The notes under the pieces were generated by a model. The model was given only the letters and a program-made list of their open reading frames with translations. It did not search any database and was not told the origin of the DNA. The position numbers and the translations under genes are program-made. A stretch of DNA of 58,602 nt, taken from IMG/VR virus record IMGVR_UViG_3300047498_000072, positions 1 to 58,602 of that record; one strand, written 5' to 3'. This DNA is from a virus. Below are positions 1 through 58,602 of this stretch, in pieces (positions within the stretch are counted from its first letter, which is position 1; every line of letters starts with the position of its first letter).

Positions 1-34
1 GCTCGAGGCGATCCTGATCCGAATCGGAGGACCC

Positions 35-310
35 ATGGCAGAGCTGGACGATCTCATCACGCAAGTAAACGCCACCGTCGGCGAGGAGGCTTCGGCCATC
101 GTCGCGATCAACGGGCTCAGTTCCGCCTACGAGGCCGCCATCGCGGCGCTTCCTCCGTCGAACGAGAAGGCGCAGCTCGTGGCGCTCACGGCGCAGCTCA
201 AGGCGAGCTCGGCCGGCATCGCCGCCGCGATCGTCGCGCTCCCCGCCATCCCAGCGCCCGCGGCGTCTGCGACCCCGTCGACGCCGGCCGCTCCCGCCGC
301 CTCCTCGTAG
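35..310 (+). CDS. Small Ala-rich helical protein, unknown function
   Basis: This is a 91-residue protein with two heptad-like Ala/Leu helices (about residues 5-65) and a Pro/Ala/Ser-rich disordered tail. It has no signal peptide. A GGAGG Shine-Dalgarno sequence lies 4 nt before the ATG. The frame stays open upstream to the window edge, so a longer, truncated gene cannot be excluded. Short coiled-coil proteins like this are common in phage virion and accessory regions, but I do not recognise a family. A structured, terminator-bearing intergenic region follows it. Confidence 0.6.
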   Translation: MAELDDLITQVNATVGEEASAIVAINGLSSAYEAAIAALPPSNEKAQLVALTAQLKASSAGIAAAIVALPAIPAPAASATPSTPAAPAASS

Positions 311-333
311 GGCTAGCCGGCGAGCTCACGGCC

Positions 334-448
334 TAATATTACGGGCAGAGTCCAAGCACGTCGGTCCTCACAGCAGGAACGAAGGACGCCAGCTTCGGCT
401 GGTCATGTTGCCTGACCCCGACGCGCCGCGAGGCTCGCCGGGGTTTTT
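334..448 (+). ncRNA. Candidate structured small RNA ending in a terminator
   Basis: This gene-free stretch holds a TAATAT hexamer (334-339), a possible GTCCT/AGGAC stem, a CCAGC-TTCG-GCTGG hairpin with a UUCG tetraloop (389-402), and a terminator at 415-448. A transcript starting near 346 would be about 100 nt. No good -35 is seen upstream of the TAATAT. Alternatively it is only the 3' UTR and terminator of the preceding gene. Confidence 0.35.
415..448 (+). terminator. Rho-independent terminator
   Basis: ACCCCG (415-420) pairs with CGGGGT (439-444) around an inner GCC-GCGA-GGC hairpin, followed by a T run (444-448). It separates the first gene from the ribbon-helix-helix gene. Confidence 0.7.
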
Positions 449-482
449 GACGTTTGCGCCAGCGCAACGCAAGCGTTCGTGT

Positions 483-488
483 TACGCA
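483..488 (+). promoter_or_regulatory. Possible leaderless -10 inside an AAACG element
   Basis: TACGCA ends 7 nt before the ATG at 496, and no SD is present. The last base departs from TANNNT. It sits in a partial copy (447-495) of the AAACG element also seen at 38804 and 43910, sharing GCAAGCG-N7-ACGCAAACG spacing. Confidence 0.4.
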
Positions 489-495
489 AACGGAC

Positions 496-762
496 ATGAG
501 CCAAGACACACCACCCAGCGCAGAGCCCTCCCACAAGCCGCCGATGCGGACCCTCGCCGTGCGCGTCGAGGAGACCATCGTCGAGCGCATCAACGCGATC
601 GGCGTCGCCTACAGCTACAGGGACAACTTCCTCCTCCAGCCCAGCGCGGTGACGCGACGCCTTCTCCTTCGCGCGATCGAGGAGACCGAGGTGGAGCTCG
701 GCATCGCGAAGAAGCCCGTGACGCCAGCCGGCCCGAAGCCGCGCGCGCGCAAGGGCGGGTGA
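496..762 (+). CDS. Ribbon-helix-helix (CopG-like) DNA-binding protein
   Basis: This is an 88-residue protein. Residues 16-62 fit a ribbon-helix-helix fold: a short strand (RTLAVRVEE), a helix, then PSAVTRRLLLRAIEE as the second helix. The tail is basic (KPRARKGG). The family binds palindromic operators as dimers. The start was set at 496 because the AAACG element abuts it; an in-frame ATG at 454 would lie inside that element. It could be the regulator that reads the AAACG elements, but nothing here proves it. Confidence 0.7.
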   Translation: MSQDTPPSAEPSHKPPMRTLAVRVEETIVERINAIGVAYSYRDNFLLQPSAVTRRLLLRAIEETEVELGIAKKPVTPAGPKPRARKGG

Positions 763-766
763 GACC

Positions 767-1975
767 ATGGCTGAGATCGACATGGCACACGAACGCATCC
801 GACACAGCGCCGAGGTCGTCCGCGCGTGGCTCCTCTCCACCGGCATGACGCCGGCAGCCATCACCGACGACGTCGTCGGCCTCGCTCGGCGCCGCTTCAT
901 CGGAGGCGCCACCCCGCGGGACTTCCTCGAGGACGTTGGCCGAATGCCGCAGCACGAGCTCGACAAGCACACGGCTCCCCATCGCGTGGTGCGTTTGCTG
1001 CGCGAATCCGGCTTCTCCGCCGAGTGGGTCGAGCGGAGCGAGGTCGACGTGGACCGCGCGCTCCGCGAAGCCCCACTCGCCGCCGTGATCGTCGGTGAGA
1101 TGCTCGAGCGCGCACGCGCGGGGAAGCCCGACAGCGAGGTCACCGCGATGCTCCCCTCCCGTCTGATGCTCATGGAGAACGAACGGTGCGACTTCTGCGG
1201 GCGCATCATGCGCACCGCCGACGAGGCGCCGAAGTACAGGACCTTCGTCGGACGGTGGCTCTGCTCAGACAGGTGCCGCGAGAAGTTCGACCTGCGCGAG
1301 GCGGAGGGAACGGATGCTGAGGCCCGCGAACGAGTCGCAGCTCAAGAAGCCTTGAGCGAGCGGGCGCCATCGGGGGCCCGCTCGGGGGCCCGGTTCAGTA
1401 CCGTCGACGACGCTGTCGCCCACGGCCTGGGGTACACCGACCTGACCATGCTCGCCGATGGGACAACCATCGTCCTCTCCGCCGCGGACAGGCTCGCCAT
1501 CACCGAAGCGGTCCTCGGTGAGCACAAGCTGCCTGGCCTGGAGGACGTGAAGAAGAACTTCGGCCTCTTCGGGCGGCTCCTGGCGCCCCCGAAGCCCATC
1601 GGGGACGCCGAGCGCGCGCGCATCGACGCCGCTGCATGCGCATGCGGCGAGGGTCCCCCGGGGAAGTCCTGCTCCCACAAGGACGAGCTCGCACGCGCGC
1701 ATCGGATCTCGAGTCGAGTCGGCTACAAGCCCGGCCTCGTCGACCGCGTCCTGCTCGCCGTTGGCGGGCGGCTCGTGTTCAACACGTCGCGCGGGCTCGG
1801 CGTCGCCGCGAACCTCGGCCCCGAGGAGCAGAATATCGCGTTGGGCTTCGACCTCCCCGAGGGCACCTCTCCGCTGGTCGTCGAGCTCACGAAGGCGGTG
1901 CTCGCTCCGATCCTCCGCGCGCGGGGCCCGATGCACTTGATCGTTCCGCCCGCGGCGCCGAGGAGCAAGACATGA
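767..1975 (+). CDS. Zinc-finger-containing protein, unknown function
   Basis: This is a 402-residue protein. Near residues 141-170 it has a treble-clef-like Cys set (CDFCG ... CSDRC), and near residue 290 a second cluster (ACACGEG...KSC). The N-terminal 120 residues are helical. The C-terminal 80 residues look like a compact alpha/beta domain. It starts 4 nt after the stop of the ribbon-helix-helix gene and ends in a 4-bp ATGA overlap with the next gene, so it is probably cotranscribed. I do not recognise the family. Confidence 0.75.
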   Translation: MAEIDMAHERIRHSAEVVRAWLLSTGMTPAAITDDVVGLARRRFIGGATPRDFLEDVGRMPQHELDKHTAPHRVVRLLRESGFSAEWVERSEVDVDRALREAPLAAVIVGEMLERARAGKPDSEVTAMLPSRLMLMENERCDFCGRIMRTADEAPKYRTFVGRWLCSDRCREKFDLREAEGTDAEARERVAAQEALSERAPSGARSGARFSTVDDAVAHGLGYTDLTMLADGTTIVLSAADRLAITEAVLGEHKLPGLEDVKKNFGLFGRLLAPPKPIGDAERARIDAAACACGEGPPGKSCSHKDELARAHRISSRVGYKPGLVDRVLLAVGGRLVFNTSRGLGVAANLGPEEQNIALGFDLPEGTSPLVVELTKAVLAPILRARGPMHLIVPPAAPRSKT

Positions 1976-2103
1976 AGGCGCCGGTGTACCTCTGGGTCGC
2001 TTTAGGCGTCCTGGTCGCGATCCTCGTGTGGCGCACGGGGCGCGAGGACATGGAGCGCGCGAACCGGTGGCGCGGCAAGAGCTGCGAATGCGAGGCGCCG
2101 TGA
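1972..2103 (+). CDS. Small single-pass membrane protein
   Basis: This is a 43-residue protein with one transmembrane segment (about residues 4-20, VYLWVALGVLVAILVW) and a charged C-terminus ending CECEAP. The ATG overlaps the previous stop by 4 bp (ATGA), which strongly supports it. Topology and size would fit a small holin- or spanin-like membrane protein, but no signature allows assignment. Confidence 0.6.
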   Translation: MKAPVYLWVALGVLVAILVWRTGREDMERANRWRGKSCECEAP

Positions 2104-2525
2104 TCGCCTGGCCCGACGGCACCGGCCCGCGCCGCACACCTCCCGAGGACGAGGTCGTCCGACCGCTCGTGGAGTTCCTCGGCGCGCGCTTCAAGTTCGT
2201 CCGCAACGGAGCGGCGAAGGCCGCCAGCTACGACGGCTACCCGATCGTGAGCAGTACGTGCGACGACCCCGAGCGCTACTTCTCCGACGAGCACCGCGCC
2301 GCGCGCGAGAAGGATGGCCGCCCCTTCACGACGCTCGTCGAGCTCATCGTCCTCGCCGCCTTCGAGCTCGGACGAGAGTACGAGCGCCGCATGCGGCGCG
2401 GTGCGCCCGCCCAAGCTGCACCAGCGCCGGGTGCAGTCGGCGGCATCGACACGCGCGATCTGATGCGGAAGCGCGCGCGAGCCGAGAACACGAGGCGGTA
2501 CAAGGACGGAAGGAGCTTCTACTGA
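2088..2525 (+). CDS. Hypothetical alpha/beta protein
   Basis: This protein has 145 residues from the ATG at 2088, or 141 from the GTG at 2100. The GTG forms a GTGA overlap with the preceding stop, the junction style used throughout this operon, so it may be the true start. The core (about residues 15-95) holds a charged region and a hydrophobic helix (TLVELIVLAAFELGREYERR); the tail is basic. No family recognised. Confidence 0.65.
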   Translation: MRGAVIAWPDGTGPRRTPPEDEVVRPLVEFLGARFKFVRNGAAKAASYDGYPIVSSTCDDPERYFSDEHRAAREKDGRPFTTLVELIVLAAFELGREYERRMRRGAPAQAAPAPGAVGGIDTRDLMRKRARAENTRRYKDGRSFY

Positions 2526-2767
2526 TGACCACGAAGCGAGCATTCATGCTGGGCACGAAGCGGACATTCATGGTTGTCGGGGAGATCATGATCTCTGTAC
2601 ACACGGAGGTCGAGGCGCGCTCGCCGGAAGAAGCCCTGAAGATCGCCGCGGAACGCGGAATGATGTCGCTCTGTCACGGGTGCTCGACGGGATCTCCGTC
2701 GGAAGAGTGGGTCACGTCCGGCGAGCTCGGCGGCGAGACGGTGAACATGAAGGTCGAGGAGAGCTAG
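2525..2767 (+). CDS. Hypothetical 80-residue protein
   Basis: The ATG overlaps the upstream stop (TGATG). The protein has a beta-rich N-terminus (TFMVVGEIMISVHTEVEA), a short helix (SPEEALKIAAERG) and a CHGC pair that might bind metal. The spacing of strand, helix and acidic end resembles small phage proteins that adopt an alpha/beta two-layer fold. Function unknown. The next gene starts 3 nt after its stop. Confidence 0.65.
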   Translation: MTTKRAFMLGTKRTFMVVGEIMISVHTEVEARSPEEALKIAAERGMMSLCHGCSTGSPSEEWVTSGELGGETVNMKVEES

Positions 2768-2770
2768 AAC

Positions 2771-3160
2771 ATGCCCAGCTCAAACGATTCGGCCAAGGTC
2801 GCCGGCCGCCTTCAGGTCCAACAGACGGGGGCCAAGCGCGCGAACGGCGGGAAGCCGCTGATGCACCTGATCCCCACCGAGGCCGTCATGGCGCTCGCAG
2901 AGGTCCTCACCGTCGGCGCCCAGAACTACGGGGCGCGGAACTGGGAGAAGGGGCTCACCATGAGCTCCACGTGGGACTCGCTGCAGCGACACCTCTTCGC
3001 CTGGTGGTCTGGTGAGAACCGAGATCCCTTCTCGGGGATGCCGCACCTGTCGCACGCGCTCTGCAACCTCGTGTTCATGGTCACCTTCGAGCGGCGCATC
3101 GAGAAGGGGACCTTGCCGGCTAGCCTCGACGATAGGCCTTGCAGCCTCGACAGGCCTTGA
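2771..3160 (+). CDS. dATP/dGTP diphosphohydrolase-like protein (MazZ/DUF5664 type)
   Basis: This 129-residue protein matches the phage dATP/dGTP diphosphohydrolase N-terminal family: KPLMHLIP, GAQNYGARNWEKG, RHLFAWWSGE and PHLSHALCNL appear in the family order. Members hydrolyse dATP/dGTP-type substrates to monophosphates. In some phages a MazZ member supports 2-aminoadenine (Z) DNA together with PurZ. No PurZ or DatZ gene is visible in this window, so a nucleotide-pool role is the safer call. It lies in the plus-strand accessory operon. Confidence 0.8.
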   Translation: MPSSNDSAKVAGRLQVQQTGAKRANGGKPLMHLIPTEAVMALAEVLTVGAQNYGARNWEKGLTMSSTWDSLQRHLFAWWSGENRDPFSGMPHLSHALCNLVFMVTFERRIEKGTLPASLDDRPCSLDRP

Positions 3161-3219
3161 CCGGCCGCCTCTTACGCACGACGCTCCGGTGAGCGGCCAA
3201 GCCGCAGAAGGAGATCCTC

Positions 3220-3372
3220 ATGGCGGCAGCAAAAGGCTCGAAAAGCGGCAGCTTCAAGAAGGGCAAGGGCCCCAAGAACATCGCCCCCAAGGTCAACGCC
3301 CTGAAGAAGGGCGCGTCCATGGGCAAGGGCGGCAAAGGCGGCGGAGGTGGTGGCGGAGGTGGTGGCGGCTGA
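3220..3372 (+). CDS. Tiny Lys/Gly-rich basic protein
   Basis: This is a 50-residue protein with an AAGGAG Shine-Dalgarno 6-7 nt before the ATG. The N-terminal 35 residues are rich in Lys, Gly and Ser (KGSKSGSFKKGKGPKN). The C-terminus is GKGGKGG followed by an unbroken poly-Gly run to the stop. Charge and composition suggest nucleic-acid or membrane association, or a flexible internal virion peptide. I do not recognise a family. The strong SD and codon pattern support that it is translated. Confidence 0.6.
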   Translation: MAAAKGSKSGSFKKGKGPKNIAPKVNALKKGASMGKGGKGGGGGGGGGGG

Positions 3373-3451
3373 GGTCTACAATGCGCGCAAGCGCGACGCG
3401 GCAAAGTACGCTCGGAGGTGAGGGCTAAGCTCACCAAGAGGGCGGGCGGGT

Positions 3452-4219
3452 TTGAAACCCGCAAAGAGGGCTCGGACCGAGCTTCCACCGTTCGCGGTGG
3501 CGGCGCTTGAGGTCCGGGCCCTCGCTCTTTCTGGCAAGATGGCGCGAATGGAAGGCGTACTCGCTGAATCGCTCCGCATCCTGAAGACGGCTCGCGCGAA
3601 GAGCGCATCGATCAACGTCGCGTTTTCTGCCGGGAAAGACTCCCTCGCCGTCATTGATCTGTGCTCCCGGACGTTCGACCGAATCGACGCGTTCTTCATG
3701 GAGATGGTCCCGGGGCTCGAGTGCGTAGAGGTCGGCCTCGCGTGGGCCGAGCAGCACTACGGAGTGAAGGTACGTCGGTACCCGCACTGGATCCTTGGGC
3801 GCTGCCTCAAGGGAGGCATCTACTGCAACAACTGGCTGTCGACCGACGACATCCCCGACGTCGGCGTGCGCGACATATACAACGCCGTCATCGCTGACAC
3901 CGGTATCCCGCTGATCGCCACCGGCGCGAAGCGGAAGGACTCGATCTGGCGCAAGCGCGGGCTATCGAACAATCAGGCCTACGACGACGTCGTTTACCCA
4001 ATCGTCGGATGGAATAAGCTCGACGTGCTCTCGTTCCTGAAGATGCGCAACATCCCGATCCCGAGCTCGAGCGGCGCGAGCGCTACCGGCGTGGACCTGA
4101 GCACGCCGAGCCTGCTCTGGCTTCACGACACCTACCCGGCGGACTTCGCGAAGGTGTGCGAGGTCTTCCCTTACGCGCAGGCCGTCGTCTTCCGCCGAAC
4201 CTTCTACGGCATGACGTAG
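3452..4219 (+). CDS. PP-loop adenine-nucleotide alpha-hydrolase (PAPS-reductase-like)
   Basis: The protein has 255 residues from the TTG at 3452. Starts at GTG 3497 or ATG 3539 are equally possible and would leave a more usual N-terminus before the P-loop. The PP-loop is FSAGKDS (about residues 58-64), preceded by a hydrophobic strand. Family members activate substrates by adenylylation or act as PAPS reductases; DndC-like phage versions have been linked with DNA modification. The ParB-like gene follows 11 nt later, a recurring phage pairing. Confidence 0.8.
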   Translation: MKPAKRARTELPPFAVAALEVRALALSGKMARMEGVLAESLRILKTARAKSASINVAFSAGKDSLAVIDLCSRTFDRIDAFFMEMVPGLECVEVGLAWAEQHYGVKVRRYPHWILGRCLKGGIYCNNWLSTDDIPDVGVRDIYNAVIADTGIPLIATGAKRKDSIWRKRGLSNNQAYDDVVYPIVGWNKLDVLSFLKMRNIPIPSSSGASATGVDLSTPSLLWLHDTYPADFAKVCEVFPYAQAVVFRRTFYGMT

Positions 4220-4222
4220 ACT
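4217..4222 (+). promoter_or_regulatory. Leaderless-type -10 (TAGACT)
   Basis: TAGACT overlaps the upstream stop codon and ends 8 nt before the ATG at 4231. No Shine-Dalgarno is present. Confidence 0.45.
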
Positions 4223-4230
4223 CCGCGCGC

Positions 4231-5142
4231 ATGAGCGACGACACGGGCGAGACAGACCTGGCCGGCCGCAAGGCTCGTGTGAACGCGGCTGTCGACGGCG
4301 CGAACCCGAAGACCGAGGCGCTCATGAAAAACGCCTTCGACGTCTTCGAGGTCGTCGACATGGACCGGCGCGAGCTCAAGGAGGCGACCTATAATCCGAG
4401 GCAGCTCGACGAGAAAGCGAAACGCAAGCTCCGCACGGGGATCAAGAAGCTCGGGATGCTCGGCCCGGCGTGCATCTGGAACAAGCGCACCGGGCGCCTG
4501 GTCGGCGGGCACCAGCGGATCGGACAGCTCGACGCCCTGAACGGAACGGCGGCGTACACGCTCAAGGTGGCCGTCGTGGACCTCGACGAGAAGGCCGAGC
4601 GCGAGGCGAACATCCTGCTCAACAACCGGGAGGCGCAGGGCGACTGGGACATCGGGAAGCTCGGCGAGATGTTCCGCGAGACGCCACTCGACCTCGACGC
4701 GACGGGCTTCGACGCAGCGGACATCTACAAGATGTTCGGCGATTCGCCGTTCCAGAACCGCGAGGACAACGCGCTCGACGACCTCACGGACAGACTCAAG
4801 GCCTCGCGCCAGCGGTACTTCGACCTGCTCAAGGTCTCCGGCAAGCGAGACGGGGATCACTTCTACACGGTGGTCGTCTTCAAGGACACGGAGGACCGAG
4901 ACGCGTGGGCGACTGCGCTTGGCCTCGACGAGAACCGCTTCCAGGACGGACGCACCCTTCGTCGGATCTTCGAGGCGCAGGCCTTCCAGATCGCAGAGCA
5001 GGCCGACCTCGTCGCCAGGAAGCGCCTCGAGACCATGCCGGTGACGCTCCTCGCCGAACGGCTCGCCGAGCGTCTGGAGGCCACAGGGCGTGGCAGCGAG
5101 GCGATCGTCGAGCAGCTACGTGCGCTGTTCGCCAAGCGGTGA
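4231..5142 (+). CDS. ParB-like (ParB/sulfiredoxin-fold) nuclease-domain protein
   Basis: This is a 303-residue protein. Residues about 45-125 carry the ParB N-terminal (ParB/Srx) pattern: YNPRQLDEKA, an alternating strand region, then GGHQRI with the GxxR nucleotide-binding signature, and VVDLDEKAEREANILLNN. The C-terminal half is helical and lacks an obvious ParB helix-turn-helix. Phage ParB-like proteins next to PP-loop enzymes are common; reported activities for the fold include CTP/ATP binding and nicking. The start at MSDDT was chosen for the -10 placement. Confidence 0.8.
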   Translation: MSDDTGETDLAGRKARVNAAVDGANPKTEALMKNAFDVFEVVDMDRRELKEATYNPRQLDEKAKRKLRTGIKKLGMLGPACIWNKRTGRLVGGHQRIGQLDALNGTAAYTLKVAVVDLDEKAEREANILLNNREAQGDWDIGKLGEMFRETPLDLDATGFDAADIYKMFGDSPFQNREDNALDDLTDRLKASRQRYFDLLKVSGKRDGDHFYTVVVFKDTEDRDAWATALGLDENRFQDGRTLRRIFEAQAFQIAEQADLVARKRLETMPVTLLAERLAERLEATGRGSEAIVEQLRALFAKR

Positions 5143-5151
5143 GGAGCCCGG

Positions 5152-5157
5152 TATCGT
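5152..5157 (+). promoter_or_regulatory. Leaderless-type -10 (TATCGT)
   Basis: TATCGT ends 7 nt before the ATG of the lipoprotein gene at 5165. No Shine-Dalgarno is present. Confidence 0.5.
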
Positions 5158-5164
5158 CGGTGGC

Positions 5165-5701
5165 ATGCACCGAAGCCACCGGGCGCTGGCCCTCCTCGCC
5201 GTAGCGGTCCTCCTCGTCGCCTGCCAGGTACCTCCGCAAGAGGGCGGTGGCGCGACCCCCGCCGTCCCGCCGCGCATGCGCGCGAGCATCACCCCAGGGC
5301 CCGCCGTGGGCTTCCCGGGCGTCGACGGCGGAGGCGGCGCGGTGCTGCCCGCCAGCGGCGCCTTCGAGGCCTCGCCCACCACGAACTCGACGGCAGGGGT
5401 AGCGATCCCTCCTGGCGCCGTACAGACGACGCTCGGGTGGACCGCCACGATCATCTACACCCAGGGCGCTTCCTCCGGCCAGATGAGCTGCAAGGTGTTC
5501 GCGTTCGACGGCAAGAGCTGGGGCCAGCTCGCGAGCCCGGTCGATCAGAGCTACAGCGGCATCGCGCTCGGCGTCGGCACCGGCCAGTACGCGATCAGCG
5601 GGACCGTGCCTCACGGGGCGACGCGGCTCATGCTCGTGAGCGCCGAGGTCGGCGTCACCGCCACGCCCGGCTCGTACACCGCGGAGATCGCGTTCCAGTG
5701 A
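5165..5701 (+). CDS. Predicted lipoprotein
   Basis: This 178-residue protein has a classic lipoprotein signal: MHRSHRALALLAVAVLL followed by the lipobox LVAC (Cys about 22). The mature part is Pro/Gly/Ala-rich, then beta-rich (about residues 70-178; SWGQLASPV, GQYAISGTV), suggesting a surface or periplasmic beta domain. It overlaps the next gene by one base pair set (TGATG), so it is translationally coupled to the exported SGNH hydrolase. A host-surface role such as lysis or superinfection exclusion is possible but unproven. Confidence 0.75.
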   Translation: MHRSHRALALLAVAVLLVACQVPPQEGGGATPAVPPRMRASITPGPAVGFPGVDGGGGAVLPASGAFEASPTTNSTAGVAIPPGAVQTTLGWTATIIYTQGASSGQMSCKVFAFDGKSWGQLASPVDQSYSGIALGVGTGQYAISGTVPHGATRLMLVSAEVGVTATPGSYTAEIAFQ

Positions 5702-7656
5702 TGGGTCGATCGGGTCTCCGTGGACTGCTCGTCACTAGCGTCCTCTTCGCGGGCACGACCGCAGACGCGCAGCTCCGCTCGCCGATCGCATCGCCCACAG
5801 GGTCGTGCGTGGGCGCGCAGGCTCAGTACGTCCAGATATACGCTGGCGGGAGCGCGAGGGGACATTCCCAGGTCACGTACACCGGCCAAGCGGCCGGCGG
5901 CTTCTCGGCGTCGAGGTACCTTGCCAATACTGCGGGCTCGGCGATCGTCTTCTCGCCCGGCCAAACCCTATGGGTAGTGCTACAGCTCGCGGGCGCCACA
6001 GGCTCAACGACCGAGACGGTGCTGTGGTCTTCGGACCCGGCGCAAACGCACGGCTGGCGGCTCATGAGGGCAGGCCAGGATAGCGGCGCGCAAGCGGGGC
6101 AATTTTTGTTCGGTTCGGGCAGCTCATATGTGTTCCCGACGTCGGGATTTCCGACCGTCAACACCGGCATTCTCACTGCCGCTATCGTCTGGGCGAGCGG
6201 CGGTGGAGTGTCGGTGTCGCTCAACGGTGGCCCGCTCACGTCGCTCGGGTCGGTGATCAACGCCGGAGTTTGCACAATAACCTGCAACGCCTCGATCGGC
6301 GCGGGTTACACCGCGACGCCTGGCAGCCTGCCCGCTCCCGACGTGCGCGTGCTCGCGCTCGCGACGTGGGCGACCGCGGCGACGTCGACGCAAGCTCAGG
6401 CGCTCACGCTCCCGAACGGCAATCGGTTCGCGCTCCCGTCCTCGGTGCGCTCGAGCGCTGTTGTCGACTGGCAGGCAAGCCGAGATTGGAATGGATCTGC
6501 TTCGACGAGCACGAGCCTCGGGACGTCGCCGATCACGCTCAACGTCACCGGACCGCCGACGCTCTACAGCGTCGCAGAGCTCGCGATCGCCACGTCGTCG
6601 GGCCTCTACCGCGATGGCGCGATCGCGATGTCGAACACGGACACTAGTGGCGTCTCGTACACGATCCGAGACTCGTATTCGCACGTCGTCGCGCAGAGCG
6701 ACGCGACCTACGCGGATGCCATCGCGTACTCGACGCTTTTCAAAGACGACCCAGCTTTCTCGAGCGCTGCGCTGTGGGTCAACGGCTCTTTCAATTCGGC
6801 GCCTCTCGTCGGCGCCCAGGCGACACCGCAGGGGCTCTCGTTCGCCGTCGCAGCCGGCGCCGGCAAGACGCTCGATTTTTGGGAGGGCACGCAGTCGCTC
6901 TACGGAGCATCGCTGCCGCTCGGCCCGCGCGAGGGCACGTTCCTTCAGTCGATCCGAATCCCCACGCTCGCGCTCGACGGCGTAACGAGCACTCACACCC
7001 TCGTCCTCGGGCTCGCTCATCCCACGCATCGCGTGGTGCTCCTCGGCGATTCGATCCTAACCGGATTCGTCACGAATCCACCGATCGAGTACGGACCCGC
7101 CGCACTGATGCGGCAGTCGTACACGTACCCGACGGACGGCATCACGTCGCACACCGCGGGCGACGATTCGGTCGGAAACGAAGTCGGCCCGACAGCCGTC
7201 GCTGGCGCTCTCGTCGCGACGCTCACAGCCGAGAGCGACGGCACGTCGAGTAACGTCGTTTGGGACCAACTCTCCACCAACGATTACGGATTCGTCCCGA
7301 TCTCCGCTTCGAATTTCGCGGCGTACCTCGCCTCGTTGATGGACAGCTATCACACTGCGAATCCGTCGGCGCGATGGGTCGAACAAGGCGCAACACAGAG
7401 AATATCCCCGTCGACGGAGGCGGCCAATTCATTCGGCAATACGCTCGGCGACTATCGCGCTGCTAAGCAAGCCGCCTGCGCCGCGCGCTCGTCGTATTGC
7501 ACCTACGTCGAGTGCGCCGCTGGCGCGTGCGTGAGCAATGCAAACATCGCGTCGGACGGCCTGCACCTCGTCAACGCTGGCGCGGCGCAGTTCACGGCTG
7601 TCATCGTGTCGACCCTCACCGCCGCCGGCTCGTGCGGCGCGACGACGTGTCTATAA
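5701..7656 (+). CDS. Exported SGNH/GDSL-type hydrolase with N-terminal beta domain
   Basis: This is a 651-residue protein. It has a signal peptide (MGRSGLRGLLVTSVLFAG...ADAQ). Residues about 35-220 look like a LamG/concanavalin-type beta sandwich (TLWVVLQLAG, WRLMRAGQ, TAAIVWASGGGVSVSLNGG). The SGNH blocks follow: GDS near 449-451, STND near 525-528, and DGLHL near 619-623 with the Asp-His pair. Such enzymes deacylate carbohydrates or esters. A signal peptide is unusual for a tail depolymerase; secretion for lysis or surface modification is an alternative. AT content is visibly higher here than in flanking genes, hinting at transfer. Confidence 0.8.
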   Translation: MGRSGLRGLLVTSVLFAGTTADAQLRSPIASPTGSCVGAQAQYVQIYAGGSARGHSQVTYTGQAAGGFSASRYLANTAGSAIVFSPGQTLWVVLQLAGATGSTTETVLWSSDPAQTHGWRLMRAGQDSGAQAGQFLFGSGSSYVFPTSGFPTVNTGILTAAIVWASGGGVSVSLNGGPLTSLGSVINAGVCTITCNASIGAGYTATPGSLPAPDVRVLALATWATAATSTQAQALTLPNGNRFALPSSVRSSAVVDWQASRDWNGSASTSTSLGTSPITLNVTGPPTLYSVAELAIATSSGLYRDGAIAMSNTDTSGVSYTIRDSYSHVVAQSDATYADAIAYSTLFKDDPAFSSAALWVNGSFNSAPLVGAQATPQGLSFAVAAGAGKTLDFWEGTQSLYGASLPLGPREGTFLQSIRIPTLALDGVTSTHTLVLGLAHPTHRVVLLGDSILTGFVTNPPIEYGPAALMRQSYTYPTDGITSHTAGDDSVGNEVGPTAVAGALVATLTAESDGTSSNVVWDQLSTNDYGFVPISASNFAAYLASLMDSYHTANPSARWVEQGATQRISPSTEAANSFGNTLGDYRAAKQAACAARSSYCTYVECAAGACVSNANIASDGLHLVNAGAAQFTAVIVSTLTAAGSCGATTCL

Positions 7657-7657
7657 C

Positions 7658-7676
7658 AGGTCAAATCGTTTGACCT
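7658..7676. repeat. Perfect 8-bp inverted repeat after the SGNH gene
   Basis: AGGTCAAA and TTTGACCT are separated by TCG, starting one base after the TAA stop. There is no T run, so it may be an operator or mRNA-end hairpin rather than an intrinsic terminator. Confidence 0.45.
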
Positions 7677-7697
7677 CTGTCGCCGGCCGGCGGGTAC

Positions 7698-7790
7698 GTG
7701 ACCACGGGCGACGGGGATCTGATTGACCCGATGCTCGCCTCCGAGGTCGCGCAACTCACGACCTACCTCCGCGCGCAGCGAGGCTTTTGA
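7698..7790 (+). CDS. Possible 30-residue peptide
   Basis: A GTG-started ORF encodes a peptide ending EVAQLTTYLRAQRGF. It finishes one base before the ATG of the next membrane protein gene, so it could couple that gene's translation. The start has no clear SD. It could equally be spurious. Confidence 0.3.
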   Translation: MTTGDGDLIDPMLASEVAQLTTYLRAQRGF

Positions 7791-7791
7791 T

Positions 7792-7995
7792 ATGAGCCAG
7801 CAAGCCCCCGGCGGATACTCCCGCGTTCAGGCGCGCACGTCGCAGCCGAGTCAGCCCTCGGTCTCCGATCCTGGGCCGCCGCCCGCCCCCGCGACATTCG
7901 GAGCGGTCGCTGCGCTGGTCAGCGTCACATCGCTCGTGACCGTGATCGCGAGCGCCGGGGTCACGTACGGGATCCTCAGCAGGCGACGCGTCTGA
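7792..7995 (+). CDS. Small single-pass membrane protein
   Basis: This 67-residue protein has a Pro/Ser/Gln-rich N-terminus (about residues 1-35) and one transmembrane segment (about 38-60, FGAVAALVSVTSLVTVIASAGVTYGI), ending in LSRRRV. The basic C-terminus suggests an N-out or type II/III arrangement. It follows the SGNH hydrolase, so a holin-like or lysis-accessory role is possible, but no family was recognised. The stop overlaps the next ATG (TGATG). Confidence 0.6.
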   Translation: MSQQAPGGYSRVQARTSQPSQPSVSDPGPPPAPATFGAVAALVSVTSLVTVIASAGVTYGILSRRRV

Positions 7996-8135
7996 TGAGC
8001 GCCACATCGCTGAGAAGCGTGAGGCCGGGGACTCGACCGGCTGCGGCGAGCACCATGAGGTCACTCAAAGCAGATTGCAAAATTCGGTGCCGGTTGCCAG
8101 ATTCTGAGGAGGTTGCCGAATTCGACGATGGTTGA
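7995..8135 (+). CDS. Possible 46-residue basic peptide
   Basis: The ATG overlaps the preceding stop. The peptide is Arg/Ser-rich and its 3' half is read through the 19-bp tandem repeats at 8074-8149, whose period is not a multiple of three, so the repeats are unlikely to exist for the sake of this protein. Coding status is doubtful. Confidence 0.3.
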   Translation: MSATSLRSVRPGTRPAAASTMRSLKADCKIRCRLPDSEEVAEFDDG

Positions 8136-8149
8136 AAAATCTATTGAAA
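8074..8149. repeat. Three to four tandem 19-bp iteron-like repeats
   Basis: Units start at 8074, 8093, 8112 and (degenerate) 8131. The first three share TTGC-N3-ATTC-N-G with a G at the unit end. The stretch is clearly AT-richer than its surroundings. Iterons of this size occur at replication origins and at operator arrays. Between 8136 and 8244 I see no convincing gene. Confidence 0.55.
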
Positions 8150-8244
8150 ATCGAGGCACTGAACTCGCGACGATGTCGCGCTGCCGAACTCGAACGTAAC
8201 GCTCGCCCAAACGACCGCGTTGGAGGGGCGCTGGGCGCGGCGCC

Positions 8245-8676
8245 ATGAACGTCTCGGTGGAGCGGCGCCGACGGACGCTCGTGTCAAGACTCGACGAGTG
8301 CTCGCGTGTTCAGTATTCGTCGGGGGTGCACGGCTCGCTCACACCGATGGACCGGCTGGACGCAGCTCGAGCGCTGCTCGCGGTCGCGCGGCTCATGTGG
8401 CGCGTCCGGAGGGCTGCGGCCATCTACGGGACCGACGGCGCCGAGGTCGACGCTCGCCGCGTCGCTGGCATCGGTCGCGAGATCGGCGAAGCGATCGCAG
8501 CTCTCGAGACCGCGAGCTCGGACGGCGAGAGCGCGAAGGCGGTCGCTCGCCTTGATCGCGCGAGCCTCGCGCTGTGGACCGAGGCGCAGCGATGCTCCCG
8601 AACCGAGGGCATCTGCAGCCTGATCGGTCAAGCACGCGTCGGGATAGAGCAACGCGTGCAGACGACCGGCCAATGA
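8245..8676 (+). CDS. Hypothetical helical protein
   Basis: The protein has 143 residues from the ATG at 8245. In-frame starts at GTG 8326 and ATG 8347 (MDRLDAARALL) are equally plausible, since the first 34 residues are Arg/Ser-rich and unstructured. The body is two or three helices (LLAVARLMWRVRRAAA; EIGEAIAALETA; ASLALWTEAQR) with Cys at the end. The stop overlaps the HicB-like gene. No family recognised. Confidence 0.5.
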   Translation: MNVSVERRRRTLVSRLDECSRVQYSSGVHGSLTPMDRLDAARALLAVARLMWRVRRAAAIYGTDGAEVDARRVAGIGREIGEAIAALETASSDGESAKAVARLDRASLALWTEAQRCSRTEGICSLIGQARVGIEQRVQTTGQ

Positions 8677-8918
8677 TGGAGGCGCGCACGTTCGTGGTGG
8701 TGGTCGAGCCGGCTGTCCTCGACGCCGACGAGGGCGGCTGGCACGTCCACCTGCCCGAGATCGAGGGCTGCCGCTCGTGGGGTGCGTGCGTCGAGGAGGC
8801 GCGGGCGAACATCCGCGAGGCGCTCAGCGCCCGCGCTGACATCCTCGGTCCCGAAGCTGCAGCAATCGCAAGGACAGCGATGTTCGTCGAATCGGAGTGC
8901 CCGGTCGGCGTGCCGTAG
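8673..8918 (+). CDS. HicB-like antitoxin-fold protein (orphan)
   Basis: This 81-residue protein has the HicB pattern: a short strand (FVVVVEPAVL), then GGWHVHLPEIEGCRSWG, then a helix EEARANIREALSARA. HicB proteins neutralise the HicA mRNA interferase and often repress their own operon. There is no HicA-like small basic partner on either side and no added helix-turn-helix or ribbon-helix-helix tail. It is therefore an orphan, perhaps an anti-toxin against a host HicA. It starts in an ATGA overlap. Confidence 0.7.
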   Translation: MMEARTFVVVVEPAVLDADEGGWHVHLPEIEGCRSWGACVEEARANIREALSARADILGPEAAAIARTAMFVESECPVGVP

Positions 8919-8987
8919 AGCCGGGGCGCGCGTCGACTCGATCCGGTTCACTTGTGCCACATCGGGCCAAATGGCAACGTGTGGCCC

Positions 8988-9137
8988 ATGCTCCAACGCC
9001 GACACCTCGTCGCCTCCCTCTTCGCGTTCTCCGTCTCCGCCGTTGCGCTGCCCGGCTGCGTCGACGTAGAGGTGCCCATCAAGGACGCACCGGCTCGACG
9101 CATCTACGCGCACGACGCGAAGGACGGCGGCCGATGA
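8988..9137 (+). CDS. Very small predicted lipoprotein
   Basis: This 49-residue protein has a basic start (MLQRRH), a hydrophobic stretch (LVASLFAFSVSAVAL) and the lipobox LPGC (Cys about 24), leaving a mature peptide of only about 26 residues. Small phage lipoproteins can serve as outer spanins or superinfection-exclusion factors; no partner inner spanin was identified. It overlaps the next ATG by 4 bp. Confidence 0.55.
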   Translation: MLQRRHLVASLFAFSVSAVALPGCVDVEVPIKDAPARRIYAHDAKDGGR

Positions 9138-9568
9138 ACACTTGGGACGAGGCGTCGAGTTGGCTTCGACGAGTGTTCCGGCGCCCGCGGCCGAGCGATC
9201 CCCCTCACCTCGTCGAGGCGTACAAGGCGCTCGTCGTCGAGGTGGTCGGCGTCAAACTCGAGCTCGCCTCTGCGCTGCGCGAGGCGGACCGCCTCCGCCA
9301 TGTTCAGGCCATCGAGGGCGACTATGTTTGCCCCGATTCGCTTCGCGCTGACGAGGCCGAGAAGGAGCGCGCCCGGGCGCGCCGCGCGCTCGTCTTTGCC
9401 CACTGTGATCTCCGCGCGCTGGCCGGGCTCGCCGGCAAGGGATCGGTCGCTCTCCGCGTGAATGAGTTGCAGGGCTTCGACGGCGAGTGGGAGCGGAGGA
9501 CGGTCGGCGAGCTTCGCATGCTCAGCGCTCGCGACATCCTCGACCGTGCGGAGAACGAGCGTTCGTGA
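9134..9568 (+). CDS. Hypothetical coiled-coil protein
   Basis: This is a 144-residue soluble protein. Residues about 30-95 are long charged helices (ALVVEVVGVKLELASALREADRLR; ADEAEKERARARRALVFAHC) compatible with a coiled coil. The C-terminus has a compact segment ending LSARDILDRAENERS. The start is the ATG in an ATGA overlap with the lipoprotein stop, and the end is a GTGA overlap with the next gene. Function unknown. Confidence 0.65.
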   Translation: MNTWDEASSWLRRVFRRPRPSDPPHLVEAYKALVVEVVGVKLELASALREADRLRHVQAIEGDYVCPDSLRADEAEKERARARRALVFAHCDLRALAGLAGKGSVALRVNELQGFDGEWERRTVGELRMLSARDILDRAENERS

Positions 9569-9840
9569 CGAACCGCGACGGCGCATTGAGCGCGCGGCTC
9601 GACCTCGGCGGCGGCGTCAGCGCGGAGATTCGCCGTCTCGACGGCGTTATTCATGGCGTCGCGTATTGGCACACGTGCAACGGCGTGTACGACTCGGAGG
9701 ACTTCATCAGCGTCAAGCCGGAGTGGCCGGATGGGTGGGAGCTCGTGAGCCTCGAGCCGCTCACGCTGTCTCCGTCGCTGCTCTGCCGGGCGTGTGGCCA
9801 TCACGGCTTCATCCGCAATGGTCGCTGGGAGAATGTATGA
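9565..9840 (+). CDS. Small protein with CxxCG..HGxI motif
   Basis: This 91-residue protein starts at GTG in a GTGA overlap. The N-terminus is beta-rich (GGVSAEIRRLDGVIHGVAYWH). The C-terminus reads LSPSLLCRACGHHGFIRNGRW, a pattern seen in several small phage proteins (possibly related to DUF6527) where Cys/His residues may bind zinc. Family assignment is tentative. It overlaps the following gene by 4 bp. Confidence 0.6.
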   Translation: MTNRDGALSARLDLGGGVSAEIRRLDGVIHGVAYWHTCNGVYDSEDFISVKPEWPDGWELVSLEPLTLSPSLLCRACGHHGFIRNGRWENV

Positions 9841-10151
9841 GCAAGCACGCCTGCTTCATGATCGAGGACACCGGCATCGCGCGCCAATTCCTGAGGCGGT
9901 ACGTGAGCTCGCTGAAGGCCTCCTGCCCCTTGGCGTTTGGCTACCACAACGCTCTCGTCCCGTTCGACATGGCGCCGGCCAAGCTCGAAGCCAGCCATCG
10001 AAGGAGGTCATGCGGGAGCGGTGAGGGTGCTAGGCGCCGACCGCGCCTCCGACGTCCGACGGTAGCTCCCAGAACCCGAGAGCGCCCCGACAGGGAACCG
10101 GCGTGTCCAGGGGGTCGACGTCGCGGAAGACGAGCCCCCACGCGCCGGTAG
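9837..10151 (+). CDS. Hypothetical protein, possibly frameshifted at its 3' end
   Basis: The frame gives 104 residues. The first 60 (ACFMIEDTGIARQFLRRYV, SCPLAFGYHNALVP) look like a real protein. The remaining 45 are Arg/Pro/Gly-rich noise that runs 122 bp into the convergent ASCH gene. Near the switch, an AAGGAGGTC sequence precedes an ATG that opens only a four-codon ORF. I infer either a natural convergent overlap or a frameshift near 9990. Confidence 0.5.
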   Translation: MSKHACFMIEDTGIARQFLRRYVSSLKASCPLAFGYHNALVPFDMAPAKLEASHRRRSCGSGEGARRRPRLRRPTVAPRTRERPDREPACPGGRRRGRRAPTRR

Positions 10152-10470
10152 CTCGCCAAGGGCTTGCCAAATCCACGCTAGGGGGAATGACTGCGTCGAG
10201 GGTAACGACCGCGACGACCGCGCCCCTTGGGGCGGCGCGCGCGCGGCTTGGAGCCAGGCGCGCCCACCGAGCGAGCCCCGCGCCGTCAAGCCAGGCCTCA
10301 GCGGATGCGTCGAAGCCCTGGCCCGCGTGGATCGCGATCCGCTGGCCGACCAGCCGGCGCGCCGTCGCGACTTGCGCGGGGACTCGGTCCCATGGCCGAT
10401 TTTCCACGCGCTTCGGACCGTGCGCCACGAACCACGCCCATGGCTGGCGAAGGGTAAGCCCCTTCATCAC
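10030..10470 (-). CDS. ASCH-domain protein
   Basis: This 146-residue protein carries the ASCH signature: MKGLTLRQPWAWFVAHGPKRVENRPW, then RLVGQRIAIHAG, then AVVAVVTL and GFWELP at the end. ASCH domains have a PUA-like fold and are proposed to act on RNA or modified nucleosides; some are amidohydrolases for N4-acetylcytidine. It is the last gene of the minus-strand moron-like block and overlaps its upstream neighbour by 4 bp. Confidence 0.8.
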   Translation of the reverse strand: MMKGLTLRQPWAWFVAHGPKRVENRPWDRVPAQVATARRLVGQRIAIHAGQGFDASAEAWLDGAGLARWARLAPSRARAAPRGAVVAVVTLDAVIPPSVDLASPWRATGAWGLVFRDVDPLDTPVPCRGALGFWELPSDVGGAVGA

Positions 10471-11111
10471 GCGGCCTTGTCTCGCGCGTGCTCGCGCGCG
10501 AGGGAGCGGAGCGCGGAGCGGACCGCCTCGAGGTAGTCGTCGAGGCCGTCGATGTCGTCGACGCCGTCCTCGGTCGCCTTGTCCAGCTCTGCTTGCTGGA
10601 TGACCGCGAGCCGAGCGTCGGAGGTCCGCGCGGTGATCCCGATCTCGCGCCCCACGGCGGCGAGCCGGGCGTCCCCGCTCCCCCGTTCGAGCGGCGCGTA
10701 GTAGTCCGACGCGGCCCAGATGACGAGCGCCTCCCCATCGTCCCCCATGAGGTCACACCTGCGCTCGATCTCAGCGTGCGCGGCGATCGCGTCGTCGGTG
10801 TATCGCGCGACGACGTTCTGCCCGTCCCACTCCCTCGAGTAACCGGCCACGACCCTCTCTGCCAGCGGAGCGAGCTCCGCTAGGAGGCGGTTCGCGGCGT
10901 CGGCGCGGAGAGGGCGGGAGAGTGCGACGCGAAGGACGTGCTGATGGTACACGTCGAACGGGACGCCGCTCCCAACGACGGGATCCGGGCTCGCGGTGAG
11001 CGACCCTTCTCCGCGCGCGTCGAGCTCGACGTGACAGGGCTGAGGCGCCGACTGGCGCGGGTACCTGAGGTAGAGCTCGGTTCCCTTCACGGGCTTGATG
11101 TCGATGGCCAT
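10467..11111 (-). CDS. Hypothetical protein of the MoxR/VWA block
   Basis: This is a 214-residue protein starting at MAIDIK, with GGGGAGA as SD just after a leader hairpin. The N-terminus is beta-rich (TELYLRYPRQSAPQPCHVELDARGEG...), followed by a helical, acidic C-terminal half (LAELAPLAERVVAGY; DGVDDIDGLDDYLEAVRSALRSL). Similar proteins in high-GC phages and plasmids have no assigned role. Its place next to the VWA gene suggests cotranscription. Confidence 0.65.
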   Translation of the reverse strand: MAIDIKPVKGTELYLRYPRQSAPQPCHVELDARGEGSLTASPDPVVGSGVPFDVYHQHVLRVALSRPLRADAANRLLAELAPLAERVVAGYSREWDGQNVVARYTDDAIAAHAEIERRCDLMGDDGEALVIWAASDYYAPLERGSGDARLAAVGREIGITARTSDARLAVIQQAELDKATEDGVDDIDGLDDYLEAVRSALRSLAREHARDKAA

Positions 11112-11140
11112 GCTGACTTCTCCCCGGGGCCCATTCGAGG
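11112..11140 (-). promoter_or_regulatory. Leader hairpin plus SD
   Basis: On the minus strand a GGGCC/GGCCC stem lies just upstream of a GGGGAGA Shine-Dalgarno, 8 nt before the ATG at 11111. The arrangement matches the leaders at 14335-14364 and 15673-15703. Confidence 0.45.
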
Positions 11141-11207
11141 CCCTCACGCGGCGAAGCCCGGCCCCTCGGGTGAGAGGTCGGGCGGAAGTGTGGAACGGCG
11201 CCGCGGC

Positions 11208-12374
11208 TCAGGCGGCGCGCCCGAGAGAGACGGCGGAGCGGGGGTCGATCATGTCGGGCCGACCGAGCTCGACGTAAGAGACGGCGCGCGCGCGTAGCGG
11301 GTGGTCAGCGGGGATCTCACACTCGATCGCGACCGTCCAGAGACGCGCGCCGATCTTCGCCGCGTCGTCGAGCGCGGCTGAGACGCCGGTCCCGCCGTCG
11401 ATCCCGTCCGTCACGAGGACCAGGTCGGCGCCCGCGTCACCCTTCGCCGCGAGCTCACGGATCTTGTCGACGCTCGCGCGGACGGCGCGCGCCGTGTCGG
11501 TCCCCCCCGAAAGGAACGAACGGATCATCGCGAGGACCGAGGCGGGCGACGAGGGGTCGAGATCGGCGACGACGACGGAAGTCGACCAGTGAACCACCGC
11601 GATGCGGCGACGGTCCGCGACGGCGACGCGCGCGACGGCGATGGCGGCGGCCTTCGCCCATTCGTTGCGCGCGCAGCTCATGGACCCGCTCTCGTCCAGG
11701 GCCAGAACGATCGGTCCCCGCGCCTGGACACGGTCGCCGCGGACGGCGTACTGCGTCGCTCGGCGCGTGCTCACGCGGTAGAGGGCTGCCCCCTCGAGAT
11801 CGGGGTCCATGAGCTGCGCGTACTCCGAGGGGAGTAGGCGCTCGACGTCGCCTCCGAGCTCGACCGAGTAAACCTCGGCCGGCGCTTGGGGGACTCTCCT
11901 GGAGTTTGCGCCCCTCATCGCGGCGAACATCCGCCCCGCGAGCCTGGCGATCCGCGCGACGCGCCCGTCATCGGCCCGAGGGGCCACGTCGCGCGCGACG
12001 TCCCACGCCGCGCTCTCGTCCCACCCGAAGCCCTCGCGGATCGAGGCGACGGCCCCGGCGAGCTCGCCGAACGTCACCCATGCCTCACGCGCGGCCTGGC
12101 GCCGCGCGAAGGGCGTCAGATTGGCCACGAAACGGAGGTCCTCCCACGCGCGCCACATGGTGGCGAACGCGAGCGCGGCGGCGACTTCGTGCGTCACGAG
12201 GGTGGCGGCGTGCTCCTCGGGCGCCGTCTCTCGGAGAGCTTCCGCGAACGTGGTCGGTTCCGGCTCCCCGATCCCCGTGATGGCGTGCCAAATGGCCGCG
12301 GCGTCGGGCGCGCTTTGGGCGACGGCTCGGTCGAGCGCGGCGTGGTGCTTTCGAGCGATGATAAAGGGTCTCAC
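11208..12374 (-). CDS. VWA-domain protein, partner of a MoxR ATPase
   Basis: This is a 388-residue protein. The N-terminal 210 residues are helical. A von Willebrand A domain follows with an intact MIDAS: DESGS (Asp227, Ser229, Ser231), GGTDT (Thr292), and VTDGID (Asp323). MoxR ATPases and VWA proteins work together as metal-dependent, chelatase-like or protein-remodelling machines. The ATPase lies 0.8 kb upstream on the same strand. The GTG start lies 8 nt after a TAATAC -10, so the mRNA is probably leaderless. Confidence 0.85.
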   Translation of the reverse strand: MRPFIIARKHHAALDRAVAQSAPDAAAIWHAITGIGEPEPTTFAEALRETAPEEHAATLVTHEVAAALAFATMWRAWEDLRFVANLTPFARRQAAREAWVTFGELAGAVASIREGFGWDESAAWDVARDVAPRADDGRVARIARLAGRMFAAMRGANSRRVPQAPAEVYSVELGGDVERLLPSEYAQLMDPDLEGAALYRVSTRRATQYAVRGDRVQARGPIVLALDESGSMSCARNEWAKAAAIAVARVAVADRRRIAVVHWSTSVVVADLDPSSPASVLAMIRSFLSGGTDTARAVRASVDKIRELAAKGDAGADLVLVTDGIDGGTGVSAALDDAAKIGARLWTVAIECEIPADHPLRARAVSYVELGRPDMIDPRSAVSLGRAA

Positions 12375-12382
12375 GAGTCAGA

Positions 12383-12410
12383 GTATTAGGCCGCGGCGGA
12401 GCGTTGTCAA
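12383..12410 (-). promoter_or_regulatory. Sigma-70-type promoter for the VWA gene
   Basis: On the minus strand: TTGACA (12410-12405), a 16-bp spacer, TAATAC (12388-12383). It is one of four near-identical promoters in this block and ends 8 nt before the GTG. Confidence 0.8.
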
Positions 12411-12583
12411 CGCTTGTGGCGCGAATATTCGGGTGTCGCGTCGTCGCCGAAACGGACCTCCCGAATGGCGCGACGTGCCTTGCGCGCGCGCTCGTTCTCG
12501 GCGGCGTCGCGGACGAGCTCGTGGAGAGGGCGCGTCCATGCGGGCGTATTTGGCGCGTTGGGCCGAGGCTTGCCGGAGCTCAC
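12407..12583 (-). CDS. Small basic/charged protein
   Basis: This 58-residue protein starts at a GTG that forms a GTGA overlap with the DUF488 stop. The segment RPLHELVRDAAENERARKARRAIREVRFG is a strongly amphipathic charged helix. Its stop codon coincides with the -35 of the VWA promoter. No family recognised. Confidence 0.55.
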   Translation of the reverse strand: MSSGKPRPNAPNTPAWTRPLHELVRDAAENERARKARRAIREVRFGDDATPEYSRHKR

Positions 12584-13104
12584 GCGATCACCTGTCCGCC
12601 GTCGAGCCACCGCCCCCCCTGCCATGAGAGATGACGGAAGCGGAGAGCGGGAAGCCTGGGCTCGATGAGGTGGTGCCGGTGACAGCTGGCCGAACCAGCC
12701 TCCGAACACATGAGGACGAGGCGCCGTCCGCGGGCCACGTCCGCGGCGAGCTCAGCGATCCCCGCGGGCGTCGGACCGGGGGAGCCGCCCCAATCCCCGC
12801 CGAGCCGATCGCCGCGCCACTCGTATCTCGCGCCGAGTAGTGCCGACAGCTCAATGCGCCAAAACCCCCGCCGCGTGTAGATTACGCGGCCCGAGGCGTA
12901 GCGGACCCTAGCCCCCGTACGGACGACGTCCGACTCGACGACGGGCCCCGGGAATGCGCGGACGTCGACGAGGGTGGCGTCCAGCCTCGTCACGAGGCTG
13001 GCGAGGGCGTCGGGCCCATCGAGCGACCCAGGCTCCCGCCGGGCGGCCGACTTGCTTCGCCCGCTGTCCCCGTAACCACAGGTGTAAATACCGGGTGTCT
13101 TCAT
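12580..13104 (-). CDS. DUF488-family protein
   Basis: This 174-residue protein shows the DUF488 layout: an opening IYTCGYGDS strand, a central LVDVRAFPGP motif, YEWRGDRLGG, and the signature CSEAGSASCHRHHLI near the C-terminus (Cys about 135, CHR about 141-143). The family has a conserved Cys/His pocket and an unsettled function. It lies between the ATPase terminator and the VWA promoter, so it may form its own transcription unit with the 58-residue gene. Confidence 0.8.
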   Translation of the reverse strand: MKTPGIYTCGYGDSGRSKSAARREPGSLDGPDALASLVTRLDATLVDVRAFPGPVVESDVVRTGARVRYASGRVIYTRRGFWRIELSALLGARYEWRGDRLGGDWGGSPGPTPAGIAELAADVARGRRLVLMCSEAGSASCHRHHLIEPRLPALRFRHLSWQGGRWLDGGQVIA

Positions 13105-13112
13105 TGACGCCG

Positions 13113-13143
13113 AAAGCTCGCCGTCCCGGGAGGGACGGCGAGC
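13113..13143 (-). terminator. Rho-independent terminator after the MoxR gene
   Basis: A perfect 12-bp stem (13116-13127 with 13132-13143) closes a 4-nt loop and is followed on the minus strand by TTT. It lies between the ATPase stop and the DUF488 start. Confidence 0.75.
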
Positions 13144-13164
13144 GGTTGATCCGGCGGGGGTCGG

Positions 13165-14334
13165 CTAAGCCGTGAGCTTGGGCGACCGGCGAGCGAGCCC
13201 GGCGAGGGCGGGCGAGAGCGAGGCGGCGAGCCCGCTCGCGAGGTCGTCCCATGCCGCCTGAAGCTCCGCGCGGCGATGGCCGATCTTCTGCCCGGCCCGC
13301 TTGCTCACCCCATCGGCGACGATCGCGTCGACCGAGTGCGCCGCCCTCTCGAGGCGTGCGACGAGCGACGGCCGAGCGGCGCGGAGCGCGGCGGCGTCGG
13401 TGGGGCGCGCGTGGTAGGCCGCGAGAGCGTCATCAATCCACTCGAGGGCGGACTTCGCGGGGCCGGCGTCGATCGCGTCGAGGGTCGCTTTGACCTGGAC
13501 GCGGTCTTCCGGCTTAGTCCAAAGCCCGAAACGAAGGACGCGAAAGTCGTCCATCGTGATTGCGGCGCGCCCGTCGAGCCATGCCGAGGCGCGGAGGACT
13601 CGCGCCAGGGCGATCCATCGGCGATCGGACGCGATGACGCCGACGTCCCTAAGCGCCCGCCGGATCTTGACGAGCGCGCGGACGATGCTCTCAGGGAGCT
13701 CGACGGCGGCGACCGCGGCGACCGCGTCGGCCCAGTCCGAGAGGGAGAGGCGGAGCGCCCCCGGCGCGTAGGTGGGCGGCGCGCTCATCAGGTCCGCCCA
13801 GGCGTCGTCTCCCTGGACGTATTCCACGACTTCGCGGACCACGAATCGATCGTAGATGGCCGCGAGGCCATCGTCCGCCGGGAGCTCGTTGGACGCCGCG
13901 ACCGTGAGGCGAAGCGGGATGCGCGCGCCCTGGTAGGTGCGCTCGTTGACCGCGGAAAGGAGCGTGTTCAGCGCCGCGTCCGATGCCTTGAAAAACTCAT
14001 CCAGGAAGGCCGTCTCGACGGCGGCGAGCTTGCCGTCAAGCGCTCGCTCCCAGCGGTCCGCTTTCAGCGCCGAGAGCTTAACCGGGCCGAAAAGGCTGTC
14101 CTCGGTCGAGAACTTCGTGACCAGCGTTTGGAACGTCCGCGCGTCGCTGAAGTGCGAGAGGAAGGCGAGGAATAGGGCCGACTTGCCCGTCCCGGGCGGC
14201 CCGATCAGGAGCGCGTTTTGCCCCGAAAGCGAGGCGAGAACGATCGCTTCGACGGCGGCCTCGCGCTCGACGTAGCTCGCGGCGAGCGAATCTTGGATGC
14301 CCTGGAACGTGGCGCGGATGGTGTCGATCGTCAT
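13165..14334 (-). CDS. MoxR/RavA-type AAA+ ATPase
   Basis: This is a 389-residue protein. Walker A is GPPGTGKS (residues 45-52), Walker B FLDEF (110-114). It is followed by the RavA-type KASDAALNTLLSAVNER and then RLTVAASNELP as the sensor region. The C-terminal 150 residues form helical AAA+ lid and accessory regions. MoxR ATPases remodel or metallate partners together with VWA proteins; the VWA protein is encoded downstream on the same strand. It has its own promoter, leader hairpin, SD and terminator. Confidence 0.9.
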   Translation of the reverse strand: MTIDTIRATFQGIQDSLAASYVEREAAVEAIVLASLSGQNALLIGPPGTGKSALFLAFLSHFSDARTFQTLVTKFSTEDSLFGPVKLSALKADRWERALDGKLAAVETAFLDEFFKASDAALNTLLSAVNERTYQGARIPLRLTVAASNELPADDGLAAIYDRFVVREVVEYVQGDDAWADLMSAPPTYAPGALRLSLSDWADAVAAVAAVELPESIVRALVKIRRALRDVGVIASDRRWIALARVLRASAWLDGRAAITMDDFRVLRFGLWTKPEDRVQVKATLDAIDAGPAKSALEWIDDALAAYHARPTDAAALRAARPSLVARLERAAHSVDAIVADGVSKRAGQKIGHRRAELQAAWDDLASGLAASLSPALAGLARRSPKLTA

Positions 14335-14364
14335 GTCATCTCCCCTTGGCCCCTTCGCGGGGCC
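14335..14364 (-). promoter_or_regulatory. Leader hairpin (GCGAA loop) plus SD of the MoxR gene
   Basis: On the minus strand, GGCCCC-GCGAA-GGGGCC (14364-14348) abuts an AAGGGGAG Shine-Dalgarno before the ATG at 14334. Nearly the same hairpin/SD module precedes the gene starting at 15672. Confidence 0.55.
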
Positions 14365-14385
14365 GGTGCGGTGTCGCGAGAGTTA

Positions 14386-14413
14386 ATATTAGTCGCCGTA
14401 GAAAGATTGTCAA
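14386..14413 (-). promoter_or_regulatory. Sigma-70-type promoter for the MoxR gene
   Basis: Minus strand: TTGACA (14413-14408), 16-bp spacer, TAATAT (14391-14386). The predicted 5' leader is about 45 nt. Confidence 0.85.
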
Positions 14414-14425
14414 CGCTCATTCAAA

Positions 14426-14458
14426 GAAAAACCCCGGCCCCCTCTCGAGGGTCGGGGT
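14426..14458 (-). terminator. Rho-independent terminator after the 382-residue gene
   Basis: On the minus strand, a GC-rich stem with CCCCG/CGGGG ends and a GAGA-type loop is followed by TTTTT. It lies 66 nt past the stop of the gene at 14524 and just before the MoxR promoter. Confidence 0.75.
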
Positions 14459-14523
14459 GATCCCGGGTCACGGCGGCGAGCCCGCGGGGAGGCTACGGCT
14501 CACCCCGTGAATCCCTGCCAAAT

Positions 14524-15672
14524 CTACTCGGCCGCCACCGCGGCGTCGGGCGCCGGGCTCGGCGGCTCCGCCGCGGCTTGGCGGTTCGCCAGGCGCGTAG
14601 CCCAAGCCTTCCGCCCGGCCTCGGCCATCTTGGCCGCGAACGTCCCTGGGACGGGCGCCGCGGCGGATTGCTTGGCCGCGGAGCTCGCGCGCTCCTTCTC
14701 GAGGCTCGCGAGAAACTCCACGCGGATCTCCTCTGCGCGCTCACGGATGCCCGCGGCGAGGTCTTCGAGGACGCCCTGATAGAGATTCGCGCGGGAGATG
14801 ATCCCTTCCGCGAGCTCGACGCGCCGCTCGATCGCGTCGCCCCTCATGCCGAGGCGGGCGGACTCTAGATCCTTCGCGAGGTCGGCGAGCTCGCCGTCGA
14901 GGGCGCCTGAGACGGCCCCCTGCGCGGCGGCGTTCGCGTCGGGCGAGGCGACCATCGGGATGGTGATCGGCGCGAAGCCGAGCTTCGCCAGCCCGCCCGC
15001 GAGGGCGCGCCAGCGGCCGAGCTCTCCCGGGTGGGCGAAATAGACGCCCCCCGCGGCGCGGAGCGGGACCGCGTGAAGCTCGTGGGCTGCCTTCACGAGG
15101 GCCGCCGAGATGTCCTTCGCCGCGACGTGGGTCACGGCGTGGTTGGCCCGATAGGCGATGCTGCGCGCCCACTCGATGCCGACCGGGTCGGGTGTGCCCC
15201 CGGCGACGTCCGCCGCCGCGACGTTGCCGTTCGGATCGACGGACACGCGAGCGACCGAGTCAAACGTGTCGCCCTTCGTGTCGTCACCGCGCGTCACGCG
15301 GTAGACGAACACGGTGGCGTCGACGCTCTCGGCCGCGCGGACGGCGTAGCCCTTAGGCTTGACGCCCTCCGCCGCGGCCCGCGTCAGGGCCGTCTCGGGC
15401 GCGAGCGCGTCGGGGATGAGCTTCGCGAGATCCGCCGCGCCGAAAAGCGCCTTCGCGTCGGCGCGCGCGACGTCCACCCCCTGCGCGTTCCAGCTCAGGA
15501 GGAACCCGATGTCCACGCCGCCCTTCGCGGTCGTATCGGCCGCGACGGCGGCGAGCTTGTCGGCCGCCTGGCCGTTCCCTTTCTCGTGAGAGTCGCGCGC
15601 CGGCTTGGGCGCCGGCTTCGCGGGCTTGGGGGCGGCGGCGGGCTTGGATGCGGTCTTCGTGGTCGTCTTCAT
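14524..15672 (-). CDS. Conserved protein of the MoxR block (possibly DUF6744-like)
   Basis: This is a 382-residue protein. A Lys/Ala/Pro-rich disordered N-terminus (about 1-35) is followed by an alpha/beta core with VDATVFVYRVTRGD (about 117-130), AAGGVYFAHPGELGRWRALAGGLAKLG (about 210-235), then long acidic helices. The last 70 residues are basic and Ala-rich. It resembles proteins found beside AAA+ ATPase genes in high-GC phages, perhaps DUF6744; this is from memory and unconfirmed. It has its own promoter, a long structured leader and its own terminator. Confidence 0.65.
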   Translation of the reverse strand: MKTTTKTASKPAAAPKPAKPAPKPARDSHEKGNGQAADKLAAVAADTTAKGGVDIGFLLSWNAQGVDVARADAKALFGAADLAKLIPDALAPETALTRAAAEGVKPKGYAVRAAESVDATVFVYRVTRGDDTKGDTFDSVARVSVDPNGNVAAADVAGGTPDPVGIEWARSIAYRANHAVTHVAAKDISAALVKAAHELHAVPLRAAGGVYFAHPGELGRWRALAGGLAKLGFAPITIPMVASPDANAAAQGAVSGALDGELADLAKDLESARLGMRGDAIERRVELAEGIISRANLYQGVLEDLAAGIRERAEEIRVEFLASLEKERASSAAKQSAAAPVPGTFAAKMAEAGRKAWATRLANRQAAAEPPSPAPDAAVAAE

Positions 15673-15703
15673 GGTGTCTCTCCCCTGGGCCCCTTCGCGG
15701 GGC
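15673..15703 (-). promoter_or_regulatory. Leader hairpin (GCGAA loop) plus SD
   Basis: On the minus strand, GCCCC-GCGAA-GGGGC (15703-15689) is followed by an AGGGGAGA Shine-Dalgarno before the ATG at 15672. Confidence 0.55.
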
Positions 15704-15717
15704 GTTGCGTTTCGTGC

Positions 15718-15756
15718 GGCGAGCGCCGCCCCCTCATCTAGGGGACAGAGCTCGCC
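15718..15756 (-). promoter_or_regulatory. Structured 5' UTR element
   Basis: Within the roughly 107-nt leader, GGCGAGC (15718-15724) pairs with GCTCGCC (15750-15756), enclosing a second CCCCT/AGGGG hairpin (15730-15744). A cis-regulatory RNA or merely a stable leader is possible. Confidence 0.4.
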
Positions 15757-15786
15757 CCGCGATATGAGCGGGACGTCAGGCTGATA

Positions 15787-15814
15787 ACATTAGTCGTCGC
15801 GAACTTGAAGTCAA
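15787..15814 (-). promoter_or_regulatory. Sigma-70-type promoter for the 382-residue gene
   Basis: Minus strand: TTGACT (15814-15809), 16-bp spacer, TAATGT (15792-15787). It lies immediately downstream of the stop of the preceding gene (15818). Confidence 0.8.
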
Positions 15815-15817
15815 CGG

Positions 15818-16120
15818 CTAGAGGCGCGTTCGGAGTCCGGTGTTCGCCTCGAACGCCTGGCGGAGCTCCGCCGCGTGGATGTCGGAGACGCGCGAGAGGA
15901 GGCGAGCCCCGCCGTTGTAGAGCGAGAGGGTGTAGGTGTCGATCGGATCGAGGTCGACCACGACCAAGACGACCCCCTTCGGGGAGATGCGCTGAGGTAG
16001 CCGGAATCGAATCGACGCGCTTTCGCCCGCGAGGAAGTCACGCGCGCCGGTCATCGCGATGAACGCGTTCCCGCCCAGTTGAGAGAGGATGGTTTTTGCG
16101 GCGGTCATGTTCTCGTTCAC
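15818..16120 (-). CDS. Conserved 100-residue phage/plasmid protein
   Basis: The opening MTAAKTILSQLGGNAFIAMTGARDF is a widespread motif in small phage and plasmid proteins of unknown function. It is followed by a beta-rich core (ASIRFRLPQ, VVLVVVDLDPIDTYTLSLYN). Translation probably starts at the GTG at 16120, 7 nt after TAATGT (leaderless), although an in-frame ATG lies four codons later. It is the first gene of the minus-strand block. Confidence 0.75.
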   Translation of the reverse strand: MNENMTAAKTILSQLGGNAFIAMTGARDFLAGESASIRFRLPQRISPKGVVLVVVDLDPIDTYTLSLYNGGARLLSRVSDIHAAELRQAFEANTGLRTRL

Positions 16121-16127
16121 AGGGTGA

Positions 16128-16155
16128 ACATTAGTCCGCGGCGCGCTGTTGTCAA
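16128..16155 (-). promoter_or_regulatory. Sigma-70-type promoter, first gene of the minus block
   Basis: Minus strand: TTGACA (16155-16150), 16-bp spacer, TAATGT (16133-16128), ending 7 nt before the GTG. Confidence 0.85.
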
Positions 16156-16293
16156 CGAGTTTTATTCGCCCGTAGGTGGATCGGGGCGTCGCTCATAAGG
16201 AGGGCTCATACCGGGCGATGAACCCGTGGTTGCGTGTGGATTGAACCAAGATGAGGACCTCCGGCCGGACCTCCGGCTGAGCTGCTCGTCCCT

Positions 16294-16331
16294 TCCGCTG
16301 CGGTGATCATCCCGCGATCACCGCCAGCGGG
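16294..16331. repeat. Long imperfect palindrome in a divergent intergenic region
   Basis: GCGGTGATC (16300-16308) and GATCACCGC (16316-16324) are perfect arms around a 7-nt loop, and pairing continues outward through CCGCTG/CAGCGG with a single bulge. It lies between the divergent starts at 16120 and 16456, so an operator or hairpin role is plausible. The rest of 16156-16443 shows a direct repeat of GGACCTCCGGC near 16253-16276 and no gene. Confidence 0.5.
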
Positions 16332-16443
16332 CCGCGGGCCGCGCGAGAGTTGACCGGGAGTTGAATGCATGGCCGGCGTCGATGCCGTAGCGGCGAAGGG
16401 CCGCAAGCGATGATTCGACGTTTGCGTTGTCACGGCGCATGCA

Positions 16444-16449
16444 TATGTT
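16444..16449 (+). promoter_or_regulatory. Leaderless-type promoter (TATGTT)
   Basis: TATGTT ends 6 nt before the ATG at 16456. A TTGCGT -35-like hexamer lies 16 bp upstream, within a CGTTTGCG element (16419-16426). No SD is present. Confidence 0.55.
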
Positions 16450-16455
16450 CGCCGC

Positions 16456-16680
16456 ATGCGCGAAGCATCCCTTCAGGTTCTCGAGTCTTTGGCTGCCACG
16501 TCCACCGCGACGCCAGCGGAGATCGTCGCGCGCACCGGACTGACCCTCGGGCAGGTCTGCGGAAGCGCGAGCGCTCTTCGCGGGATGGGGCTCACGGCGC
16601 GCGCTGGCGATGGCTGGGCGATCACCGAGGCGGGCCGCTCCGCAATGTGGCGGCCGAGCAAGGCGCAGGTCTTCTCGTGA
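16456..16680 (+). CDS. Small winged-helix-like protein
   Basis: This 74-residue protein fits a winged helix-turn-helix: LQVLESLAATSTATPAEIVARTGLTLGQVCGSASALRGMGLTARAGDGWAITEAG reads as H1, H2, recognition helix and wing. Such domains bind DNA. It is the first plus-strand gene of the control region, is probably leaderless, and is coupled to the next gene by GTGA. Confidence 0.65.
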   Translation: MREASLQVLESLAATSTATPAEIVARTGLTLGQVCGSASALRGMGLTARAGDGWAITEAGRSAMWRPSKAQVFS

Positions 16681-17168
16681 TCGCCAAGCGTGGGCAGCTC
16701 GTGACGGGCCCCTGCGGGCGCTCCGGGCGCTTCGTCGGAACCAGCGTCGAGGGCGACTGGATCGCGTTCGATGGCGACAACTTCATGGCCATGTGTCGGA
16801 GGTTCGATAGCGTCCCCTCGCGCGTGCGCGCGGAACAAGCACAGGCGTCTCAGCCTGTCGCCCTGGCGCCCGTCGCGTCTGCGACGTTCCGCTCGAAGGA
16901 CCTCTCCGACTTCGCGATCCTATCGGCGGTTCTCGCAAGGGCCGACCTTCCGACGGTCGAGCGCCGAGCTTTCCGAGGGATGATGGACGGCCTTCAACGC
17001 TGGTCAGCGCTCACCCTCCGTCAGCGGCAGTGGGTCGAGCAGGTTGCTGCGCGCCTCGGGCTCATCGAAGGCGGTGGCGACCGCACGCTTCCACCCAAGC
17101 CGCGAGGGACTTCAGCCTGGGACCCAGGCTCCGCCAAGACGTTCGGTCGCGGCAGCTCCGCCCGCTGA
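16677..17168 (+). CDS. Hypothetical protein
   Basis: This is a 163-residue protein started at the GTG of a GTGA overlap. The N-terminal 45 residues form a small beta segment (GQLVTGPCGRSGRFVGTSVEGDWIAFDG). Residues 70-135 are helical (LSDFAILSAVLARADLPTVERRAFRGMMDGLQRW; LTLRQRQWVEQVAARLGL). A position just before the terminase region is where small terminases or regulators often sit, but no helix-turn-helix is evident. Confidence 0.6.
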   Translation: MIAKRGQLVTGPCGRSGRFVGTSVEGDWIAFDGDNFMAMCRRFDSVPSRVRAEQAQASQPVALAPVASATFRSKDLSDFAILSAVLARADLPTVERRAFRGMMDGLQRWSALTLRQRQWVEQVAARLGLIEGGGDRTLPPKPRGTSAWDPGSAKTFGRGSSAR

Positions 17169-17203
17169 CTCCGGGCGGGCGCCCTCCCGAGTCAGCGAGT
17201 TTT
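17164..17203 (+). terminator. Rho-independent terminator
   Basis: GCTGACTCCGGG (17164-17175) pairs with CCCGAGTCAGC (17186-17196) with one bulged C, followed by GAGTTTT. Confidence 0.7.
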
Positions 17204-17561
17204 GGGGCAGCGCGTCACGTCGGTTGACGCGCTCTAGCGCGCCAGAAACATGTCCGATTCTCTGGCAGTTGACGTCCAGAAAACGGACGGGCTAGCTTCG
17301 CGCGCGGTCTCTGGTGAGTCAGCGGCACCTGGGACCCAAGCCCTAGATCTTCTTCCTCGGTGCTGCGATACGGGGGATCGCCCCCGACGCGAGCACCTAG
17401 CGGTGCGGCCTTTACTCGGCTCGCTACGCTCCCCTCGTACGCTCTCGATCGATCCGGCGGATCAACCTGACAAGTAGAGATCACGCGCGCGAGGGCAGCG
17501 CGCCCTCCGGCGGCGTCGGAGCGAGCGCGCAGGGTGGGAGCCGAAGCGCTCACCGGGAGAC

Positions 17562-17588
17562 CAGTAGTTGCAGCCCGTGCAACTACTG
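17562..17588. repeat. Perfect 11-bp inverted repeat upstream of the packaging genes
   Basis: CAGTAGTTGCA and TGCAACTACTG flank a 5-nt GCCCG loop, 52 nt before the ATG at 17640. There is no T run, so an operator or packaging site is likelier than a terminator. Confidence 0.6.
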
Positions 17589-17627
17589 ACGCCCCGCCGC
17601 GCGTTTGCGGAACCGAGGCGTTTGCGT

Positions 17628-17633
17628 TAGCGT
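17628..17633 (+). promoter_or_regulatory. Leaderless-type promoter (TAGCGT)
   Basis: TAGCGT ends 6 nt before the ATG at 17640. Two CGTTTGCG elements (17602 and 17619) lie just upstream, the first supplying a TTGCGG -35-like hexamer. Confidence 0.55.
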
Positions 17634-17639
17634 CCGCGC

Positions 17640-17918
17640 ATGGCCGAGAAGACTCCGGGGCAAGTCGCGTTCGAGGCCTTCCACGGCGAGGGGCGCCCCT
17701 ACCTGTGGGATCTCTCCCGCCCCGACAACCGGGATGCATGGGAGCACGCGGCGAAGGCTGTGCTCGCGCTCTCGCCGACGGGGGACCTGCTTGAGTCGAC
17801 CGGCATCGCGACAGCGCTCGTGGAGCAGCTCGAGGGGGACACGGACCTGGCGGCGCGCCTTCGGCAAGCGCTGGGGCTCGACACCGTCGCTCAGGCGCTG
17901 CCGCCGCGGTCGAGCTAG
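17640..17918 (+). CDS. Hypothetical protein preceding the large terminase
   Basis: This is a 92-residue protein. The segment AFEAFHGEGRPYLWDLSRPDNRDAWEHAAKAVL follows a motif common in small phage proteins (wD.L....r.aWe.aa). The C-terminal part is helical and acidic. It lies where a small terminase subunit would be expected, 9 nt before the large terminase, but has no helix-turn-helix that I can see, so I leave the function open. Confidence 0.65.
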   Translation: MAEKTPGQVAFEAFHGEGRPYLWDLSRPDNRDAWEHAAKAVLALSPTGDLLESTGIATALVEQLEGDTDLAARLRQALGLDTVAQALPPRSS

Positions 17919-17927
17919 GAGACCCGC

Positions 17928-19424
17928 GTGGACGCTGCCGCCGCACTCGCTCTTGAGGCCCATCGCAAGCGAATCGGCGAACAGGCCGGCGCATTCATCC
18001 GGCCCGCGGACATCGTCCCGAACCCCGGGCCGCAGAGCGCCTTCCTGCGCTGCCCCGCCACCGAGGTCATGTACGGAGGCAGCGCCGGGGGCGGCAAAAC
18101 GATAGCGCTCCTACTATGGGCGATGCGGCACATCGGAGTGCCTGGGTACCGCGCGCTTCTACTACGTCGACAGTTCCCACAGCTACGTCGAACCTTGCTC
18201 CTGAAGAGCAAGGATCTTTATCCGTATGCGGGTGGAAGGTGGGTGGCTGGCGAGAAGACGTGGATCTTCCCCAGCGGAGCAACGATCGAGCTCGGAAGCG
18301 CCGACAAGGAGTCGGATATCGAGAGGTATCTGGGGTCCGAATACGCAGCGTGCGGGTTTGACGAGGCCACGTACTTCGCTCCCTACCAGTTCCGCTACAT
18401 GCTCTCGCGTCTTCGCACGACCGTCCCCGGGCTAAATACGCAGCTCCGGCTCGCGACGAACCCGGGCGGCCCATCGCACGACTACTTTCTCCGTCGGTAC
18501 GCGCCGTGGCTGTACCCGCCAGGCGAACCCGGGTGGAACGGCCCCTATCGCAAGCCCGGGGATGTCCTCTGGTTCCTGCCGATTCGCGACTCGGACGAGG
18601 AGCGCATCGTCCCAGCGTTCACGCCAGGCGCGACCTCGAGAACCTTCTTCGGCGCGAGGGTGACGGATACGCCGCAGCTCGCGGGGACGCAGTACGAGGC
18701 AAACCTCAACGCGCTCGACCGAGTAACGCGCGCTCGGCAGAAGGATGGCGACTGGATGGCGCGAGAGGCCGCGGGCGAGATGTTCAAGCGTGAGTGGTTC
18801 GATGTCGTCGACGCGTCGCCGCTCGACGTGTTCTACCGGGTCCGGTACTGGGACCTCGCGGGCACCGCGCAGAAGAACGCGACGGCGTCGAGCGCGTGGA
18901 CGGCGGGCGTGCTCCTGGCGTGCACCCACTCGGGCCTGATGTTCGTCGAGGACATGGTCCGCGAGCAGCTCTCGCCTGGCGAGGTCGAGGACACCATCGC
19001 GCGCACCCAGGCGATGGATGAGGGGCGCTTCGGTGTCGACGCGAGGGCCTTCGAGACGATCATCGAGCGCGACCCGGCGCAGGCGGGGAAGTTCCAGGCC
19101 TGGTACTTCGGGACGCGGATGGGGATCAAGGCCATCGCTCCCGTCGGCGACAAGGTCGCGCGCGCCAGGATCCCGAGCGCGCAGGTCGAGCACGGGAACA
19201 TGAAGCTCGTCCGAGGGCGATGGAACGAACCCTTCCTTCGCGAGGCCGAGAGCTTCCCCGATACGACGAAGGACCAGGTCGACTCGCTCTCCGGTGCTAC
19301 GCGGCGCGCGATGGTGAAGCTCTACCGCGAGCTCAAGCGCAACGGACGCGACCCGCGGGCGCTTCTTCGCATCAAGGTGGTTGCTCGGATCGGGGAGAAC
19401 GCCGCGCCCGACGAGGAGGACTAG
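17928..19424 (+). CDS. Terminase large subunit
   Basis: This is a 498-residue packaging motor. The ATPase domain has Walker A GGSAGGGKT (50-58) and Walker B CGFDEATYF (Asp145-Glu146), with ATNPGG as the coupling motif (about 176-181). The C-terminal RNase H-like nuclease has RYWDLAGT (Asp309), a central acidic region and KDQVDSLSGA (about 437). Start is GTG. It translocates DNA through the portal and cuts the concatemer. Confidence 0.95.
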   Translation: MDAAAALALEAHRKRIGEQAGAFIRPADIVPNPGPQSAFLRCPATEVMYGGSAGGGKTIALLLWAMRHIGVPGYRALLLRRQFPQLRRTLLLKSKDLYPYAGGRWVAGEKTWIFPSGATIELGSADKESDIERYLGSEYAACGFDEATYFAPYQFRYMLSRLRTTVPGLNTQLRLATNPGGPSHDYFLRRYAPWLYPPGEPGWNGPYRKPGDVLWFLPIRDSDEERIVPAFTPGATSRTFFGARVTDTPQLAGTQYEANLNALDRVTRARQKDGDWMAREAAGEMFKREWFDVVDASPLDVFYRVRYWDLAGTAQKNATASSAWTAGVLLACTHSGLMFVEDMVREQLSPGEVEDTIARTQAMDEGRFGVDARAFETIIERDPAQAGKFQAWYFGTRMGIKAIAPVGDKVARARIPSAQVEHGNMKLVRGRWNEPFLREAESFPDTTKDQVDSLSGATRRAMVKLYRELKRNGRDPRALLRIKVVARIGENAAPDEED

Positions 19425-19473
19425 GCGCGTAAGCGCGCCGTCGTCGCAAGCGCCGAGGGGGTCGGCCCTGTAG

Positions 19474-19479
19474 TACCGT
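19474..19479 (+). promoter_or_regulatory. Leaderless-type -10 (TACCGT)
   Basis: TACCGT ends 6 nt before the GTG of the giant portal fusion at 19486. No SD is present. Confidence 0.5.
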
Positions 19480-19485
19480 CGGAGC

Positions 19486-22400
19486 GTGAGCACTCCCCGC
19501 AGCCGAGTCGGGTCGCCTTCGGGCGGCAGAAGCCAGGGACGTTTCCTTCAGCCGGCGCCGCGCGGAGCAGAGCGCGCCGCCGCTCCGCGCGTCGGGAGCC
19601 CGAGCGACCTCCTCGACATGAGCGCGATCACCCGCAGCCTCTTCGCGCGGCACATGCCGTATGCCGAGAAGTTCCGGCCCTTCTACGGGCGGATCGACAT
19701 GCGGATGATCCAGGACGTTCTGGCGATGGCCGACACCGGGATCATGACCCCGATCGCCGACCTCGGGCGCGAGAGCTCGTCCCTCGACCCCCACCTCCTC
19801 ACCGTCGCGCAGAAGCGGTTCGGCGCGCTCGCTGCGCTCGACTTCAAGGTCGACGCCGTGGCCTGCACGAAGGCAAACGGACTCGACCAGAAGATCGCTG
19901 ACGAGGTGGCGGATGACGTCCGCGCGATGCTCAAGGGCATCACGAACAGGCAGGATGCGATCTACGACCTCGCGTGGTCGCTCTTCGACGGGCGCGGAGC
20001 ACTTGAGATCGACTGGGTGCGCGTGAGCGGGCGGTCCCCCTATCAGCCCGTGTCTCTCGACTGGATCCACCCGCGCAGGCTCGCGTTCGGACCAGACCGC
20101 GAGCTACGCGTGATCGACACCTTCACGTCGGGTCGCGGATGGTGGAGCAGGAACGGCTTCGCGCTCCGCGACTACCCGGGGAAGTTCGTCACGTGGGAGC
20201 CGCGCTACTTCAGCGACTACCCGGAGCGAGAGGGGCTGCTGCGGCGCTCGATGTACTGGTCGCTCTTCAAGCGCTTCTCCGCGCGCATGCGGATGGTCCT
20301 CACGGAGCTCTTCGCGATCCCGTGGCGCGTTGTCGAGTTCCCGGCGACGACCGAGTTCCACGAGACGAGCTATGAGGACCTCGACGAGGCCGAGGACCGC
20401 GCGGAGGCCCTCGGCGGGCAGAACACCGTCGCGATGCCGCCGGGCGGGAAGCTAAATGTCGAGTGGCCGGGGGAGAACAGCGGGCAGCTCTTCGAGCTCA
20501 CGCGGACAGGCGTGAACGAGGAGATGAGCAAGCTCTGGCTCGGCAACGTGGGAACGACCGACGCGATCCAGACCGGGATGGGCTCGAACGTCGCCACGGT
20601 CCACAAGGGCGAGCAGAACATCTACCTCACGCGCGACGCGTTCGGCGTGGGGGCGCGCATCAAGGCGTGCCTCGTCGACGTGTGGGTCGTGCTGAACCGA
20701 GGGGCCGATTACCTCCGCTACTCGCCGACGTGCACCCTCACGGCCGAAGACGAGGCGGACCGAACGGCGGAGCAGAACGCGCGAGGGACGGCCATCGCTC
20801 TTAGCGTCCCGGTGTCGCTCACCGACTACTACGAGAGCGCGCAGATTGAGCCGCCCGGAGAGGACGAGCCCGTGATCGTCGGCGTGAACGACCCGACGAC
20901 GGGCAAGGTCACGACGAAGATCGTTTACCCGAAAGACTGGAGCGGCGCGCGCATCGGCGAGACTCCGCCCCCGGCAGGTCCGCCCGGCGGAGCGCCCCCG
21001 GCGCCTGGTGGCTCGACGCCACCGCCGAGCTCGGATGGTGGGAGCACTCCGCCGTCTGCGGGTGGCCCCCCAGCTGTGCCGACCGCGCCGAATCCCCCCG
21101 CGGCACCCGCGAGCACGAAGGCTCCAACGGCTCCGACTCCCCCGAAGCCCCCGACCCCCACCGTCGCTCAGCCGGGTGACGTGCACTCGCACATCAAGGC
21201 GGGACTTGGCCTCGAGCGGCCGGCGCCGACGCCGAGCGGGACCGAAGACGAGCTCGTCGACAAGCACACGCGGGAGGCGAGCCGACTCACGGCTGGCTGG
21301 TGCCGGACGATGCTCGATGCCGTCGACGATCAGGGGACGCTCGCGGACGCGAAGGTCGCGCTCTCGCGGGCAGCGGCGGCGCTCCCGCTCGATGCCTTCG
21401 CGCGCGGCATCGAGCGCGCGACCGTGACATCGCTCGCGCTCGGCGCGATGGACGCGGCGTACCAGGCGGAGCACGACCACGAGGAGGATGCGTTCCGCCC
21501 GAGCTTCGCGGCAGACAACGCGCGGACGAAGGACCGAACACTCATCCTCGGCGCGGGGGGCGTGCTCGGCGCAGTTCCTCCGATGGTCCAGGGCTTCACC
21601 CTGAAGCCTTTCAACGAGGCCATCGCCGAGTTCATGGGCAAGGCCGTTCTTCCCCGGCATCTCTTCGAGCGGCTGACGTCGGAGGCGAAGCGGCGCGCGT
21701 TCACCATCGCGGGCCTGTCGCAACAGACGATGCTCGACGTCGCGCACGACGAGCTCACGAAGAGCATCGTGGACGGCGACGACCTCGCGACGTTCCGCGA
21801 ACGGCTGGCCGAGCGCTTCGACAGCAACGGATGGACGCCGCTCAACCGGAGCCACGTCGAGACCGTCTTCCGAACCGCGATCAATGGTGCGTACAACAGC
21901 GGTCGGCACGTGCAACAGACGCAGCCCGCCGTGCTCGCGGCGCGCCCCTACTGGCAGATCCGCGGCGTGAAGGATGACCGGGCGCGCCCGGAACATGCCG
22001 CGGCGAACGGGAAGGTGCTCGCTGCAAGCGATCCTTTCTGGACGCGCGCGCCGCTCCCTTGGGGGTTCAACGAGCGTTGTACCAAGACCTCGCGTTCGGC
22101 AGCGGACCTCGCCAGGCTCGGCCTCTCGGTGTCCAACGGCGCAGACCTGAAGGGCCTCCCGGACGAAGACTTCAAGGCCGGGGGCGGCTTCACGTTCGAC
22201 CGGAGCCTCTTCGGCTACGACGGCGTGCGCCTCGCGAACGGGCGCAGGATTGCGGGCATCCCGCGCTTCTTCGGCGGCACGCTTCTCGTCCTCGTCGACC
22301 GTCCCCAGGGAACCGTCGAGACGGGGACCGCGAAGGACGGCACCCCATGGTCGCGGACATGGTCCTTCGACGGCGGCGAGCTTCCTGGCACGTCGGCCGG

Positions 22401-25400
22401 CGACGGCGAGCCGATCGACGTCTTCTGTGGCCCGGACGCCGCAGCGCCAATGGCGTTCTGGATCGTCCAACGCGGCGATGACCCGGAGCTCCGTCTCGCG
22501 CTCGGGTGGGCGAACATCGACGAGGCGCGTGCGGCGTACCTCTCGGTCGTTCCCGCCGAGATGCTTGACCGCGTGCTCCCGCAGCCCGTCGAGCACGTGA
22601 AGGCGCTCCTTGGGCTGCCCCCCGACGTGCGGATGCTGGAGGTCCGCCGCACGCTGGACGGTCACGACGATCAGGCGCGCGACGACCACGGCCGCTTCGC
22701 GCCCGGCGGCGGCGGAAGCGGGTCGTCGAGCTCGAAGAAGGAGCCCACCAAGCCGACCGGCAGCGGTGGGCTCGCGGCGAAGATCGGCGGAGCGCTGTCG
22801 AAAGCCGCGAGCGCCGCGGTGGACAAGATCAAGGGCGCGCCAGGGGCACTCAAGGACGCGCTGATGAAGCAGGTGGGAACCTTGAAGACCGCTGCGCTCG
22901 GGATCAAAGCCGCCGTCACCGGGAAGCCTGTCTCGCACGAGCAGAAGGCGGCGATGAAGACCGTGGCGATCAAGATCGCGACGAAGGTCGCGTTCTCGGC
23001 GGTGAGCGCGGCGCTCCCTGGCCTCGGGCATGCGGTCGGCGCGGCGCTCGAACACCTGCCTCATGCTGCGGAGATCGTCGCGCACTGGGTGGCGCACCAC
23101 GCCGCCGAGCACACGGTCGAGCACCTCGCGAAGCACGCCGCTGGCGTTCACACGACAGCGCTCCGCCTGCTCGAGGCCGACGACACGGGCGAAGGCATCA
23201 CCGACGGCGAGGCCGGGGCCTTCATCGACCAGGTCTGCGACAGCGTCTCGCACGTGCTCGGGGCGATGAGCGATGACGACTGGGAGTCGATCCTCGGGCC
23301 GCATCTCCCCGCGGTCGAGCCGAAGAAGGCCGACCACACACGCCAGCCGCGCAAGCCGGACGGCGACTTCGCGCCCCCGGCCAAGGCCGCGGGGCATGCG
23401 GGGAACCCGCCCGCGGGCGCCGAGCTACCGGACGAACACGGCGCGGCCCTCGACGCCGCGGAGGCGACACGTGGCGTCGAGGGCGACCGCTCCGAGGATG
23501 CTCAGAAGGCGAGCGCCTTGTGCAAGGCGGAGCCGAACGCGGCGAGCCACACGGCGGCGGCGAACGCCCACTTCATCGCCGCTGCGGCATGCGGGACGAA
23601 CGATCTCGCGGGGCAGGCGGCGCACAAGGCCGCGGGCGTCGCGCACCAGAACGCGGCAGCGGCGTTTCACGAGCGCTTCTGCGTCCGCGTCGCGCTCGAC
23701 ATCGAGGCGACCATCGCCGCGCTCGATGTCGAGTCACTAGTCCAGCTCGAGCATGCGGACGACCATCCGCACGGACCCGACGGGAAGTTCGTCCCCACCG
23801 GAGGCGGTAGCGCGCTGTCCAAGATGCAGGTCGCCGGGAAGAAGGCGAGCGCGACGAAGAAGTCGAACCAGGCGGCAGAAGCCTCCAAGAGCGCCGTTAC
23901 CGCGGAGGATCACCACGCTGCCGCATCAATGCACACCGCAGCGGCAGCGGCACATTCCGAGCTCTTCGCGGTGACCGGCGACCAGAAACACGCTGACCTG
24001 GCTGGCCAACACGTCGACGCCGCGAACGCGCACACCGCGCTCCTCCCGGCGAAGGGGGAGACGACGGTGACTGTCACGCCGGCAGCCTCGCCCAAGCCTC
24101 CGAGCGTCGACGGGGCGAAGGGCGATCCGAAGATTGCGGACCTGAAGGCCAAGGCCGATGCCGCCAAGGACAAGCACGCGAGCGCCGTCGCCGAGGGGAA
24201 GCTCGGCAAGATGCAGATCGCTGGACTCATGGCAGCGGCCAGCAAGGCGACGGCGGCGCACGCGGCAGCCGTCGCGAGCGTAGCCACCTCCGCCGCGAGC
24301 AAAGAGACGCCGCTGCCGGTAGCGAGCCCGCCGCCGGCAGCGGCTGTCGCGGCCCCCGCTACAACAGCGGCTCCGGCGGCACCTCCGCCCGGGAGTCAGT
24401 ACGCCAAGGGGCTCGCCGCCACCGCGGCGGCGAATGCCCACGCGGACAAGGGCGATGCCGCGCTCGAGGCGGGCAACATCGCCGAGGCGCACGAGCACTT
24501 CGCCAACGCGGCGGCGGCTCACGACAAGGCGTCATCGCACTACAAGAACTCCGCGGACAACCCGGCGGCGGCGCAGTTCAAGGATGAGAACCTCGCCGCT
24601 TCGGCAAATGCGAAGGAGACCTCGCAGGCGATCAAAGACAAGATGTCGACGATCAAGGCTTCCATGCCGGCAGCACCAGCGGCACCGCCGGCGCCGCACG
24701 GTGGTCTAGATCCGTATGAATCGCCGGTCGTGACCGCTCATCCAGGACATGCCGCTGCGGCGGCAGCCATCGCCTCCAGCGCCGCCGGTCTTTCGCCCGC
24801 GGTCGGACCTCCGCCGGAGGGCTCCGCCGTGAAGTCCCTGATCCACTCGCTCCCGGTCGCCACCTATAGCTCGGCGCCACCGGCTGTCGCCGCGCACGTG
24901 ACGAGCTACATCGACCAGAACCTCGACAAGCTCTCGCCTCAAAACATCAAGGCCATGATCGGCTTCTCGAACGGGCACGACTTCGAGATTCGCGCTCTCG
25001 AGCGCGGAGTCCCGAAGGCCGAGCTCATCGCCGGGCGCATCAAGAAGGGGGAGGGGACGGAGGTCGCGACCGCTCACGTCGAGACGTCGTTGGGCATGGT
25101 CGGACACCTTCACGAGGCGTTCGGAAAGATCGCGTTGTCTTCGCCGCCGCCGCCTGTCCTCTATCGCGGGATGAGCGTCTCAGATCGGACGGCGCACGAG
25201 ATGCTCACGCAAAATACGTGGTCGACGTCCGGGATGAGCTCCTCGGCGTCGTTGAACACCCATACGGCCTACGGCTTCGCCTCGAAAAACATGGGGAAGC
25301 CCGACTACCGCGGAGAGCCCATCAAGCACGAGTTCGTCGTCGTCGTGGAGAAGGCGCACGCCAGCCTTCCGCTGACGAGCCCGAAGGTGAGCCCGCTCTA

Positions 25401-25506
25401 CCATGGCGAGCGCGAGATGATCTTGAGCCCTACGGCGAAGTACAACGTGACGAAGCGCGCGGTCGACAGTTCGGGGAGGGTGCACATCCACCTGCAAGAG
25501 CAGTAA
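19486..25506 (+). CDS. Portal-MuF-InPase-like-ADP-ribosyltransferase fusion protein
   Basis: This is one open 2006-residue protein. Residues about 55-460 are a DUF935/Mu gp29-type portal (EGLLRRSMYWSLFKRFSARM). A Pro-rich linker (485-565) leads to a MuF minor head domain (about 600-870; FRTAINGAYNSGR, DDRARPEHAAANGKV, GFNERC). Residues 910-1045 resemble the InPase domain of polyvalent proteins (GDGEPIDVFCGPD, ALGWANIDEARAAY). DxxGxF-type joints occur near 1067, 1292 and 1432, separated by Ala/His-rich helices. Residues about 1785-2006 look like an R-S-E mono-ADP-ribosyltransferase: YRG (Arg1894), STS (1913-1915), EREM (Glu1975, Glu1977). Portal and MuF build the neck; the ART could modify host targets on injection. 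Portal and MuF are normally separate genes of about 500 and 300-450 residues. Confidence 0.85.
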   Translation: MSTPRSRVGSPSGGRSQGRFLQPAPRGAERAAAPRVGSPSDLLDMSAITRSLFARHMPYAEKFRPFYGRIDMRMIQDVLAMADTGIMTPIADLGRESSSLDPHLLTVAQKRFGALAALDFKVDAVACTKANGLDQKIADEVADDVRAMLKGITNRQDAIYDLAWSLFDGRGALEIDWVRVSGRSPYQPVSLDWIHPRRLAFGPDRELRVIDTFTSGRGWWSRNGFALRDYPGKFVTWEPRYFSDYPEREGLLRRSMYWSLFKRFSARMRMVLTELFAIPWRVVEFPATTEFHETSYEDLDEAEDRAEALGGQNTVAMPPGGKLNVEWPGENSGQLFELTRTGVNEEMSKLWLGNVGTTDAIQTGMGSNVATVHKGEQNIYLTRDAFGVGARIKACLVDVWVVLNRGADYLRYSPTCTLTAEDEADRTAEQNARGTAIALSVPVSLTDYYESAQIEPPGEDEPVIVGVNDPTTGKVTTKIVYPKDWSGARIGETPPPAGPPGGAPPAPGGSTPPPSSDGGSTPPSAGGPPAVPTAPNPPAAPASTKAPTAPTPPKPPTPTVAQPGDVHSHIKAGLGLERPAPTPSGTEDELVDKHTREASRLTAGWCRTMLDAVDDQGTLADAKVALSRAAAALPLDAFARGIERATVTSLALGAMDAAYQAEHDHEEDAFRPSFAADNARTKDRTLILGAGGVLGAVPPMVQGFTLKPFNEAIAEFMGKAVLPRHLFERLTSEAKRRAFTIAGLSQQTMLDVAHDELTKSIVDGDDLATFRERLAERFDSNGWTPLNRSHVETVFRTAINGAYNSGRHVQQTQPAVLAARPYWQIRGVKDDRARPEHAAANGKVLAASDPFWTRAPLPWGFNERCTKTSRSAADLARLGLSVSNGADLKGLPDEDFKAGGGFTFDRSLFGYDGVRLANGRRIAGIPRFFGGTLLVLVDRPQGTVETGTAKDGTPWSRTWSFDGGELPGTSAGDGEPIDVFCGPDAAAPMAFWIVQRGDDPELRLALGWANIDEARAAYLSVVPAEMLDRVLPQPVEHVKALLGLPPDVRMLEVRRTLDGHDDQARDDHGRFAPGGGGSGSSSSKKEPTKPTGSGGLAAKIGGALSKAASAAVDKIKGAPGALKDALMKQVGTLKTAALGIKAAVTGKPVSHEQKAAMKTVAIKIATKVAFSAVSAALPGLGHAVGAALEHLPHAAEIVAHWVAHHAAEHTVEHLAKHAAGVHTTALRLLEADDTGEGITDGEAGAFIDQVCDSVSHVLGAMSDDDWESILGPHLPAVEPKKADHTRQPRKPDGDFAPPAKAAGHAGNPPAGAELPDEHGAALDAAEATRGVEGDRSEDAQKASALCKAEPNAASHTAAANAHFIAAAACGTNDLAGQAAHKAAGVAHQNAAAAFHERFCVRVALDIEATIAALDVESLVQLEHADDHPHGPDGKFVPTGGGSALSKMQVAGKKASATKKSNQAAEASKSAVTAEDHHAAASMHTAAAAAHSELFAVTGDQKHADLAGQHVDAANAHTALLPAKGETTVTVTPAASPKPPSVDGAKGDPKIADLKAKADAAKDKHASAVAEGKLGKMQIAGLMAAASKATAAHAAAVASVATSAASKETPLPVASPPPAAAVAAPATTAAPAAPPPGSQYAKGLAATAAANAHADKGDAALEAGNIAEAHEHFANAAAAHDKASSHYKNSADNPAAAQFKDENLAASANAKETSQAIKDKMSTIKASMPAAPAAPPAPHGGLDPYESPVVTAHPGHAAAAAAIASSAAGLSPAVGPPPEGSAVKSLIHSLPVATYSSAPPAVAAHVTSYIDQNLDKLSPQNIKAMIGFSNGHDFEIRALERGVPKAELIAGRIKKGEGTEVATAHVETSLGMVGHLHEAFGKIALSSPPPPVLYRGMSVSDRTAHEMLTQNTWSTSGMSSSASLNTHTAYGFASKNMGKPDYRGEPIKHEFVVVVEKAHASLPLTSPKVSPLYHGEREMILSPTAKYNVTKRAVDSSGRVHIHLQEQ

Positions 25507-25509
25507 GAC

Positions 25510-25812
25510 GTGGCGATGGGCGACGACCGCGCGGACAGGTTCGGAGACACGGGCGAAGGGCTGCAATCCCTCTCGCCCGCGGCGCTTGCCAGCATCGCCA
25601 GCGACAAGGCGCGGGTCGCGCAGGGGGCCATCGCGGAAGCCGTGGACAAGGACACGGCGGTGGCGAACGCGGAGGCGTACATCGCCGCGCGCGGGGCCGC
25701 GACCGCCTACAAGATGGCGTCCCAGGCCGACGGGGACGCCTGGGACGACGCGCGCAAGGCTTGGGAGGCGACGGCTCTCGCGTACCGGGACCTGGCGAAC
25801 GCGGCGGGCTGA
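25510..25812 (+). CDS. Small helical head-region protein
   Basis: This 100-residue, GTG-started protein begins 3 nt after the fusion gene. It is almost all helix and rich in Ala (AALASIASDKARVAQGAIAEAVDKDTAVANAEAYIAARGAATAYKMASQA), with regular AxxxA spacing. Similar short helical repeats occur in the linkers of the preceding giant protein, so it may bind them. No family recognised. Confidence 0.6.
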   Translation: MAMGDDRADRFGDTGEGLQSLSPAALASIASDKARVAQGAIAEAVDKDTAVANAEAYIAARGAATAYKMASQADGDAWDDARKAWEATALAYRDLANAAG

Positions 25813-25861
25813 CCGGGTGGCGCCCGGAGGAGCGCGCTTCCCTCCGTGGAGGAATCCCCGG

Positions 25862-25867
25862 TAGCCT
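25862..25867 (+). promoter_or_regulatory. Leaderless-type -10 (TAGCCT)
   Basis: TAGCCT ends 6 nt before the ATG at 25874. No SD is present, and -35 conservation is weak. Confidence 0.55.
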
Positions 25868-25873
25868 CTCGGC

Positions 25874-27553
25874 ATGACCACTGCGTCCCAGACGATCAAA
25901 GCCGCCGCTGGCGGGTCCATGTTCGCCGCCCAGGTGGAGAACATGCGGAAGAACTTCGAGGGCCGAATGGCGGCGACCGAGAGCGAGCTCGGGGTCGACC
26001 TCCCCGCCGTCCTTCCGGTCGACTTGAAGGGCGCGATCCTCGCCGCAGGGACGCCGATGGTGCCCTACGTGGCGGCGACCTCTGTCGGGTCGTACCTCAA
26101 CAACTCGAGGTCGAGCGTCATCCGCTGGCCCGCAGGCGTCCAAACGGCGGTCTGGACCTCGGTCGACCTCCCGCTCGACGTCGACACGAGCTACCCGATC
26201 ACGGTTCGGGCTCTGGTCTCGAAGAGCGGCGCGACCGCGACGGACGTCCCCGCGCTCGCCATCGGCGTTTACGCGCAGCTCGTGGGGGCTCTTCACGATG
26301 CGAGCGCGAACCTCGGCGGGACGACGCCAGCTCTGACGAGCCTGCAAGCCGCGCTCCCCGCGAAGACGATCACGCAGCTCTCGCTCCCGATCTACCTCCC
26401 GCCGACGCCGCCCGCGCGCCTCTCGATCTCGATCAACCCCACGGGAACCGACGTCACCGACGACGTCGTGCTCGACGGCGTATGGATCGAGTTCATGCGC
26501 AAGCCCGGCGTCGCGCGGGCGCTGATGGACATCCGCTACGGCATCCTCGCCGCAGGGACGCCCATGGCGGCCTTCGGTGCGAGCGTCGGGGTGACGCTCG
26601 CGAACGCCAAGTGCGTCGGCGTCGAGTGGGCCGCGACGCACATCACGGCGGTTTGGGGGTCGTTCCCCCTCCCGCTGGACATGGACGTCACGAAGCCGTC
26701 CGTCGTCGTGATGCTCCTGAGCAAGACGGGGGCGACGGTGGGCGACACGAGCGCCTGCGTCCTCAGCTTGTTCGAGCAGATCCCCGGAGCGCTGGAAGAC
26801 GCGGGCTCGAACCTCCTCGGGACGGCCACGCCGATCGCCGCGCCGAGCGCGGCGGCAAAGACCGTCTCGAAGACGATCTTCGGCGTCGCACCCAACACCT
26901 TCACGGCGGGCCCGGCCAACTGCTCCTTCAGCATCACGCCCGGGACGCTCACGACCGACAACCTGATCTGTGAGGGCCTCTGGCTCGAGTATCAGCGCAC
27001 GCAAACGGGCGCGACCGGGGCCGCCCCGGTCGTGAACGTCGACCTCAAGGCGTCGATGCTCGCCGCCGGAACGCCGATGGCCGCGTGGGCAAACAACGCA
27101 GGCGCGAGCGCGCCCGGCGTCACGCTCAACAACGCCAAGGCCGTCGGTGTGAAGTGGAACAACTTCGCCACGCAGACGCCGGTCTTCTCCGACGTCGTGC
27201 TCCCGGACAACCTCGACACGAATCAGCCGATCGTTGTCCACGCGCTCGTGAGCAAGAGCGGCGCGACGGCGACCGACAACACCACGCTCGACATCGGCGT
27301 CTTCGAGCAGGCGCCCGGCGCTCTCGAGGATGCGACGTCGGGTTCGCTGGGCGTCGGGGGAACCACCTCCGCGCTGGTGGGTTCGCTCGCGGCAAAAACC
27401 GTCTCGCACCTCACGTTCACGATTCCGGCGAAGTCGCTTACCGCGGCCCCCGGGAGGCTCACCATCTCGGTCCAGCCCACGAACGGGTCGAACCTCACCG
27501 ACGACGTGCTCGTCACGAGCGTATTCTTGACGTACGCCGGAAAGACTGGCTGA
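25874..27553 (+). CDS. Head-associated protein of three tandem beta domains
   Basis: The 559 residues comprise three diverged copies of a roughly 165-residue beta-rich domain (about 50-211, 219-375, 390-557). Each opens with D(L/I)(K/R)..(I/M)LAAGTPM and contains (A/M)LVSKSGATATD-like and VFEQ-PGALEDA-like motifs. An N-terminal 45-residue helix may anchor it. Its position between portal/MuF and the protease, with no enzymatic motif, suggests a capsid fibre or decoration protein. The extreme regularity suggests recent duplication. Confidence 0.65.
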   Translation: MTTASQTIKAAAGGSMFAAQVENMRKNFEGRMAATESELGVDLPAVLPVDLKGAILAAGTPMVPYVAATSVGSYLNNSRSSVIRWPAGVQTAVWTSVDLPLDVDTSYPITVRALVSKSGATATDVPALAIGVYAQLVGALHDASANLGGTTPALTSLQAALPAKTITQLSLPIYLPPTPPARLSISINPTGTDVTDDVVLDGVWIEFMRKPGVARALMDIRYGILAAGTPMAAFGASVGVTLANAKCVGVEWAATHITAVWGSFPLPLDMDVTKPSVVVMLLSKTGATVGDTSACVLSLFEQIPGALEDAGSNLLGTATPIAAPSAAAKTVSKTIFGVAPNTFTAGPANCSFSITPGTLTTDNLICEGLWLEYQRTQTGATGAAPVVNVDLKASMLAAGTPMAAWANNAGASAPGVTLNNAKAVGVKWNNFATQTPVFSDVVLPDNLDTNQPIVVHALVSKSGATATDNTTLDIGVFEQAPGALEDATSGSLGVGGTTSALVGSLAAKTVSHLTFTIPAKSLTAAPGRLTISVQPTNGSNLTDDVLVTSVFLTYAGKTG

Positions 27554-27554
27554 G

Positions 27555-29567
27555 ATGAGGCTGTCGCGCTGCGCAGCTTTAGCGCTCCGCGCCATCTGGG
27601 CGTCGCGCTCGCCGGGCGAGCAGACGCCGTGGTTGGAGCACCGTCTCGTCGCGCTCGACGCGGCTCCCGTGGCGGCGACGGCGAACGACAACACGATCAA
27701 GACGCCCGTCGGCGACGCGCAGTGGATCCAGATCGCGACGGCGGGGCACTACAAGGGCCACGCCGCAGGCGAGTTCACGCTCGACGCACTGGTTTTTTCG
27801 CAGGTCGTCGGCAACTTCCGTAACCACCCGAGCTACGTGCGGGGCGACAACGGGCTCGGGGCCGCCTTCGTGATCCCGTTCGACTGGCGGCATGCGTCCG
27901 AGCAGCGCCCGAACGAAGGCGGCCCGACCGCGCCGCTCACGCAAGCCGCACAGGGCTGGGCGCTCGACCTCGAGATGCGGAGCAACACCGAAGACGGCAA
28001 GCTACAGCTCTGGGCGCTCACGGTCATCCTCGAGCCGATGAAAACGCTTGTCGCCCAGAAGAAGGTGCTCTGGACGAGCATCGCCATCTGGCCGAACAGC
28101 CCTGACCCCGTCACGGGCGCAAACATGGGCTGGTACCTCAGCTCGGTGGCGTTCACGAACGACCCCTTCATCCAGGGCATGCAGCCCATCGCGGCGGACC
28201 GCACCGGCGGTTCTTTCTTCGGTGGGTCGCGGTACATCGACCCCTACGCGCCGCCAGGGAAGCCGAGTGAAGTGCTCGAGGCTCTGCGCCGGATCTTCGG
28301 CCTCGCGGAGCTCTCTGGGCTCGCTGACGTGCTCGGCCAGATCGCCACGCTTCGCGCAGCGGCGCTCGGACAGGCTCTCCCGCCGGCAGGCGTCGACATC
28401 GCCGAACTCGTCGGAGCCCTTCGGATCCTGTTCAACCTCCCCACGCTCGCACCCGTTGAACAAGTTTTCGCCGAAAGCGATAAGCTCGTTGCAGCGCTGG
28501 CCGAGGAGCTGGGATCCTCGCAGACGAAGCCGACGTCATCGGCGACAACGACCACCGCAACCGTACAACGCACCGAGGCCCCTCTAATGAACGAGCTCCT
28601 TCAGTACCTCTGCTCCGCGCTGGGCATCGTCGGCGCGCCCACCGAGGCCGTCGTGCTTGCGGAGTGCAAGCGTCGTCGTCTCGAGAACGGCGCGCTCCGC
28701 CACTTGCTGGACCGCGTCGGCGGCGACAAGGGGGGCGACGGTGACGCCGTGACCGCGAGCGCGAAGATCAAGGCGCTCCTCGGCGCGGCAGGTGTCGAAG
28801 ACGTCGACGGCGCGACGAGCCAGCTCGTCCAGCGCTGCAGCGACGTGAAGAACCTGATGGAGATGGTTCCCGAGCTCGAGCAGATGATGGCCGAGGCCTC
28901 GGATGGCGACGACGAGGAGTCGATGGAGGACGTCCGCACCGCGATGCGCGTCCATTACAACGTCCAGGAGTGGGACCCCACCAAGCTGACCCGCGTCGAG
29001 AAGGACATCGCGAACGTGATGCTCTCGCACCGGACTGGGTCGGTCGACCTGGCCAAGCTCCTGGTCCGTCCCGAAGCTGGTAAGCCGGTCGACACCGCGA
29101 AGTTCATCGCGTCGGTCAAGGCCGTCCGAGCGGGCCTCCACCAGCGCAAGCTCGCGCGCGACGGCTTCCGCGCCGAATACCTCTCCGAGCCCGAGGCGCC
29201 GCCCGCGCCCGGGGAGCACTATCTCATGAGCCGTCTCGCGGCTCCGGGCAACAGCGGCACCGCCGCCCCCGCTCACCATCTCGCGCGCGCCGCCACCGGC
29301 CAGACGATGGGCCTCGGGCGCACCGCTCCGGCGATGTTCTCGGACCGGCCGGGTGCAGCTCCGGGCCCCGAGAAGCCGCTCGTCGACCTCGAACTCTTCC
29401 AGGGCAACCGCTCGCAACGGCTTCTCGCCGCTGCCCGTAAGGAGATGGGCGAGGAGACCTTCAAGGGCCTCGCCACCGAGCAGCAGTTCGCGGCAGCGCG
29501 TCAGCTCGGCAAGCGGCTCGCGGACCAGGGCGTCGACCTCACCCAGTACGACGTCGTCGTGGCCTGA
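27555..29567 (+). CDS. Phage I-like head maturation protease/scaffold
   Basis: This is a 670-residue protein. Residues about 50-215 match the Mu gpI-type protease: GHYKGHAAGEFTLDALVFSQVVGNF, FVIPFDWRHASE, QGWALDLEMRS, LWTSIAIWPNSPD, VAFTNDPFIQGM. The remaining 450 residues are helical and acidic, as expected for a scaffold removed during capsid maturation (DGDDEESMEDVR; LARDGFRAEYLSE). An internal ATG near 28587 (MNELLQYL) could make a separate scaffold, as with Mu gpZ; this is inferred. It precedes decoration and capsid genes as in Mu. Confidence 0.85.
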   Translation: MRLSRCAALALRAIWASRSPGEQTPWLEHRLVALDAAPVAATANDNTIKTPVGDAQWIQIATAGHYKGHAAGEFTLDALVFSQVVGNFRNHPSYVRGDNGLGAAFVIPFDWRHASEQRPNEGGPTAPLTQAAQGWALDLEMRSNTEDGKLQLWALTVILEPMKTLVAQKKVLWTSIAIWPNSPDPVTGANMGWYLSSVAFTNDPFIQGMQPIAADRTGGSFFGGSRYIDPYAPPGKPSEVLEALRRIFGLAELSGLADVLGQIATLRAAALGQALPPAGVDIAELVGALRILFNLPTLAPVEQVFAESDKLVAALAEELGSSQTKPTSSATTTTATVQRTEAPLMNELLQYLCSALGIVGAPTEAVVLAECKRRRLENGALRHLLDRVGGDKGGDGDAVTASAKIKALLGAAGVEDVDGATSQLVQRCSDVKNLMEMVPELEQMMAEASDGDDEESMEDVRTAMRVHYNVQEWDPTKLTRVEKDIANVMLSHRTGSVDLAKLLVRPEAGKPVDTAKFIASVKAVRAGLHQRKLARDGFRAEYLSEPEAPPAPGEHYLMSRLAAPGNSGTAAPAHHLARAATGQTMGLGRTAPAMFSDRPGAAPGPEKPLVDLELFQGNRSQRLLAAARKEMGEETFKGLATEQQFAAARQLGKRLADQGVDLTQYDVVVA

Positions 29568-29590
29568 GCGCGCCACACGGACATTCGCTG

Positions 29591-29596
29591 TAGCCT
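29591..29596 (+). promoter_or_regulatory. TAGCCT -10 with a leadered transcript
   Basis: TAGCCT lies 36 nt before the ATG at 29633. A purine-rich SD (AAGAGAGAGAAG) lies in the predicted leader. It probably drives decoration and capsid expression. Confidence 0.45.
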
Positions 29597-29632
29597 GACG
29601 ACGAAACACCAGAGCAAGAGAGAGAAGACGAC

Positions 29633-30103
29633 ATGGCCTTCAACTTGGACATCTCCGAGATCGTCGAGGAGCGCGGGCTTCGCGACGGATACAACGGAAC
29701 CGGAACCGACATCGGGACGGGCCTGCTCGTGACCGGGACCGCGGGCGCTGCGTACGACAGCGTGCAGCTCGCCGGACAGACCGCGGTCGACGTCGTCCTC
29801 GGCGTCACGCGCGACGGCGGGCCCGCCGCACCTGGCGGGACTCCGACACCCGTCGGGATCAAGAACGGCTACCGAGGCAGCCTCGGCGTTAAGGGGATCT
29901 ACGCCGTCAAGGCGGGCGCCGCCGGATACGCCAAGGGGCAGCGCCTCACGTGCGAGACGGGCGGGACGGGCTGCGCGGTCCCGTGGGCTCCTGGCTCCGG
30001 CGTCAATCAATCGCTCGTCGGCATCGCTATCACGACCGCCGCAGCGGGGGCCTACGGCCTCGTCGAAATGGCTCCCCCGGGCTCGATCGCTCAGGGCCAG
30101 TAA
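29633..30103 (+). CDS. Capsid decoration protein (DUF2190-like)
   Basis: This is a 156-residue beta-rich protein. The run AGAAGYAKGQRLTCETGG...GVNQSLVGIAITTAAAGAYGLVEM matches the decoration/cement fold of DUF2190-like proteins, where ..kGd.L.... and ..vG.Al..a.aG..v.v.. recur. Location between protease and major capsid agrees. It would bind the capsid surface in many copies. Confidence 0.75.
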   Translation: MAFNLDISEIVEERGLRDGYNGTGTDIGTGLLVTGTAGAAYDSVQLAGQTAVDVVLGVTRDGGPAAPGGTPTPVGIKNGYRGSLGVKGIYAVKAGAAGYAKGQRLTCETGGTGCAVPWAPGSGVNQSLVGIAITTAAAGAYGLVEMAPPGSIAQGQ

Positions 30104-30148
30104 CCAAGCAACCACCCTTCCCCGAACGGCTCAGGAGAGAAACCACCG

Positions 30149-31465
30149 ATGTCCCTCGCAACCTTCCTCGAGAAGAACAACCGCGTGCGCGGCGCAGCCA
30201 TCCGCGCCACGGCGCCTCGCGCCCCGGCGCAGCGCATCGTCGAGGCTGGTGCGGCGGCTTGGCGCGCTCCCACGGCGGCGGCGTTCACGCGCGACACTCC
30301 CAAGGGTACCGTCCCGATTCGCCTCCTCGGCGCGCCGGATGGGAGCACCAGGATCGGCTCGCTTCAGGTCCGACCCGGCGAGGCCATGGACCTCGTCTGG
30401 GACGAGGCGAAGGGCGCTCTGCTCGATCGGTCGGGGCAGGCCATCATGCTCGGCGGCATGTCGCCCAGCGATGTCCACGACCCGACCGAGATGGCGACCT
30501 TCCTCGCAGGCTACAAGAACGCGACCTTCCGACACCCGGAGATGTGTCAGGTCGTTCCCGTCAACTACGACGAGGACAAGTACCGCATCTTCGACTCGAG
30601 CGCGGCCTTCAAGCCCGTTCAGGTGAAGACCGACGACGACGCGCCGCCGGCCGAGATCCGGGTGACGTCGAGCCTCACGAACTACAAGGTCGTGGTCCGT
30701 CGCATCGCGGCGTTCATCCCCGACCCGACGATGCGCCAGGTCACGAATCCGGGCTACGACATCCGCTTCATCCACATGGAGCGCTGCAAGACGGCCATCG
30801 ACCTCGACTTGGAGCTCGACGTCCTCGGACCGAGTGGGCTGCTCACGACGGCGGCGAACTGGGGCACGAACCAGACCGTCACCCTGGCGGCAGGCTTCCA
30901 GTGGGGATCGGGCATCGGGTCGAGCGCTGGCGTCGGCGCGAACTCGGACCCGATCCACGACCTGCGCAACATGCGCGACAACTCGAACCAGCGCATCACG
31001 TCGTTCTGGATGAACGAGCACGTCGCCGGGATCTTCCTCGACCACCCGTCGGTGCGCGACTACATGCGGCAGAACTACGGCGACAGCGTCCCCGGCGCCG
31101 ACATCAAGGCGATCCGCGACGACGACGACTCGGTCGTGGACTTCAAGCTGACCGGCCTCGGGACCTTCCACGTGGTCTGCAGCCGTGTCGAGAACTCCCT
31201 CGGCACGCCTGCGACGACGGGCTACGTCATGCCGGACCAGGTGATCGGCGTCGTGCAGCCTGCCGGCGTCCCCACGAACGGCGAGCGCATCGCATCGGCC
31301 TACAACTTCCGCCGGCGCGGTCCCGCGGGCGTCGGGTTCTACACGCGCGAGGTGCGCTTCGAGGCGCGCGGCGCTGGCGGCACGATGATCATCGTCGAGG
31401 AGGCGTCGATCCCGACGATGACCTCGAAGTACAGCGGCGGGCAGATCGTCGGCGTCACCGCCTGA
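30149..31465 (+). CDS. Major capsid protein
   Basis: This is a 438-residue protein following the decoration gene, with an AGGAGA SD 11 nt before the ATG. The body shows HK97-like features: a basic N-terminal arm, DPTEMATFLAGYKNATFRHPEMC, NMRDNSNQRITSFWMNEHVAGIFLDHPSVRDYM (spine-like helix) and a beta-rich C-terminus (EVRFEARGAGGTMIIVEEASIP). Length and position fit Mu gpT-like capsids. A terminator-like hairpin follows, consistent with high expression. Confidence 0.85.
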   Translation: MSLATFLEKNNRVRGAAIRATAPRAPAQRIVEAGAAAWRAPTAAAFTRDTPKGTVPIRLLGAPDGSTRIGSLQVRPGEAMDLVWDEAKGALLDRSGQAIMLGGMSPSDVHDPTEMATFLAGYKNATFRHPEMCQVVPVNYDEDKYRIFDSSAAFKPVQVKTDDDAPPAEIRVTSSLTNYKVVVRRIAAFIPDPTMRQVTNPGYDIRFIHMERCKTAIDLDLELDVLGPSGLLTTAANWGTNQTVTLAAGFQWGSGIGSSAGVGANSDPIHDLRNMRDNSNQRITSFWMNEHVAGIFLDHPSVRDYMRQNYGDSVPGADIKAIRDDDDSVVDFKLTGLGTFHVVCSRVENSLGTPATTGYVMPDQVIGVVQPAGVPTNGERIASAYNFRRRGPAGVGFYTREVRFEARGAGGTMIIVEEASIPTMTSKYSGGQIVGVTA

Positions 31466-31489
31466 CCTGAATCGCAACGTTGCCGAAAG

Positions 31490-31524
31490 CGGCCCGGGGG
31501 GTTCTCCTTCCCGGGCCGTTCGCT
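31490..31524 (+). terminator. Terminator-like hairpin after the capsid gene
   Basis: CGGCCCGGG (31490-31498) pairs with CCCGGGCCG (31510-31518), with flanking AAAG/CTTT. The T tail is short. Confidence 0.6.
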
Positions 31525-31574
31525 TTCCATCCGCAAGCGTTGCGCGGGCGCAAGCGGTGGGCGACCATCGCCGC

Positions 31575-32054
31575 ATGAGCACCGACACCCCGAGCGACAC
31601 GACGACCGACGGCGCCCCGAGCGCAGATGAGCAGGGCTCGGCGGCCCCCGAGAAGCCCGCAGCTCGCCGCGCCGCGACGGCAGCGAAGAAGGAGACCGCC
31701 CCCGAGCCAAGGCGCAAGCCGGGGCCCCCTGAGAGCGTCGACGACGAGGACGTTGACCTCCTCGCGCGGATCCTGACCGACGCGCAGATCGACAAGATCG
31801 TCGCCGTTCGTCGCGGCAAGGCCGACGAGGACACGTGGCGTCGGCTCGGAATCATCCCGGGGAAGCACCTGATCCCCACGACCAACATCCGGTGCATGGT
31901 CGCCAACGGCAAGCTCAAGGGCCTGCTGAAGAAGGGCGAGAAGGTCGAGATTTCGTTCCTCGACCAGGAGACGCACGACATCCTGCGCAAGCAAGGCCTC
32001 CTCGTCCCTCCGGGCACCCCCGAAGGTGTCAAGGCTCTCGCCGACATCCAGTAA
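31575..32054 (+). CDS. Hypothetical head protein
   Basis: This is a 159-residue protein. The first 60 residues are disordered and charged (Thr/Asp, then Ala/Lys/Pro). The C-terminal 95 residues are folded: LLARILTDAQIDKIVAVRRGKADEDTWRRLG, then KGLLKKGEKVEISFLDQETHDILRKQGLLVPP. Position between capsid and DUF1320 gene corresponds to Mu gp35, which is also small and poorly characterised. The upstream GACCAT is only a weak -10. Confidence 0.65.
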   Translation: MSTDTPSDTTTDGAPSADEQGSAAPEKPAARRAATAAKKETAPEPRRKPGPPESVDDEDVDLLARILTDAQIDKIVAVRRGKADEDTWRRLGIIPGKHLIPTTNIRCMVANGKLKGLLKKGEKVEISFLDQETHDILRKQGLLVPPGTPEGVKALADIQ

Positions 32055-32058
32055 GCGC

Positions 32059-32064
32059 TACGCT
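32059..32064 (+). promoter_or_regulatory. Leaderless-type -10 (TACGCT)
   Basis: TACGCT ends 7 nt before the GTG at 32072. No SD is present. Confidence 0.5.
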
Positions 32065-32071
32065 CTGAGGG

Positions 32072-32563
32072 GTGAGCGTCCCCCTCCTCGTCGAGACCTA
32101 CGACCTCGAATCCTGCATCGGCCCGGCGAAGCTCGCGCAGCTCCTCTCGGAGGACGGCTCCGAGACGCCGCGCGCCGAGCGCCTCCAGAACATCATGCAG
32201 GCCGGGAGCGACGCGGCAGCGGGCGCGCTCATGCCGGGCTTCACCACGGACGAGCTCGTCGGGCTCGTCCGTCGTGACAGCTACATCCGGCGGCTCATCG
32301 CATGGTGGTGCGTCGGGATGGCGGCCGAGGGGCGCTCGGAGTTCGTCGGGCCCGAAGGGCAGTTCGTGTTCGACGGGCCCTACCTCCGCGCGATGAAGGA
32401 GCTCCGCGACGTCGGCGAGCGGCAGATTCGCAGCATCGCCGAGCACCAGAACGGGACGACCAACAAGCTGATCGGCCTGCGCGTCGACGACAAGCCGCGC
32501 TACCGGCGCAACGAGTGGGTCTTCTCGGACACGGCGCGCCGGCAGGGCTCCGGCGGGTTCTGA
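32072..32563 (+). CDS. DUF1320-like head completion protein (Mu gp36 position)
   Basis: This 163-residue, GTG-started protein has a helical N-terminal half (AKLAQLLSEDG, RAERLQNIMQAGSDAAAGALMPGF, ELVGLVRRDSYIRRLIAWWCVGMAAEG). That is the DUF1320 pattern of an adaptor that scores two-by-two helices and a hydrophobic tunnel-facing segment. It lies directly before the gpG-like gene (TGATG overlap), as in Mu. Confidence 0.75.
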   Translation: MSVPLLVETYDLESCIGPAKLAQLLSEDGSETPRAERLQNIMQAGSDAAAGALMPGFTTDELVGLVRRDSYIRRLIAWWCVGMAAEGRSEFVGPEGQFVFDGPYLRAMKELRDVGERQIRSIAEHQNGTTNKLIGLRVDDKPRYRRNEWVFSDTARRQGSGGF

Positions 32564-33015
32564 TGGCTGACGACGACATCGAGTTCGACACGAAGGAGCT
32601 CACGAAGGCACTCGAGGCCTTGAGCGATGGCTTCGAGAACTCGGAGGCGACGATGCAGATCGCGGCCGACATGCTCGTCGCCGAGGTCCACGATCGATGG
32701 CAGAGCGCGGGCGATGGGTCGTGGCCCCCGCTCGCGGCGAGCACGCTAGCGAAGCGCCGCGGGTCGAGCGCTCAGATCCTCATCGACACCGGCCGAGCCT
32801 TCGCGAGCGTCCACGCCGCGCACGGAAAGGACTTCGCCGAAGCGAACACCGATACCAGCTACATGAAATACCACTGCGGAGATGGCCCGCACGCCAAGAT
32901 CCCGAAGAGGGATCCCTTCGAGCTCTCCGATGAGGCGCGCGAGCGCATCCAGGACTTCGTCCTCGAGGACTTGCTGAGGCGGTGGGCGGCGGCGAAGGGC
33001 GGGAGCGGCAGCTAG
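32563..33015 (+). CDS. Virion morphogenesis protein (Mu gpG/tail-completion type)
   Basis: This 150-residue protein follows the phage virion morphogenesis family: an N-terminal acidic helix, then MLVAEVHDRWQSAGDGSWPPLAASTLAKRRG, ILIDTGRAFASVHAAHG, YHCGDGPHAKIPKRDPFELSDEARERI. The W.Pl...T...K and P.R.F motifs are family hallmarks. Mu gpG acts in head-tail joining. It ends the head segment before the antisense accessory operon. Confidence 0.85.
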   Translation: MADDDIEFDTKELTKALEALSDGFENSEATMQIAADMLVAEVHDRWQSAGDGSWPPLAASTLAKRRGSSAQILIDTGRAFASVHAAHGKDFAEANTDTSYMKYHCGDGPHAKIPKRDPFELSDEARERIQDFVLEDLLRRWAAAKGGSGS

Positions 33016-33052
33016 CGAGGCTCGAACAGCGGCCAGAGGGGCATCGAGATCC

Positions 33053-33325
33053 CTAACGCCTTGAGACCCGCAATAGCCTCGTCGTACCTCGTGCGTCTCT
33101 GGATAGCCAGCGCGCCCTTCTGCCGCGACGAGCGCCCAGAAGCGCTTCCCGGCCACTCTGCAGCGAGCCTCCGCCGACGCTGATGCTTCCGTACCCCTTG
33201 CGGCTGCGCGCCCCGAGCCAGATCCAACAAGCGCCCCCGCGCGCAGTTTCGGGGCCGCTCTTGTCGAGCCGCCTGTCGAGCCGCTCTGCTGATGACGTGC
33301 GACTCCTGAATTTGTAGCGTCCCAT
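33053..33325 (-). pseudogene. Truncated HNH endonuclease-like gene
   Basis: A GGAGGT SD precedes the ATG at 33325. The first 50 residues (RLDRRLDKSGPE, ACWIWLGARSRKGYGSISVGG) match the N-terminus of phage HNH endonucleases. The expected AHR and H-N-H residues never appear; the frame degenerates into Arg-rich sequence and stops. A plausible C-terminal piece (RTRYDEAIAGLKALG) lies in another frame to about 33016, pointing to frameshift decay. Confidence 0.45.
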
Positions 33326-33724
33326 CTATACCTCCACCCCGAGAGCGCGGAGCGCGTCGTTGGCCCGCTGGACATCGAGGAGGGCGGCTTCACAGGCTTG
33401 GTGGTCGCCAGGCGCGCTGCGCTCTGAGAGAGCTTCCTCGCACTCGATCACGGTCTCTTCGGCATGACGGAGCGCACGCTCCGCCGCTGCGATGGCCTCC
33501 GCCTTCTCCGCGCGCGCACGCTCGGAGAGCGCCCAGGCGATAACTTCATCCTCCTCTCGGATCACGACGACGATCGGCGGCGCCTCAGGCGCAAGCCTGG
33601 ACCACAGATGCTTGCGTACTACGCCTCCGCGAAGCGTCACGGCGAACGGCCCGTTGTAGCCGACGCCGCGACACACCTCGCCCTCGAGCTTCGGCAGTTC
33701 GTTCGTCTTCGTCTCGTTGCTCAC
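33326..33724 (-). CDS. Hypothetical protein with helical C-terminus
   Basis: The protein has 132 residues from the GTG at 33724, which has a GGAGGTG SD. The N-terminal half is beta-rich (GVGYNGPFAVTLRGGVVRKHLW, PPIVVVIREEDEVIAWALSE). Residues 70-125 form a charged coiled coil (RARAEKAEAIAAAERALRHAEETVIECEEAL). No family recognised. It is cotranscribed with its neighbours in the minus-strand operon. Confidence 0.65.
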   Translation of the reverse strand: MSNETKTNELPKLEGEVCRGVGYNGPFAVTLRGGVVRKHLWSRLAPEAPPIVVVIREEDEVIAWALSERARAEKAEAIAAAERALRHAEETVIECEEALSERSAPGDHQACEAALLDVQRANDALRALGVEV

Positions 33725-34029
33725 GTTGCACCTCCAGACGTTTGCTCTCGGACCCCGGTGAAGCCCACGCGGCAACCGTCGCACGCGTCGAGCTTCCCCC
33801 GGTCTTGGTTCTTGAGGCAGGCCGACTCGATGATCGGCAGCTTCAGGCCGGGGCAGGCAACGGTCGCCTCGGCCCAGACCTTCGCGTCATGGACCCACCC
33901 GGGCGGCGCGCCGTAGATCTCGGCCTCGTCGTGTTCGGATGGTTCATCAGGCGTCTTCGGCACCGGCGCGAGCTCGACCATCCAGGCGAGCCTCGCGTCG
34001 AGCCCGCGCGGTTCTCCGAGGCGAATCAC
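33721..34029 (-). CDS. Small Cys-containing protein
   Basis: This 102-residue protein starts at GTG in a GTGA overlap with the methyltransferase C-terminal gene. It ends with CLKNQDRGKLDACDGCRVGF, a four-Cys arrangement (with a Cys near 71) that might bind zinc. The Pro/Glu-rich middle is probably loop. Function unknown. Confidence 0.6.
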   Translation of the reverse strand: MIRLGEPRGLDARLAWMVELAPVPKTPDEPSEHDEAEIYGAPPGWVHDAKVWAEATVACPGLKLPIIESACLKNQDRGKLDACDGCRVGFTGVREQTSGGAT

Positions 34030-34670
34030 GAAGACGCCCAGAGGTGAAGTTGCGGACTGCGCGCGCGGACGTTCGCGGCGACGAGCGCCTCCGCGATCTG
34101 ATTGCACACGCTGTTGCCGATGAGCTCGATCTCGGCCGTCTTCGTGCGCGCGGCAGAGAGATCGTAGGAGTCATCGAACCCCTGGGCTCGCGCGAGTTCG
34201 CGCGAGCCGAACATCCGCATCCCGACGTCCTCCACGCGCCACGTGGCGCCCCCAAGCTCAAGCGTGGGCTCGCGGTCGCGGGGCCAGCCCGCGTAGCGCA
34301 CGAGGAGTGCCTTCACGAGGCCCACGTGCTGGCCGCCTCGCTTACCCCCAGCGGTGATCGTCGGGAAGGGCTCGCGAACGTCAGAGCCCGCGCCCGCCGA
34401 CCCGTAGAACTTCGTCAGCCACGCGGCGACGAGGCTCGTGTGGTCGCGCGACGTGACGGTGCCCACCGGGCGGTCGAGCGTCCGCGCCGCAGTCGGGTGA
34501 CCGTTCGGGCCCCCGTAGTGAGGAACGATGATCGGCGCGACGAGGTGCCGGTCGTCGGTCGCGCACACCGTCGAGAGCGGCTGGGTGAGCGGGTAGCTCT
34601 TTTCGGGCACGCGTTGCGTGAGCAGAAACCTGCCCTCGCGGACGATGACGCCGACGACGACTTCCCTCAC
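34026..34670 (-). CDS. C5-cytosine DNA methyltransferase, C-terminal part
   Basis: This 214-residue protein corresponds to the target-recognition and C-terminal regions of phage C5-cytosine methyltransferases: LTQPLSTV, RPVGTVTSRDHTSLVAAWL, EPFPTITAGG, GMRMFGSRELARAQGF (motif IX/X region) and the closing motif X IGNSVCNQIAEALV. Motifs I-VI are absent here and found 1.3 kb upstream on the same strand. Start GTG overlaps the preceding stop by 4 bp. Whether the two parts assemble is unknown. Confidence 0.8.
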   Translation of the reverse strand: MREVVVGVIVREGRFLLTQRVPEKSYPLTQPLSTVCATDDRHLVAPIIVPHYGGPNGHPTAARTLDRPVGTVTSRDHTSLVAAWLTKFYGSAGAGSDVREPFPTITAGGKRGGQHVGLVKALLVRYAGWPRDREPTLELGGATWRVEDVGMRMFGSRELARAQGFDDSYDLSAARTKTAEIELIGNSVCNQIAEALVAANVRARSPQLHLWASS

Positions 34671-34786
34671 GCGGCCGCCAACTCCTCGGACCAGAAGTCC
34701 GCCGCGGCGCCGTCGTCGAAGCGGACGCCGATCATCGGATCGCTCGGGTACTGCGCAGCCGCGATGTCTCGTTTACCGGGCTTCAT
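34667..34786 (-). CDS. 39-residue peptide between methyltransferase parts
   Basis: The short ORF MKPGKRDIAAAQYPSDP... ends in a GTGA overlap with the methyltransferase C-terminal gene. It starts 14 bp inside the upstream gene. The end (DDGAAADFWSEELAAA) is acidic and helical. The overlaps support translation; function is unknown. Confidence 0.45.
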   Translation of the reverse strand: MKPGKRDIAAAQYPSDPMIGVRFDDGAAADFWSEELAAA

Positions 34787-34985
34787 CGATCGCAGGCCCA
34801 CCTTCCTTCGCCCGCACGGGTTCGTACGGGTTTCCTCGGTCCACCTCTAGATCGAAGGCCTCGACGAACGCGTCTTTCCAAGACTCGGACATGTGTGAGC
34901 CCTGGGCGTTGATGTAGCGGATCACGAGGTCGCGCCGGATCTTCCGTGCCGCGCGCTCCTCGTCGACCTTGACGCCGTCGCTCAT
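34773..34985 (-). CDS. Small charged protein
   Basis: This 70-residue protein starts in an ATGA overlap with the TIM-barrel gene. It is highly charged: DEERAARKIRRDLVIRYINAQG, then SWKDAFVEAFDLEVDRGN. It has no Cys/His cluster or membrane segment. Function unknown; it is part of the cassette that separates the two methyltransferase parts. Confidence 0.55.
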   Translation of the reverse strand: MSDGVKVDEERAARKIRRDLVIRYINAQGSHMSESWKDAFVEAFDLEVDRGNPYEPVRAKEGGPAIDEAR

Positions 34986-35740
34986 GATCGTGGCCCCTCC
35001 GCATGAATCGCGTCCGCGACAGCCTTGAGCTTCTTCGGATCAAACGTGCCGAACTTCTTCTCGATCCCCGTGGCCACGAGGAACGCGTCCACGTACGGCA
35101 GAAACGAGCGGATGTTCTTGGGCGTGACACCGCTCGCGATCGCGAGGGCATGATCGCTACCGAGGCCATCGCGCATGCGCTTGACCTTGTCGACCGATGG
35201 TGGGGTTCCGGTCTCAGGGCCGCTGGTCGTTACGACGTCGACCCCATCTCGAGCAGCTTTCGCAGCCGCCATGCCGAGCAGTTCGTCGGGGACATGCCTG
35301 CGATGCTTGAAGGCGACGCCTCCGAAGTAGAGAGGCCTCCAGTGGGGCTCCGTGTAGGCGGAGGCCTTGGTCTCGTTCCATGCGCCGAGCGTGAGTTCCT
35401 GAAAGGTCGCTCGCTCGTCGTCTCGCACGCTGGCATCGTCGGACCAGACGCCGTCGATCTTCCAGCCGGCGCGCGCGGTCGCCTTGTAGACCTTCTCAAG
35501 CGCCCGCGTCGCCGTGAAGCCGAGGAGATTCACGCCCCCCCATAGAGTCTCGGGAACGGCCGCCTTGGCAGCGGCGAGGACGGCATCATGGTTCATGCCG
35601 CCCTGATTGATTAGCCATACGCCGTCGGCACCGTTCTCGATGGCCACAGCAACGGCGGCTTCGACTTGCGCCCTGTCCATACAGTGAACGACGGGGAGAA
35701 AGACGCGGGGCTTGTTGAAGACTTCGCGGATCTTGTTCAC
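34982..35740 (-). CDS. BtpA-like TIM-barrel protein
   Basis: This is a 252-residue protein. Strand-like segments recur with TIM-barrel spacing: VFLPVVHC, NGADGVWLIN, WGGVNLLG, DGVWSDDAS, YFGGVAFKHR, VDVVTTSGPETGTPP, LAIASGVTPKN, DAFLVATGIEKKFG. The SGxxTG and SGVxxxN phosphate-binding loops match the BtpA/SgcQ family, whose chemistry is not settled. A phage copy inside a nucleic-acid modification operon suggests action on a phosphorylated sugar or nucleotide; this is inference. GTG start in a GTGA overlap. Confidence 0.65.
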   Translation of the reverse strand: MNKIREVFNKPRVFLPVVHCMDRAQVEAAVAVAIENGADGVWLINQGGMNHDAVLAAAKAAVPETLWGGVNLLGFTATRALEKVYKATARAGWKIDGVWSDDASVRDDERATFQELTLGAWNETKASAYTEPHWRPLYFGGVAFKHRRHVPDELLGMAAAKAARDGVDVVTTSGPETGTPPSVDKVKRMRDGLGSDHALAIASGVTPKNIRSFLPYVDAFLVATGIEKKFGTFDPKKLKAVADAIHAEGPRS

Positions 35741-35973
35741 GGAGTCTCCGAAAGCACGCGGATGAAATCGAGGTCGTAGCCACCCGAGACGCCCTCAAGC
35801 AGGACCGTGCAGTGGTCGCCAAGCGCCCAGGCCGCGCTCCGCGTCTTTGTCTCGCGCTCAGGCGCGCCGACGTGGGTCCGGTAGGCGACGCGTGTCCCCG
35901 GAGGGACGGTCGCGTTCCAGGTCGCGAGCTGGTTCTCAAGACGCATTTTCTCGATCATCTTGTCGCTCTGCAC
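35737..35973 (-). CDS. Small beta-rich protein
   Basis: The protein has 78 residues. The core VPPGTRVAYRTHVGAPERETKTRSAAWALGDHCTVLLEG reads as an SH3-like small barrel, a pattern seen in many short phage genes. The gene starts 38 bp inside the methyltransferase N-terminal gene and ends in a GTGA overlap with the TIM-barrel gene. It is the first member of the cassette that splits the methyltransferase. Confidence 0.6.
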   Translation of the reverse strand: MQSDKMIEKMRLENQLATWNATVPPGTRVAYRTHVGAPERETKTRSAAWALGDHCTVLLEGVSGGYDLDFIRVLSETP

Positions 35974-36388
35974 CGGCGTGGGGGCTTCGTGCGCGTAGCG
36001 GCCCCCAGCGTTGCCACTCCTCGACGTTCTCGCAGAAGATCATCCGCGGCGCGACGGCGCGCGCCCAGCGCACGACGACCCAGGCGAGCGAGCGAATCTT
36101 CGCGCACAGCGGGTTCGCGCTGCCCTTCGCCTTGCTGAAGTGCGTGCACGCAGGTGACGCCCAGAGGAGACCGACATTGCGGCGTCCGCACACCTCGACC
36201 GGGTTCACCTCCCACACGTCGCTGTGGAAGTGCCGCGTCTCGGGGTGGTTCGCGGTGTGGACCGCGATTGCCCTCTCGCTGTGGTTCACGGCGAAATCGA
36301 CGGGCCTACCGAGCGCCTTAGCGATGCCGATGCTCGCGCCGCCGCCCCCCGCAAAGAGGTCGACGACGAGCTCGCGATGAAGGATCAC
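35936..36388 (-). CDS. C5-cytosine DNA methyltransferase, N-terminal part
   Basis: The protein has 150 residues from the GTG at 36388 (GTGA overlap). Motif I is DLFAGGGG (10-17). The catalytic region is WASPACTHFSKAKG with Cys81, and motif VI is ENV (120-122). After ENVEEWQRWGPL the sequence turns to Arg/Ala/Gly-rich noise and stops, losing motif VIII and the target-recognition domain. The C-terminal part is a separate gene at 34026-34670. Alone, this part lacks DNA-recognition elements. Confidence 0.8.
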   Translation of the reverse strand: MILHRELVVDLFAGGGGASIGIAKALGRPVDFAVNHSERAIAVHTANHPETRHFHSDVWEVNPVEVCGRRNVGLLWASPACTHFSKAKGSANPLCAKIRSLAWVVVRWARAVAPRMIFCENVEEWQRWGPLRARSPHAGAERQDDRENAS

Positions 36389-36621
36389 GGCACCTCCGAT
36401 AGTCTCGCGACGCGTAGCGCGAGGATGCCGAGCGACGTCGGCTCCCACAGACGGTCGCCGTTCGGCGAGTTCTCGTACGCCGCGCAGCCTCGCGCGAGGA
36501 GAGCGAAGAGCACCGGCTCATCCTCGTCCGGGCAGGCTTCCATCTCGGCCGGGTCGTCGAGGTCGTCCGTCCCGATGAGGCCCGCGAGAACCGAGTGCTC
36601 GCGCGTCGTCAGAGCTCGCAT
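36385..36621 (-). CDS. Small acidic protein
   Basis: This 78-residue protein starts in an ATGA overlap. It is helical and acidic (ALTTREHSVLAGLIGTDDLDDPAEMEACPDEDEPVLFALLARGCAAYENS). Charge and size recall DNA-mimic or anti-host proteins of phages, but there is no specific signature. Function unknown. Confidence 0.6.
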   Translation of the reverse strand: MRALTTREHSVLAGLIGTDDLDDPAEMEACPDEDEPVLFALLARGCAAYENSPNGDRLWEPTSLGILALRVARLSEVP

Positions 36622-36851
36622 CACGGCACCCTCGGGACGGTGACGCCCTCGGCTCGCATGTCTGCCTCGAGCGCCGCGAGCCGACGCAGTCGGGCCTGCT
36701 CGTGAGCTGCGCCGGCGACGTGCAGACCATGAGGCTCGCCGTTCACCCAGCCGTGAGCGACGACCTCGCCGCAGACGGAGCAAGCCCGCATCTCGAAGCG
36801 CCCCTTGCGGCTCTCGACGATCGACCGGCGCGGTTCGGTGGAGCGCTTCAT
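36621..36851 (-). CDS. Small CxxC protein
   Basis: This is a 76-residue protein. CSVCGEVVAHGW followed by HGLHVAGAAHEQARL suggests a one-sided zinc knuckle using two Cys and His residues. The N-terminus is basic (MKRSTEPRRSIVESRKGRFEMR). Starts and ends are both 4-bp overlaps, supporting translation. Function unknown. Confidence 0.6.
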   Translation of the reverse strand: MKRSTEPRRSIVESRKGRFEMRACSVCGEVVAHGWVNGEPHGLHVAGAAHEQARLRRLAALEADMRAEGVTVPRVP

Positions 36852-37087
36852 CGTGACTTCCTCGCGCGCGCCAGCGCAGCGCGCCGCTCGTGTCGGTTCG
36901 GTGGGGGTGGAGATGCGGGAGGCATCGGGGGCGACGCTTGCTCCTCTGGGTCAACCTCAAAGGTCCCCGCGTCGGCGATGCGAGCGCGGAAGATACCGAT
37001 GCTCGTCCATGTGACCGATTGGATGAGCAGACTCACCGTATCGCCCGTCTGCCCGAATCCGCGCGTGAGAGCCTCGAGCCGCGTCAC
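36848..37087 (-). CDS. Hypothetical 79-residue protein
   Basis: The GTG at 37087 overlaps the preceding stop (GTGA). The N-terminal half is beta-like (TGDTVSLLIQSVTWTSIGIFRARIADAGTFEVD), followed by a Pro-rich stretch and a basic tail (NRHERRAALARARKSR). The basic end could touch nucleic acid. No family recognised. Confidence 0.55.
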   Translation of the reverse strand: MTRLEALTRGFGQTGDTVSLLIQSVTWTSIGIFRARIADAGTFEVDPEEQASPPMPPASPPPPNRHERRAALARARKSR

Positions 37088-37218
37088 GGCCGCACCCGCT
37101 TGAACGAGATCGCCCAGACCCACGGGTTGCTCGACCACGGACGGCGCCTCCCGTTGAGGACGTCCCAACCACGCGCGCGCACCATCGGGGCCGAGGAGAT
37201 GATCCCGCGCGCTTTCAT
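37084..37218 (-). CDS. 44-residue basic peptide
   Basis: This is a short ORF with 4-bp overlaps at both ends. It is Arg/Trp-rich (MVRARGWDVLNGRRRPWSSNPWVWAISFKRVRP). Coupling supports translation; function unknown. Confidence 0.5.
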   Translation of the reverse strand: MKARGIISSAPMVRARGWDVLNGRRRPWSSNPWVWAISFKRVRP

Positions 37219-37931
37219 GGCTGCACCGCCACGGCCCGGAAGCCGAGCTCTGCCACGTCGGCGTCTGCCATGCGGCGCAGCCAGCGCTTCGTCGTCGGCT
37301 CCCACTTGAACCCGGCGTCCTTCGCCAAGTCCTTGTCGTCGAAGGACACGTGTGCGCGGTAGAGGCTCTTGGGCCGCAGCCCTCGCGCGAGCATCACGTC
37401 CAAGTCGACGCCGAGCTCCGCCACGCGCTCGAAGAGGCGCACGAGGATGTCGACGTCGGCCGTAGCGCGGTGAGCGGTGACCACCCCGACCTTGTGCGCG
37501 AGCGCGAGGTCTCGCAGGTTCATCCCCTGCTTCGTCTGACGAGGGAAGAGGAGGTCCTCCATCGTGCAGATCCAGGGCTTCGTGCCCGTCACCTCCGGGG
37601 GGACGAAGCGCGCGTCGAACTCGGCGTTGTGCGCGACGATCGCGTCGCACTTGCCGGCCATCTCGCGCACGCGCGCCCAGACGGGCGCGGGCTCGGGGGC
37701 GTCGAGGAGGACTGCTGGCGAGATCCCATTGATCTTCTCCGCGGTGTTCGCCTGCGCCCGGATGAGCGAAGCGAACGAGCGCACCGCGCACGCGTGCTTC
37801 ACCGAGAAGATCGTCGCGGCGACCTCGATCGCCGCGTCGGTGTCTTCCGTACCCGTAGTCTCTGTGTCGACGAACAGGATGTGATCCATCAGGGTTTCCC
37901 TTTCCAGCGGAGCATCCGAGGGCGCGCTCAT
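37215..37931 (-). CDS. DnaQ-like DEDDh 3'-5' exonuclease
   Basis: This is a 238-residue protein. Exo I is FVDTETTG (Asp22, Glu24), Exo II IVAHNAEFDARF (about 100-111), Exo III HRATADVDI (about 160), so all DEDDh catalytic residues are present. The last 45 residues (VSFDDKDLAKDAGFKWEPTTKRWLRRM) form an extra domain like the small DUF5710-type module. It may proofread or trim DNA in phage replication. The start at MSAPS is an ATGA overlap. Confidence 0.85.
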   Translation of the reverse strand: MSAPSDAPLERETLMDHILFVDTETTGTEDTDAAIEVAATIFSVKHACAVRSFASLIRAQANTAEKINGISPAVLLDAPEPAPVWARVREMAGKCDAIVAHNAEFDARFVPPEVTGTKPWICTMEDLLFPRQTKQGMNLRDLALAHKVGVVTAHRATADVDILVRLFERVAELGVDLDVMLARGLRPKSLYRAHVSFDDKDLAKDAGFKWEPTTKRWLRRMADADVAELGFRAVAVQP

Positions 37932-38470
37932 CGCGCATCTCCCGATGCCGGATGCCGGAAGCTGACGCCGAAGTAGCCCTCCGCCGCCTTGCGCAGGTTT
38001 CCGGTGTCGTCTGCCGCCGCCGCGCAATACGCCTCGTAGGCGTTGAGCGCGCGGTTGCGGTCGCACGACCGAAGCGCTTCTCCTAGCTTCGAGAGCGCCG
38101 CCTCTGCGGCCCCGTTCGGCTCGTCGTTGGGCGCATCCACCGTGAAGGCGCGGATCGCCCGGATGAGCCCCTCCGAGCTGCTAACCGCGAGCGTGGGCTC
38201 GGCGTCGCCGTCGATACGGTGCACGTCGAGCTTGCCCCCGCGCGCCGCGACGAGGCTCTCCAGCTCAGGAATCAGCTTCCGGCTCTCGCCCTTCGCATAG
38301 GGGAGCTCGATGAGCAACTCGATGCTCATGGTTCGCGAGCGGCACGGCTCGCCGCTCTCCGCCCCACACGCGAGGCAAGGCGGTCTCATTCCGGGCGACC
38401 ATCCCGGAGGGGGCGCGCCCACCCATGAGCTCCTCGCGCCCGTACGCGTCGAGCACGTCGGGCCGCTCAC
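37928..38470 (-). CDS. Hypothetical protein with N-terminal Cys motif
   Basis: The protein has 180 residues from the GTG at 38470 (GTGA overlap). An internal ATG at 38329 (MSIELLIELPY) is an alternative. If the long form is real, CLACGAESGEPC near residue 33 is a small zinc-like motif used by phage proteins. The main domain is alpha/beta (KLIPELESLVAARGGKLDVHRIDGDAEPTLAVSSSEGL) with a helical C-terminus. Function unknown. Confidence 0.6.
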   Translation of the reverse strand: MSGPTCSTRTGARSSWVGAPPPGWSPGMRPPCLACGAESGEPCRSRTMSIELLIELPYAKGESRKLIPELESLVAARGGKLDVHRIDGDAEPTLAVSSSEGLIRAIRAFTVDAPNDEPNGAAEAALSKLGEALRSCDRNRALNAYEAYCAAAADDTGNLRKAAEGYFGVSFRHPASGDAR

Positions 38471-38760
38471 GAGCCGTGCTCCTCGCCGTCGCCGGCATAG
38501 GGATCTGGGTCGTCACCACCGATCGGCGGCGGAAGAGCACGAGCCTTGTTCAGGGCCCGTGAGCGGCTGAGGATGCGCTCCGCCTCGCGGACTTGCTCTT
38601 CCGTCGGGCCTTCGCCCAGCGCGATGTCGACGAGCGCCTTCGCACGAGCGAGCGTCGCCTCGAACGTGTCGCCCTTCTCCATCTCGATCTCGATTTCGGC
38701 TCGCTCCGCCTGGTAGTTCGCCGACTTCGTCCGGCCCCAACGCACGCTCGACAGTCTCAT
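38467..38760 (-). CDS. Small helical protein, first gene of minus-strand operon
   Basis: This 97-residue protein has a clear AAAGGAGC SD. It starts basic (MRLSSVRWGRTKSANYQ) and continues as charged helices (AERAEIEIEMEKGDTFEATLARAKALVDIALGEG; EEQVREAERILSRSRALNKA). It is the promoter-proximal gene of the operon that runs to 33053 with mostly 4-bp overlaps. Function unknown. Confidence 0.65.
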   Translation of the reverse strand: MRLSSVRWGRTKSANYQAERAEIEIEMEKGDTFEATLARAKALVDIALGEGPTEEQVREAERILSRSRALNKARALPPPIGGDDPDPYAGDGEEHGS

Positions 38761-38803
38761 CTGGTGCTCCTTTCGCTCGGTGGTGCCCGAGCCCCAGCGG
38801 CCA

Positions 38804-38855
38804 GACATTGGCGTAAACGTTATTACGACGCAAGCGACAATCAGACGCAAACGTC
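38804..38855. promoter_or_regulatory. 52-bp AAACG bidirectional element, copy A
   Basis: It matches 43910-43961 at 39 of 52 positions without gaps. It holds GTAAACGTT, GCAAGCG and ACGCAAACG motifs and lies between the divergent starts at 38760 (minus) and 38891 (plus). A TTGCGT hexamer and a TAATAA about 19 bp apart on the minus strand could form a promoter for the minus operon. Confidence 0.6.
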
Positions 38856-38876
38856 GATGTCTGCTCGGGGCTCATG

Positions 38877-38882
38877 TACGCT
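38877..38882 (+). promoter_or_regulatory. Leaderless-type -10 (TACGCT)
   Basis: TACGCT ends 8 nt before the GTG at 38891. No SD is present. Confidence 0.45.
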
Positions 38883-38890
38883 CGCGCAAC

Positions 38891-40021
38891 GTGGATCCGA
38901 CGAACCTTGGTCCTTCCGGCATCTTCCGAATGGAGATGGCCGCGCTATCGGTGCTCGCGCCGCTGACCGGCACGCGCTCCACCGGGACAGCTCTCGCGTC
39001 GTGTGTCCCAGGCACCACGCAAGACGTCGTGCTCCCAGCGAACACCTACGGCGTGCCCATCCTGAAGGCCCCCGTCACGGGGACGCCCTACGCCGACATG
39101 AAGCGGATGGTGAAGAGCGTGGGCACGCTCGACACGGCGACGCCGCTTGGACTCGCGACGCCAGCGCCGGGATACCCTCCGCCGACGGGGCCACGAACTC
39201 GAGGCTCGACGGCGCCGCGCACGCCCGGCGGAGGGAACCAGCTCGGGACGACCATCTCGGCCACGAACCCGACGACCCCCGTCCCGATCGTGTCGGTGCT
39301 CGGCGGTCCGGCGATGAACTTCCCCGCCGACACGCAGATCCTCTGGTACCCGATGGTGCCCGTAGGGATCTCGCCGCTGGCAAGCCTCGCGAGCGCGATG
39401 GCAGGCGGAGCCAATCTTCCCGGCGGCGCGCTCCTTCCGAACGGACAGCCGGGGCCCGGAGCAGACCCGCTCACCGGCTGCCCGCAGATCCGGCAGGTTC
39501 TCACGTGGGAGGGGCTCGGGCAGACCAAGGCGGCGGCCGACATCTGGAAGGCGGGGACCGACAGCTTCCCGGCCGTGATCGTGTGCTGGGAAGGCTCCGA
39601 CGAAGGCGAGATTTGGAGCGCCAAGGGCCGCTATGGGCAGCGCCACAAGATGCGCGTCTACGTCGTCTCCACGCGTCTCGACGGACAGCACCAGCGGCGC
39701 GACGAGGGCAAGATGGTCGTCCTCGCGGTCGCGAAGGAGCTCGTCTACCGCGGGGAGGTCGACGGCGAGGTCTTCTCGGCACCCCCGACGAAAGCCGGCG
39801 CCTTCGGGCGCCTCGGACTCGACCCGGGCAGCTACGTCTACACCTGGGCCTACGAGAACAACTTCTCCCTCGACCGCACAGAGCGGCGCTCCGCACAGAG
39901 CGCGCAGTTCCCCCTGGCGACGTCGACGCAGATCGTCCTGATGACGTACGCCGACGACGGGACGCTCGCGCACGAGCTCCCCATCGTGAACATCGAGCCG
40001 CCCATCCCCTCCGACGGCTGA
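38891..40021 (+). CDS. Tail terminator/gp37-position protein
   Basis: The protein has 376 residues from the GTG at 38891. The C-terminal half has a beta-rich fold (FPAVIVCWEGSDEGEIWSAKGRYGQRHKMRVYVVSTRLDG, VLAVAKELVYRGEV, YENNFSLDRTE) like DUF1834/tail terminator proteins. A long Pro/Gly/Thr-rich insert (about 95-210) makes it roughly twice the usual size. Its place before the gp38-like and sheath genes equals Mu gp37. A tail terminator caps tail polymerisation. Confidence 0.65.
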   Translation: MDPTNLGPSGIFRMEMAALSVLAPLTGTRSTGTALASCVPGTTQDVVLPANTYGVPILKAPVTGTPYADMKRMVKSVGTLDTATPLGLATPAPGYPPPTGPRTRGSTAPRTPGGGNQLGTTISATNPTTPVPIVSVLGGPAMNFPADTQILWYPMVPVGISPLASLASAMAGGANLPGGALLPNGQPGPGADPLTGCPQIRQVLTWEGLGQTKAAADIWKAGTDSFPAVIVCWEGSDEGEIWSAKGRYGQRHKMRVYVVSTRLDGQHQRRDEGKMVVLAVAKELVYRGEVDGEVFSAPPTKAGAFGRLGLDPGSYVYTWAYENNFSLDRTERRSAQSAQFPLATSTQIVLMTYADDGTLAHELPIVNIEPPIPSDG

Positions 40022-40027
40022 TAGCCT
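40022..40027 (+). promoter_or_regulatory. TAGCCT -10 with a short SD-containing leader
   Basis: TAGCCT overlaps the upstream stop region and lies 24 nt before the ATG at 40052. The leader carries GAGGAGAAAGAAGG. Confidence 0.45.
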
Positions 40028-40051
40028 CGCCCGAGGAGAAAGAAGGATCGC

Positions 40052-40579
40052 ATGGACTTGTACGTCAGCCCGGTGAAAGGACACGTCGTCACGCGCTACG
40101 GCACCGCGTCGTCGAAGCGCGTGAAGGGCCCGGTGGACCCGAAGACGGGCAAGGCCACCTTCAAGATCCTCTCGAACAACAACCAGGTGATCGGCGGCGC
40201 GCGGCGGCGCGCGGTCGTGGAGAAGACTGTCGCCCCGAACGGCTCGACTTTCGACCTCACGCAGAGGCCTTTCGAGGAGGCCGATCCCGAGGTCGTCGAG
40301 ATGATTCCCGCGGCGGAATATGCGCAGTTCCGAAAGCACTACGACCGCAGCCTCGCGGAGGGCGCTCTCACTCGGAGGACGAAGGCCGACTACGACGCCT
40401 ACCTGAATGCGCAGGCGACGGGGACGACCCGCAAAGCGCTCGCGATCAAGGACGCCGCCCGAAAGAAGGCGCTCGCCGAGAAGGCCAAGACGGACGCCGC
40501 CGCCGCGAAGCAGCTCGCCGCCGAGGCCGCCCAGGAGGCCGAGCAGGCTTCCGAAGAGAACACCGAAGCCTCGGCGTAG
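40052..40579 (+). CDS. gp38-position tail protein
   Basis: This is a 175-residue protein with a strong purine-rich SD. The N-terminal half is beta-rich (HVVTRYGTASSKRVKGPVDPKTGKATFKILSNNNQVIGGARRRAVVEKTV). The C-terminal half is an Ala/Lys/Glu coiled coil ending in an acidic tail. Order corresponds to Mu gp38, immediately before the sheath. Exact role unknown; a small joining or chaperone-like protein is possible. Confidence 0.65.
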   Translation: MDLYVSPVKGHVVTRYGTASSKRVKGPVDPKTGKATFKILSNNNQVIGGARRRAVVEKTVAPNGSTFDLTQRPFEEADPEVVEMIPAAEYAQFRKHYDRSLAEGALTRRTKADYDAYLNAQATGTTRKALAIKDAARKKALAEKAKTDAAAAKQLAAEAAQEAEQASEENTEASA

Positions 40580-40599
40580 CCACGCCCCGCGGATCCCCG

Positions 40600-40605
40600 T
40601 AGCCT
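40600..40605 (+). promoter_or_regulatory. Leaderless-type -10 (TAGCCT)
   Basis: TAGCCT ends 7 nt before the ATG of the sheath gene at 40613. No SD is present. Confidence 0.55.
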
Positions 40606-40612
40606 CGGGGGC

Positions 40613-42649
40613 ATGTCGAGCATCGCCCTCGCGGTACAGCCCACCCAGCGCTCTCCCGGCTTGGGCCTGGTATACAACTTCCTCGCCTACCCGCAGTCGG
40701 CCGGAGACACCCTCCTCAAGGCCCTGATCATCGCCTGGAAAGACTCCTACGGGTCCGGCCTCACGCCGGACACCGGGATCCTGGAGGGCGTCTCGGGACC
40801 GTCGCAGGTGAGCGCGGTCTGTGGGCCCGGAACCCCTGGCCACCTGGCGAGCAAGGGGCTCTTCACGGAGAACCCGAACGCCGTCGTCGACATCGTGCTC
40901 GCCGTCGCGCCGAGCGGAGCCTCCGCGACCGCGACGCTGACCTTCCTCGATGGCACGAGCGCCGATGGCGGCTCGCCCATCACCGCGAACCAGACGCTCA
41001 ACTTCTGGTTCTGCGGGCGGTTGATCACCGTCCAGTGGCTCGTCGGGCAGGGCAAGGTAACCGCCGCCACCAACTTCGTGGCAGCCTTCGACGCGGACGA
41101 CGCCGACCTTCCCTTCAGCGCGAGCAACGGGTCGGGCACGCTCAACGTCGTCACGCTCACCGCGAAGACGCCGGGGACGTGGGGTAACGACTGCTACGCG
41201 TACCTGCAGGTCACCGGCGGCTCGGGCGGGAACGTCACCCTGACGACCACCTCGACCACGCTGACGAGCGTCCAGAACGGCGTCGCGCTCCCGCAAGCGA
41301 CGCTGACCCCGACCACTACGGCGGGCTTCCCAACGTCGGGTTCGCTCTACATCCCGGCCCTGAACGAGACGGTCACGTACACCGGCATCCAGCAGGGCGT
41401 GAACACCGCGACCGTCGCGGTCGGGTCCAACGCGGTGAACGTGAGCACGTTCGCTGGCGCTGGCACGCTGAACGTGAGTTCGACGGCGAGCTACCCCACG
41501 GCGGGCTCGCTCTACATCGCCGCGGGACCCGCCGCAGGGACAACGATCACCTACACCGGGACGACGTCCACGACGTTCACCGGGTGCACGACCCTCAACG
41601 CTGGCGCAGGTGTGCTCGCGACGGGCAACGCCATCAGCGGGATCCTCTTCACCGGCGTGACCGGCGGAACGGGCAACCTGCTGACCTCGATGGCGCTCCA
41701 AGCAACCGGCCCCTCCACCGGCAACAAGTGCACGGGCGGCACCACCGAGATCAACATCACGAACGCTCTCAGCGTGCTCACCGCCGAGTACGACTTCATC
41801 GTGCTCTGCTCGAGCAACACCGACATGGAGCTCGCCTCCAGCTCCAGCAACTTCTTCCGCCTCAAGAGCTACATCGCGAGCCACAGCGCCGGCACCTCCG
41901 CCCAGCTTCAGCAGATGGTCGTCGCCGACACGAACGGCCTCTCGGCCCAGATCGCGATGACGAGCTACGTCGACTTCGCCCAGGCCTGCCTCGTCGTCTC
42001 GCGCAACAGCCAGTCGCTCGCCTGCGAGTTCGCCGGAGCCGAGCTCGGCGCGCGCATGCGTGAACGTCAGGCCTTCTCGATCAAGAACCGGATCGGGATG
42101 CGGTACCTCTACAACCTCTACCCGAGCTTCAACCTCAACGCCGACGCCTACGACGCCGCAGACGAGGAGAACGCGCTCCAGCACGGCCTCACCCCCGTGC
42201 TCTGGGACAAGACGCAGACGCCCTACCCGGCGCGCCCCATCACCACCTACTTCGAGGACATCAACGACAACCCCGACGACCGCATCCTCGACGTCACCCG
42301 CGTGGATGGCCTCTACGACGTCGGCAAGGATCTCCGCACGTACATCCCGGAGACCTTCCAGGGGCTCTCGCTCTCGCCCGATCTCCCAGCTGGCGATGAC
42401 GAGCTCCCCCCGAACGTCGTGGAGATCGGCACCATCCGGCAGTTCCTCGTTCAACGCCTCCGCGTCTGGCAGGACAAGGGCGTCCTCCGAAAGGACCTGC
42501 TCGACCTCGCCGTCGGAACGCCGCAGAGCCCCGGCACCCTCGTCTGCCAGATCGACGATGTCGACGACACCCAGGTCGACATGCTCTTGCCGCTGGCGGT
42601 CATCCCCGTTCTCTCGAAGTTCTCGGTCGTCATCGACCAGTCCGCCTGA
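40613..42649 (+). CDS. Contractile tail sheath protein with inserted repeats
   Basis: This 678-residue protein has a conserved sheath C-terminus: ALQHGLTPVLWDKTQTPYPARPITTYFED, DVTRVDGLYDVGKDLRTYIPETFQG, the final FSVVIDQSA strand for the C-arm. Mu gpL is about 495 residues. Here residues about 205-360 are an inserted beta-rich region with two copies of a (F/Y)PT(S/A)GSLYI...(T/)YTG unit, probably exposed on the tail surface. Leaderless-type start. Confidence 0.85.
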   Translation: MSSIALAVQPTQRSPGLGLVYNFLAYPQSAGDTLLKALIIAWKDSYGSGLTPDTGILEGVSGPSQVSAVCGPGTPGHLASKGLFTENPNAVVDIVLAVAPSGASATATLTFLDGTSADGGSPITANQTLNFWFCGRLITVQWLVGQGKVTAATNFVAAFDADDADLPFSASNGSGTLNVVTLTAKTPGTWGNDCYAYLQVTGGSGGNVTLTTTSTTLTSVQNGVALPQATLTPTTTAGFPTSGSLYIPALNETVTYTGIQQGVNTATVAVGSNAVNVSTFAGAGTLNVSSTASYPTAGSLYIAAGPAAGTTITYTGTTSTTFTGCTTLNAGAGVLATGNAISGILFTGVTGGTGNLLTSMALQATGPSTGNKCTGGTTEINITNALSVLTAEYDFIVLCSSNTDMELASSSSNFFRLKSYIASHSAGTSAQLQQMVVADTNGLSAQIAMTSYVDFAQACLVVSRNSQSLACEFAGAELGARMRERQAFSIKNRIGMRYLYNLYPSFNLNADAYDAADEENALQHGLTPVLWDKTQTPYPARPITTYFEDINDNPDDRILDVTRVDGLYDVGKDLRTYIPETFQGLSLSPDLPAGDDELPPNVVEIGTIRQFLVQRLRVWQDKGVLRKDLLDLAVGTPQSPGTLVCQIDDVDDTQVDMLLPLAVIPVLSKFSVVIDQSA

Positions 42650-42665
42650 AGGAGCCCGACGCAGA

Positions 42666-43151
42666 ATGCACGTCCCCCTCTTTGCCTTCGCCGCGCTCGT
42701 GCTCACGGCGTGGCCGTTCCTCGTGGCCACCCTGCTCTTCGGTGCGGGCGCCGCCGTCATGGGCATGGCCCTCGGCGACTACCCGCGCGGGCAGGTCACG
42801 ATCGGCGGCGTGGCGATGTACCAGATCACCGACTTCAACTACACGCACACGAACGGCGCCAAGCTCCGCTCGACCCTGCGTAAGGACCCCGCTGGTTCTA
42901 CCCGCGGCGCGCGCGCGGTGAGCTTCAGCTTCAACGTCATCTTGCCCGACGACCCGGCCGACCAGGACGACGTCGATTGGCAGAACGCCGTGAAGTACAA
43001 GATCCCGCAGCTCATCTTGCTGAAGCTCCCGGCAGGAGAGCGGATCATGCTGGACTGCTTCTTCTCGGAAGAGGGCACGGAGATCACCCTTGAGGACGGC
43101 TGCAAGAAGCCGATCAAGGGCTCGGGGTACTTCGCCGACCTCGGCAACTAG
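42666..43151 (+). CDS. Tail tube protein with hydrophobic N-terminal extension
   Basis: The protein has 161 residues from the ATG at 42666 with a GGAG SD 11 nt upstream. Residues about 34-161 fit a tail tube fold (GDYPRGQVTIGGVAMYQITDFNYTHTNGAK; ARAVSFSFNVILPDD; GERIMLDCFFSEEG). Residues 3-32 form a transmembrane-like segment, unexpected for a tube. In-frame ATGs at 42759 and 42765 would remove it. It follows the sheath gene as in Mu (gpM). Confidence 0.75.
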   Translation: MHVPLFAFAALVLTAWPFLVATLLFGAGAAVMGMALGDYPRGQVTIGGVAMYQITDFNYTHTNGAKLRSTLRKDPAGSTRGARAVSFSFNVILPDDPADQDDVDWQNAVKYKIPQLILLKLPAGERIMLDCFFSEEGTEITLEDGCKKPIKGSGYFADLGN

Positions 43152-43154
43152 TGC

Positions 43155-43514
43155 TCATCGGGTCGCCTCGGGTAGTGCTTCATTGTCAGCGGGCCGGTAG
43201 ACCACATCGGTCATGCGTACATCGCCATACGCCATGCACGAGACACCCGCTTCCGCAGCGCAGGCTTCATAGCCTTCGACCTCGCAGAGCTCGAACTGCG
43301 TCCAGAAGTAGGTCTCGGGCCCGCACACGCGTAAGCCTCCGACGTCCCAGGCGACCGCGACGTCGCCCACGTAGAGGCAGTGAATCGAAAACAGTCCGCG
43401 TTCGCCGATCTCTTCGATCGTTCCTTCCTGGCCGGTGTGAACGGAGCGGACGCGCATGCCGCACGTCGCGCCCGAGGTGCGCGGGCCGATGTCGAGGAGC
43501 GGTGTCTGCGTCAT
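43155..43514 (-). CDS. Hypothetical protein in the antisense cassette
   Basis: This 119-residue protein contains a CGMRVRSVHTGQEGTIEEIGERGLFSIHCLYVGDVAVAWD segment that reads as a small SH3/KOW-like beta barrel. It is followed by a Cys-containing tail. It starts in an ATGA overlap with a tiny upstream ORF. The convergent tail-tube gene ends 3 bp away. Function unknown. Confidence 0.6.
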   Translation of the reverse strand: MTQTPLLDIGPRTSGATCGMRVRSVHTGQEGTIEEIGERGLFSIHCLYVGDVAVAWDVGGLRVCGPETYFWTQFELCEVEGYEACAAEAGVSCMAYGDVRMTDVVYRPADNEALPEATR

Positions 43515-43533
43515 CGCAACGCCCGCATCTTGC

Positions 43534-43611
43534 TCACTTGTGGCTTCCCACGGGCCAGGCGACGCTGCGTTCGCGCGCCTCGATGGCGTCGAGGTCGAGC
43601 TCCTCTGACAT
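43534..43611 (-). CDS. 25-residue peptide, possible truncated Ea22-like protein
   Basis: MSEELDLDAIEARERSV resembles the LDLDAIEAR... opening of ead/Ea22-like phage proteins, but the rest is missing. The ATGA overlap with the upstream membrane gene supports translation. It may be a remnant. The 22 bp to the next gene hold only an eight-codon ORF. Confidence 0.35.
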   Translation of the reverse strand: MSEELDLDAIEARERSVAWPVGSHK

Positions 43612-43829
43612 CACCGGCCCCCGATCTGGACGCAGAGCCACGCGAGCGCGAGGCACACGAGGGTGACGCCGCAGCTCCACGCGAAGGCTCGCGCGCAAGC
43701 ATCGAAGTAGGCGCGGCGCTCGTCGACCGTCGGCGGGGAAGGGCGCCCCCGGCGCGGGCGGACGCACGAGAACTCCACAGGCTCGTCATGGTGGTTCGAG
43801 GCGTAGTCGTCCAAGCTGTCGGGCTTCAT
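43611..43829 (-). CDS. Small membrane-anchored protein
   Basis: This 72-residue protein has an AAGGAG SD 6 nt before the ATG. The N-terminal 50 residues are hydrophilic; a single C-terminal transmembrane segment (about 52-70, CGVTLVCLALAWLCVQIGG) predicts a tail anchor. It is the first gene of the short antisense cassette between tube and tail chaperone. Function unknown. Confidence 0.6.
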   Translation of the reverse strand: MKPDSLDDYASNHHDEPVEFSCVRPRRGRPSPPTVDERRAYFDACARAFAWSCGVTLVCLALAWLCVQIGGR

Positions 43830-43909
43830 CGTCGTCTCCTTCGCTGGCAAAGCTCCAGGGCCGCGCCTTGGGGGGTACCAACCCCCGAAGCGTCGGAGCC
43901 CCGTGTCGC

Positions 43910-43961
43910 GACAGTGGCGCAAACGTTGGCGGCGCGCAAGCGTCAATGATACGCAAACGCC
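43910..43961. promoter_or_regulatory. 52-bp AAACG bidirectional element, copy B
   Basis: It matches copy A at 38804-38855 at 39 of 52 positions without gaps and lies between divergent starts at 43829 (minus) and 43962 (plus). On the plus strand TACGCA ends 6 nt before the ATG at 43962. On the minus strand a TTGACG hexamer is present. Confidence 0.6.
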
Positions 43962-44399
43962 ATGACCCAACGAGAGAAGCTCGACATCGAATCGATCGAC
44001 CCTGGACTACGACGCACGGTCCTCTGGCTGAAGAGCCTCGGCTTCCACACCGAGGCGGCGACGGAGAACGACGCGGACCAAAGCGGCCTCGCGTTCGTCC
44101 ACGTGCGGACGACGCCGGAACGGCTCATCCCCGACGCGGATCGGCTCTGCAAGGCGCTCCGACAGATCGGCGCGCTCGTCTGCAAGGCAGAGACGTTCGA
44201 GGGCGCCGGCTGCTGGGTGGCGGCGACGTACGAGCCGGTGGACAGCGGCGCCGTCCTGACGCTCGTCGGCTTCGACGACAGCGCCCTCCCCGCGCCGGCT
44301 GACGACCTCGCGAAGGTCACGGACGAAGCGCTGTCCGACACGAAGAACCTTCGGGACATGAACCAGCTCGCGCGCGAGCCCGAGGCGCGGCGTCGATGA
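43962..44399 (+). CDS. Hypothetical protein
   Basis: This is a 145-residue protein. Helical N-terminus (LDIESIDPGLRRTVLWLKSLGF), then an alpha/beta region (SGLAFVHVRTTPERLIPDADRLCKALRQIGALV, CWVAATYEPVDSGAVLTLVGFDDSALP). The strand order could be a small ferredoxin-like fold. It is coupled to the HAD gene by an ATGA overlap. Function unknown. Confidence 0.65.
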   Translation: MTQREKLDIESIDPGLRRTVLWLKSLGFHTEAATENDADQSGLAFVHVRTTPERLIPDADRLCKALRQIGALVCKAETFEGAGCWVAATYEPVDSGAVLTLVGFDDSALPAPADDLAKVTDEALSDTKNLRDMNQLAREPEARRR

Positions 44400-45016
44400 T
44401 CATCGCCATCGACTACGACGGCACATACTCCCGCGACCCGCTCGCCTTCTACGGCCTCGTGATCCTGCTCCGCGGACGCGGCCACACGTGCGTCATGGTC
44501 ACGGGGCGCAGCGACGAGGGACGCTGGGGAGCCGAGGTGCGAAACGCGGTCGGCGACCTCATGCCGATCGTCTTCGCTGCAGGCGCCTGGAAGGCGACCG
44601 CCGCCGAGCGCGCCGGCTTCAAGGTCGACGTGTGGGTCGACGACAAGCCCGAGGGCGTCCGCGAGCTGCGGGCCGACTACGCCGAGGCTCGGACGAAGCG
44701 AACCGATGACGCGGCACCGAAGTCAGGCCGCGGGCTCGCCCCCATGTGCAAGCCGGCGAAGGGCGTGTGCTGCATCACGAAGGGCGACGTGTGGCACACG
44801 CTCTGCGGGCGGACGCTCGACCTCCTCCCGAGCGAGCTCCTGTGGCCGAGCATCACGATCGCCAAGCTGGCAGGCGGGACCTACGCGGACGTCTGCCCGG
44901 CGTGCGCCGCGGCGGCGATCCTCCTCTACAACCCGGCGCCGATGCGGGCCGACCCTGACGCGCCCTTCGCCACCGACCCCGAGCCGCGGCCCTTCGCGTC
45001 GGAGCCCTGGCGATGA
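44396..45016 (+). CDS. HAD-like phosphatase with C-terminal Cys motifs
   Basis: This is a 206-residue protein. HAD motif I is IDYDGT (5-10), motif II the TGR in VMVTGRSDEG (about 35-44), motif IV-like VDVWVDDKPEG (about 77-87). The C-terminal region has CKPAKGVCC, TLCGR and CPACAA, which may bind zinc. Such proteins can dephosphorylate nucleotides or polynucleotide ends. It is accessory to the tail genes around it. Confidence 0.75.
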   Translation: MIIAIDYDGTYSRDPLAFYGLVILLRGRGHTCVMVTGRSDEGRWGAEVRNAVGDLMPIVFAAGAWKATAAERAGFKVDVWVDDKPEGVRELRADYAEARTKRTDDAAPKSGRGLAPMCKPAKGVCCITKGDVWHTLCGRTLDLLPSELLWPSITIAKLAGGTYADVCPACAAAAILLYNPAPMRADPDAPFATDPEPRPFASEPWR

Positions 45017-45699
45017 GCGGGAAGATTATCGGCGACAACGTCGCGGCATGGCTCCGAGGGAAGAGCATCGAAGAGCTCGCGGCGGTGCGCCACGGGCGCC
45101 AGCTCCTCTTCCCCGATGCCCTCACCTACTACGGCGCGGGGATCAAACCTCGCGAGGACAAGATCCTGATCCGTGTCCCGCGAGGCGTGGACCGCGAGCG
45201 CGCGCTGATCCAGGCGATGCTCTACGTCCAGCAGAAGGTGCCGCAGAAGAGCAGCTTCAAGGTCGAGACGCGCGAGGCCGCGCAGAAGTTCATCGGGGCC
45301 GACCGCTTCGAGGTCATCGAAATCTGCGCGATCGTCGCGGCCTGCTCGCACGACGGCGCCGTGTCGCTGAACCTCGCGGAGGACAAGATGCCGCCTCCGT
45401 ATATGGGGCTCGAGATGCTCATGGAGGAGTACTCCGAGAGCACGATCCTCGACGTCTACGAGCACATGGACCTGCTCTCGAAGATGCTCAACCCTCGCTT
45501 TGAATCGCTCACGCCGTTCCAGGCGTGGGCATGTGTCGAGGCCGCTTCGGAGAAGCAAACCGCCAGTTTTTTAGCCGGTATGCTCGCGTCCACGCAGCTC
45601 GACTGGCTGCTATGGGTCTGCCGGGAGCTTTGGAGCTGTCGGACGTCGAGCTCCTCTTTCAACTCGCTGCAGACCTCGACGCCGGAGCCGTCACCGTAG
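45013..45699 (+). CDS. Tail assembly chaperone, zero-frame product
   Basis: This is a 228-residue protein in the position of the tail assembly chaperone, upstream of the tape measure. It is helical (VIEICAIVAACSHDG, MGLEMLMEEYSESTILDVYEHMDLLSKMLNPRF). The last 41 residues after Leu187 are Ser/Thr-rich and look non-native, because a TTTTTTA slippery site lies at 45567-45573 in the correct phase. ATGA overlap at the start. Confidence 0.7.
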   Translation: MSGKIIGDNVAAWLRGKSIEELAAVRHGRQLLFPDALTYYGAGIKPREDKILIRVPRGVDRERALIQAMLYVQQKVPQKSSFKVETREAAQKFIGADRFEVIEICAIVAACSHDGAVSLNLAEDKMPPPYMGLEMLMEEYSESTILDVYEHMDLLSKMLNPRFESLTPFQAWACVEAASEKQTASFLAGMLASTQLDWLLWVCRELWSCRTSSSSFNSLQTSTPEPSP

Positions 45700-45974
45700 C
45701 GGATGTATACGGCTGGTTCGGCCCGACGGAGACGTTCCAGCGCCAGCTCGTGCGCTTCCGCCGTGTCGAGCAGGGGCTTCCCCCTGACGCGCCCGCGGTG
45801 CGGCCTGAGCGAGCAGAGCCCAAGGCGCGGAAGGTGCCGCCCGCTCGGGGACCATCGACGGCCTCGCCGCCAGGGAAGCCCGTCCAGCCCACGAACCCCG
45901 GCCCCGTTGACGCGCACCGGAACCTCCTCGCCAGCCTCAAGCGGAAGAAGCCCACCGGGGGCCCGAGCAAGTAA
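45013..45974 (+). CDS. Tail assembly chaperone, -1 frameshift fusion product
   Basis: The zero frame is read to Leu187 (codon TTA ending at 45573), then reading continues in the -1 frame from 45573 to the stop at 45974, giving 320 residues. The -1 extension (VHAARLAAMGLPGALELSDVELLFQLAADLDAGAVTVADVYGWFG) is clearly protein-like, whereas the zero frame is not beyond this point. Chaperones of this kind bind the tape measure. Ratio of products is set by slippage, which the sequence cannot show. Confidence 0.7.
45567..45573 (+). promoter_or_regulatory. -1 ribosomal frameshift slippery heptamer
   Basis: TTTTTTA is read T|TTT|TTA in the zero frame. A GCAGC/GCTGC hairpin lies downstream (45594-45610), farther than the usual 5-9 nt; other pairing could be closer. 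Confidence 0.7.
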
Positions 45975-45977
45975 CCT
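45972..45977 (+). promoter_or_regulatory. Leaderless-type -10 (TAACCT)
   Basis: TAACCT overlaps the chaperone stop codon and ends 6 nt before the GTG of the tape measure gene at 45984. No SD is present. Confidence 0.5.
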
Positions 45978-45983
45978 ATCGGT

Positions 45984-48056
45984 GTGGCTGACCGCGACGT
46001 AAACATCCGCATCTCGCTGAAGAAGGGCCCGTTCAAGGACGGGCTCAAGGAGGCCGAGCGCGACGTCCAGAGCTTTGGCGAGCGCGCTAGGTCGTCCATC
46101 AGCAAGGGGTTCGGCGACGGGATCAAGGGCGCACAGGGAGCCGTCACAGGCCTGTTCTCGAGCATCAAGCAGGGACTCGTCCAGGTGTCCGGGATCGGCG
46201 GATTGCTCGGAGTAACCGAGCTGGTTCGCGGTGCCATGAAGACGCGAGAGGCGTTCAAGGACATCGCCGTCGCGATCCAAGCCGGGTCGGGCGACGCGAA
46301 GGCGTTCGCGGCGGTGATGTTTGCTGGAAGCAGCGCTGCCGTTAAGTGGGGAAAGGATGTCGACGAACTCGGCGCGGCGATGAAGGCCGTGTGGCAGGAG
46401 ACCGGCGACAAGGAGTTCACCACGAAGAGCGCGGAGACGATCGCCAAGATGTCGCGAGCCACGGGCGAGAGCATGGGGATGCTCGGGAGCCTAGCCGGCG
46501 GTCTGCACAAGCATTTCGGGATCGCGGACAAGGACCTCGAGGACACGATGGCGTCGGTCATCAGTCTAGGGAACAAGGGCGGAACGAGCGTCGAGCAGCT
46601 CACCGAGCGGATCGGCTTCATCGGGTCCGCTGCGCAGGAGGCTGGAATCTCGGGCAAGGCAGGCTTCGAGACCATCGCCGGGATGCTCAATTTCGGGTCG
46701 GAGGGAGCGAAAAACTTCCGCAAGAACCTCACGACCGTCAGCGGGATCATCGAAGAACTTGGCAGCAAGACCAAGCGCAACAAGATGATGATGCAGCTCG
46801 GCGTCGATGGCGGCGCAGCTTCAAAGGCCACCGATTTTCAGAGCGCCATCGCTGAGATGCTCAAGAAAACGGGCGGTAAGAAGGAAAAGCTCGCCGTCGC
46901 CTTTGCGAACGCGTCGCAGCTCGAGTTCATGGTCGGCCTCGGGCAGCACTACAACGAGGCCTTCACCGCCACGAAGGGCGACATGAAGACCAAGATGGCC
47001 GCAGGCGTGGCCGAGTTCCGCCGACAGCTAGCCGAGTCCGGCAAGTCTGCGATCAGCGGCGCTGACCTTACGAAGATCGCATCCGAGAGGATGAAGGACG
47101 CGCCTGCGACGATGGAGCAAGCCATGGCGAAGATGAAGCAGGCCTTCGATCGCCCTGAGATCATCGCGGCGGTCGGGCGACTTGCGGACTCTCTCCCGAT
47201 GCTCGCTGAGGCCGCAGCGAAGGCCGTCGGATTCATGGTCGCGCATCCACTGGCGAGTGGCGCCGCAGTCGTCGGGGCGGTTGCCGCGAAAGGCGCCGCG
47301 GGTGCGGTGCTTCCAGGCTTGATTCAGGCGGCGTTCTCGACGGGCGGAACGTTGGCGGCAGGGAGCATCACGGCGGCTGCCCCGTCCATCGGCGCGCAGC
47401 TGGGGACCGGCCTTGCTGGGGTGGCCCCGGGGATCGGCGCGGCCATCGCTACGGGGCTTGCGTCGGCGGGCGCACTCGCAGCCGTCGGGGCTGCCCTCTA
47501 CCAGGCTTATCAGCTCGAGTCCGAGCTGAAGGAGAAGGATGTCGTCGACTCTACCGGCAAGAAAGTGAAGCAGTCCGGGCCAAAGAGGAAGTCCTCCCCT
47601 TGGGATGACTTGAAGCGCGAGTTCAAGCACGACATCGGATACACGACCGACGAGGACTACTTCAACGATTACGCCTCCGAGCACGGCGTCATCACGAGCG
47701 GCGAACAAGGCAACTTCGGCCACTCGAAGAAGTGGCAGAAGGAAAACATGGGGGCCCTCGGGTCGCATAATTTCTCGCAAGGGAGCTACGAAGAATACGC
47801 CGCGCGGCAAGGCATCAACCTAGGTCCGCCGAGGGTGGCGAACGAGGATGCGTTTCGCAAGATCCCGATGAAGGAGCATGTGACGGTGGCGCCCGGCCCC
47901 CCCGTGGCAGAGAGCCTTCAGGCGTTGATCGAGCGCATGGGCGGCGAGCTCAAGGTCCGCGTGGTGAACCCGCAAGACATCGGCGGGAACAGCTCTGGGA
48001 ACCCCGGGACGCCCGGACCCGGGACCGTCACGCCGCCTGGGTCGGGTCATCATTGA
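45984..48056 (+). CDS. Tape measure protein
   Basis: This is a 690-residue protein. Residues 1-430 are amphipathic helices (FKDGLKEAERDVQSFGERARSSISKGFGDG; AAMKAVWQETGDKEF), with a central hydrophobic region about 430-510 (AAVVGAVAAKGAAGAVLPGLIQAAF; GAAIATGLASAGALAAVGAALYQAY) that may insert into the host membrane. A hydrophilic C-terminus follows and ends Pro/Gly-rich. Length sets the tail length. It corresponds to Mu gp42. Confidence 0.85.
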   Translation: MADRDVNIRISLKKGPFKDGLKEAERDVQSFGERARSSISKGFGDGIKGAQGAVTGLFSSIKQGLVQVSGIGGLLGVTELVRGAMKTREAFKDIAVAIQAGSGDAKAFAAVMFAGSSAAVKWGKDVDELGAAMKAVWQETGDKEFTTKSAETIAKMSRATGESMGMLGSLAGGLHKHFGIADKDLEDTMASVISLGNKGGTSVEQLTERIGFIGSAAQEAGISGKAGFETIAGMLNFGSEGAKNFRKNLTTVSGIIEELGSKTKRNKMMMQLGVDGGAASKATDFQSAIAEMLKKTGGKKEKLAVAFANASQLEFMVGLGQHYNEAFTATKGDMKTKMAAGVAEFRRQLAESGKSAISGADLTKIASERMKDAPATMEQAMAKMKQAFDRPEIIAAVGRLADSLPMLAEAAAKAVGFMVAHPLASGAAVVGAVAAKGAAGAVLPGLIQAAFSTGGTLAAGSITAAAPSIGAQLGTGLAGVAPGIGAAIATGLASAGALAAVGAALYQAYQLESELKEKDVVDSTGKKVKQSGPKRKSSPWDDLKREFKHDIGYTTDEDYFNDYASEHGVITSGEQGNFGHSKKWQKENMGALGSHNFSQGSYEEYAARQGINLGPPRVANEDAFRKIPMKEHVTVAPGPPVAESLQALIERMGGELKVRVVNPQDIGGNSSGNPGTPGPGTVTPPGSGHH

Positions 48057-48189
48057 TCTGCTAGAACACCGTAAGCCCTGGTTTCAAGCGCGCGAGGCCG
48101 CCCTTCCTCAGCGCGCGGCGTTGCTTCGGGTCACACCGGACCGGAGCCTAGAGAAGGCGACCCGGCCCGGTGTTCTTGCTCGCGTGGGT

Positions 48190-48195
48190 TAGCAT
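48190..48195 (+). promoter_or_regulatory. Leaderless-type -10 (TAGCAT)
   Basis: TAGCAT ends 9 nt before the ATG at 48205, the widest gap in the set. No SD is seen. The 148-nt gap before the gene contains no ORF. Confidence 0.4.
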
Positions 48196-48204
48196 CGGCA
48201 GACG

Positions 48205-49164
48205 ATGGCCGACGACCCCGAGGTGATGACCAAGTTCCCGCTGGTGACTTGGACGCCCGATACCGGGCAGCCGATCCAGCTCGCGATCAACAGCATCGTG
48301 ACCAGCGTCGAAGCGCGTCTCGTGAAGCGCGCGCGGCCCTACCGGAAGGGCTTCAAGCTCGACTCGACTCGCCGCGATGGCCTGGTCTTCACGCTTGAGG
48401 CGGTCGCCTTCAACGGATGCACCGAGAACGGCATCCCGGATCCGAGCTACCCGCAGATCCCGAACGCGCTCGAGGACAGCATCGACATCGACCAGACGGG
48501 GACGCTCGTCCATCCTCGGCGCGGGCCGCAGCGCGTCCGGCTGAAGAGCCTGAAGACCACCGAAACCTCCGACGTGCGAGACGCGGCGACGATCTCGCTC
48601 ACGTTCTGGGAGGACACCGAAGACGCCATCACGCTGCAGTCTTTCACGCCGAGCGCCATCTCGAGCATCGGCTCGGCGGGCACCCAGATGCTCAACGACG
48701 CGCAGGATCTCGGGATCTGGAACGATGACGTTCAGGACTTGAGCGACTCTCTCGACACGTTCACGAGCCTGCTCTCGTCGGCGGCAGACCTCGCCGATGA
48801 CCTCGCGGTGACCATCGGGGCGATCGTCGGGTTGTGCGCGGCCATCGCCGACACGTTCGGCGAGCAGTACGACGACACCCTGGGGATAGGTTCGACGGTG
48901 GCACTCGACCCCGAAGCGGCGCCATTCCTGCTCGGCTTGCGGCGCATCTCCAACCTCGCATCGAACGCCCTGAAGATCCCCGCCGCCGACCCCATCGTGT
49001 CGGTGACCTACGCGACGACCGTTTCGGTGTTTGACGTCGCAGCAGAGCGCGGCGCTGACGTGGGCGACATCATCTCGCTGAACACGGGGCGCATCCCGCC
49101 CGGCGACTTCTACGCCATCCCTCCGGGCACCTCCGTGCTCGTCTACGCGAACAGCTCGCCATGA
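48205..49164 (+). CDS. DNA circularisation/tail protein (Mu gpN type)
   Basis: This is a 319-residue protein. The N-terminal 140 residues are beta-rich as in gpN-like proteins (FPLVTWTPDTGQPIQLAINSIVTSVEARL; FTLEAVAFNGCTENG; RLKSLKTTETSDVRDAATISLTFWED). A helical middle follows. The end (VAAERGADVGDIISLNTGRIPPGDFYAIPPGTSVLVYA) is LysM-like. It lies between tape measure and hub as in Mu, where it joins the tail tip. Confidence 0.8.
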   Translation: MADDPEVMTKFPLVTWTPDTGQPIQLAINSIVTSVEARLVKRARPYRKGFKLDSTRRDGLVFTLEAVAFNGCTENGIPDPSYPQIPNALEDSIDIDQTGTLVHPRRGPQRVRLKSLKTTETSDVRDAATISLTFWEDTEDAITLQSFTPSAISSIGSAGTQMLNDAQDLGIWNDDVQDLSDSLDTFTSLLSSAADLADDLAVTIGAIVGLCAAIADTFGEQYDDTLGIGSTVALDPEAAPFLLGLRRISNLASNALKIPAADPIVSVTYATTVSVFDVAAERGADVGDIISLNTGRIPPGDFYAIPPGTSVLVYANSSP

Positions 49165-50297
49165 AGAAGCGCCCCGAAGACCAGATCGTCGTCATCACCG
49201 ACGACGGGGAGTTTGACGCCTACGAGTCGGTGACGATGGAGCGCGACTTCAACGAGGTGGCGAACTGCACCTTCACGTTCGGCGACGACGACACGTGGAA
49301 CGACGTCGCAGCGATGGTCGCGCCCGGCGGCGACTGCAAGGTCGTCCTCAACGGCACGCTGCTCTTCGATGGGCGCTTCGAGTCGAACAGCGCTCCGACG
49401 AACCCGACGGAGGGGACGAAGGTGTCGCTCGTCGCTCGGACGAAGCTGTCCGACGCGCGCGTCGGAAGCGCAGACCCGTCGATCAGCTTCAAGAACACGA
49501 CGGTCAAGGCCTTCATCTACAAGCTCTTCGCGCCTCTCGGGTACAAGCCCGAGGACTTCATCACGAACACCTTCGTGGACCGCGACCTCGTAACGGGGAA
49601 GCAGACCGGGCAGCGCGACTTCTTCGACTTCGAGAAGCCGAAGGCCGACCAGCTCAAGGTGAATCCCCCCGAGACGATCCACAACACGGCGACGCGCGTC
49701 CTGAAGTGGTACCACGCGATGATCTGGGACGGCGCCGACGGGACGATCATCATCGGCAAGCCCGACGACTCGCAGGATGCGACCTACCAGTTCGTCTGCC
49801 TCCGCAGCCCGGAGGGGAGCATCGCGAACAACGTCCTCAGCATCCACCCGAGCATCGACTGGTCCGAGGGTACCGCGCAAATGCTGGTCTTCGGCAAGGG
49901 CGCGGGGAAGGACGTCTTCAAGGCGAAGACCAGAGGGCTTGCGACGCGGCCCGAGATCGTCGATGTGGCCAACAAGACCGGGCACTTCAACCGGACGGTC
50001 ATCAAGCAGATGGACGGCGCGAGCGACCCCGGGCGCGCGCAGGCCGAGGCGATGCGCGAACTCGCTTCGCGCTCCAAGAAGCTGAAGGCGTGGGAGGTCG
50101 ATGTCGACGGCTGGTCATGGTGGGATGGCGAGCAGCTCATCGCCTACGACACCAACACGACCGCGAGCATCTTCAGCGACGCCCACTTCGACATCAGCGG
50201 GATCTACCTCATCAACAAGCTGTCGCAGCGCTTCACGACCGAGGGACACGCGACGACCAAGATCAACATGCTCGCCCAAGGGCTCTACGACGTATGA
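49161..50297 (+). CDS. Baseplate hub protein (Mu gpP/gpD-like)
   Basis: This is a 378-residue protein in an ATGA overlap. It has phage late-control-D features: FDAYESVTMERDFNEVANCTFTFGDDD, KVVLNGTLLFDGRFESNSA, SISFKNTTVKAFIYKLFAPLGY, YHAMIWDGADGTIIIGKPDD, and WEVDVDGWSWWDGEQLIAYDTNT. It forms the trimeric hub to which tube and spike attach. Confidence 0.85.
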   Translation: MKKRPEDQIVVITDDGEFDAYESVTMERDFNEVANCTFTFGDDDTWNDVAAMVAPGGDCKVVLNGTLLFDGRFESNSAPTNPTEGTKVSLVARTKLSDARVGSADPSISFKNTTVKAFIYKLFAPLGYKPEDFITNTFVDRDLVTGKQTGQRDFFDFEKPKADQLKVNPPETIHNTATRVLKWYHAMIWDGADGTIIIGKPDDSQDATYQFVCLRSPEGSIANNVLSIHPSIDWSEGTAQMLVFGKGAGKDVFKAKTRGLATRPEIVDVANKTGHFNRTVIKQMDGASDPGRAQAEAMRELASRSKKLKAWEVDVDGWSWWDGEQLIAYDTNTTASIFSDAHFDISGIYLINKLSQRFTTEGHATTKINMLAQGLYDV

Positions 50298-51058
50298 GCC
50301 GCTTCGGCGAAATCTTCTCGGAGGTCTACGCGAAGGCCACCTCGCTCGGGAAGGGCGCCGGCTCGGTGCTCTTCGACCTTGTCGCGGACGCAGCGGGCGT
50401 CGACGACCCGAACGCCGAGACGAGCGCGGGCGAGGAGTCCTACGGGCAAGCCGGCTTCATCATCCGTCCGCACGCGCAGGATGCGTCCGGCGGTTGGGAG
50501 GCCATCGCGTCGCGCCGGGACGACGGTCTCACCCCGATCGCGTCGCGCGACCTGCGCATCGTCGCCGCGCGCGGCCCGGTCGCTATCGGGAGCGTTGGAT
50601 TCGCGGGATACGGCGGCGGGCACGCGTCGTTTGAGGACGCGCCAACCGGCGGCGGCAACATCTTCAACATCACCCTGCCCTACGACTTCTCGGGCTCGCC
50701 GCCCGTCGGCGCGAAGAGCCACACGATCGTCATCGACACGACGACCGGAAGCGAGTCGATCAAGCTGCTGCACGGCAAGGGCGCCTACATCGAGATGCTC
50801 CCCGACGGGTCGGTGTCGGTGGTGTCCTCCGACGGCTCGACGACCATCAAGCTCACGGACGGCGGCGTCACGATGGGCTCGACGACCGGGCAACAGCCGA
50901 CCGCGCGCGCGACCGACACGGTCATCGTGATGTTCCCGCCCGTCATCCAGGTGGCAGGGACGCTGAACGGGCTCCCCTTCGTCGGGATAGCGACCATCAC
51001 CTCGCCCGCGGTGGGGGTGATTCAGACCGGCAGCGCGACGGTCTCGACCTCGGCTTGA
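50294..51058 (+). CDS. Baseplate spike protein (Mu gp45 type)
   Basis: This 254-residue protein starts in an ATGA overlap with the hub gene. After a 50-residue N-terminus it shows an OB-like region (GQAGFIIRPHAQ...IASRDLRIVAARG) and repeated short strands (TIVIDTTTGSESIKLLHGKGAYIEMLPDGSVSVVSSDGSTTIKLTDGGVTMGS), the beta-helical shaft seen in gp45/gpV spikes. A classical HxH iron tip is not seen. Confidence 0.8.
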   Translation: MSRFGEIFSEVYAKATSLGKGAGSVLFDLVADAAGVDDPNAETSAGEESYGQAGFIIRPHAQDASGGWEAIASRRDDGLTPIASRDLRIVAARGPVAIGSVGFAGYGGGHASFEDAPTGGGNIFNITLPYDFSGSPPVGAKSHTIVIDTTTGSESIKLLHGKGAYIEMLPDGSVSVVSSDGSTTIKLTDGGVTMGSTTGQQPTARATDTVIVMFPPVIQVAGTLNGLPFVGIATITSPAVGVIQTGSATVSTSA

Positions 51059-51089
51059 CGCAAAGGCCGCGTGAGCGTCGGCTCGGCCG

Positions 51090-52916
51090 ATGGCCCTGAA
51101 CTACAAGAGCACGCTCCCGCTCCGAGGGATCGCCATCCCGCTCTTCGGCGTCTTCCTGGGCGTCGCGTTCGAGCTGATGCTGCAGCTCCAGGCGCTCCTC
51201 TCGCTCTCGTTGTCCCTTGGGATCTCGCTCGTTCTGCCGACGGTGTCGCTCGCGCTGGCGATCACGCTTCAGCTCATCGCGCAGTTCACGATCGCGATCG
51301 GCTTTGGCCTCCCGGACTTCAGCCTCAACCTCTCGCTCGCCTTCAGCTTCGAGCTCTCGCTCATCCTCGGCTTCGTGGCGGTGCTTCAGGGGCTCCTCAG
51401 CGCCGTCGCAGGAGTAAGCCTCGTGGCCTACGGGTGGTTCGGCCCGGGAAACGACTTCGGCGGCGCGGTGAGCGGCGCGGTGAGCGGCGGTTGGCCTGAC
51501 GGGACTCCGAGCTCGCAGAACGTCACGGCCTACCTCCTCGTCGCGACGTCGAGCGGCCCGTACACGCCGGACCAGGTCGAGGCCGTGGTGCTCGTCGCCT
51601 CCCCGGCAGCTCCTCCAACGCCGACGAGCCCACCTCCGCCAGCGGGGACGCCCTTCCCGCCTCCGCAGTGCTACGAGGCCGGGCTCGCGAGCGTGGTCAT
51701 CGCCGCGCCTCCGCCGGGCGGGACCCAGGCAACGGCCACCCTGTCCGTCGACAACTCGATCGCGACGGGGATCGGAGCCGTCACCGGGGTGACGATCGTG
51801 GCTCACGGTTCCGGCTACACGACCGCGCCAGCAGTCACCATCTCCGACAGCGCCTCGATCGTGAGCGCGACGAGTTCGTCGCCGATCGTCGTGACCCTGC
51901 CGCGCGCCCTCGCGATTCCGATCGGGCACGTGTTCGGCGTGACGGTGGCGGGCGTCGAGGGGTCGACGGACATCACCGACGCGACGGCGGCATCACCGAT
52001 CGTCGTCACGGTCGCAGACACGACGGGCCTCGCGACAGCTTCGATCCTGCCCGGGTCCTACGGCCTCGAGGGGCTCAACGGGCTGTGGTTCGCGAAGGTG
52101 ACGGGGCCGACGACGGCAGAGCTTTGGATGGACGCGGCCTTCACCATCCCGTCCTCGGGGACAGGGAGCTACACGGGGGCGGCGAAGCTCGCCGGGAACG
52201 TCTGCGGCTTGCGGTACGCAAAGGTGATCACGCCGACCACGGTGGAGCTCTACTCGGACTCGGGCGCGACGGACCCCGTGGTTGGCTTCGGAGGCTACAC
52301 GCCGGGCACAGGGACCGCGACGGGCGGGGGAAGCGGCGCGGCGGCGACGTGCACGATGGGCGGCGGCGCCACGAACGCGCTCAAGAGCCTCTTCAGCGGC
52401 ATCACGTGGCCATCCGTGGAAGGGCTCGCCGGAGGCGTGATCTCGTTCTCGGTGATGATCTCGGTCCTCTTCGAGCTCATGGTCGCGCTCCTCGGCAACC
52501 TGCAGGCGCGCGCCTCGCTGCTCGGCGCGGCCTCGGCCAGCGTTTCAGTACTTCCGCCTAGCGTTTCCGCCTCCATCACCATCCTCACGAAGATCGAGGC
52601 GACCCTCCGGGCAAACCTGACCGCGACGCTCCCGAGCTTGAGCGCTTCGGCTTCGGCAGCGCTCTCGGCGCAGATCAACGCCATCGCGAGCCTCTCCGCG
52701 CAGATCGGCTTCTTCGTCGGGATGGGGAACGTCGAGCTTGAGATATGGGAGTACACGGGCCCCGGGGCCGGGCTCGGCGGGGCGATCAGCGCTGGACCTG
52801 GGACAGCGGGCTGGCACGACGCAACCGCTCCGACGGTCCCGGTCGTCGTGGGCGTCGTCGGGCTTACCTCACCCGCGAGCCTCGCTGCGTTCGGAGCCTT
52901 CTTCTCCGGCATCTAA
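51090..52916 (+). CDS. Large hydrophobic baseplate-region protein with internal duplication
   Basis: This is a 608-residue protein. Residues about 10-110 and 440-540 are long Leu/Ser/Ala-rich hydrophobic helices (LLSLSLSLGISLVLPTVSLALAITLQLIAQF). Each is followed by a W/Y-GPG...GGA(V/I)S-type module (about 113-170 and 550-608), so the ends duplicate each other. The middle (about 180-430) is beta-rich with a Cys pair. Similar proteins occur near baseplate genes of other phages; a membrane-facing tail component is plausible but unproven. Confidence 0.65.
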   Translation: MALNYKSTLPLRGIAIPLFGVFLGVAFELMLQLQALLSLSLSLGISLVLPTVSLALAITLQLIAQFTIAIGFGLPDFSLNLSLAFSFELSLILGFVAVLQGLLSAVAGVSLVAYGWFGPGNDFGGAVSGAVSGGWPDGTPSSQNVTAYLLVATSSGPYTPDQVEAVVLVASPAAPPTPTSPPPPAGTPFPPPQCYEAGLASVVIAAPPPGGTQATATLSVDNSIATGIGAVTGVTIVAHGSGYTTAPAVTISDSASIVSATSSSPIVVTLPRALAIPIGHVFGVTVAGVEGSTDITDATAASPIVVTVADTTGLATASILPGSYGLEGLNGLWFAKVTGPTTAELWMDAAFTIPSSGTGSYTGAAKLAGNVCGLRYAKVITPTTVELYSDSGATDPVVGFGGYTPGTGTATGGGSGAAATCTMGGGATNALKSLFSGITWPSVEGLAGGVISFSVMISVLFELMVALLGNLQARASLLGAASASVSVLPPSVSASITILTKIEATLRANLTATLPSLSASASAALSAQINAIASLSAQIGFFVGMGNVELEIWEYTGPGAGLGGAISAGPGTAGWHDATAPTVPVVVGVVGLTSPASLAAFGAFFSGI

Positions 52917-52919
52917 GGG

Positions 52920-52925
52920 TAGCCT
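52920..52925 (+). promoter_or_regulatory. Leaderless-type -10 (TAGCCT)
   Basis: TAGCCT ends 6 nt before the GTG at 52932. No SD is present. Confidence 0.55.
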
Positions 52926-52931
52926 GGGCGG

Positions 52932-53390
52932 GTGCCGACCATCAGGACGCCCTTCCAGGCCTACTCGTCGCCCCTCGCGGGCGCGATCATCGGCTGGGTG
53001 GCGCCCGCGCCAGGGCAGCCCGTCCAGCCGGCGCAGTACCTCGCGAGGCTCCTCGACATCCAGACGGGCGAGATCAACTCGCTCGTCGATGGCTTGCACC
53101 CGGTCGATGCCATCGTGCGCTTCGCGTTCTCCGTTCAGGAGGGGACCGGCGCCGCCGTCCTCGACGTGGGGCAGGACTTTGCCGCGCTCGAGTACAACGA
53201 CGACTTCGTCGTGGCGCAGATCACCGCAGAGGTCCACCGCATTCTCGACCCCCTCGTCGCGCTGGGATGGATCTCGATCGAGACCCTCCAGGTGCAAGCC
53301 GGAGAGGACCAGGGCGACACCGCGGCGAGCTTCGTGGCCTACAAGAACCTGCTGATTTCCGACGCAGAAGAGCGGAAGGTCTATCTCTGA
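52932..53390 (+). CDS. Baseplate wedge protein (gp46/gp25-like position)
   Basis: This 152-residue, GTG-started protein has the alpha/beta pattern of gp25/GPW-like wedge proteins: LARLLDIQTGEINSLVDGL, DAIVRFAFSVQEGTGAAVLDVGQDF, ITAEVHRILDPLVALGWISIETLQVQAG, AASFVAYKNLLISDAEER. It lies directly before baseplate J (TGATG overlap), as in Mu. Sequence support is moderate, position support strong. Confidence 0.7.
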   Translation: MPTIRTPFQAYSSPLAGAIIGWVAPAPGQPVQPAQYLARLLDIQTGEINSLVDGLHPVDAIVRFAFSVQEGTGAAVLDVGQDFAALEYNDDFVVAQITAEVHRILDPLVALGWISIETLQVQAGEDQGDTAASFVAYKNLLISDAEERKVYL

Positions 53391-55009
53391 TGGGAGCGGC
53401 TTCGGCGAACAGGTACTTCCCCGTCCAGGCGCGCGGCGAGCTCCGCGAGGATCTCCTGACGGGGTTCGCGATTGGCGCGCGCGCGATGGTGAATCCGGCG
53501 ACGGGACAGCCGTGGACCGCTCAGGAGATCGCGGCTGCCATCGCCCCGGAGAGCCCGCAGTACGTCGAGGCCGACGCGCTCGACCTCGTAATGCAGCTCG
53601 AGCAACAGCGCGGACTTTGGCTCGCCGACCAGCCGCGCGTCGACCGCGCGTCGACGCAGTTCCTCGTGAACTACCACGCCGTGCAGTGGGAATTGCCCTA
53701 CCTGCCGGCGACGGGCGGGACCGGAACGGTGAGCGCCCCCTGCGCTCCCGGGACGACGTTCTTCGGCTCGACGACGCTTGGCGACCCCGCTGCGACGGTC
53801 GCCTCCGACCTCCAGGGGAACATCTACCAGGTGCTCTTCACCGTCACGAGCGACGCGAGCGGTGACCCCGCCGAGCTCACCCTCGCAGCGATCTCGACCG
53901 GCGTCGCCACGAACCTTGCGGTTCCGACCGCGCTGACGTGGAGCCAGAACGTTCCGCTCGGCACGAGCGGGCAGCCCACCGTCGACTCGCAGTTCCAAGG
54001 GGGCCTCCCCGCCGAGACCGACGCGCAATACCAGAAGCGGCTCCTTCGCTACATCCGCCACAAGGAGGGCGGGGGGAACCGCGCGCAGCTCGCAGCGTGG
54101 GCCGCGCAGTTCTCCAACGCGGTGGACGTGGCCTTCGTCTACAGCTCGATCCTCTATGCGGGGACGGCGCTGCTATGCGCGATCCCGAAGCGCGCGAACA
54201 ACGTACGCGGGCCGAGCGGGCGCATCGCGAGTTCGGGCCTCGTCGCGCTGCTGACGGCTTACCTGGTGCCGCCCGGCTCGACGACGACGCCGGACATCGG
54301 CTTGCTCCTCGTCACCGGGGCCACGAGTCAGCCGACCGACATGCTCTGTCAATTGCAGATGCCCGTCGGCACGGTCGCCGGATGGGCCGACTACGTACCA
54401 TGGCCTGCGGCGAACACCGTCCCCGAGTTCGGGACGCTGGGCGTCGCGGTCTTCTCCGTCGCGAGCCAGACCTCCTTCGAGGTCGCATGCCAGACGGCGC
54501 TCCCCCCGGGCGTCACCGCGCCGCAGATGATGGCGTGGGACGTCACCTCCTCGAGCTTCGTCGAACTCGACGTCCAGAGCGTCGTGCTGACGGCCTTCAA
54601 CACCTTCACCGTCACGCTCAATGCCGCGCCGAACGGGACCACGCTCGCCGTCGGGACCATGATCTGTCCCCTCTCACAGCTCGGCGTCGATGACGCATCG
54701 GGGAACCAGGGCCCCCTCGCGCTCGCCGCGCAGGACTACTTCGACGGGCTCGGCCCCGGAGAGGTCGTGGACGTCACCTCCACCAGCACGGACCCGCGTC
54801 GCGCTCGCGCCTACCGCTTCGTCACGCCGCAAGAGGAGTACAGCCAGCGCGCAGGATCCGGGCTCATCTCCGCGTTCCAAGACGCGCTTGTCGGGTCGGT
54901 GGTCGACGGGATCTTCATCGAGGGCGGCGGCGTCCCGTCCCTCCCGACGGACCCAAGCCAGGGCCCTGGGCTCCTCACGCTCGCGCGGCTCGGCGTCTAT
55001 CCGCTGTGA
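53390..55009 (+). CDS. Baseplate J-like protein (Mu gp47)
   Basis: This is a 539-residue protein. The N-terminal helical part is followed by RASTQFLVNYHAVQWELP, a GTxFFG strand domain, and the signature GGLPAETDAQYQKRLLRYIRHKEGGGNRAQLAAWAAQFS (about 205-245). Mu gp47 is about 380 residues. Here an extra beta-rich insert (about 310-430) lies before the C-terminal PRRARAYRFVTPQEEYS end. It links the wedge to the hub. Confidence 0.85.
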   Translation: MGAASANRYFPVQARGELREDLLTGFAIGARAMVNPATGQPWTAQEIAAAIAPESPQYVEADALDLVMQLEQQRGLWLADQPRVDRASTQFLVNYHAVQWELPYLPATGGTGTVSAPCAPGTTFFGSTTLGDPAATVASDLQGNIYQVLFTVTSDASGDPAELTLAAISTGVATNLAVPTALTWSQNVPLGTSGQPTVDSQFQGGLPAETDAQYQKRLLRYIRHKEGGGNRAQLAAWAAQFSNAVDVAFVYSSILYAGTALLCAIPKRANNVRGPSGRIASSGLVALLTAYLVPPGSTTTPDIGLLLVTGATSQPTDMLCQLQMPVGTVAGWADYVPWPAANTVPEFGTLGVAVFSVASQTSFEVACQTALPPGVTAPQMMAWDVTSSSFVELDVQSVVLTAFNTFTVTLNAAPNGTTLAVGTMICPLSQLGVDDASGNQGPLALAAQDYFDGLGPGEVVDVTSTSTDPRRARAYRFVTPQEEYSQRAGSGLISAFQDALVGSVVDGIFIEGGGVPSLPTDPSQGPGLLTLARLGVYPL

Positions 55010-55021
55010 CCCAACACGGGG

Positions 55022-55027
55022 TAGGCT
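55022..55027 (+). promoter_or_regulatory. Leaderless-type -10 (TAGGCT)
   Basis: TAGGCT ends 7 nt before the ATG at 55035. No SD is present. Confidence 0.55.
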
Positions 55028-55034
55028 CGGGCGC

Positions 55035-55349
55035 ATGAGCGTCACGACCACCATCACCTGCGACGGCTGCGGCGGAACCGTCGACGGGCACGGGCCGACC
55101 GTCCGCGTCCGAGGCTCCGCTCCGCTCTACGCCTGCAAGACGGCCTGCAAGGTGATCGTCTTCGAGAAACTCCGGGCCGCCGCTGTTCAACAGGTGGCCG
55201 ACGAAGCCGCTGCGGCGGCGAAGGCTGCCGCGGACAAGATCGCCAAGGACAAGGCCGACGCTGCCGAGGCCGCCGCATCCTCCGATGCGAAGAAGGCTCG
55301 TGACGCAGCGAAGGCCGCGCCGACCCCCCCCGCAGCAGAGAAGAGCTGA
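55035..55349 (+). CDS. Small zinc-ribbon/coiled-coil protein
   Basis: This 104-residue protein has an N-terminal CDGCGG...ACKTACK, a four-Cys zinc-ribbon-like set (Cys 9, 12, 34, 38). The C-terminal 60 residues are a charged Ala/Lys coiled coil (VADEAAAAAKAAADKIAKDKADAAEAAA). Its place between baseplate J and a fibre-like gene suggests a tail accessory protein. It is probably read from a leaderless mRNA. Confidence 0.65.
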   Translation: MSVTTTITCDGCGGTVDGHGPTVRVRGSAPLYACKTACKVIVFEKLRAAAVQQVADEAAAAAKAAADKIAKDKADAAEAAASSDAKKARDAAKAAPTPPAAEKS

Positions 55350-55352
55350 TCG

Positions 55353-56009
55353 ATGCCCGGCTTCCCCGGACGCCCGTCGCGCGACGCCTTCGGGCCGACG
55401 ATGGACACGTCGAGGGTCCCTGTGATCCCGACGCGGGACGTCGGCGGCGCGCAGTTCAACCTCGAGTGGTGGCAGACGGCGGGCGCTGGGCTCATGGTGC
55501 CGCTCGCGTGGGTCGGGATTGCGGCGAACGGCGCGCGAACGGCCGCAGCCGAGGCATGGAACGCGAACCAGAACGGGACGCTCCACCCGACCGTGGTCCA
55601 CGGCGCGACGGGCTTCTACCTCGTGGCGTTCAACGCCTACGCCCCCAACGAGCTCGGGAACCTGGTCGCCCTCGGCTTGCAATGGGTCGACTGCGCCGTG
55701 CAGATGCCCACGAACGGCCCATGGTCGGCGAACGGCGCCTTCGTCACGCCGGTCCCGTGGACGCAGAGCGCCTCCTGGCAGGCACAGGAGGTGGTCACGA
55801 CGGCGGCGGGGAACACCTACTTCGCCACCACGGGGGGCGAAGGTGCAAGCTCGGGCGCTGGTCCGACCGGACAAGGGACCGGCATCGTCGACAACAACGC
55901 TCGGTGGAGCTACGTCGGGCCGACGCAGAACGTGGGGCTCTGCGCGGTCATCTCCGTCTCGGACAACGGCTATGCGACCGATGCGCCTGTCCTCGTGAAG
56001 TTTAGGTGA
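55353..56009 (+). CDS. Tail appendage protein
   Basis: This is a 218-residue protein starting 3 nt after the previous stop. It is beta-rich with aromatic patches (FNLEWWQTAGAGLMVPLAWVGIAANGAR; GFYLVAFNAYAPNELGNLVALGLQWVD; GLCAVISVSDNGYATDAPVLVKF). Residues about 165-185 form a Gly/Ser/Ala-rich loop. Position near the baseplate end suggests a small fibre or spike-like appendage. No family recognised. Confidence 0.6.
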   Translation: MPGFPGRPSRDAFGPTMDTSRVPVIPTRDVGGAQFNLEWWQTAGAGLMVPLAWVGIAANGARTAAAEAWNANQNGTLHPTVVHGATGFYLVAFNAYAPNELGNLVALGLQWVDCAVQMPTNGPWSANGAFVTPVPWTQSASWQAQEVVTTAAGNTYFATTGGEGASSGAGPTGQGTGIVDNNARWSYVGPTQNVGLCAVISVSDNGYATDAPVLVKFR

Positions 56010-56015
56010 TCGCGC

Positions 56016-56753
56016 GTGCCCCTGGCAGACGAGAACCCCCTTCCCTTCCAGCTCGGCGGCGGACCAACGCCGTCGCAGGCGATCTACGCCGCGCTGAAGA
56101 GCGCGGTGGGCAAGGGCGGTTCGGCGGACCCAGGGACCACGCGCGAGCTTTGGCGGCGGCTCATCGCGATCGGCGTCTCGCAGATCGCCCAGGTGAAAGA
56201 CCTGGCCATCGCCCAAGCCTTTGCGGCGTCGATGGGCCCGGCTCTCCCCGCGTGGGAGCGGATGCTCCTACTTCCGACCCTCGCGACAGACGTCGCGCGA
56301 CGAGCTCTCGTTGGCGCGACCATCACGCAGAAGGGAGGATCGACGGGTCCGGAGCTCTCTCGCGGGCTCCAAGCGGTCGACCCGCAGTTCTCGATCATCA
56401 CGCTCCCGTGGGCGCAGGCCATCACGAGCATCCCCGGTCGGTGGCTCGCCCCGCTCCCGGGAAGCGGTGACCCGACCTTCGGCACCACGAGGACGGGTGC
56501 GTCGCCGTACGCCCAGGCGGCGCCTGGGTTCTCTGACTCGCTCGTCGAGCGCGTGCTCTACACGTTGGCCCCCGGCGTCACCGAGATCCCGATCGCTAGT
56601 CTCGCGGGCGCCGCAGCATTCCTGAACGACGCGCTCCCCTGGTGGAAGTCATACGACATCGGGACCCTCGACACCCATGGCGGGGTTACGGGGTTCATAC
56701 TCGACGACGGAAGTGGCACGTCGCCTTCGCTGCTAGACCAGTCCTACCTCTGA
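56016..56753 (+). CDS. gp48-position (DUF2313-like) tail protein
   Basis: This is a 245-residue GTG-started protein. The N-terminal half is helical (PSQAIYAALKSAVGKGG; RELWRRLIAIGVSQIAQVKDLAIAQAFAASMGPALPAWERML), matching the DUF2313/YmfQ pattern of linking baseplate J to fibres. The C-terminal half is looser and beta-rich. Mu gp48 lies in the same place before the fibre gene. Assignment rests on order more than sequence. Confidence 0.6.
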   Translation: MPLADENPLPFQLGGGPTPSQAIYAALKSAVGKGGSADPGTTRELWRRLIAIGVSQIAQVKDLAIAQAFAASMGPALPAWERMLLLPTLATDVARRALVGATITQKGGSTGPELSRGLQAVDPQFSIITLPWAQAITSIPGRWLAPLPGSGDPTFGTTRTGASPYAQAAPGFSDSLVERVLYTLAPGVTEIPIASLAGAAAFLNDALPWWKSYDIGTLDTHGGVTGFILDDGSGTSPSLLDQSYL

Positions 56754-56761
56754 ACCCGGGG

Positions 56762-56767
56762 TAGCAT
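56762..56767 (+). promoter_or_regulatory. Leaderless-type -10 (TAGCAT)
   Basis: TAGCAT ends 6 nt before the GTG at 56774. No SD is present. Confidence 0.55.
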
Positions 56768-56773
56768 CGCCTC

Positions 56774-57961
56774 GTGGCGAACTTCACCCTCATCCGTGCG
56801 CTCGGGTTCTCTCCGCTGACGCGTCTTCTTGCATCGGAGATGCAGCAAATCTCGGTGAACGGGACGAAGACGATCAACGCGGCAGACGGCTCCTCGCACG
56901 CGCCATCGTCCCAGATCGTGATCGGCGGATCGGGCTTGAAGCTCACCGGCGCAACGGCGCTAGAGCTCGACGCGACGAGCGTCGCGACGCAGGACGCGGA
57001 CGGCATCTTCAACTGGAATGGCGTGCAGAACGTCGGCGCAAACGCGCAGGTTAACTTCGCCGGCTCGAGCGGCTCCGCGCTCGCCGAGCTGGAGCTCAAC
57101 GAGTATTCGGTGCTCGACGCGAACTCGCTCTCATCCGTGGTCCTCCACGGTGGAAGCAAGCTCACGGTCATCAACGGGACCGCGTTCACGATGAACTCCA
57201 CGATGACGGTGGAGGCAGGTACGGGCCTGATCAACCTGGGAGGGACGAGCGGATCGGGAGCGCTCAACGTGAACGCGTCCTCCTCGCTCACCGTGAACGG
57301 CACGAGCGGGAGCGATGCTCAGCTCTTCATCGGTGAGTACGGGATCCTGCAGGTCGGGACGGGGTCCGTCACCGGCGCTTTCGTGCAGGTGTGGGGAGGG
57401 AACACGTTCGCAATGTTCCCGAGCTCGTTCTTCGACATCGACAGCGGGTGCACCGCCACGCTGCAGCTCGACCACACCAGCTCCATCACGATGGCCTCGG
57501 GGTCGTCTGCGTCGTTCGCTGGCACGAACACCTTCGGGGGAACGAACGCGCTCAGCGGCCCGACGACGCAGACCGGGAGCTTCACGAAGAGCGGCAACGG
57601 TGCGTGGACGTCAGAACGCGTCCTCCACATCACGCTCAACGGTGGGACCCACAACATCCCGAATCCGCAGGACTACGACTTGATCGTGTGCAACGGGAGC
57701 GGAGGTGGAAGCGCCGAGCAGATCAGTCTGACTGTGCCGTCTGGGCTTCCAGACGGGATCCGGCTACGCGTCTCCCTCCCGCAATTCACGACGGAGGATG
57801 TCCACCTCTTCGTGATCGGGACGTACAACGGATCGGCGTCCGTCGACTGCGGCGGGAACACTGGAGGAACCACTGCGTTCACCGGGTGGGCTGACCTGGA
57901 ATTGGTCACGCTCAGCGGGACACAGCAGTGGATCTGCGTAGCCCAGACGCTCGCGAGCTAG
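56774..57961 (+). CDS. Tail fibre/beta-helix protein
   Basis: This is a 395-residue protein. Residues about 60-280 are short repeated strands rich in Gly, Ser, Asn and Thr (KLTVINGTAFTMNSTMTVEAGTGLINLGG; ALNVNASSSLTVNGTSG), typical of a right-handed beta helix or triple-stranded shaft. The C-terminal 110 residues are a globular beta domain likely to bind receptor. No chaperone gene is visible before the window ends. Leaderless-type start. Confidence 0.7.
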   Translation: MANFTLIRALGFSPLTRLLASEMQQISVNGTKTINAADGSSHAPSSQIVIGGSGLKLTGATALELDATSVATQDADGIFNWNGVQNVGANAQVNFAGSSGSALAELELNEYSVLDANSLSSVVLHGGSKLTVINGTAFTMNSTMTVEAGTGLINLGGTSGSGALNVNASSSLTVNGTSGSDAQLFIGEYGILQVGTGSVTGAFVQVWGGNTFAMFPSSFFDIDSGCTATLQLDHTSSITMASGSSASFAGTNTFGGTNALSGPTTQTGSFTKSGNGAWTSERVLHITLNGGTHNIPNPQDYDLIVCNGSGGGSAEQISLTVPSGLPDGIRLRVSLPQFTTEDVHLFVIGTYNGSASVDCGGNTGGTTAFTGWADLELVTLSGTQQWICVAQTLAS

Positions 57962-58320
57962 TCGCGCTGGTAGAGCTCGACCGCTACGGTCGGCGCTGAC
58001 ATGCCGAGCCCCGTGATGGTGGTCGGCGGGCAGGTCACTTCGACCTTCCCGTCGTCGGTGATGGTGGCGCGCCCGCCCAATGTCTCAAGCTCGCCTGGGC
58101 GGAAGTCTGCCGGCGGGTTCGCAGGGAGCGGGCCGACGTACCAGACCGAAGCCTCGATCGCCTCCCAGCTCTCCCCCGGAAACGACGCCGTCGCGACGCC
58201 GTCGACGCAGGGGACCGTTATGCTGCGGCCTTCGGAGTCAGCCGAGCTCGCGGACGACCCGCCACACGCGACGAGGAGGGCGGTCAAGGCGACGAGGAGG
58301 GCGAGCGTTAGCTTGTTCAT
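57958..58320 (-). CDS. Predicted lipoprotein, antisense to the tail genes
   Basis: This 120-residue protein has signal MNKLTLALLVALTALL with lipobox LVAC (Cys 19) followed by GGSSASSADSEG, a typical outer-membrane-sorting start. The mature domain is beta-rich (SITVPCVDGVATASFPG; TITDDGKVEVTCPP; VAVELYQRD) with a Cys pair. Its stop shares a CTAG with the convergent fibre stop. A superinfection-exclusion lysogenic-conversion role is plausible, not shown. Confidence 0.7.
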   Translation of the reverse strand: MNKLTLALLVALTALLVACGGSSASSADSEGRSITVPCVDGVATASFPGESWEAIEASVWYVGPLPANPPADFRPGELETLGGRATITDDGKVEVTCPPTTITGLGMSAPTVAVELYQRD

Positions 58321-58327
58321 GACGTAA

Positions 58328-58355
58328 ACGTTAGCGACGCGCTTGCGCGCGACAA
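58328..58355 (-). promoter_or_regulatory. Leaderless-type promoter of the antisense lipoprotein
   Basis: Minus strand: TTGTCG (58355-58350), 16-bp spacer, TAACGT (58333-58328), ending 7 nt before the ATG at 58320. The stretch contains the GTAAACGTT part of the AAACG element. Confidence 0.6.
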
Positions 58356-58384
58356 GGGGGACGCGCGAGCAGCGGTCCGCGGAG

Positions 58385-58390
58385 TAACCT
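58385..58390 (+). promoter_or_regulatory. Leaderless-type -10 (TAACCT)
   Basis: TAACCT ends 7 nt before the GTG at 58398. No SD is present. Confidence 0.5.
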
Positions 58391-58397
58391 CTGAGCC

Positions 58398-58602
58398 GTG
58401 CCTTCGTTCGACATCCAGGTCACAGGAGCTTCCTTCGTCCCTTGGGTGGATCCTCCGGGGACATCTGCACCATCCAGGCTGAACGACAACAAGATCCATG
58501 TCGCGGGGCGCTGGCAGGTCCAATCGCCCGGAAGCCTCGTCGTGTCGGCGGTCGTGCTTGGCGAGGTCGGACCGCCGGACGGCGATGCTGTGCTTGGCGG
58601 GA
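58398..58602 (+). CDS. Partial beta-rich protein, cut by the window end
   Basis: The frame stays open from the GTG at 58398 to the edge (68 codons): FDIQVTGASFVPWVDPPG, NKIHVAGRWQVQSPGSLVVSAVVLGEVG. It reads as a small beta domain. The rest is outside the window. It may be another tail or surface protein; no family recognised. Confidence 0.5.
   Translation, partial: MPSFDIQVTGASFVPWVDPPGTSAPSRLNDNKIHVAGRWQVQSPGSLVVSAVVLGEVGPPDGDAVLGG

Follow-up and report, generated by a model that had tools for sequence, protein, structure and literature searches.

A RavA-type MoxR ATPase, a ViaA-type VWA protein and a DUF6744-like protein encoded in an antisense block of a contractile-tail phage

Some 6 kb of a contractile-tail phage genome run against the genes on either side, which raises the question of whether the proteins encoded there form a single machine and, if so, upon what it acts. 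The window, meaning the whole stretch of DNA analysed, is the full IMG/VR virus record IMGVR_UViG_3300047498_000072 (58,602 bases, 68% GC). As an earlier note made from the sequence alone had described, the block is antisense: seven main minus-strand genes (10030-16120) are flanked on both sides by plus-strand genes (Table 1). This orientation is not unique in the phage, since a second minus-strand block lies at 34.0-38.9 kb. The terminase gene is less than 2 kb away, and the three genes considered below as a trio (DUF6744-like, MoxR and VWA) adjoin small genes in the window, not replication genes. An Rfam scan gave no match and single-sequence scans of viral contigs with the block genes returned no close relatives.

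Table 1. Features of the minus-strand block, in window coordinates
Feature	Position	Strand	Basis or remark
ASCH-like protein, phrog_3193	10030..10470	-	overlaps 226-aa gene
226-aa protein, orphan	10467..11147	-	start probably ATG 11111
ViaA-type VWA protein, 388 aa	11208..12374	-	family profiles, alignment
Promoter 4, TTGACA-N16-TAATAC, 1 mismatch	12383..12410	-	motif scan
58-aa small ORF	12407..12583	-	overlaps DUF488 stop (GTGA), ends inside promoter 4
DUF488 protein, between MoxR and VWA genes	12580..13104	-	Pfam, just above cut-off
Very stable hairpin of 12 bp, MoxR-DUF488 intergenic region	13116..13143	-	fold, z -5.5
RavA-type MoxR AAA+ ATPase, 389 aa	13165..14334	-	family profiles, PDB match, alignment
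24-nt leader, second copy CCCCGCGAAGGGGCCAAGGGGAGA, 5' of MoxR gene	14339..14362	-	
Promoter 3, TTGACA-N16-TAATAT, exact	14386..14413	-	motif scan
Rho-independent-like terminator, GC hairpin then TTTTT, 3' of DUF6744-like gene	about 14427..14459	-	sequence, fold
DUF6744-like protein, 382 aa, third partner of the trio	14524..15672	-	homology; structure model
24-nt leader CCCCGCGAAGGGGCCCAGGGGAGA, hairpin and ribosome-binding site, 5' of DUF6744-like gene	15679..15702	-	
Promoter 2, TTGACT-N16-TAATGT, 1 mismatch	15787..15814	-	motif scan
100-aa protein, phrog_9437 (function unknown)	15818..16120	-	PHROG match
Perfect palindrome GTTCACCCTGTGAAC	16115..16129	.	overlaps promoter 1 / start of 100-aa gene
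Promoter 1, TTGACA-N16-TAATGT, exact	16128..16155	-	motif scan

Promoters, leaders and terminators

Four near-identical promoters had been reported in the block, and this description holds. Two TTGACA-N16-TAATRT sites are exact and two carry one mismatch, all on the minus strand within the block, with no further site elsewhere in the window at up to two mismatches; at up to one mismatch, the four observed sites compare with 0.02 expected in Markov simulations. Copies of this one promoter precede all three trio genes, and an identical 24-nt leader, of which the window has these two copies and no others (none expected), stands before both the DUF6744-like and the MoxR genes. The -10 box of promoter 1 ends 8 nt upstream of the GTG with which the 100-aa gene begins, which predicts a leaderless mRNA for this gene, and that of promoter 4 ends 9 nt upstream of the GTG of the VWA gene. 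The GTTCAC-GTGAAC palindrome at promoter 1 is a possible operator, a role that is speculative. Of the two strong terminators previously proposed, the one following the DUF6744-like gene is a good rho-independent-like site, whereas the other is a very strong hairpin with a weak T tract, just CTTTC following the stem.

Four block genes have a promoter and a terminator of their own, the second terminator being weak. In this respect the individual promoters are moron-like, as had been suggested, but the trio recurs as a module of several genes (see below) and is not a solitary cargo gene. One reading built on this arrangement is a conflict system, in which the block would provide superinfection exclusion or anti-phage defence and be borne as a moron; MoxR-vWA ternary conflict systems are known in multicellular bacteria (PMC7159879). 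However, a PADLOC 2.0 scan of the block proteins gave no strong defence-model match (best E 0.0015), a Pfam scan of all of them found no VMAP, iSTAND or FtsH, nor a propeller on the vWA, and no variable effector domain was seen. Searches of the record for tyrosine integrase, serine resolvase, rve transposase and end repeats also found none and gave no sign of lysogeny, which is an assumption for this phage. The labels 'prophage' and 'anti-phage' are therefore not supported, and a conflict system is quite improbable.

Identity of the three proteins

The predicted RavA-type MoxR ATPase was confirmed. It possesses intact Walker A (GPPGTGKS), Walker B (AFLDE) and sensor (SNE) motifs together with an AAA_lid_8 domain, and its best matches are to RavA, both among family profiles (NCBIfam RavA, E 3e-51; Pfam bpMoxR, 2e-41; AAA_lid_8, 9e-17) and in the PDB (E 6e-47), which places it in the RavA subfamily. 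The bpMoxR match is common to the MoxR proteins of the window, the Moorella phage and an Aphanizomenon phage, whilst in a MoxR tree the window protein forms a long branch whose position is without support. No match to the C-terminal LARA domain of RavA was found at E values up to 1, the protein ending at 389 aa.

The VWA protein has an intact MIDAS (DESGS, GGTD and TDG), as the earlier note had stated, and its best family match is ViaA (E 2e-18). The DxSx(S/T) element is kept in 84 of the 87 trio VWA proteins. The family profile of these proteins matches the N-terminal domain of ViaA (PDB 7ugc, E 2e-17), the first part of which is missing from the window protein, whose N terminus is shorter than in its trio relatives; as a single query it found no PDB match.

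The third protein is the least straightforward to assign. A Pfam scan gave no DUF6744 (PF20529) match at the cut-off of 27 bits, and this, with the passenger genes described below, is what could be said for chance clustering, in which the block would be an assortment of unrelated accessory genes and the 382-aa protein an orphan. Against this, phmmer with the 382-aa protein alone retrieved trio members (L036, E 6e-19, and L128 of Anaeromyxobacter, E 1e-17), and its closest relatives exceed the Pfam DUF6744 cut-off in 15 of the 16 records tested. When it is grown into a profile, every DUF6744 protein of the plasmids and the Moorella phage is retrieved (E < 1e-69), and profile-profile comparison aligns its family with DUF6744 full-length and co-linearly (E 4e-8 over 266 columns), 17 decoys scoring 0.04-0.8. 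These results largely refute chance clustering, which is barely credible. Judged by sequence, the 382-aa protein is clearly related to DUF6744, as a divergent, DUF6744-like protein (17-19% identity to the plasmid and Moorella-phage members) that is not a formal Pfam member. Its closest relatives are mostly from Myxococcota; this and the GC content of 68% are circumstantial pointers to the host of the phage.

The structure model of this protein (pLDDT 90) comprises an alpha/beta N-domain and a C-terminal helical bundle. Fold searches with the whole model and with the N-domain alone gave no PDB match at E <= 0.001. VIA-align matches to BAG, CorA and spectrin (Z up to 11.8) involve the C-terminal helical bundle only and were rejected, as their scores fall within the chance range for such bundles; the N-domain reached a best Z of 5.8. 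The sequence profile against the PDB gave a best E of 0.014, to a coiled coil only. A search of the open literature library found no paper on DUF6744.

Recurrence and neighbours of the trio

The proposal that the same genes be sought in other phages and plasmids proved fruitful, and the conserved partner that had been claimed recurs beside MoxR-VWA elsewhere. Among the best 80 MoxR loci of each collection, the query being an alignment of MoxR sequences that came for the most part from trios, both partners lie within 6 kb of MoxR in 63 of 80 in IMG/VR vs 12 of 80 in cellular genomes (Fisher p 2e-16; non-redundant, 5e-12), a VWA gene being present in all 80 viral loci. The trio genes are all on one strand, with MoxR and VWA adjacent in 55/69. 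The trio is also found on Streptomyces, Nocardia, Brevibacillus and Alicyclobacillus plasmids, the Nocardia plasmid being mobilizable, and in Moorella phage MTATph1. Nevertheless, the partnership is not absolute, as three large phage contigs and HVTV-1 carry DUF6744 without a RavA-type MoxR. Of 50 IMG/VR records with the trio, only 14 gave a terminase match with three models, so some of the records may be plasmids or fragments.

These distributions bear on a host-modifying system, in which the proteins would act on host membrane or respiratory complexes and so aid infection or tolerance, much as E. coli RavA-ViaA acts on the inner membrane, fumarate reductase and complex I (PMC9489729, PMC10585395, PMC3893208). 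The MoxR and VWA proteins are indeed closest to RavA and ViaA, and their own promoters are compatible with early or constitutive expression. However, no DUF6744 occurs in 53 cellular MoxR-VWA loci obtained by that same MoxR query, indicating that the third part of the phage system differs, and the profile scan found no LARA domain. Such a role is rather improbable.

Most neighbours of the trio lack annotation, and a few encode lysis or tail proteins. The identified recurrent ones encode a PD-(D/E)XK nuclease, AAA_24, DUF669, a ResIII helicase, UDG, RecU and DnaN, and in raw nearest-neighbour tallies the identifiable genes mostly belong to DNA replication and recombination, with few structural ones. 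These neighbourhoods weakly suggest that the client of the trio belongs to phage DNA replication or recombination and not to the virion. They also weigh against a virion-assembly chaperone that would remodel or mature a tail or head protein. Such a role accords with the nearby terminase gene, with p618 of Acidianus two-tailed virus, a virion component to which tail development is assigned (PMC4124505), and with the proposal made for the MoxR-vWA of group 2.2 jumbo phages (PMC7824862). On the other hand, the block has promoters of its own and is encoded on the opposite strand, the identified neighbours elsewhere are replication and recombination genes, and the trio occurs on plasmids, including the mobilizable Nocardia one, which if truly plasmids have no need of a virion. 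Virion assembly is unlikely. Ribonucleotide reductase genes near DUF6744 in the Moorella phage and HVTV-1 had prompted the idea of a metal-loading client, but this enzyme was rejected, being present in only 7 of 50 trio records.

A putative chaperone machine and its relatives

There is an even chance that the phage has, in this block, its own form of the RavA-ViaA chaperone machine, to which a DUF6744-family protein is added as a dedicated third part. By analogy with RavA-ViaA and with NorQD, in which cryo-EM reveals a MoxR ring working on its VWA partner for metal insertion (PMC13036017), the MoxR protein would assemble as an AAA+ hexamer onto which the VWA protein docks, using its MIDAS site and its N-terminal region to present a client. 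ATP hydrolysis would then twist or stretch the client or a linker, thereby remodelling a protein complex or aiding metal insertion. DUF6744 would be the constant partner that confers specificity, being itself the client or an adaptor for it, and copies of one promoter would allow the trio genes to be produced as matched units.

The window set shares with E. coli RavA-ViaA a RavA-subfamily MoxR with AAA_lid_8 and a ViaA-type VWA with intact MIDAS; it differs in lacking LARA, in its shorter VWA, in its DUF6744 partner and in being phage-borne and not a single operon. The plasmid and MTATph1 loci likewise hold DUF6744, MoxR and VWA close together, usually in one compact run, whereas the window has three separate promoters, MoxR and VWA set apart by a DUF488 gene, and a very divergent DUF6744 member. 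In Acidianus two-tailed virus, the RavA-like MoxR p618 interacts with the VWA protein p892 (PMC4124505). This pair is also virus-encoded, but it belongs to an archaeal spindle virus in which p618 is a virion component and DUF6744 is not reported, and sequence similarity to the window is low (26% over 42%). Group 2.2 jumbo phages encode a MoxR-vWA chaperone pair too, although their vWA is fused to a metallopeptidase and no DUF6744 partner is described there (PMC7824862). The ternary conflict systems (PMC7159879) similarly combine MoxR and vWA with a conserved third protein, which is VMAP, iSTAND, FtsH or a beta-propeller; that of the window is DUF6744, without effector domains.

More tentatively, and at somewhat less than even chance, DUF6744-MoxR-VWA may constitute an undescribed type of machine that is shared among viruses and plasmids from several bacterial phyla. 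It would add to the MoxR-vWA ternary kinds one whose third protein has a fold for which we found no solved counterpart, and would remodel a nucleoprotein complex needed by mobile elements. Phage MoxR-VWA pairs have so far been noted singly, with virion assembly as the suggested role or none given. A third partner constant in phages and plasmids and rare beside cellular RavA-ViaA offers a handle on the role of the mobile-element version, DUF6744 being a natural bait with which to find the client. A Pfam family of unknown function thereby gains a confident structural model and becomes a component open to experiment.

The remaining block genes had been partly assigned to the same system, a view that did not stand. 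The DUF488 protein is confirmed as such by a narrow score (22.9 bits against a cut-off of 22.2) but was rejected as a system part, since just 4 of the 50 virus records with the trio carry it. The ASCH match falls below the Pfam cut-off (15.5 against 21.2 bits), yet membership of phrog_3193 is clear. The 226-aa protein has no relatives in family and homologue searches, and the 58-aa ORF no family in the Pfam scan. In the loci retrieved, no clear relative of the ASCH, DUF488 or 226-aa protein lies close to the trio (best ASCH match, E 0.034), and all three are, on this comparison of sequences, passengers. Relatives of the 100-aa protein are scattered in Rhizobium, Rhodobacter, Pseudomonas and other phages.

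Composition and spread of the trio

The MoxR protein of the minus-strand block is RavA-type (RavA model, E 3e-51; RavA in the PDB, E 6e-47), with intact Walker A and B motifs and an AAA_lid_8 domain; no LARA domain was found in it. The best match of the VWA protein is ViaA (E 2e-18); its MIDAS is intact and its N terminus is shorter than in its relatives. The pairing of a RavA-type ATPase with an intact-MIDAS VWA protein, proposed in an earlier note, is thus confirmed. The third partner, the 382-aa protein, gave no match to DUF6744 (PF20529) in a Pfam scan, and is filed here, from sequence comparison, as a divergent DUF6744-like protein. Profile-profile comparison with DUF6744 gave E 4e-8 over 266 columns; the 17 decoys, one of them the reversed sequence, scored E 0.04-0.8. 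Used alone in phmmer, the protein matched neighbours of other MoxR genes, at a viral locus (L036, E 6e-19) and an Anaeromyxobacter locus (L128, E 1e-17); 15 of the 16 intermediate records lie above the Pfam DUF6744 cut-off, and with a profile grown from these intermediates every Pfam DUF6744 protein was found at E < 1e-69.

A confident AlphaFold2 model based on 59 aligned relatives (mean pLDDT 90; N-domain alone, 93.7) predicts an alpha/beta N-domain with a conserved R-x2-GGVYF segment, followed by a three-helix bundle. Foldseek searches of the PDB with the whole model and the N-domain returned nothing at E <= 0.001, VIA-align matches were weak or limited to the helical bundle, and end-to-end matches in a viral library comprised only uncharacterised phage proteins and gp25 of halovirus HVTV-1. 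The missing PDB match of this model does not prove a new fold.

A single MoxR alignment served as query, and the best 80 matches were kept from viral contigs and from bacterial/archaeal contigs (one genome per species). Within 6 kb of MoxR, VWA was present at all of these 80 viral loci and VWA plus DUF6744 at 63, versus VWA at 63 and DUF6744 at 12 of the best 80 cellular loci, a viral enrichment of the trio (Fisher p 2e-16; 5e-12 with near-copies removed) obtained with a query made largely from trio members. DUF6744 also accompanies MoxR-VWA on Streptomyces, Nocardia, Brevibacillus and Alicyclobacillus plasmids and in Moorella phage MTATph1; the note was right to call the partner conserved. 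At all 69 non-redundant trio loci the three genes share a strand, ordered DUF6744-MoxR-VWA in 42 and MoxR-VWA-DUF6744 in 22, with MoxR adjoining VWA in 55. Cellular trios occur chiefly in Myxococcota and Actinomycetota; the nearest relatives of the window DUF6744 sequence, from Myxococcota and L036, may hint at the host. A terminase (three models) was detected in just 14 of 50 trio-carrying viral records, so that plasmids or fragments may be among them. Three large phage contigs carry DUF6744 but no RavA-type MoxR, and HVTV-1 gene 25 (L188, 9815-10966) is a homologue (E 8e-30) lying ~15 kb from MoxR/VWA genes of a different subfamily.

Phage MoxR-VWA pairs were already known from Bacillus phage 0305phi8-36 (PMC2147016) and haloviruses (PMC7911831). 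The DUF6744 type is absent from the four MoxR-vWA ternary systems (VMAP, iSTAND, FtsH and beta-propeller) of Kaur et al. 2020 (PMC7159879), and no mention of DUF6744 was found in the open-access literature.

Candidate client

In NorQD, the VWA partner is engaged via the MoxR hexamer pore and its linker is remodelled, leading to metal insertion (PMC13036017), whilst RavA-ViaA targets respiratory complexes and the inner membrane (PMC9489729, PMC10585395, PMC3893208). By analogy, the phage MoxR may act as a hexamer that pulls or twists a VWA-bound client, with DUF6744 as the constant specificity partner. A role in virion assembly has been proposed for MoxR-vWA of jumbo phages (PMC7824862) and ATV (PMC4124505); however, replication and recombination genes prevail among identified recurrent trio neighbours (PD-(D/E)XK nuclease at 13 loci, AAA_24, ResIII helicase, DUF669, UDG, RecU and DnaN), and nearest-neighbour tallies hold exonucleases, clamp, clamp-loader, primase and helicase, along with a small number of lysis genes and a single tail gene. 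A replication or recombination client is therefore favoured, by a small margin, on raw neighbour counts.

The note had also counted DUF488 and ASCH as system parts, which the wider comparison does not bear out: the 50 trio records include 4 with a DUF488 gene, and neither DUF488, ASCH nor the 226-aa protein has clear relatives near any fetched trio. All three are passengers, the 226-aa protein being an orphan.

Block layout and carrier phage

Seven main minus-strand genes (10030-16120) are bordered on either side by plus-strand genes; a second minus-strand block at 34.0-38.9 kb indicates that antisense blocks are not special in this phage. The four near-identical TTGACA-N16-TAATRT promoters described previously stand (two exact, two with one mismatch). 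Every copy lies within the block, and the number expected for the entire window is 0.02. The 100-aa and VWA start codons lie just 8-9 nt past the -10 box, which predicts leaderless mRNAs for both genes. The 382-aa gene and MoxR are instead preceded by one and the same leader, CCCCGCGAAGGGGCCNAGGGGAGA, comprising a hairpin and a ribosome site, with no other copy in the window. Of two strong terminators claimed, one is convincing; the other, a very stable hairpin 3' of MoxR (z -5.5), has a poor T tract. The perfect palindrome GTTCACCCTGTGAAC is possibly an autoregulatory operator of the 100-aa phrog_9437 gene.

Coordinates of features in the window
Feature	Position	Strand	Remark
dATP/dGTP diphosphohydrolase N-terminal domain	2771-3160		PF18909, E 8e-29
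PAPS-reductase-like gene and overlapping ParB-like/DNA-methyltransferase-associated gene, together	3452-5142
HicB-like antitoxin fragment	8574-8918		just upstream of block
DUF6527 protein	9487-9840		just upstream of block
VWA	11208-12374	-
Promoter	12383-12410	-	5' of VWA
MoxR	13165-14334	-
Promoter	14386-14413	-	5' of MoxR
Terminator	14427-14459		convincing
382-aa protein	14524-15672	-
Promoter	15787-15814	-	5' of 382-aa gene
Palindrome	16115-16129		overlaps first promoter and 100-aa start codon
Promoter	16128-16155	-	5' of 100-aa gene
Large terminase	17928-19424		phrog_979, E 1e-95
Portal/MuF-like domain/InPase polyvalent domain fusion	19486-25506		portal Mu-type; 2006 aa
Cytosine-C5 methyltransferase, C part	34026-34670	-
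BtpA-like ORF	34982-35740		between methyltransferase halves
Cytosine-C5 methyltransferase, N part	35936-36448	-

The carrier, a single IMG/VR virus record of 58,602 bases (GC 68%) in which no direct terminal repeats were found, is a phage with a contractile tail that resembles known phages only slightly; its terminase is 37% identical to the best match. Further virion genes encode a head protease, major head protein, tail sheath, tape measure and Mu-like baseplate proteins. Searches of the window for a tyrosine integrase, serine resolvase or rve transposase found none, so the prophage life assumed earlier is not shown. The cytosine-C5 methyltransferase is split between two ORFs with others in between, and the PF18909 gene is a possible sign of a nucleotide-pool or base-modification strategy.

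Follow-up and report, generated by a model that had tools for sequence, protein, structure and literature searches.

A portal gene extended by MuF, InPase-like and putative ADP-ribosyltransferase domains in a contractile-tailed, Mu-headed phage

The stretch of viral DNA analysed here (hereafter the window) comprises 58,602 nucleotides of IMG/VR record IMGVR_UViG_3300047498_000072, and its gene content is that of a contractile-tailed, Mu-headed phage. Directly behind the terminase gene lies a single gene whose predicted product joins a Mu-type portal, a proline-rich linker, a MuF region, an InPase-like domain, an alanine-rich spacer and a C-terminal domain of the R-S-E type ADP-ribosyltransferases (ART) (Table 1). 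The frame runs without interruption from its GTG to its stop codon, with neither a stop nor a second start between the parts. GC content at the third position of frame 1 exceeds that of the other frames in all 100-codon blocks of the gene (0.71-0.96); the lead is clear in all but those from residues 501 (the proline-rich linker) and 1701, and there is therefore no sign of a frameshifted join. A 100-aa open reading frame (ORF) begins 4 bases behind the stop codon, and a homologue of Mu protease I, which is syntenic in related phages, is encoded further downstream.

Table 1. Features of the fusion gene and its neighbours, with positions in the window
Feature	Coordinates	Strand	Basis
Terminase large subunit, immediately upstream of the fusion gene	17928..19424	+	PHROG 979 E 1e-95
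Portal-MuF-InPase-linker-ART fusion gene	19486..25506	+	Single open frame, GTG start, 2006 aa, 210 kDa
Mu-type (DUF935) portal domain, residues 98-451	19777..20838	+	Pfam PF06074 E 5e-38
Proline-rich linker, residues about 481-585	20926..21240	+	Portal/MuF joining place
MuF region, residues about 590-905 (Pfam core 754-866)	21253..22200	+	PF04233 E 2.8e-12; PHROG 220 E 1.3e-39
InPase-like domain, residues 933-1025, with GDGEPIDVFCGPD	22282..22560	+	PF18823 E 9e-12
First of three G-x-F-(A/V)-P inter-module motifs, G1069	22675..22716	+	Pattern scan
Alanine-rich spacer, probably helical, residues about 1078-1780	22717..24825	+	Composition, 21-32% Ala
Putative R-S-E type ADP-ribosyltransferase domain, residues 1815-2006	24928..25503	+	Independent profiles, hhalign, Foldseek
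100-aa ORF directly behind the fusion gene	25510..25812	+	ORF list
Mu protease I homologue	27555..29567	+	PF10123 Mu-like_Pro E 1.1e-8; PHROG 328 head maturation protease

The initial annotation had read this locus as one uninterrupted 2006-residue ORF with a DUF935-type portal at its N-terminus, a MuF core and an InPase-like segment, and the ORF translation, the continuous third-position signal and the profile searches bear out each of these points. The portal match to PF06074 (131.7 bits against a gathering cut-off of 23.9) is flanked by the terminase and the Mu-type protease, and phmmer matched the domain to the solved Mu-type portals 8rka and 9khx. The Phage_Mu_F match (PF04233, 47.8 bits against a cut-off of 29.6) lies in the same cluster as portal and terminase, and PHROG 220 agrees with it. 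The InPase match is to the polyvalent-type family PF18823 (45.4 bits against a cut-off of 26.8); aligned to the InPase domains of Pbunavirus and Myosmarvirus portals, it retains DGExxD and GPD, while the Y-G of the usual HYGYI is absent. The spacer behind it matched nothing in Pfam or PHROGs. The G-x-F-(A/V)-P motif recurs at G1293 and G1433, and G-x-F-A-P was considered as a protease signal on account of its three copies between modules; the strict pattern is, however, absent from the ORFs of the relatives, and the candidate was rejected.

Recognition of the C-terminal domain depended on profiles built from other phages. Pfam, PHROGs and PDB sequence searches with the window alone did not find an ART, searches of its own record with PF03496 and PF01129 gave no ART match, and tblastn of the fusion C-terminus against phages and plasmids returned no credible match. 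A two-sequence profile of the MuF-ART proteins of contigs L177 and L178 failed to distinguish the window from shuffled sequences. Broader phage ART profiles, made with the window excluded, succeeded: one of five tails scored it at 18.5 bits (best of 500 shuffles, 4.7), and one of eight tails at 26.2 bits, with E 2.6e-7 for 1000 sequences and 4.7 as the highest score of 1000 shuffles. Likewise, hhalign aligned the domain with phage ART tails (P 1.7e-5, probability 78). A secreted-type ART pair (L180, L181) was left out of the yardstick and the modelling.

These profiles support the C-terminal ART proposed in the initial annotation, together with most of its motif. R1894 and E1975-x-E1977 occupy the catalytic columns as proposed, whereas the serine motif is G1916-M-S-S-S (S1918-S1920), which aligns with F-x-S-T-S in place of the suggested STS1913-1915. 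Arginine, serine motif and E-x-E thus stand in order, with profile-level similarity to the R-S-E (Alt/VIP2-like) ARTs, and the domain is a putative NAD-dependent transferase of that kind. AlphaFold2 gave low-confidence models of the region (pLDDT 36 without an alignment, 53 with three sequences); most of the top 15 Foldseek matches of the latter in the PDB were nonetheless ARTs (best E 0.01), as were most named leading matches in BFVD, where they were phage ARTs, although the TM-scores were 0.2-0.4. The fold is hence supported by the independent profiles and, more weakly, by this structural comparison. The model also matched A0A6J5S481, a 1201-aa uncultured Caudovirales protein named as a portal. 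As in polyvalent proteins (Iyer et al. 2017), several effector domains (InPase and ART) share one chain, a parallel that had been drawn before; it does not extend to the ART clade, as polyvalent-protein ARTs are mostly of the HYD2 (H-Y-D) clade (PMC5512222) and the domain here is R-S-E.

Related contigs in IMG/VR place the fusion between two arrangements. In eight contigs of the clade (five lineages), portal and MuF are fused in one protein that ends directly past MuF, with the protease gene next in order; over MuF, the window protein shares 42-49% identity with the fused L005 and L006 proteins. Each of the seven fused relatives tested has a proline-rich stretch where portal and MuF meet, and in the window proline makes up 29% of residues 480-590. 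Other members (L169, L173, L175-L178, and L179) keep the same gene order and have portals 33-42% identical to that of the window, but encode portal and MuF separately and gave no InPase match. Several of their MuF proteins carry an enzyme tail: an ART in L177 and L178, an ATLF-type metalloprotease in L169 and a GNAT in L173, with HExxH motifs in the MuF proteins of L173, L175 and L179. A shared MuF stem with varying C-terminal enzymes is a trait of the MuF polymorphic toxin family, and the polymorphic tails that the initial annotation mentioned as known for MuF proteins are present within this clade. Usual MuF toxins have their own gene downstream of the portal, whereas MuF here is joined covalently to the portal in a single gene product; the window protein combines both arrangements, a portal-MuF fusion and an enzyme tail on MuF. 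Since the separate-gene relatives bear the effector on MuF, the effector belongs with MuF, and MuF can evidently be its own chain in working phages.

The InPase-ART extension was seen in one record only, with no second contig among the IMG/VR relatives, and neither the ART domain nor a close copy of the entire gene turned up in a search of IMG/VR; the joined gene therefore rests on one assembly. A misjoin between a portal-MuF gene and the effector gene of another phage would explain this singularity. Nonetheless, the join is in frame, codon bias and GC are uniform across the gene, the usual gene order is kept (terminase upstream; protease, capsid and sheath genes downstream), the portal-MuF part is also fused in the eight other contigs, and ART tails occur at the same place in related phages, and we judge a chimera to be very unlikely. 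A different complication, a -1 frameshift at C-runs within the proline-rich linker, is conceivable and would stop translation within 7-36 codons, yielding a short portal, although the runs are only 5-6 C long in a stretch that is GC-rich and proline-rich.

Portal C-termini point to the head interior. We slightly favour the reading of the fusion as a head polyprotein that is cleaved by the protease I homologue, so that MuF-InPase-ART is freed in the head and ejected with the DNA. The N-terminal portal would form the dodecamer and start the prohead, and because its C-termini face inside, up to 12 MuF-InPase-ART chains would be carried into the head lumen. Cleavage by the protease would follow behind the portal crown, within the proline-rich linker or close to it, which is the proposed region of portal trimming; the last ordered residue of the Mu-type portal corresponds to about residue 438 of the window protein, 40-50 residues before the linker. 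Mu portal gp29 is present in the virion without its last 124 residues, a loss attributed to protease I (PMC11915804). Set free as an internal head protein, the chain would enter the new host together with the DNA, where the ART, like T4 Alt, may modify host proteins at an early stage of infection, with arginine as the most likely target residue because of the E-x-E. Virion association of the InPase-ART chain is suggested by its context; MuF proteins are located in heads, and ART tails have been proposed to be delivered with the DNA (PMC5576092, PMC9503650). Copy number counts against the polyprotein, because only one or two gp7 (MuF) molecules occur in each SPP1 capsid (PMC5576092), against the 12 that the fusion forces; moreover, the ART could remain tethered and act only upon portal disassembly.

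The initial annotation had left two outcomes side by side, proteolytic release of the C-terminus or 12 effectors ringing the neck, and the trimming of the Mu portal together with the nearby protease I homologue favours the former. The same observations weigh against an intact chain, in which 12 MuF-InPase-ART arms would stay tethered to the portal crown in the head, never free in the host, and would be mainly structural or DNA-contacting or have a local action on DNA or proteins that pass through the channel. Such arms would suit an ORF that lacks any stop or second start between its parts, Pbunavirus portals carry InPase with no known release, and Iyer and colleagues considered that such a context might mean that packaging components are shielded against immune attack (PMC9503650). 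Relatives with MuF-effector as its own chain indicate, however, that function needs no covalent tether, and we regard permanent tethering as unlikely.

Somewhat less probable still is that the extension is a decaying passenger, with InPase and ART catalytically dead and the tail tolerated as head filler. The lost Y-G of HYGYI, an ART divergent enough to be missed by Pfam and unique to this contig, and the low-complexity, alanine-rich spacer are what such decay might leave, but all three ART catalytic motifs and the DGExxD and GPD of the InPase are retained, and the frame is clean for 1100 codons with a strong third-position GC bias. It is also improbable, on balance more so than decay, that both enzymes act late in the producing cell and are not delivered. 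The small ORF behind the fusion stop may in that case be an immunity or control protein, and MuF toxins of other prophages have been proposed to target competitors (PMC5576092). This ORF has no Pfam match, though, the MuF-ART genes of L177 and L178 are not followed by a conserved small gene, and a late enzyme has no need of a portal fusion; immunity protein and assembly helper are both guesses for the ORF.

Beyond the polyprotein itself, the portal may be a general cargo loader in this clade, with MuF and effector as a portal extension present at 12 per prohead and freed by protease for ejection, a tentative reading to which we give somewhat less than an even chance. If true, it would be a way to package injected effectors in a fixed number, with the portal as addressing signal. 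How such effectors are loaded into phage heads in defined numbers is poorly understood, and a portal-MuF-effector chain encoded beside a portal-trimming protease offers a simple, testable answer, namely that effectors enter with the portal ring and are released from it by cleavage. The clade is a natural comparison set, in which portal and MuF are fused or split and the tail is an ART, a metalloprotease, an acetyltransferase or absent.

No portal-MuF-ART protein was found elsewhere among 50,697 phage records or 398 genomes. The novelty implied by the initial annotation therefore holds for the four-part chain, which is new, but was overstated for its parts, as each pairwise join (portal-MuF, MuF-ART, portal-InPase) is already published or deposited. 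Published portal-MuF fusions come from Microbacterium phages of clusters EA3/EA5/EA8 and EB, where those of EA were termed unusual and no effector was reported on such fusions; Microbacterium MuF-ART genes occur in other clusters, EH and EJ (PMC7302621). These phages resemble the window in having one gene for portal and MuF, but they are siphoviral and actinobacterial, whereas the window protein has a Mu-type portal, a proline-rich linker and 1100 extra residues. MuF-ART fusions are common (PMC5576092, PMC7302621) and include Percival gp4 (Microbacterium), proteins of Pseudomonas phage ZQG1 and Janthinobacterium phage Donnerlittchen, and the EFV toxin, all of which share with the window protein an R-S-E ART at the C-terminus and a gene in the packaging module. 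Unlike in the window, the portal has a gene of its own in the records of Percival, Goodman, ZQG1 and Donnerlittchen, and the ZQG1 and Donnerlittchen MuF-ART proteins gave no InPase match. Portal-InPase fusions are likewise published (PMC5512222) and were also found here in Pbunavirus records. The portals of Pbunavirus, BcepF1.124 and Myosmarvirus carry a PF18823 InPase at the C-terminus of the same polypeptide, as in the window (PMC5512222), but they belong to the Phage_portal_3 family, are about 760 aa long, lack an ART and have a separate MuF. An analogue of the proposed function is T4 Alt, an R-S-E ART that is packaged in the head and delivered with the DNA (PMC5512222), although Alt is a separate internal protein, whereas the ART of the window is fused to portal and MuF.

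The gene at 19486-25506 (+) is a single open frame of 2,006 codons with a GTG start, and the uninterrupted ORF described in the initial annotation shows no break. The window is an entire IMG/VR virus contig (58,602 bases, 68% GC). In each block of 100 codons the frame has the highest third-position GC; the margin is narrow in just two blocks, the one holding the proline-rich linker and an Ala/Pro-rich one near residue 1701. Large antisense ORFs overlapping the gene (e.g., 981 aa at 20452-23397) are a mechanical product of high-GC coding DNA. The linker DNA (20968-21160) holds several C5-C6 runs, at any of which a -1 shift leads to a stop within 7-69 codons; if used, such a shift would give a short portal, and there is no sign of use.

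Portal, MuF and InPase-like domains had also been proposed for this chain, and all three Pfam matches exceed their gathering scores. PHROGs concur (portal, PHROG 113; minor head protein and DNA pilot, PHROG 220, E 1.3e-39), and residues 75-470 match solved Mu-type portals. The InPase domain retains DGEPID and GPD, but the HYGYI motif of aligned Pbunavirus, Myosmarvirus and Tunturi_5 homologues has a conserved Tyr-Gly that is missing here; its activity is uncertain.

Features of the fusion protein (residues) and of its gene neighbourhood (window positions)
Feature	Position	Basis or remark
Portal_Mu	residues 98-451	Pfam, E 5e-38
Proline-rich linker	residues 481-585	composition
Phage_Mu_F	residues 754-866	Pfam, E 2.8e-12
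Polyvalent-type InPase	residues 933-1025	Pfam, E 9e-12
Ala-rich spacer	residues 1078-1780	composition
Terminase	17928-19424	precedes fusion gene
100-aa ORF	25510-25812	starts 4 bases past fusion-gene stop
559-aa protein, three internal repeats	25874-27553	between fusion gene and protease; no family match
Mu I-type protease	27555-29567
Major capsid protein	30149-31465
Tail sheath	40613-42649

Tape measure and baseplate genes then continue the order, and the source is a Mu-headed phage with a contractile tail. Small ORFs likewise lie directly behind the MuF-ART genes of phages ZQG1 (89 aa) and Donnerlittchen (95 aa), a parallel in gene position. The repeat protein is possibly a decoration protein, and in its gene the direct DNA repeats are spaced by about 500-530 bases. 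Elsewhere in the window, a minus-strand block (11208-15672) encodes a vWA protein (11208-12374), a bpMoxR ATPase (13165-14334) matching the MoxR-vWA-beta-propeller ternary system model (PF20030, E 1.8e-41) and an unassigned 382-aa protein (14524-15672), and a PAPS-reductase-like gene (3452-4219) overlaps a ParB/methyltransferase-like gene (4156-5142), possibly as a DNA-modification or early-function pair.

The last 227 residues, queried as the window sequence alone, had no match in Pfam, PHROGs or the PDB sequence search, and we therefore used profiles of ADP-ribosyltransferase (ART) domains gathered from phage proteins. Two contigs of the window's own clade (L177 and L178) have Pfam ART/ADPrib_exo_Tox matches (E about 1e-6); ZQG1 and Donnerlittchen supplied ART domains with E values of 1e-12 to 1e-16, and Leptolyngbya phage Lbo-JY12 a weaker one. 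A profile of these five sequences, with the window left out, scored the window C-terminus at 18.5 bits vs ≤4.7 for 500 shuffles, and the fusion gene was the sole window ORF above threshold. Adding Percival, Goodman and Mecenats66 raised the score to 26.2 bits (E 2.6e-7 for 1,000 sequences; best of 1,000 shuffles, 4.7). R1894 aligns with the catalytic arginine of strand 1 and E1975-R-E1977 with E-x-E, as initially annotated; the serine motif falls at S1918-S1920, five residues from the STS1913-1915 first assigned. An AlphaFold2 model from a three-sequence alignment reached only moderate confidence (pLDDT 53). Its Foldseek matches were mostly ARTs, in PDB HopU1, C3, ExoS/ExoT and Certhrax (best E 0.01) and in BFVD phage ARTs that included Alt, ModA and VIP2 (best E 3e-4). 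Because TM-scores were low and two of the three input sequences were already recognised ARTs, the predicted fold is supportive, not independent proof.

Relatives were sought in IMG/VR, first using Mu-type alignments and later one that combined the window, L005 and L006. The clade recovered has portals 33-42% identical to that of the window. Eight of its contigs, from five lineages (L162/L163, L164, L166/L167, L168 and L170/L174), have a fused portal and MuF; there the ORF ends shortly past MuF and the protease gene follows, and a Pro-rich stretch marks the junction in all seven fused relatives tested. Portal and MuF are separate genes in nine others (L165, L169, L172, L173 and L175-L179), and the portal tree requires at least two changes between the states. 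The portal-MuF fusion is therefore no error, nor is it unique; what the window adds to it is an effector tail. In split-gene relatives MuF is often tailed, by ART (L177, L178), an ATLF-type metalloprotease (L169) or GNAT (L173), and HExxH motifs occur in the tails of L173, L175 and L179.

Several of these MuF proteins have further features. GNAT-like tails occur in L173:11365-14205 (with a Pfam match), L175:5317-8157 and L176:1801-3915, followed in the first two by an HExxH-type stretch. The MuF-ART protein of L178 (11452-14121) carries some 300 additional residues between the two domains; this segment is without a Pfam match and by eye looks kinase-like. One fused phage (L168:2-3784) and one split (L169:11512-14268) each have an insert of some 270 aa that resembles an intein (PF14890 Intein_splicing, E about 1e-5) and breaks MuF at an identical site, the second half of the NCRC motif.

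Among 398 genomes from the phylum of the sole genome match, a gammaproteobacterial MAG, Portal_Mu occurred in 66 (longest open frame, 904 aa); in a scan of as many genomes, phage-type ART profiles matched in eight, every frame ≤469 aa. The Donnerlittchen ART was matched by 45 of 50,697 phage records, and none of the matches listed lay in a feature annotated as portal; the portal is its own separate gene in ZQG1, Donnerlittchen, Goodman and Percival. The predicted ART structure also matches, at E 0.14 and probability 0.89, a 1,201-aa BFVD model from an uncultured phage that is named 'Phage portal protein, HK97'; this protein may likewise be a portal-ART fusion, the second of its kind.

The simplest reading of the gene is a head polyprotein. 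A cryo-EM study of Mu, citing Grimaud 1996, gives the last 124 residues of the Mu portal gp29 as absent in the virion and attributes this to protease I (PMC11915804). Aligned through SfMu, the last ordered Mu-type portal residue corresponds to about residue 438 of the fusion, shortly ahead of the Pro-rich linker. MuF-InPase-ART is thus joined on at the point of normal trimming in Mu-type portals, with a protease I homologue encoded nearby. The portal ring would pull 12 copies of this cargo into the prohead, and protease I would cut it free inside the head, from which it would exit with the DNA. The cleavage step, the number of copies, ejection and the target are all inferred here; each released copy would weigh at most about 157 kDa, which comes to about 1.9 MDa in a head that keeps all 12. 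Delivery and host modification would then proceed as has been suggested for MuF toxins and for T4 Alt (PMC5576092, PMC5512222, PMC9503650), and the particular value of the fusion is that it makes this cargo-loading model open to testing.

The initial annotation knew of no described portal-MuF-ART fusion. Its pairwise parts are published, namely portal-MuF (PMC7302621), MuF-ART (PMC5576092, PMC7302621, PMC9503650) and portal-InPase (PMC5512222), the last of which we confirmed in Pbunavirus and Myosmarvirus. What is new is the whole four-part chain, a Mu-type portal with MuF, InPase and ART, in a clade whose portal and MuF genes switch between being fused and being split.
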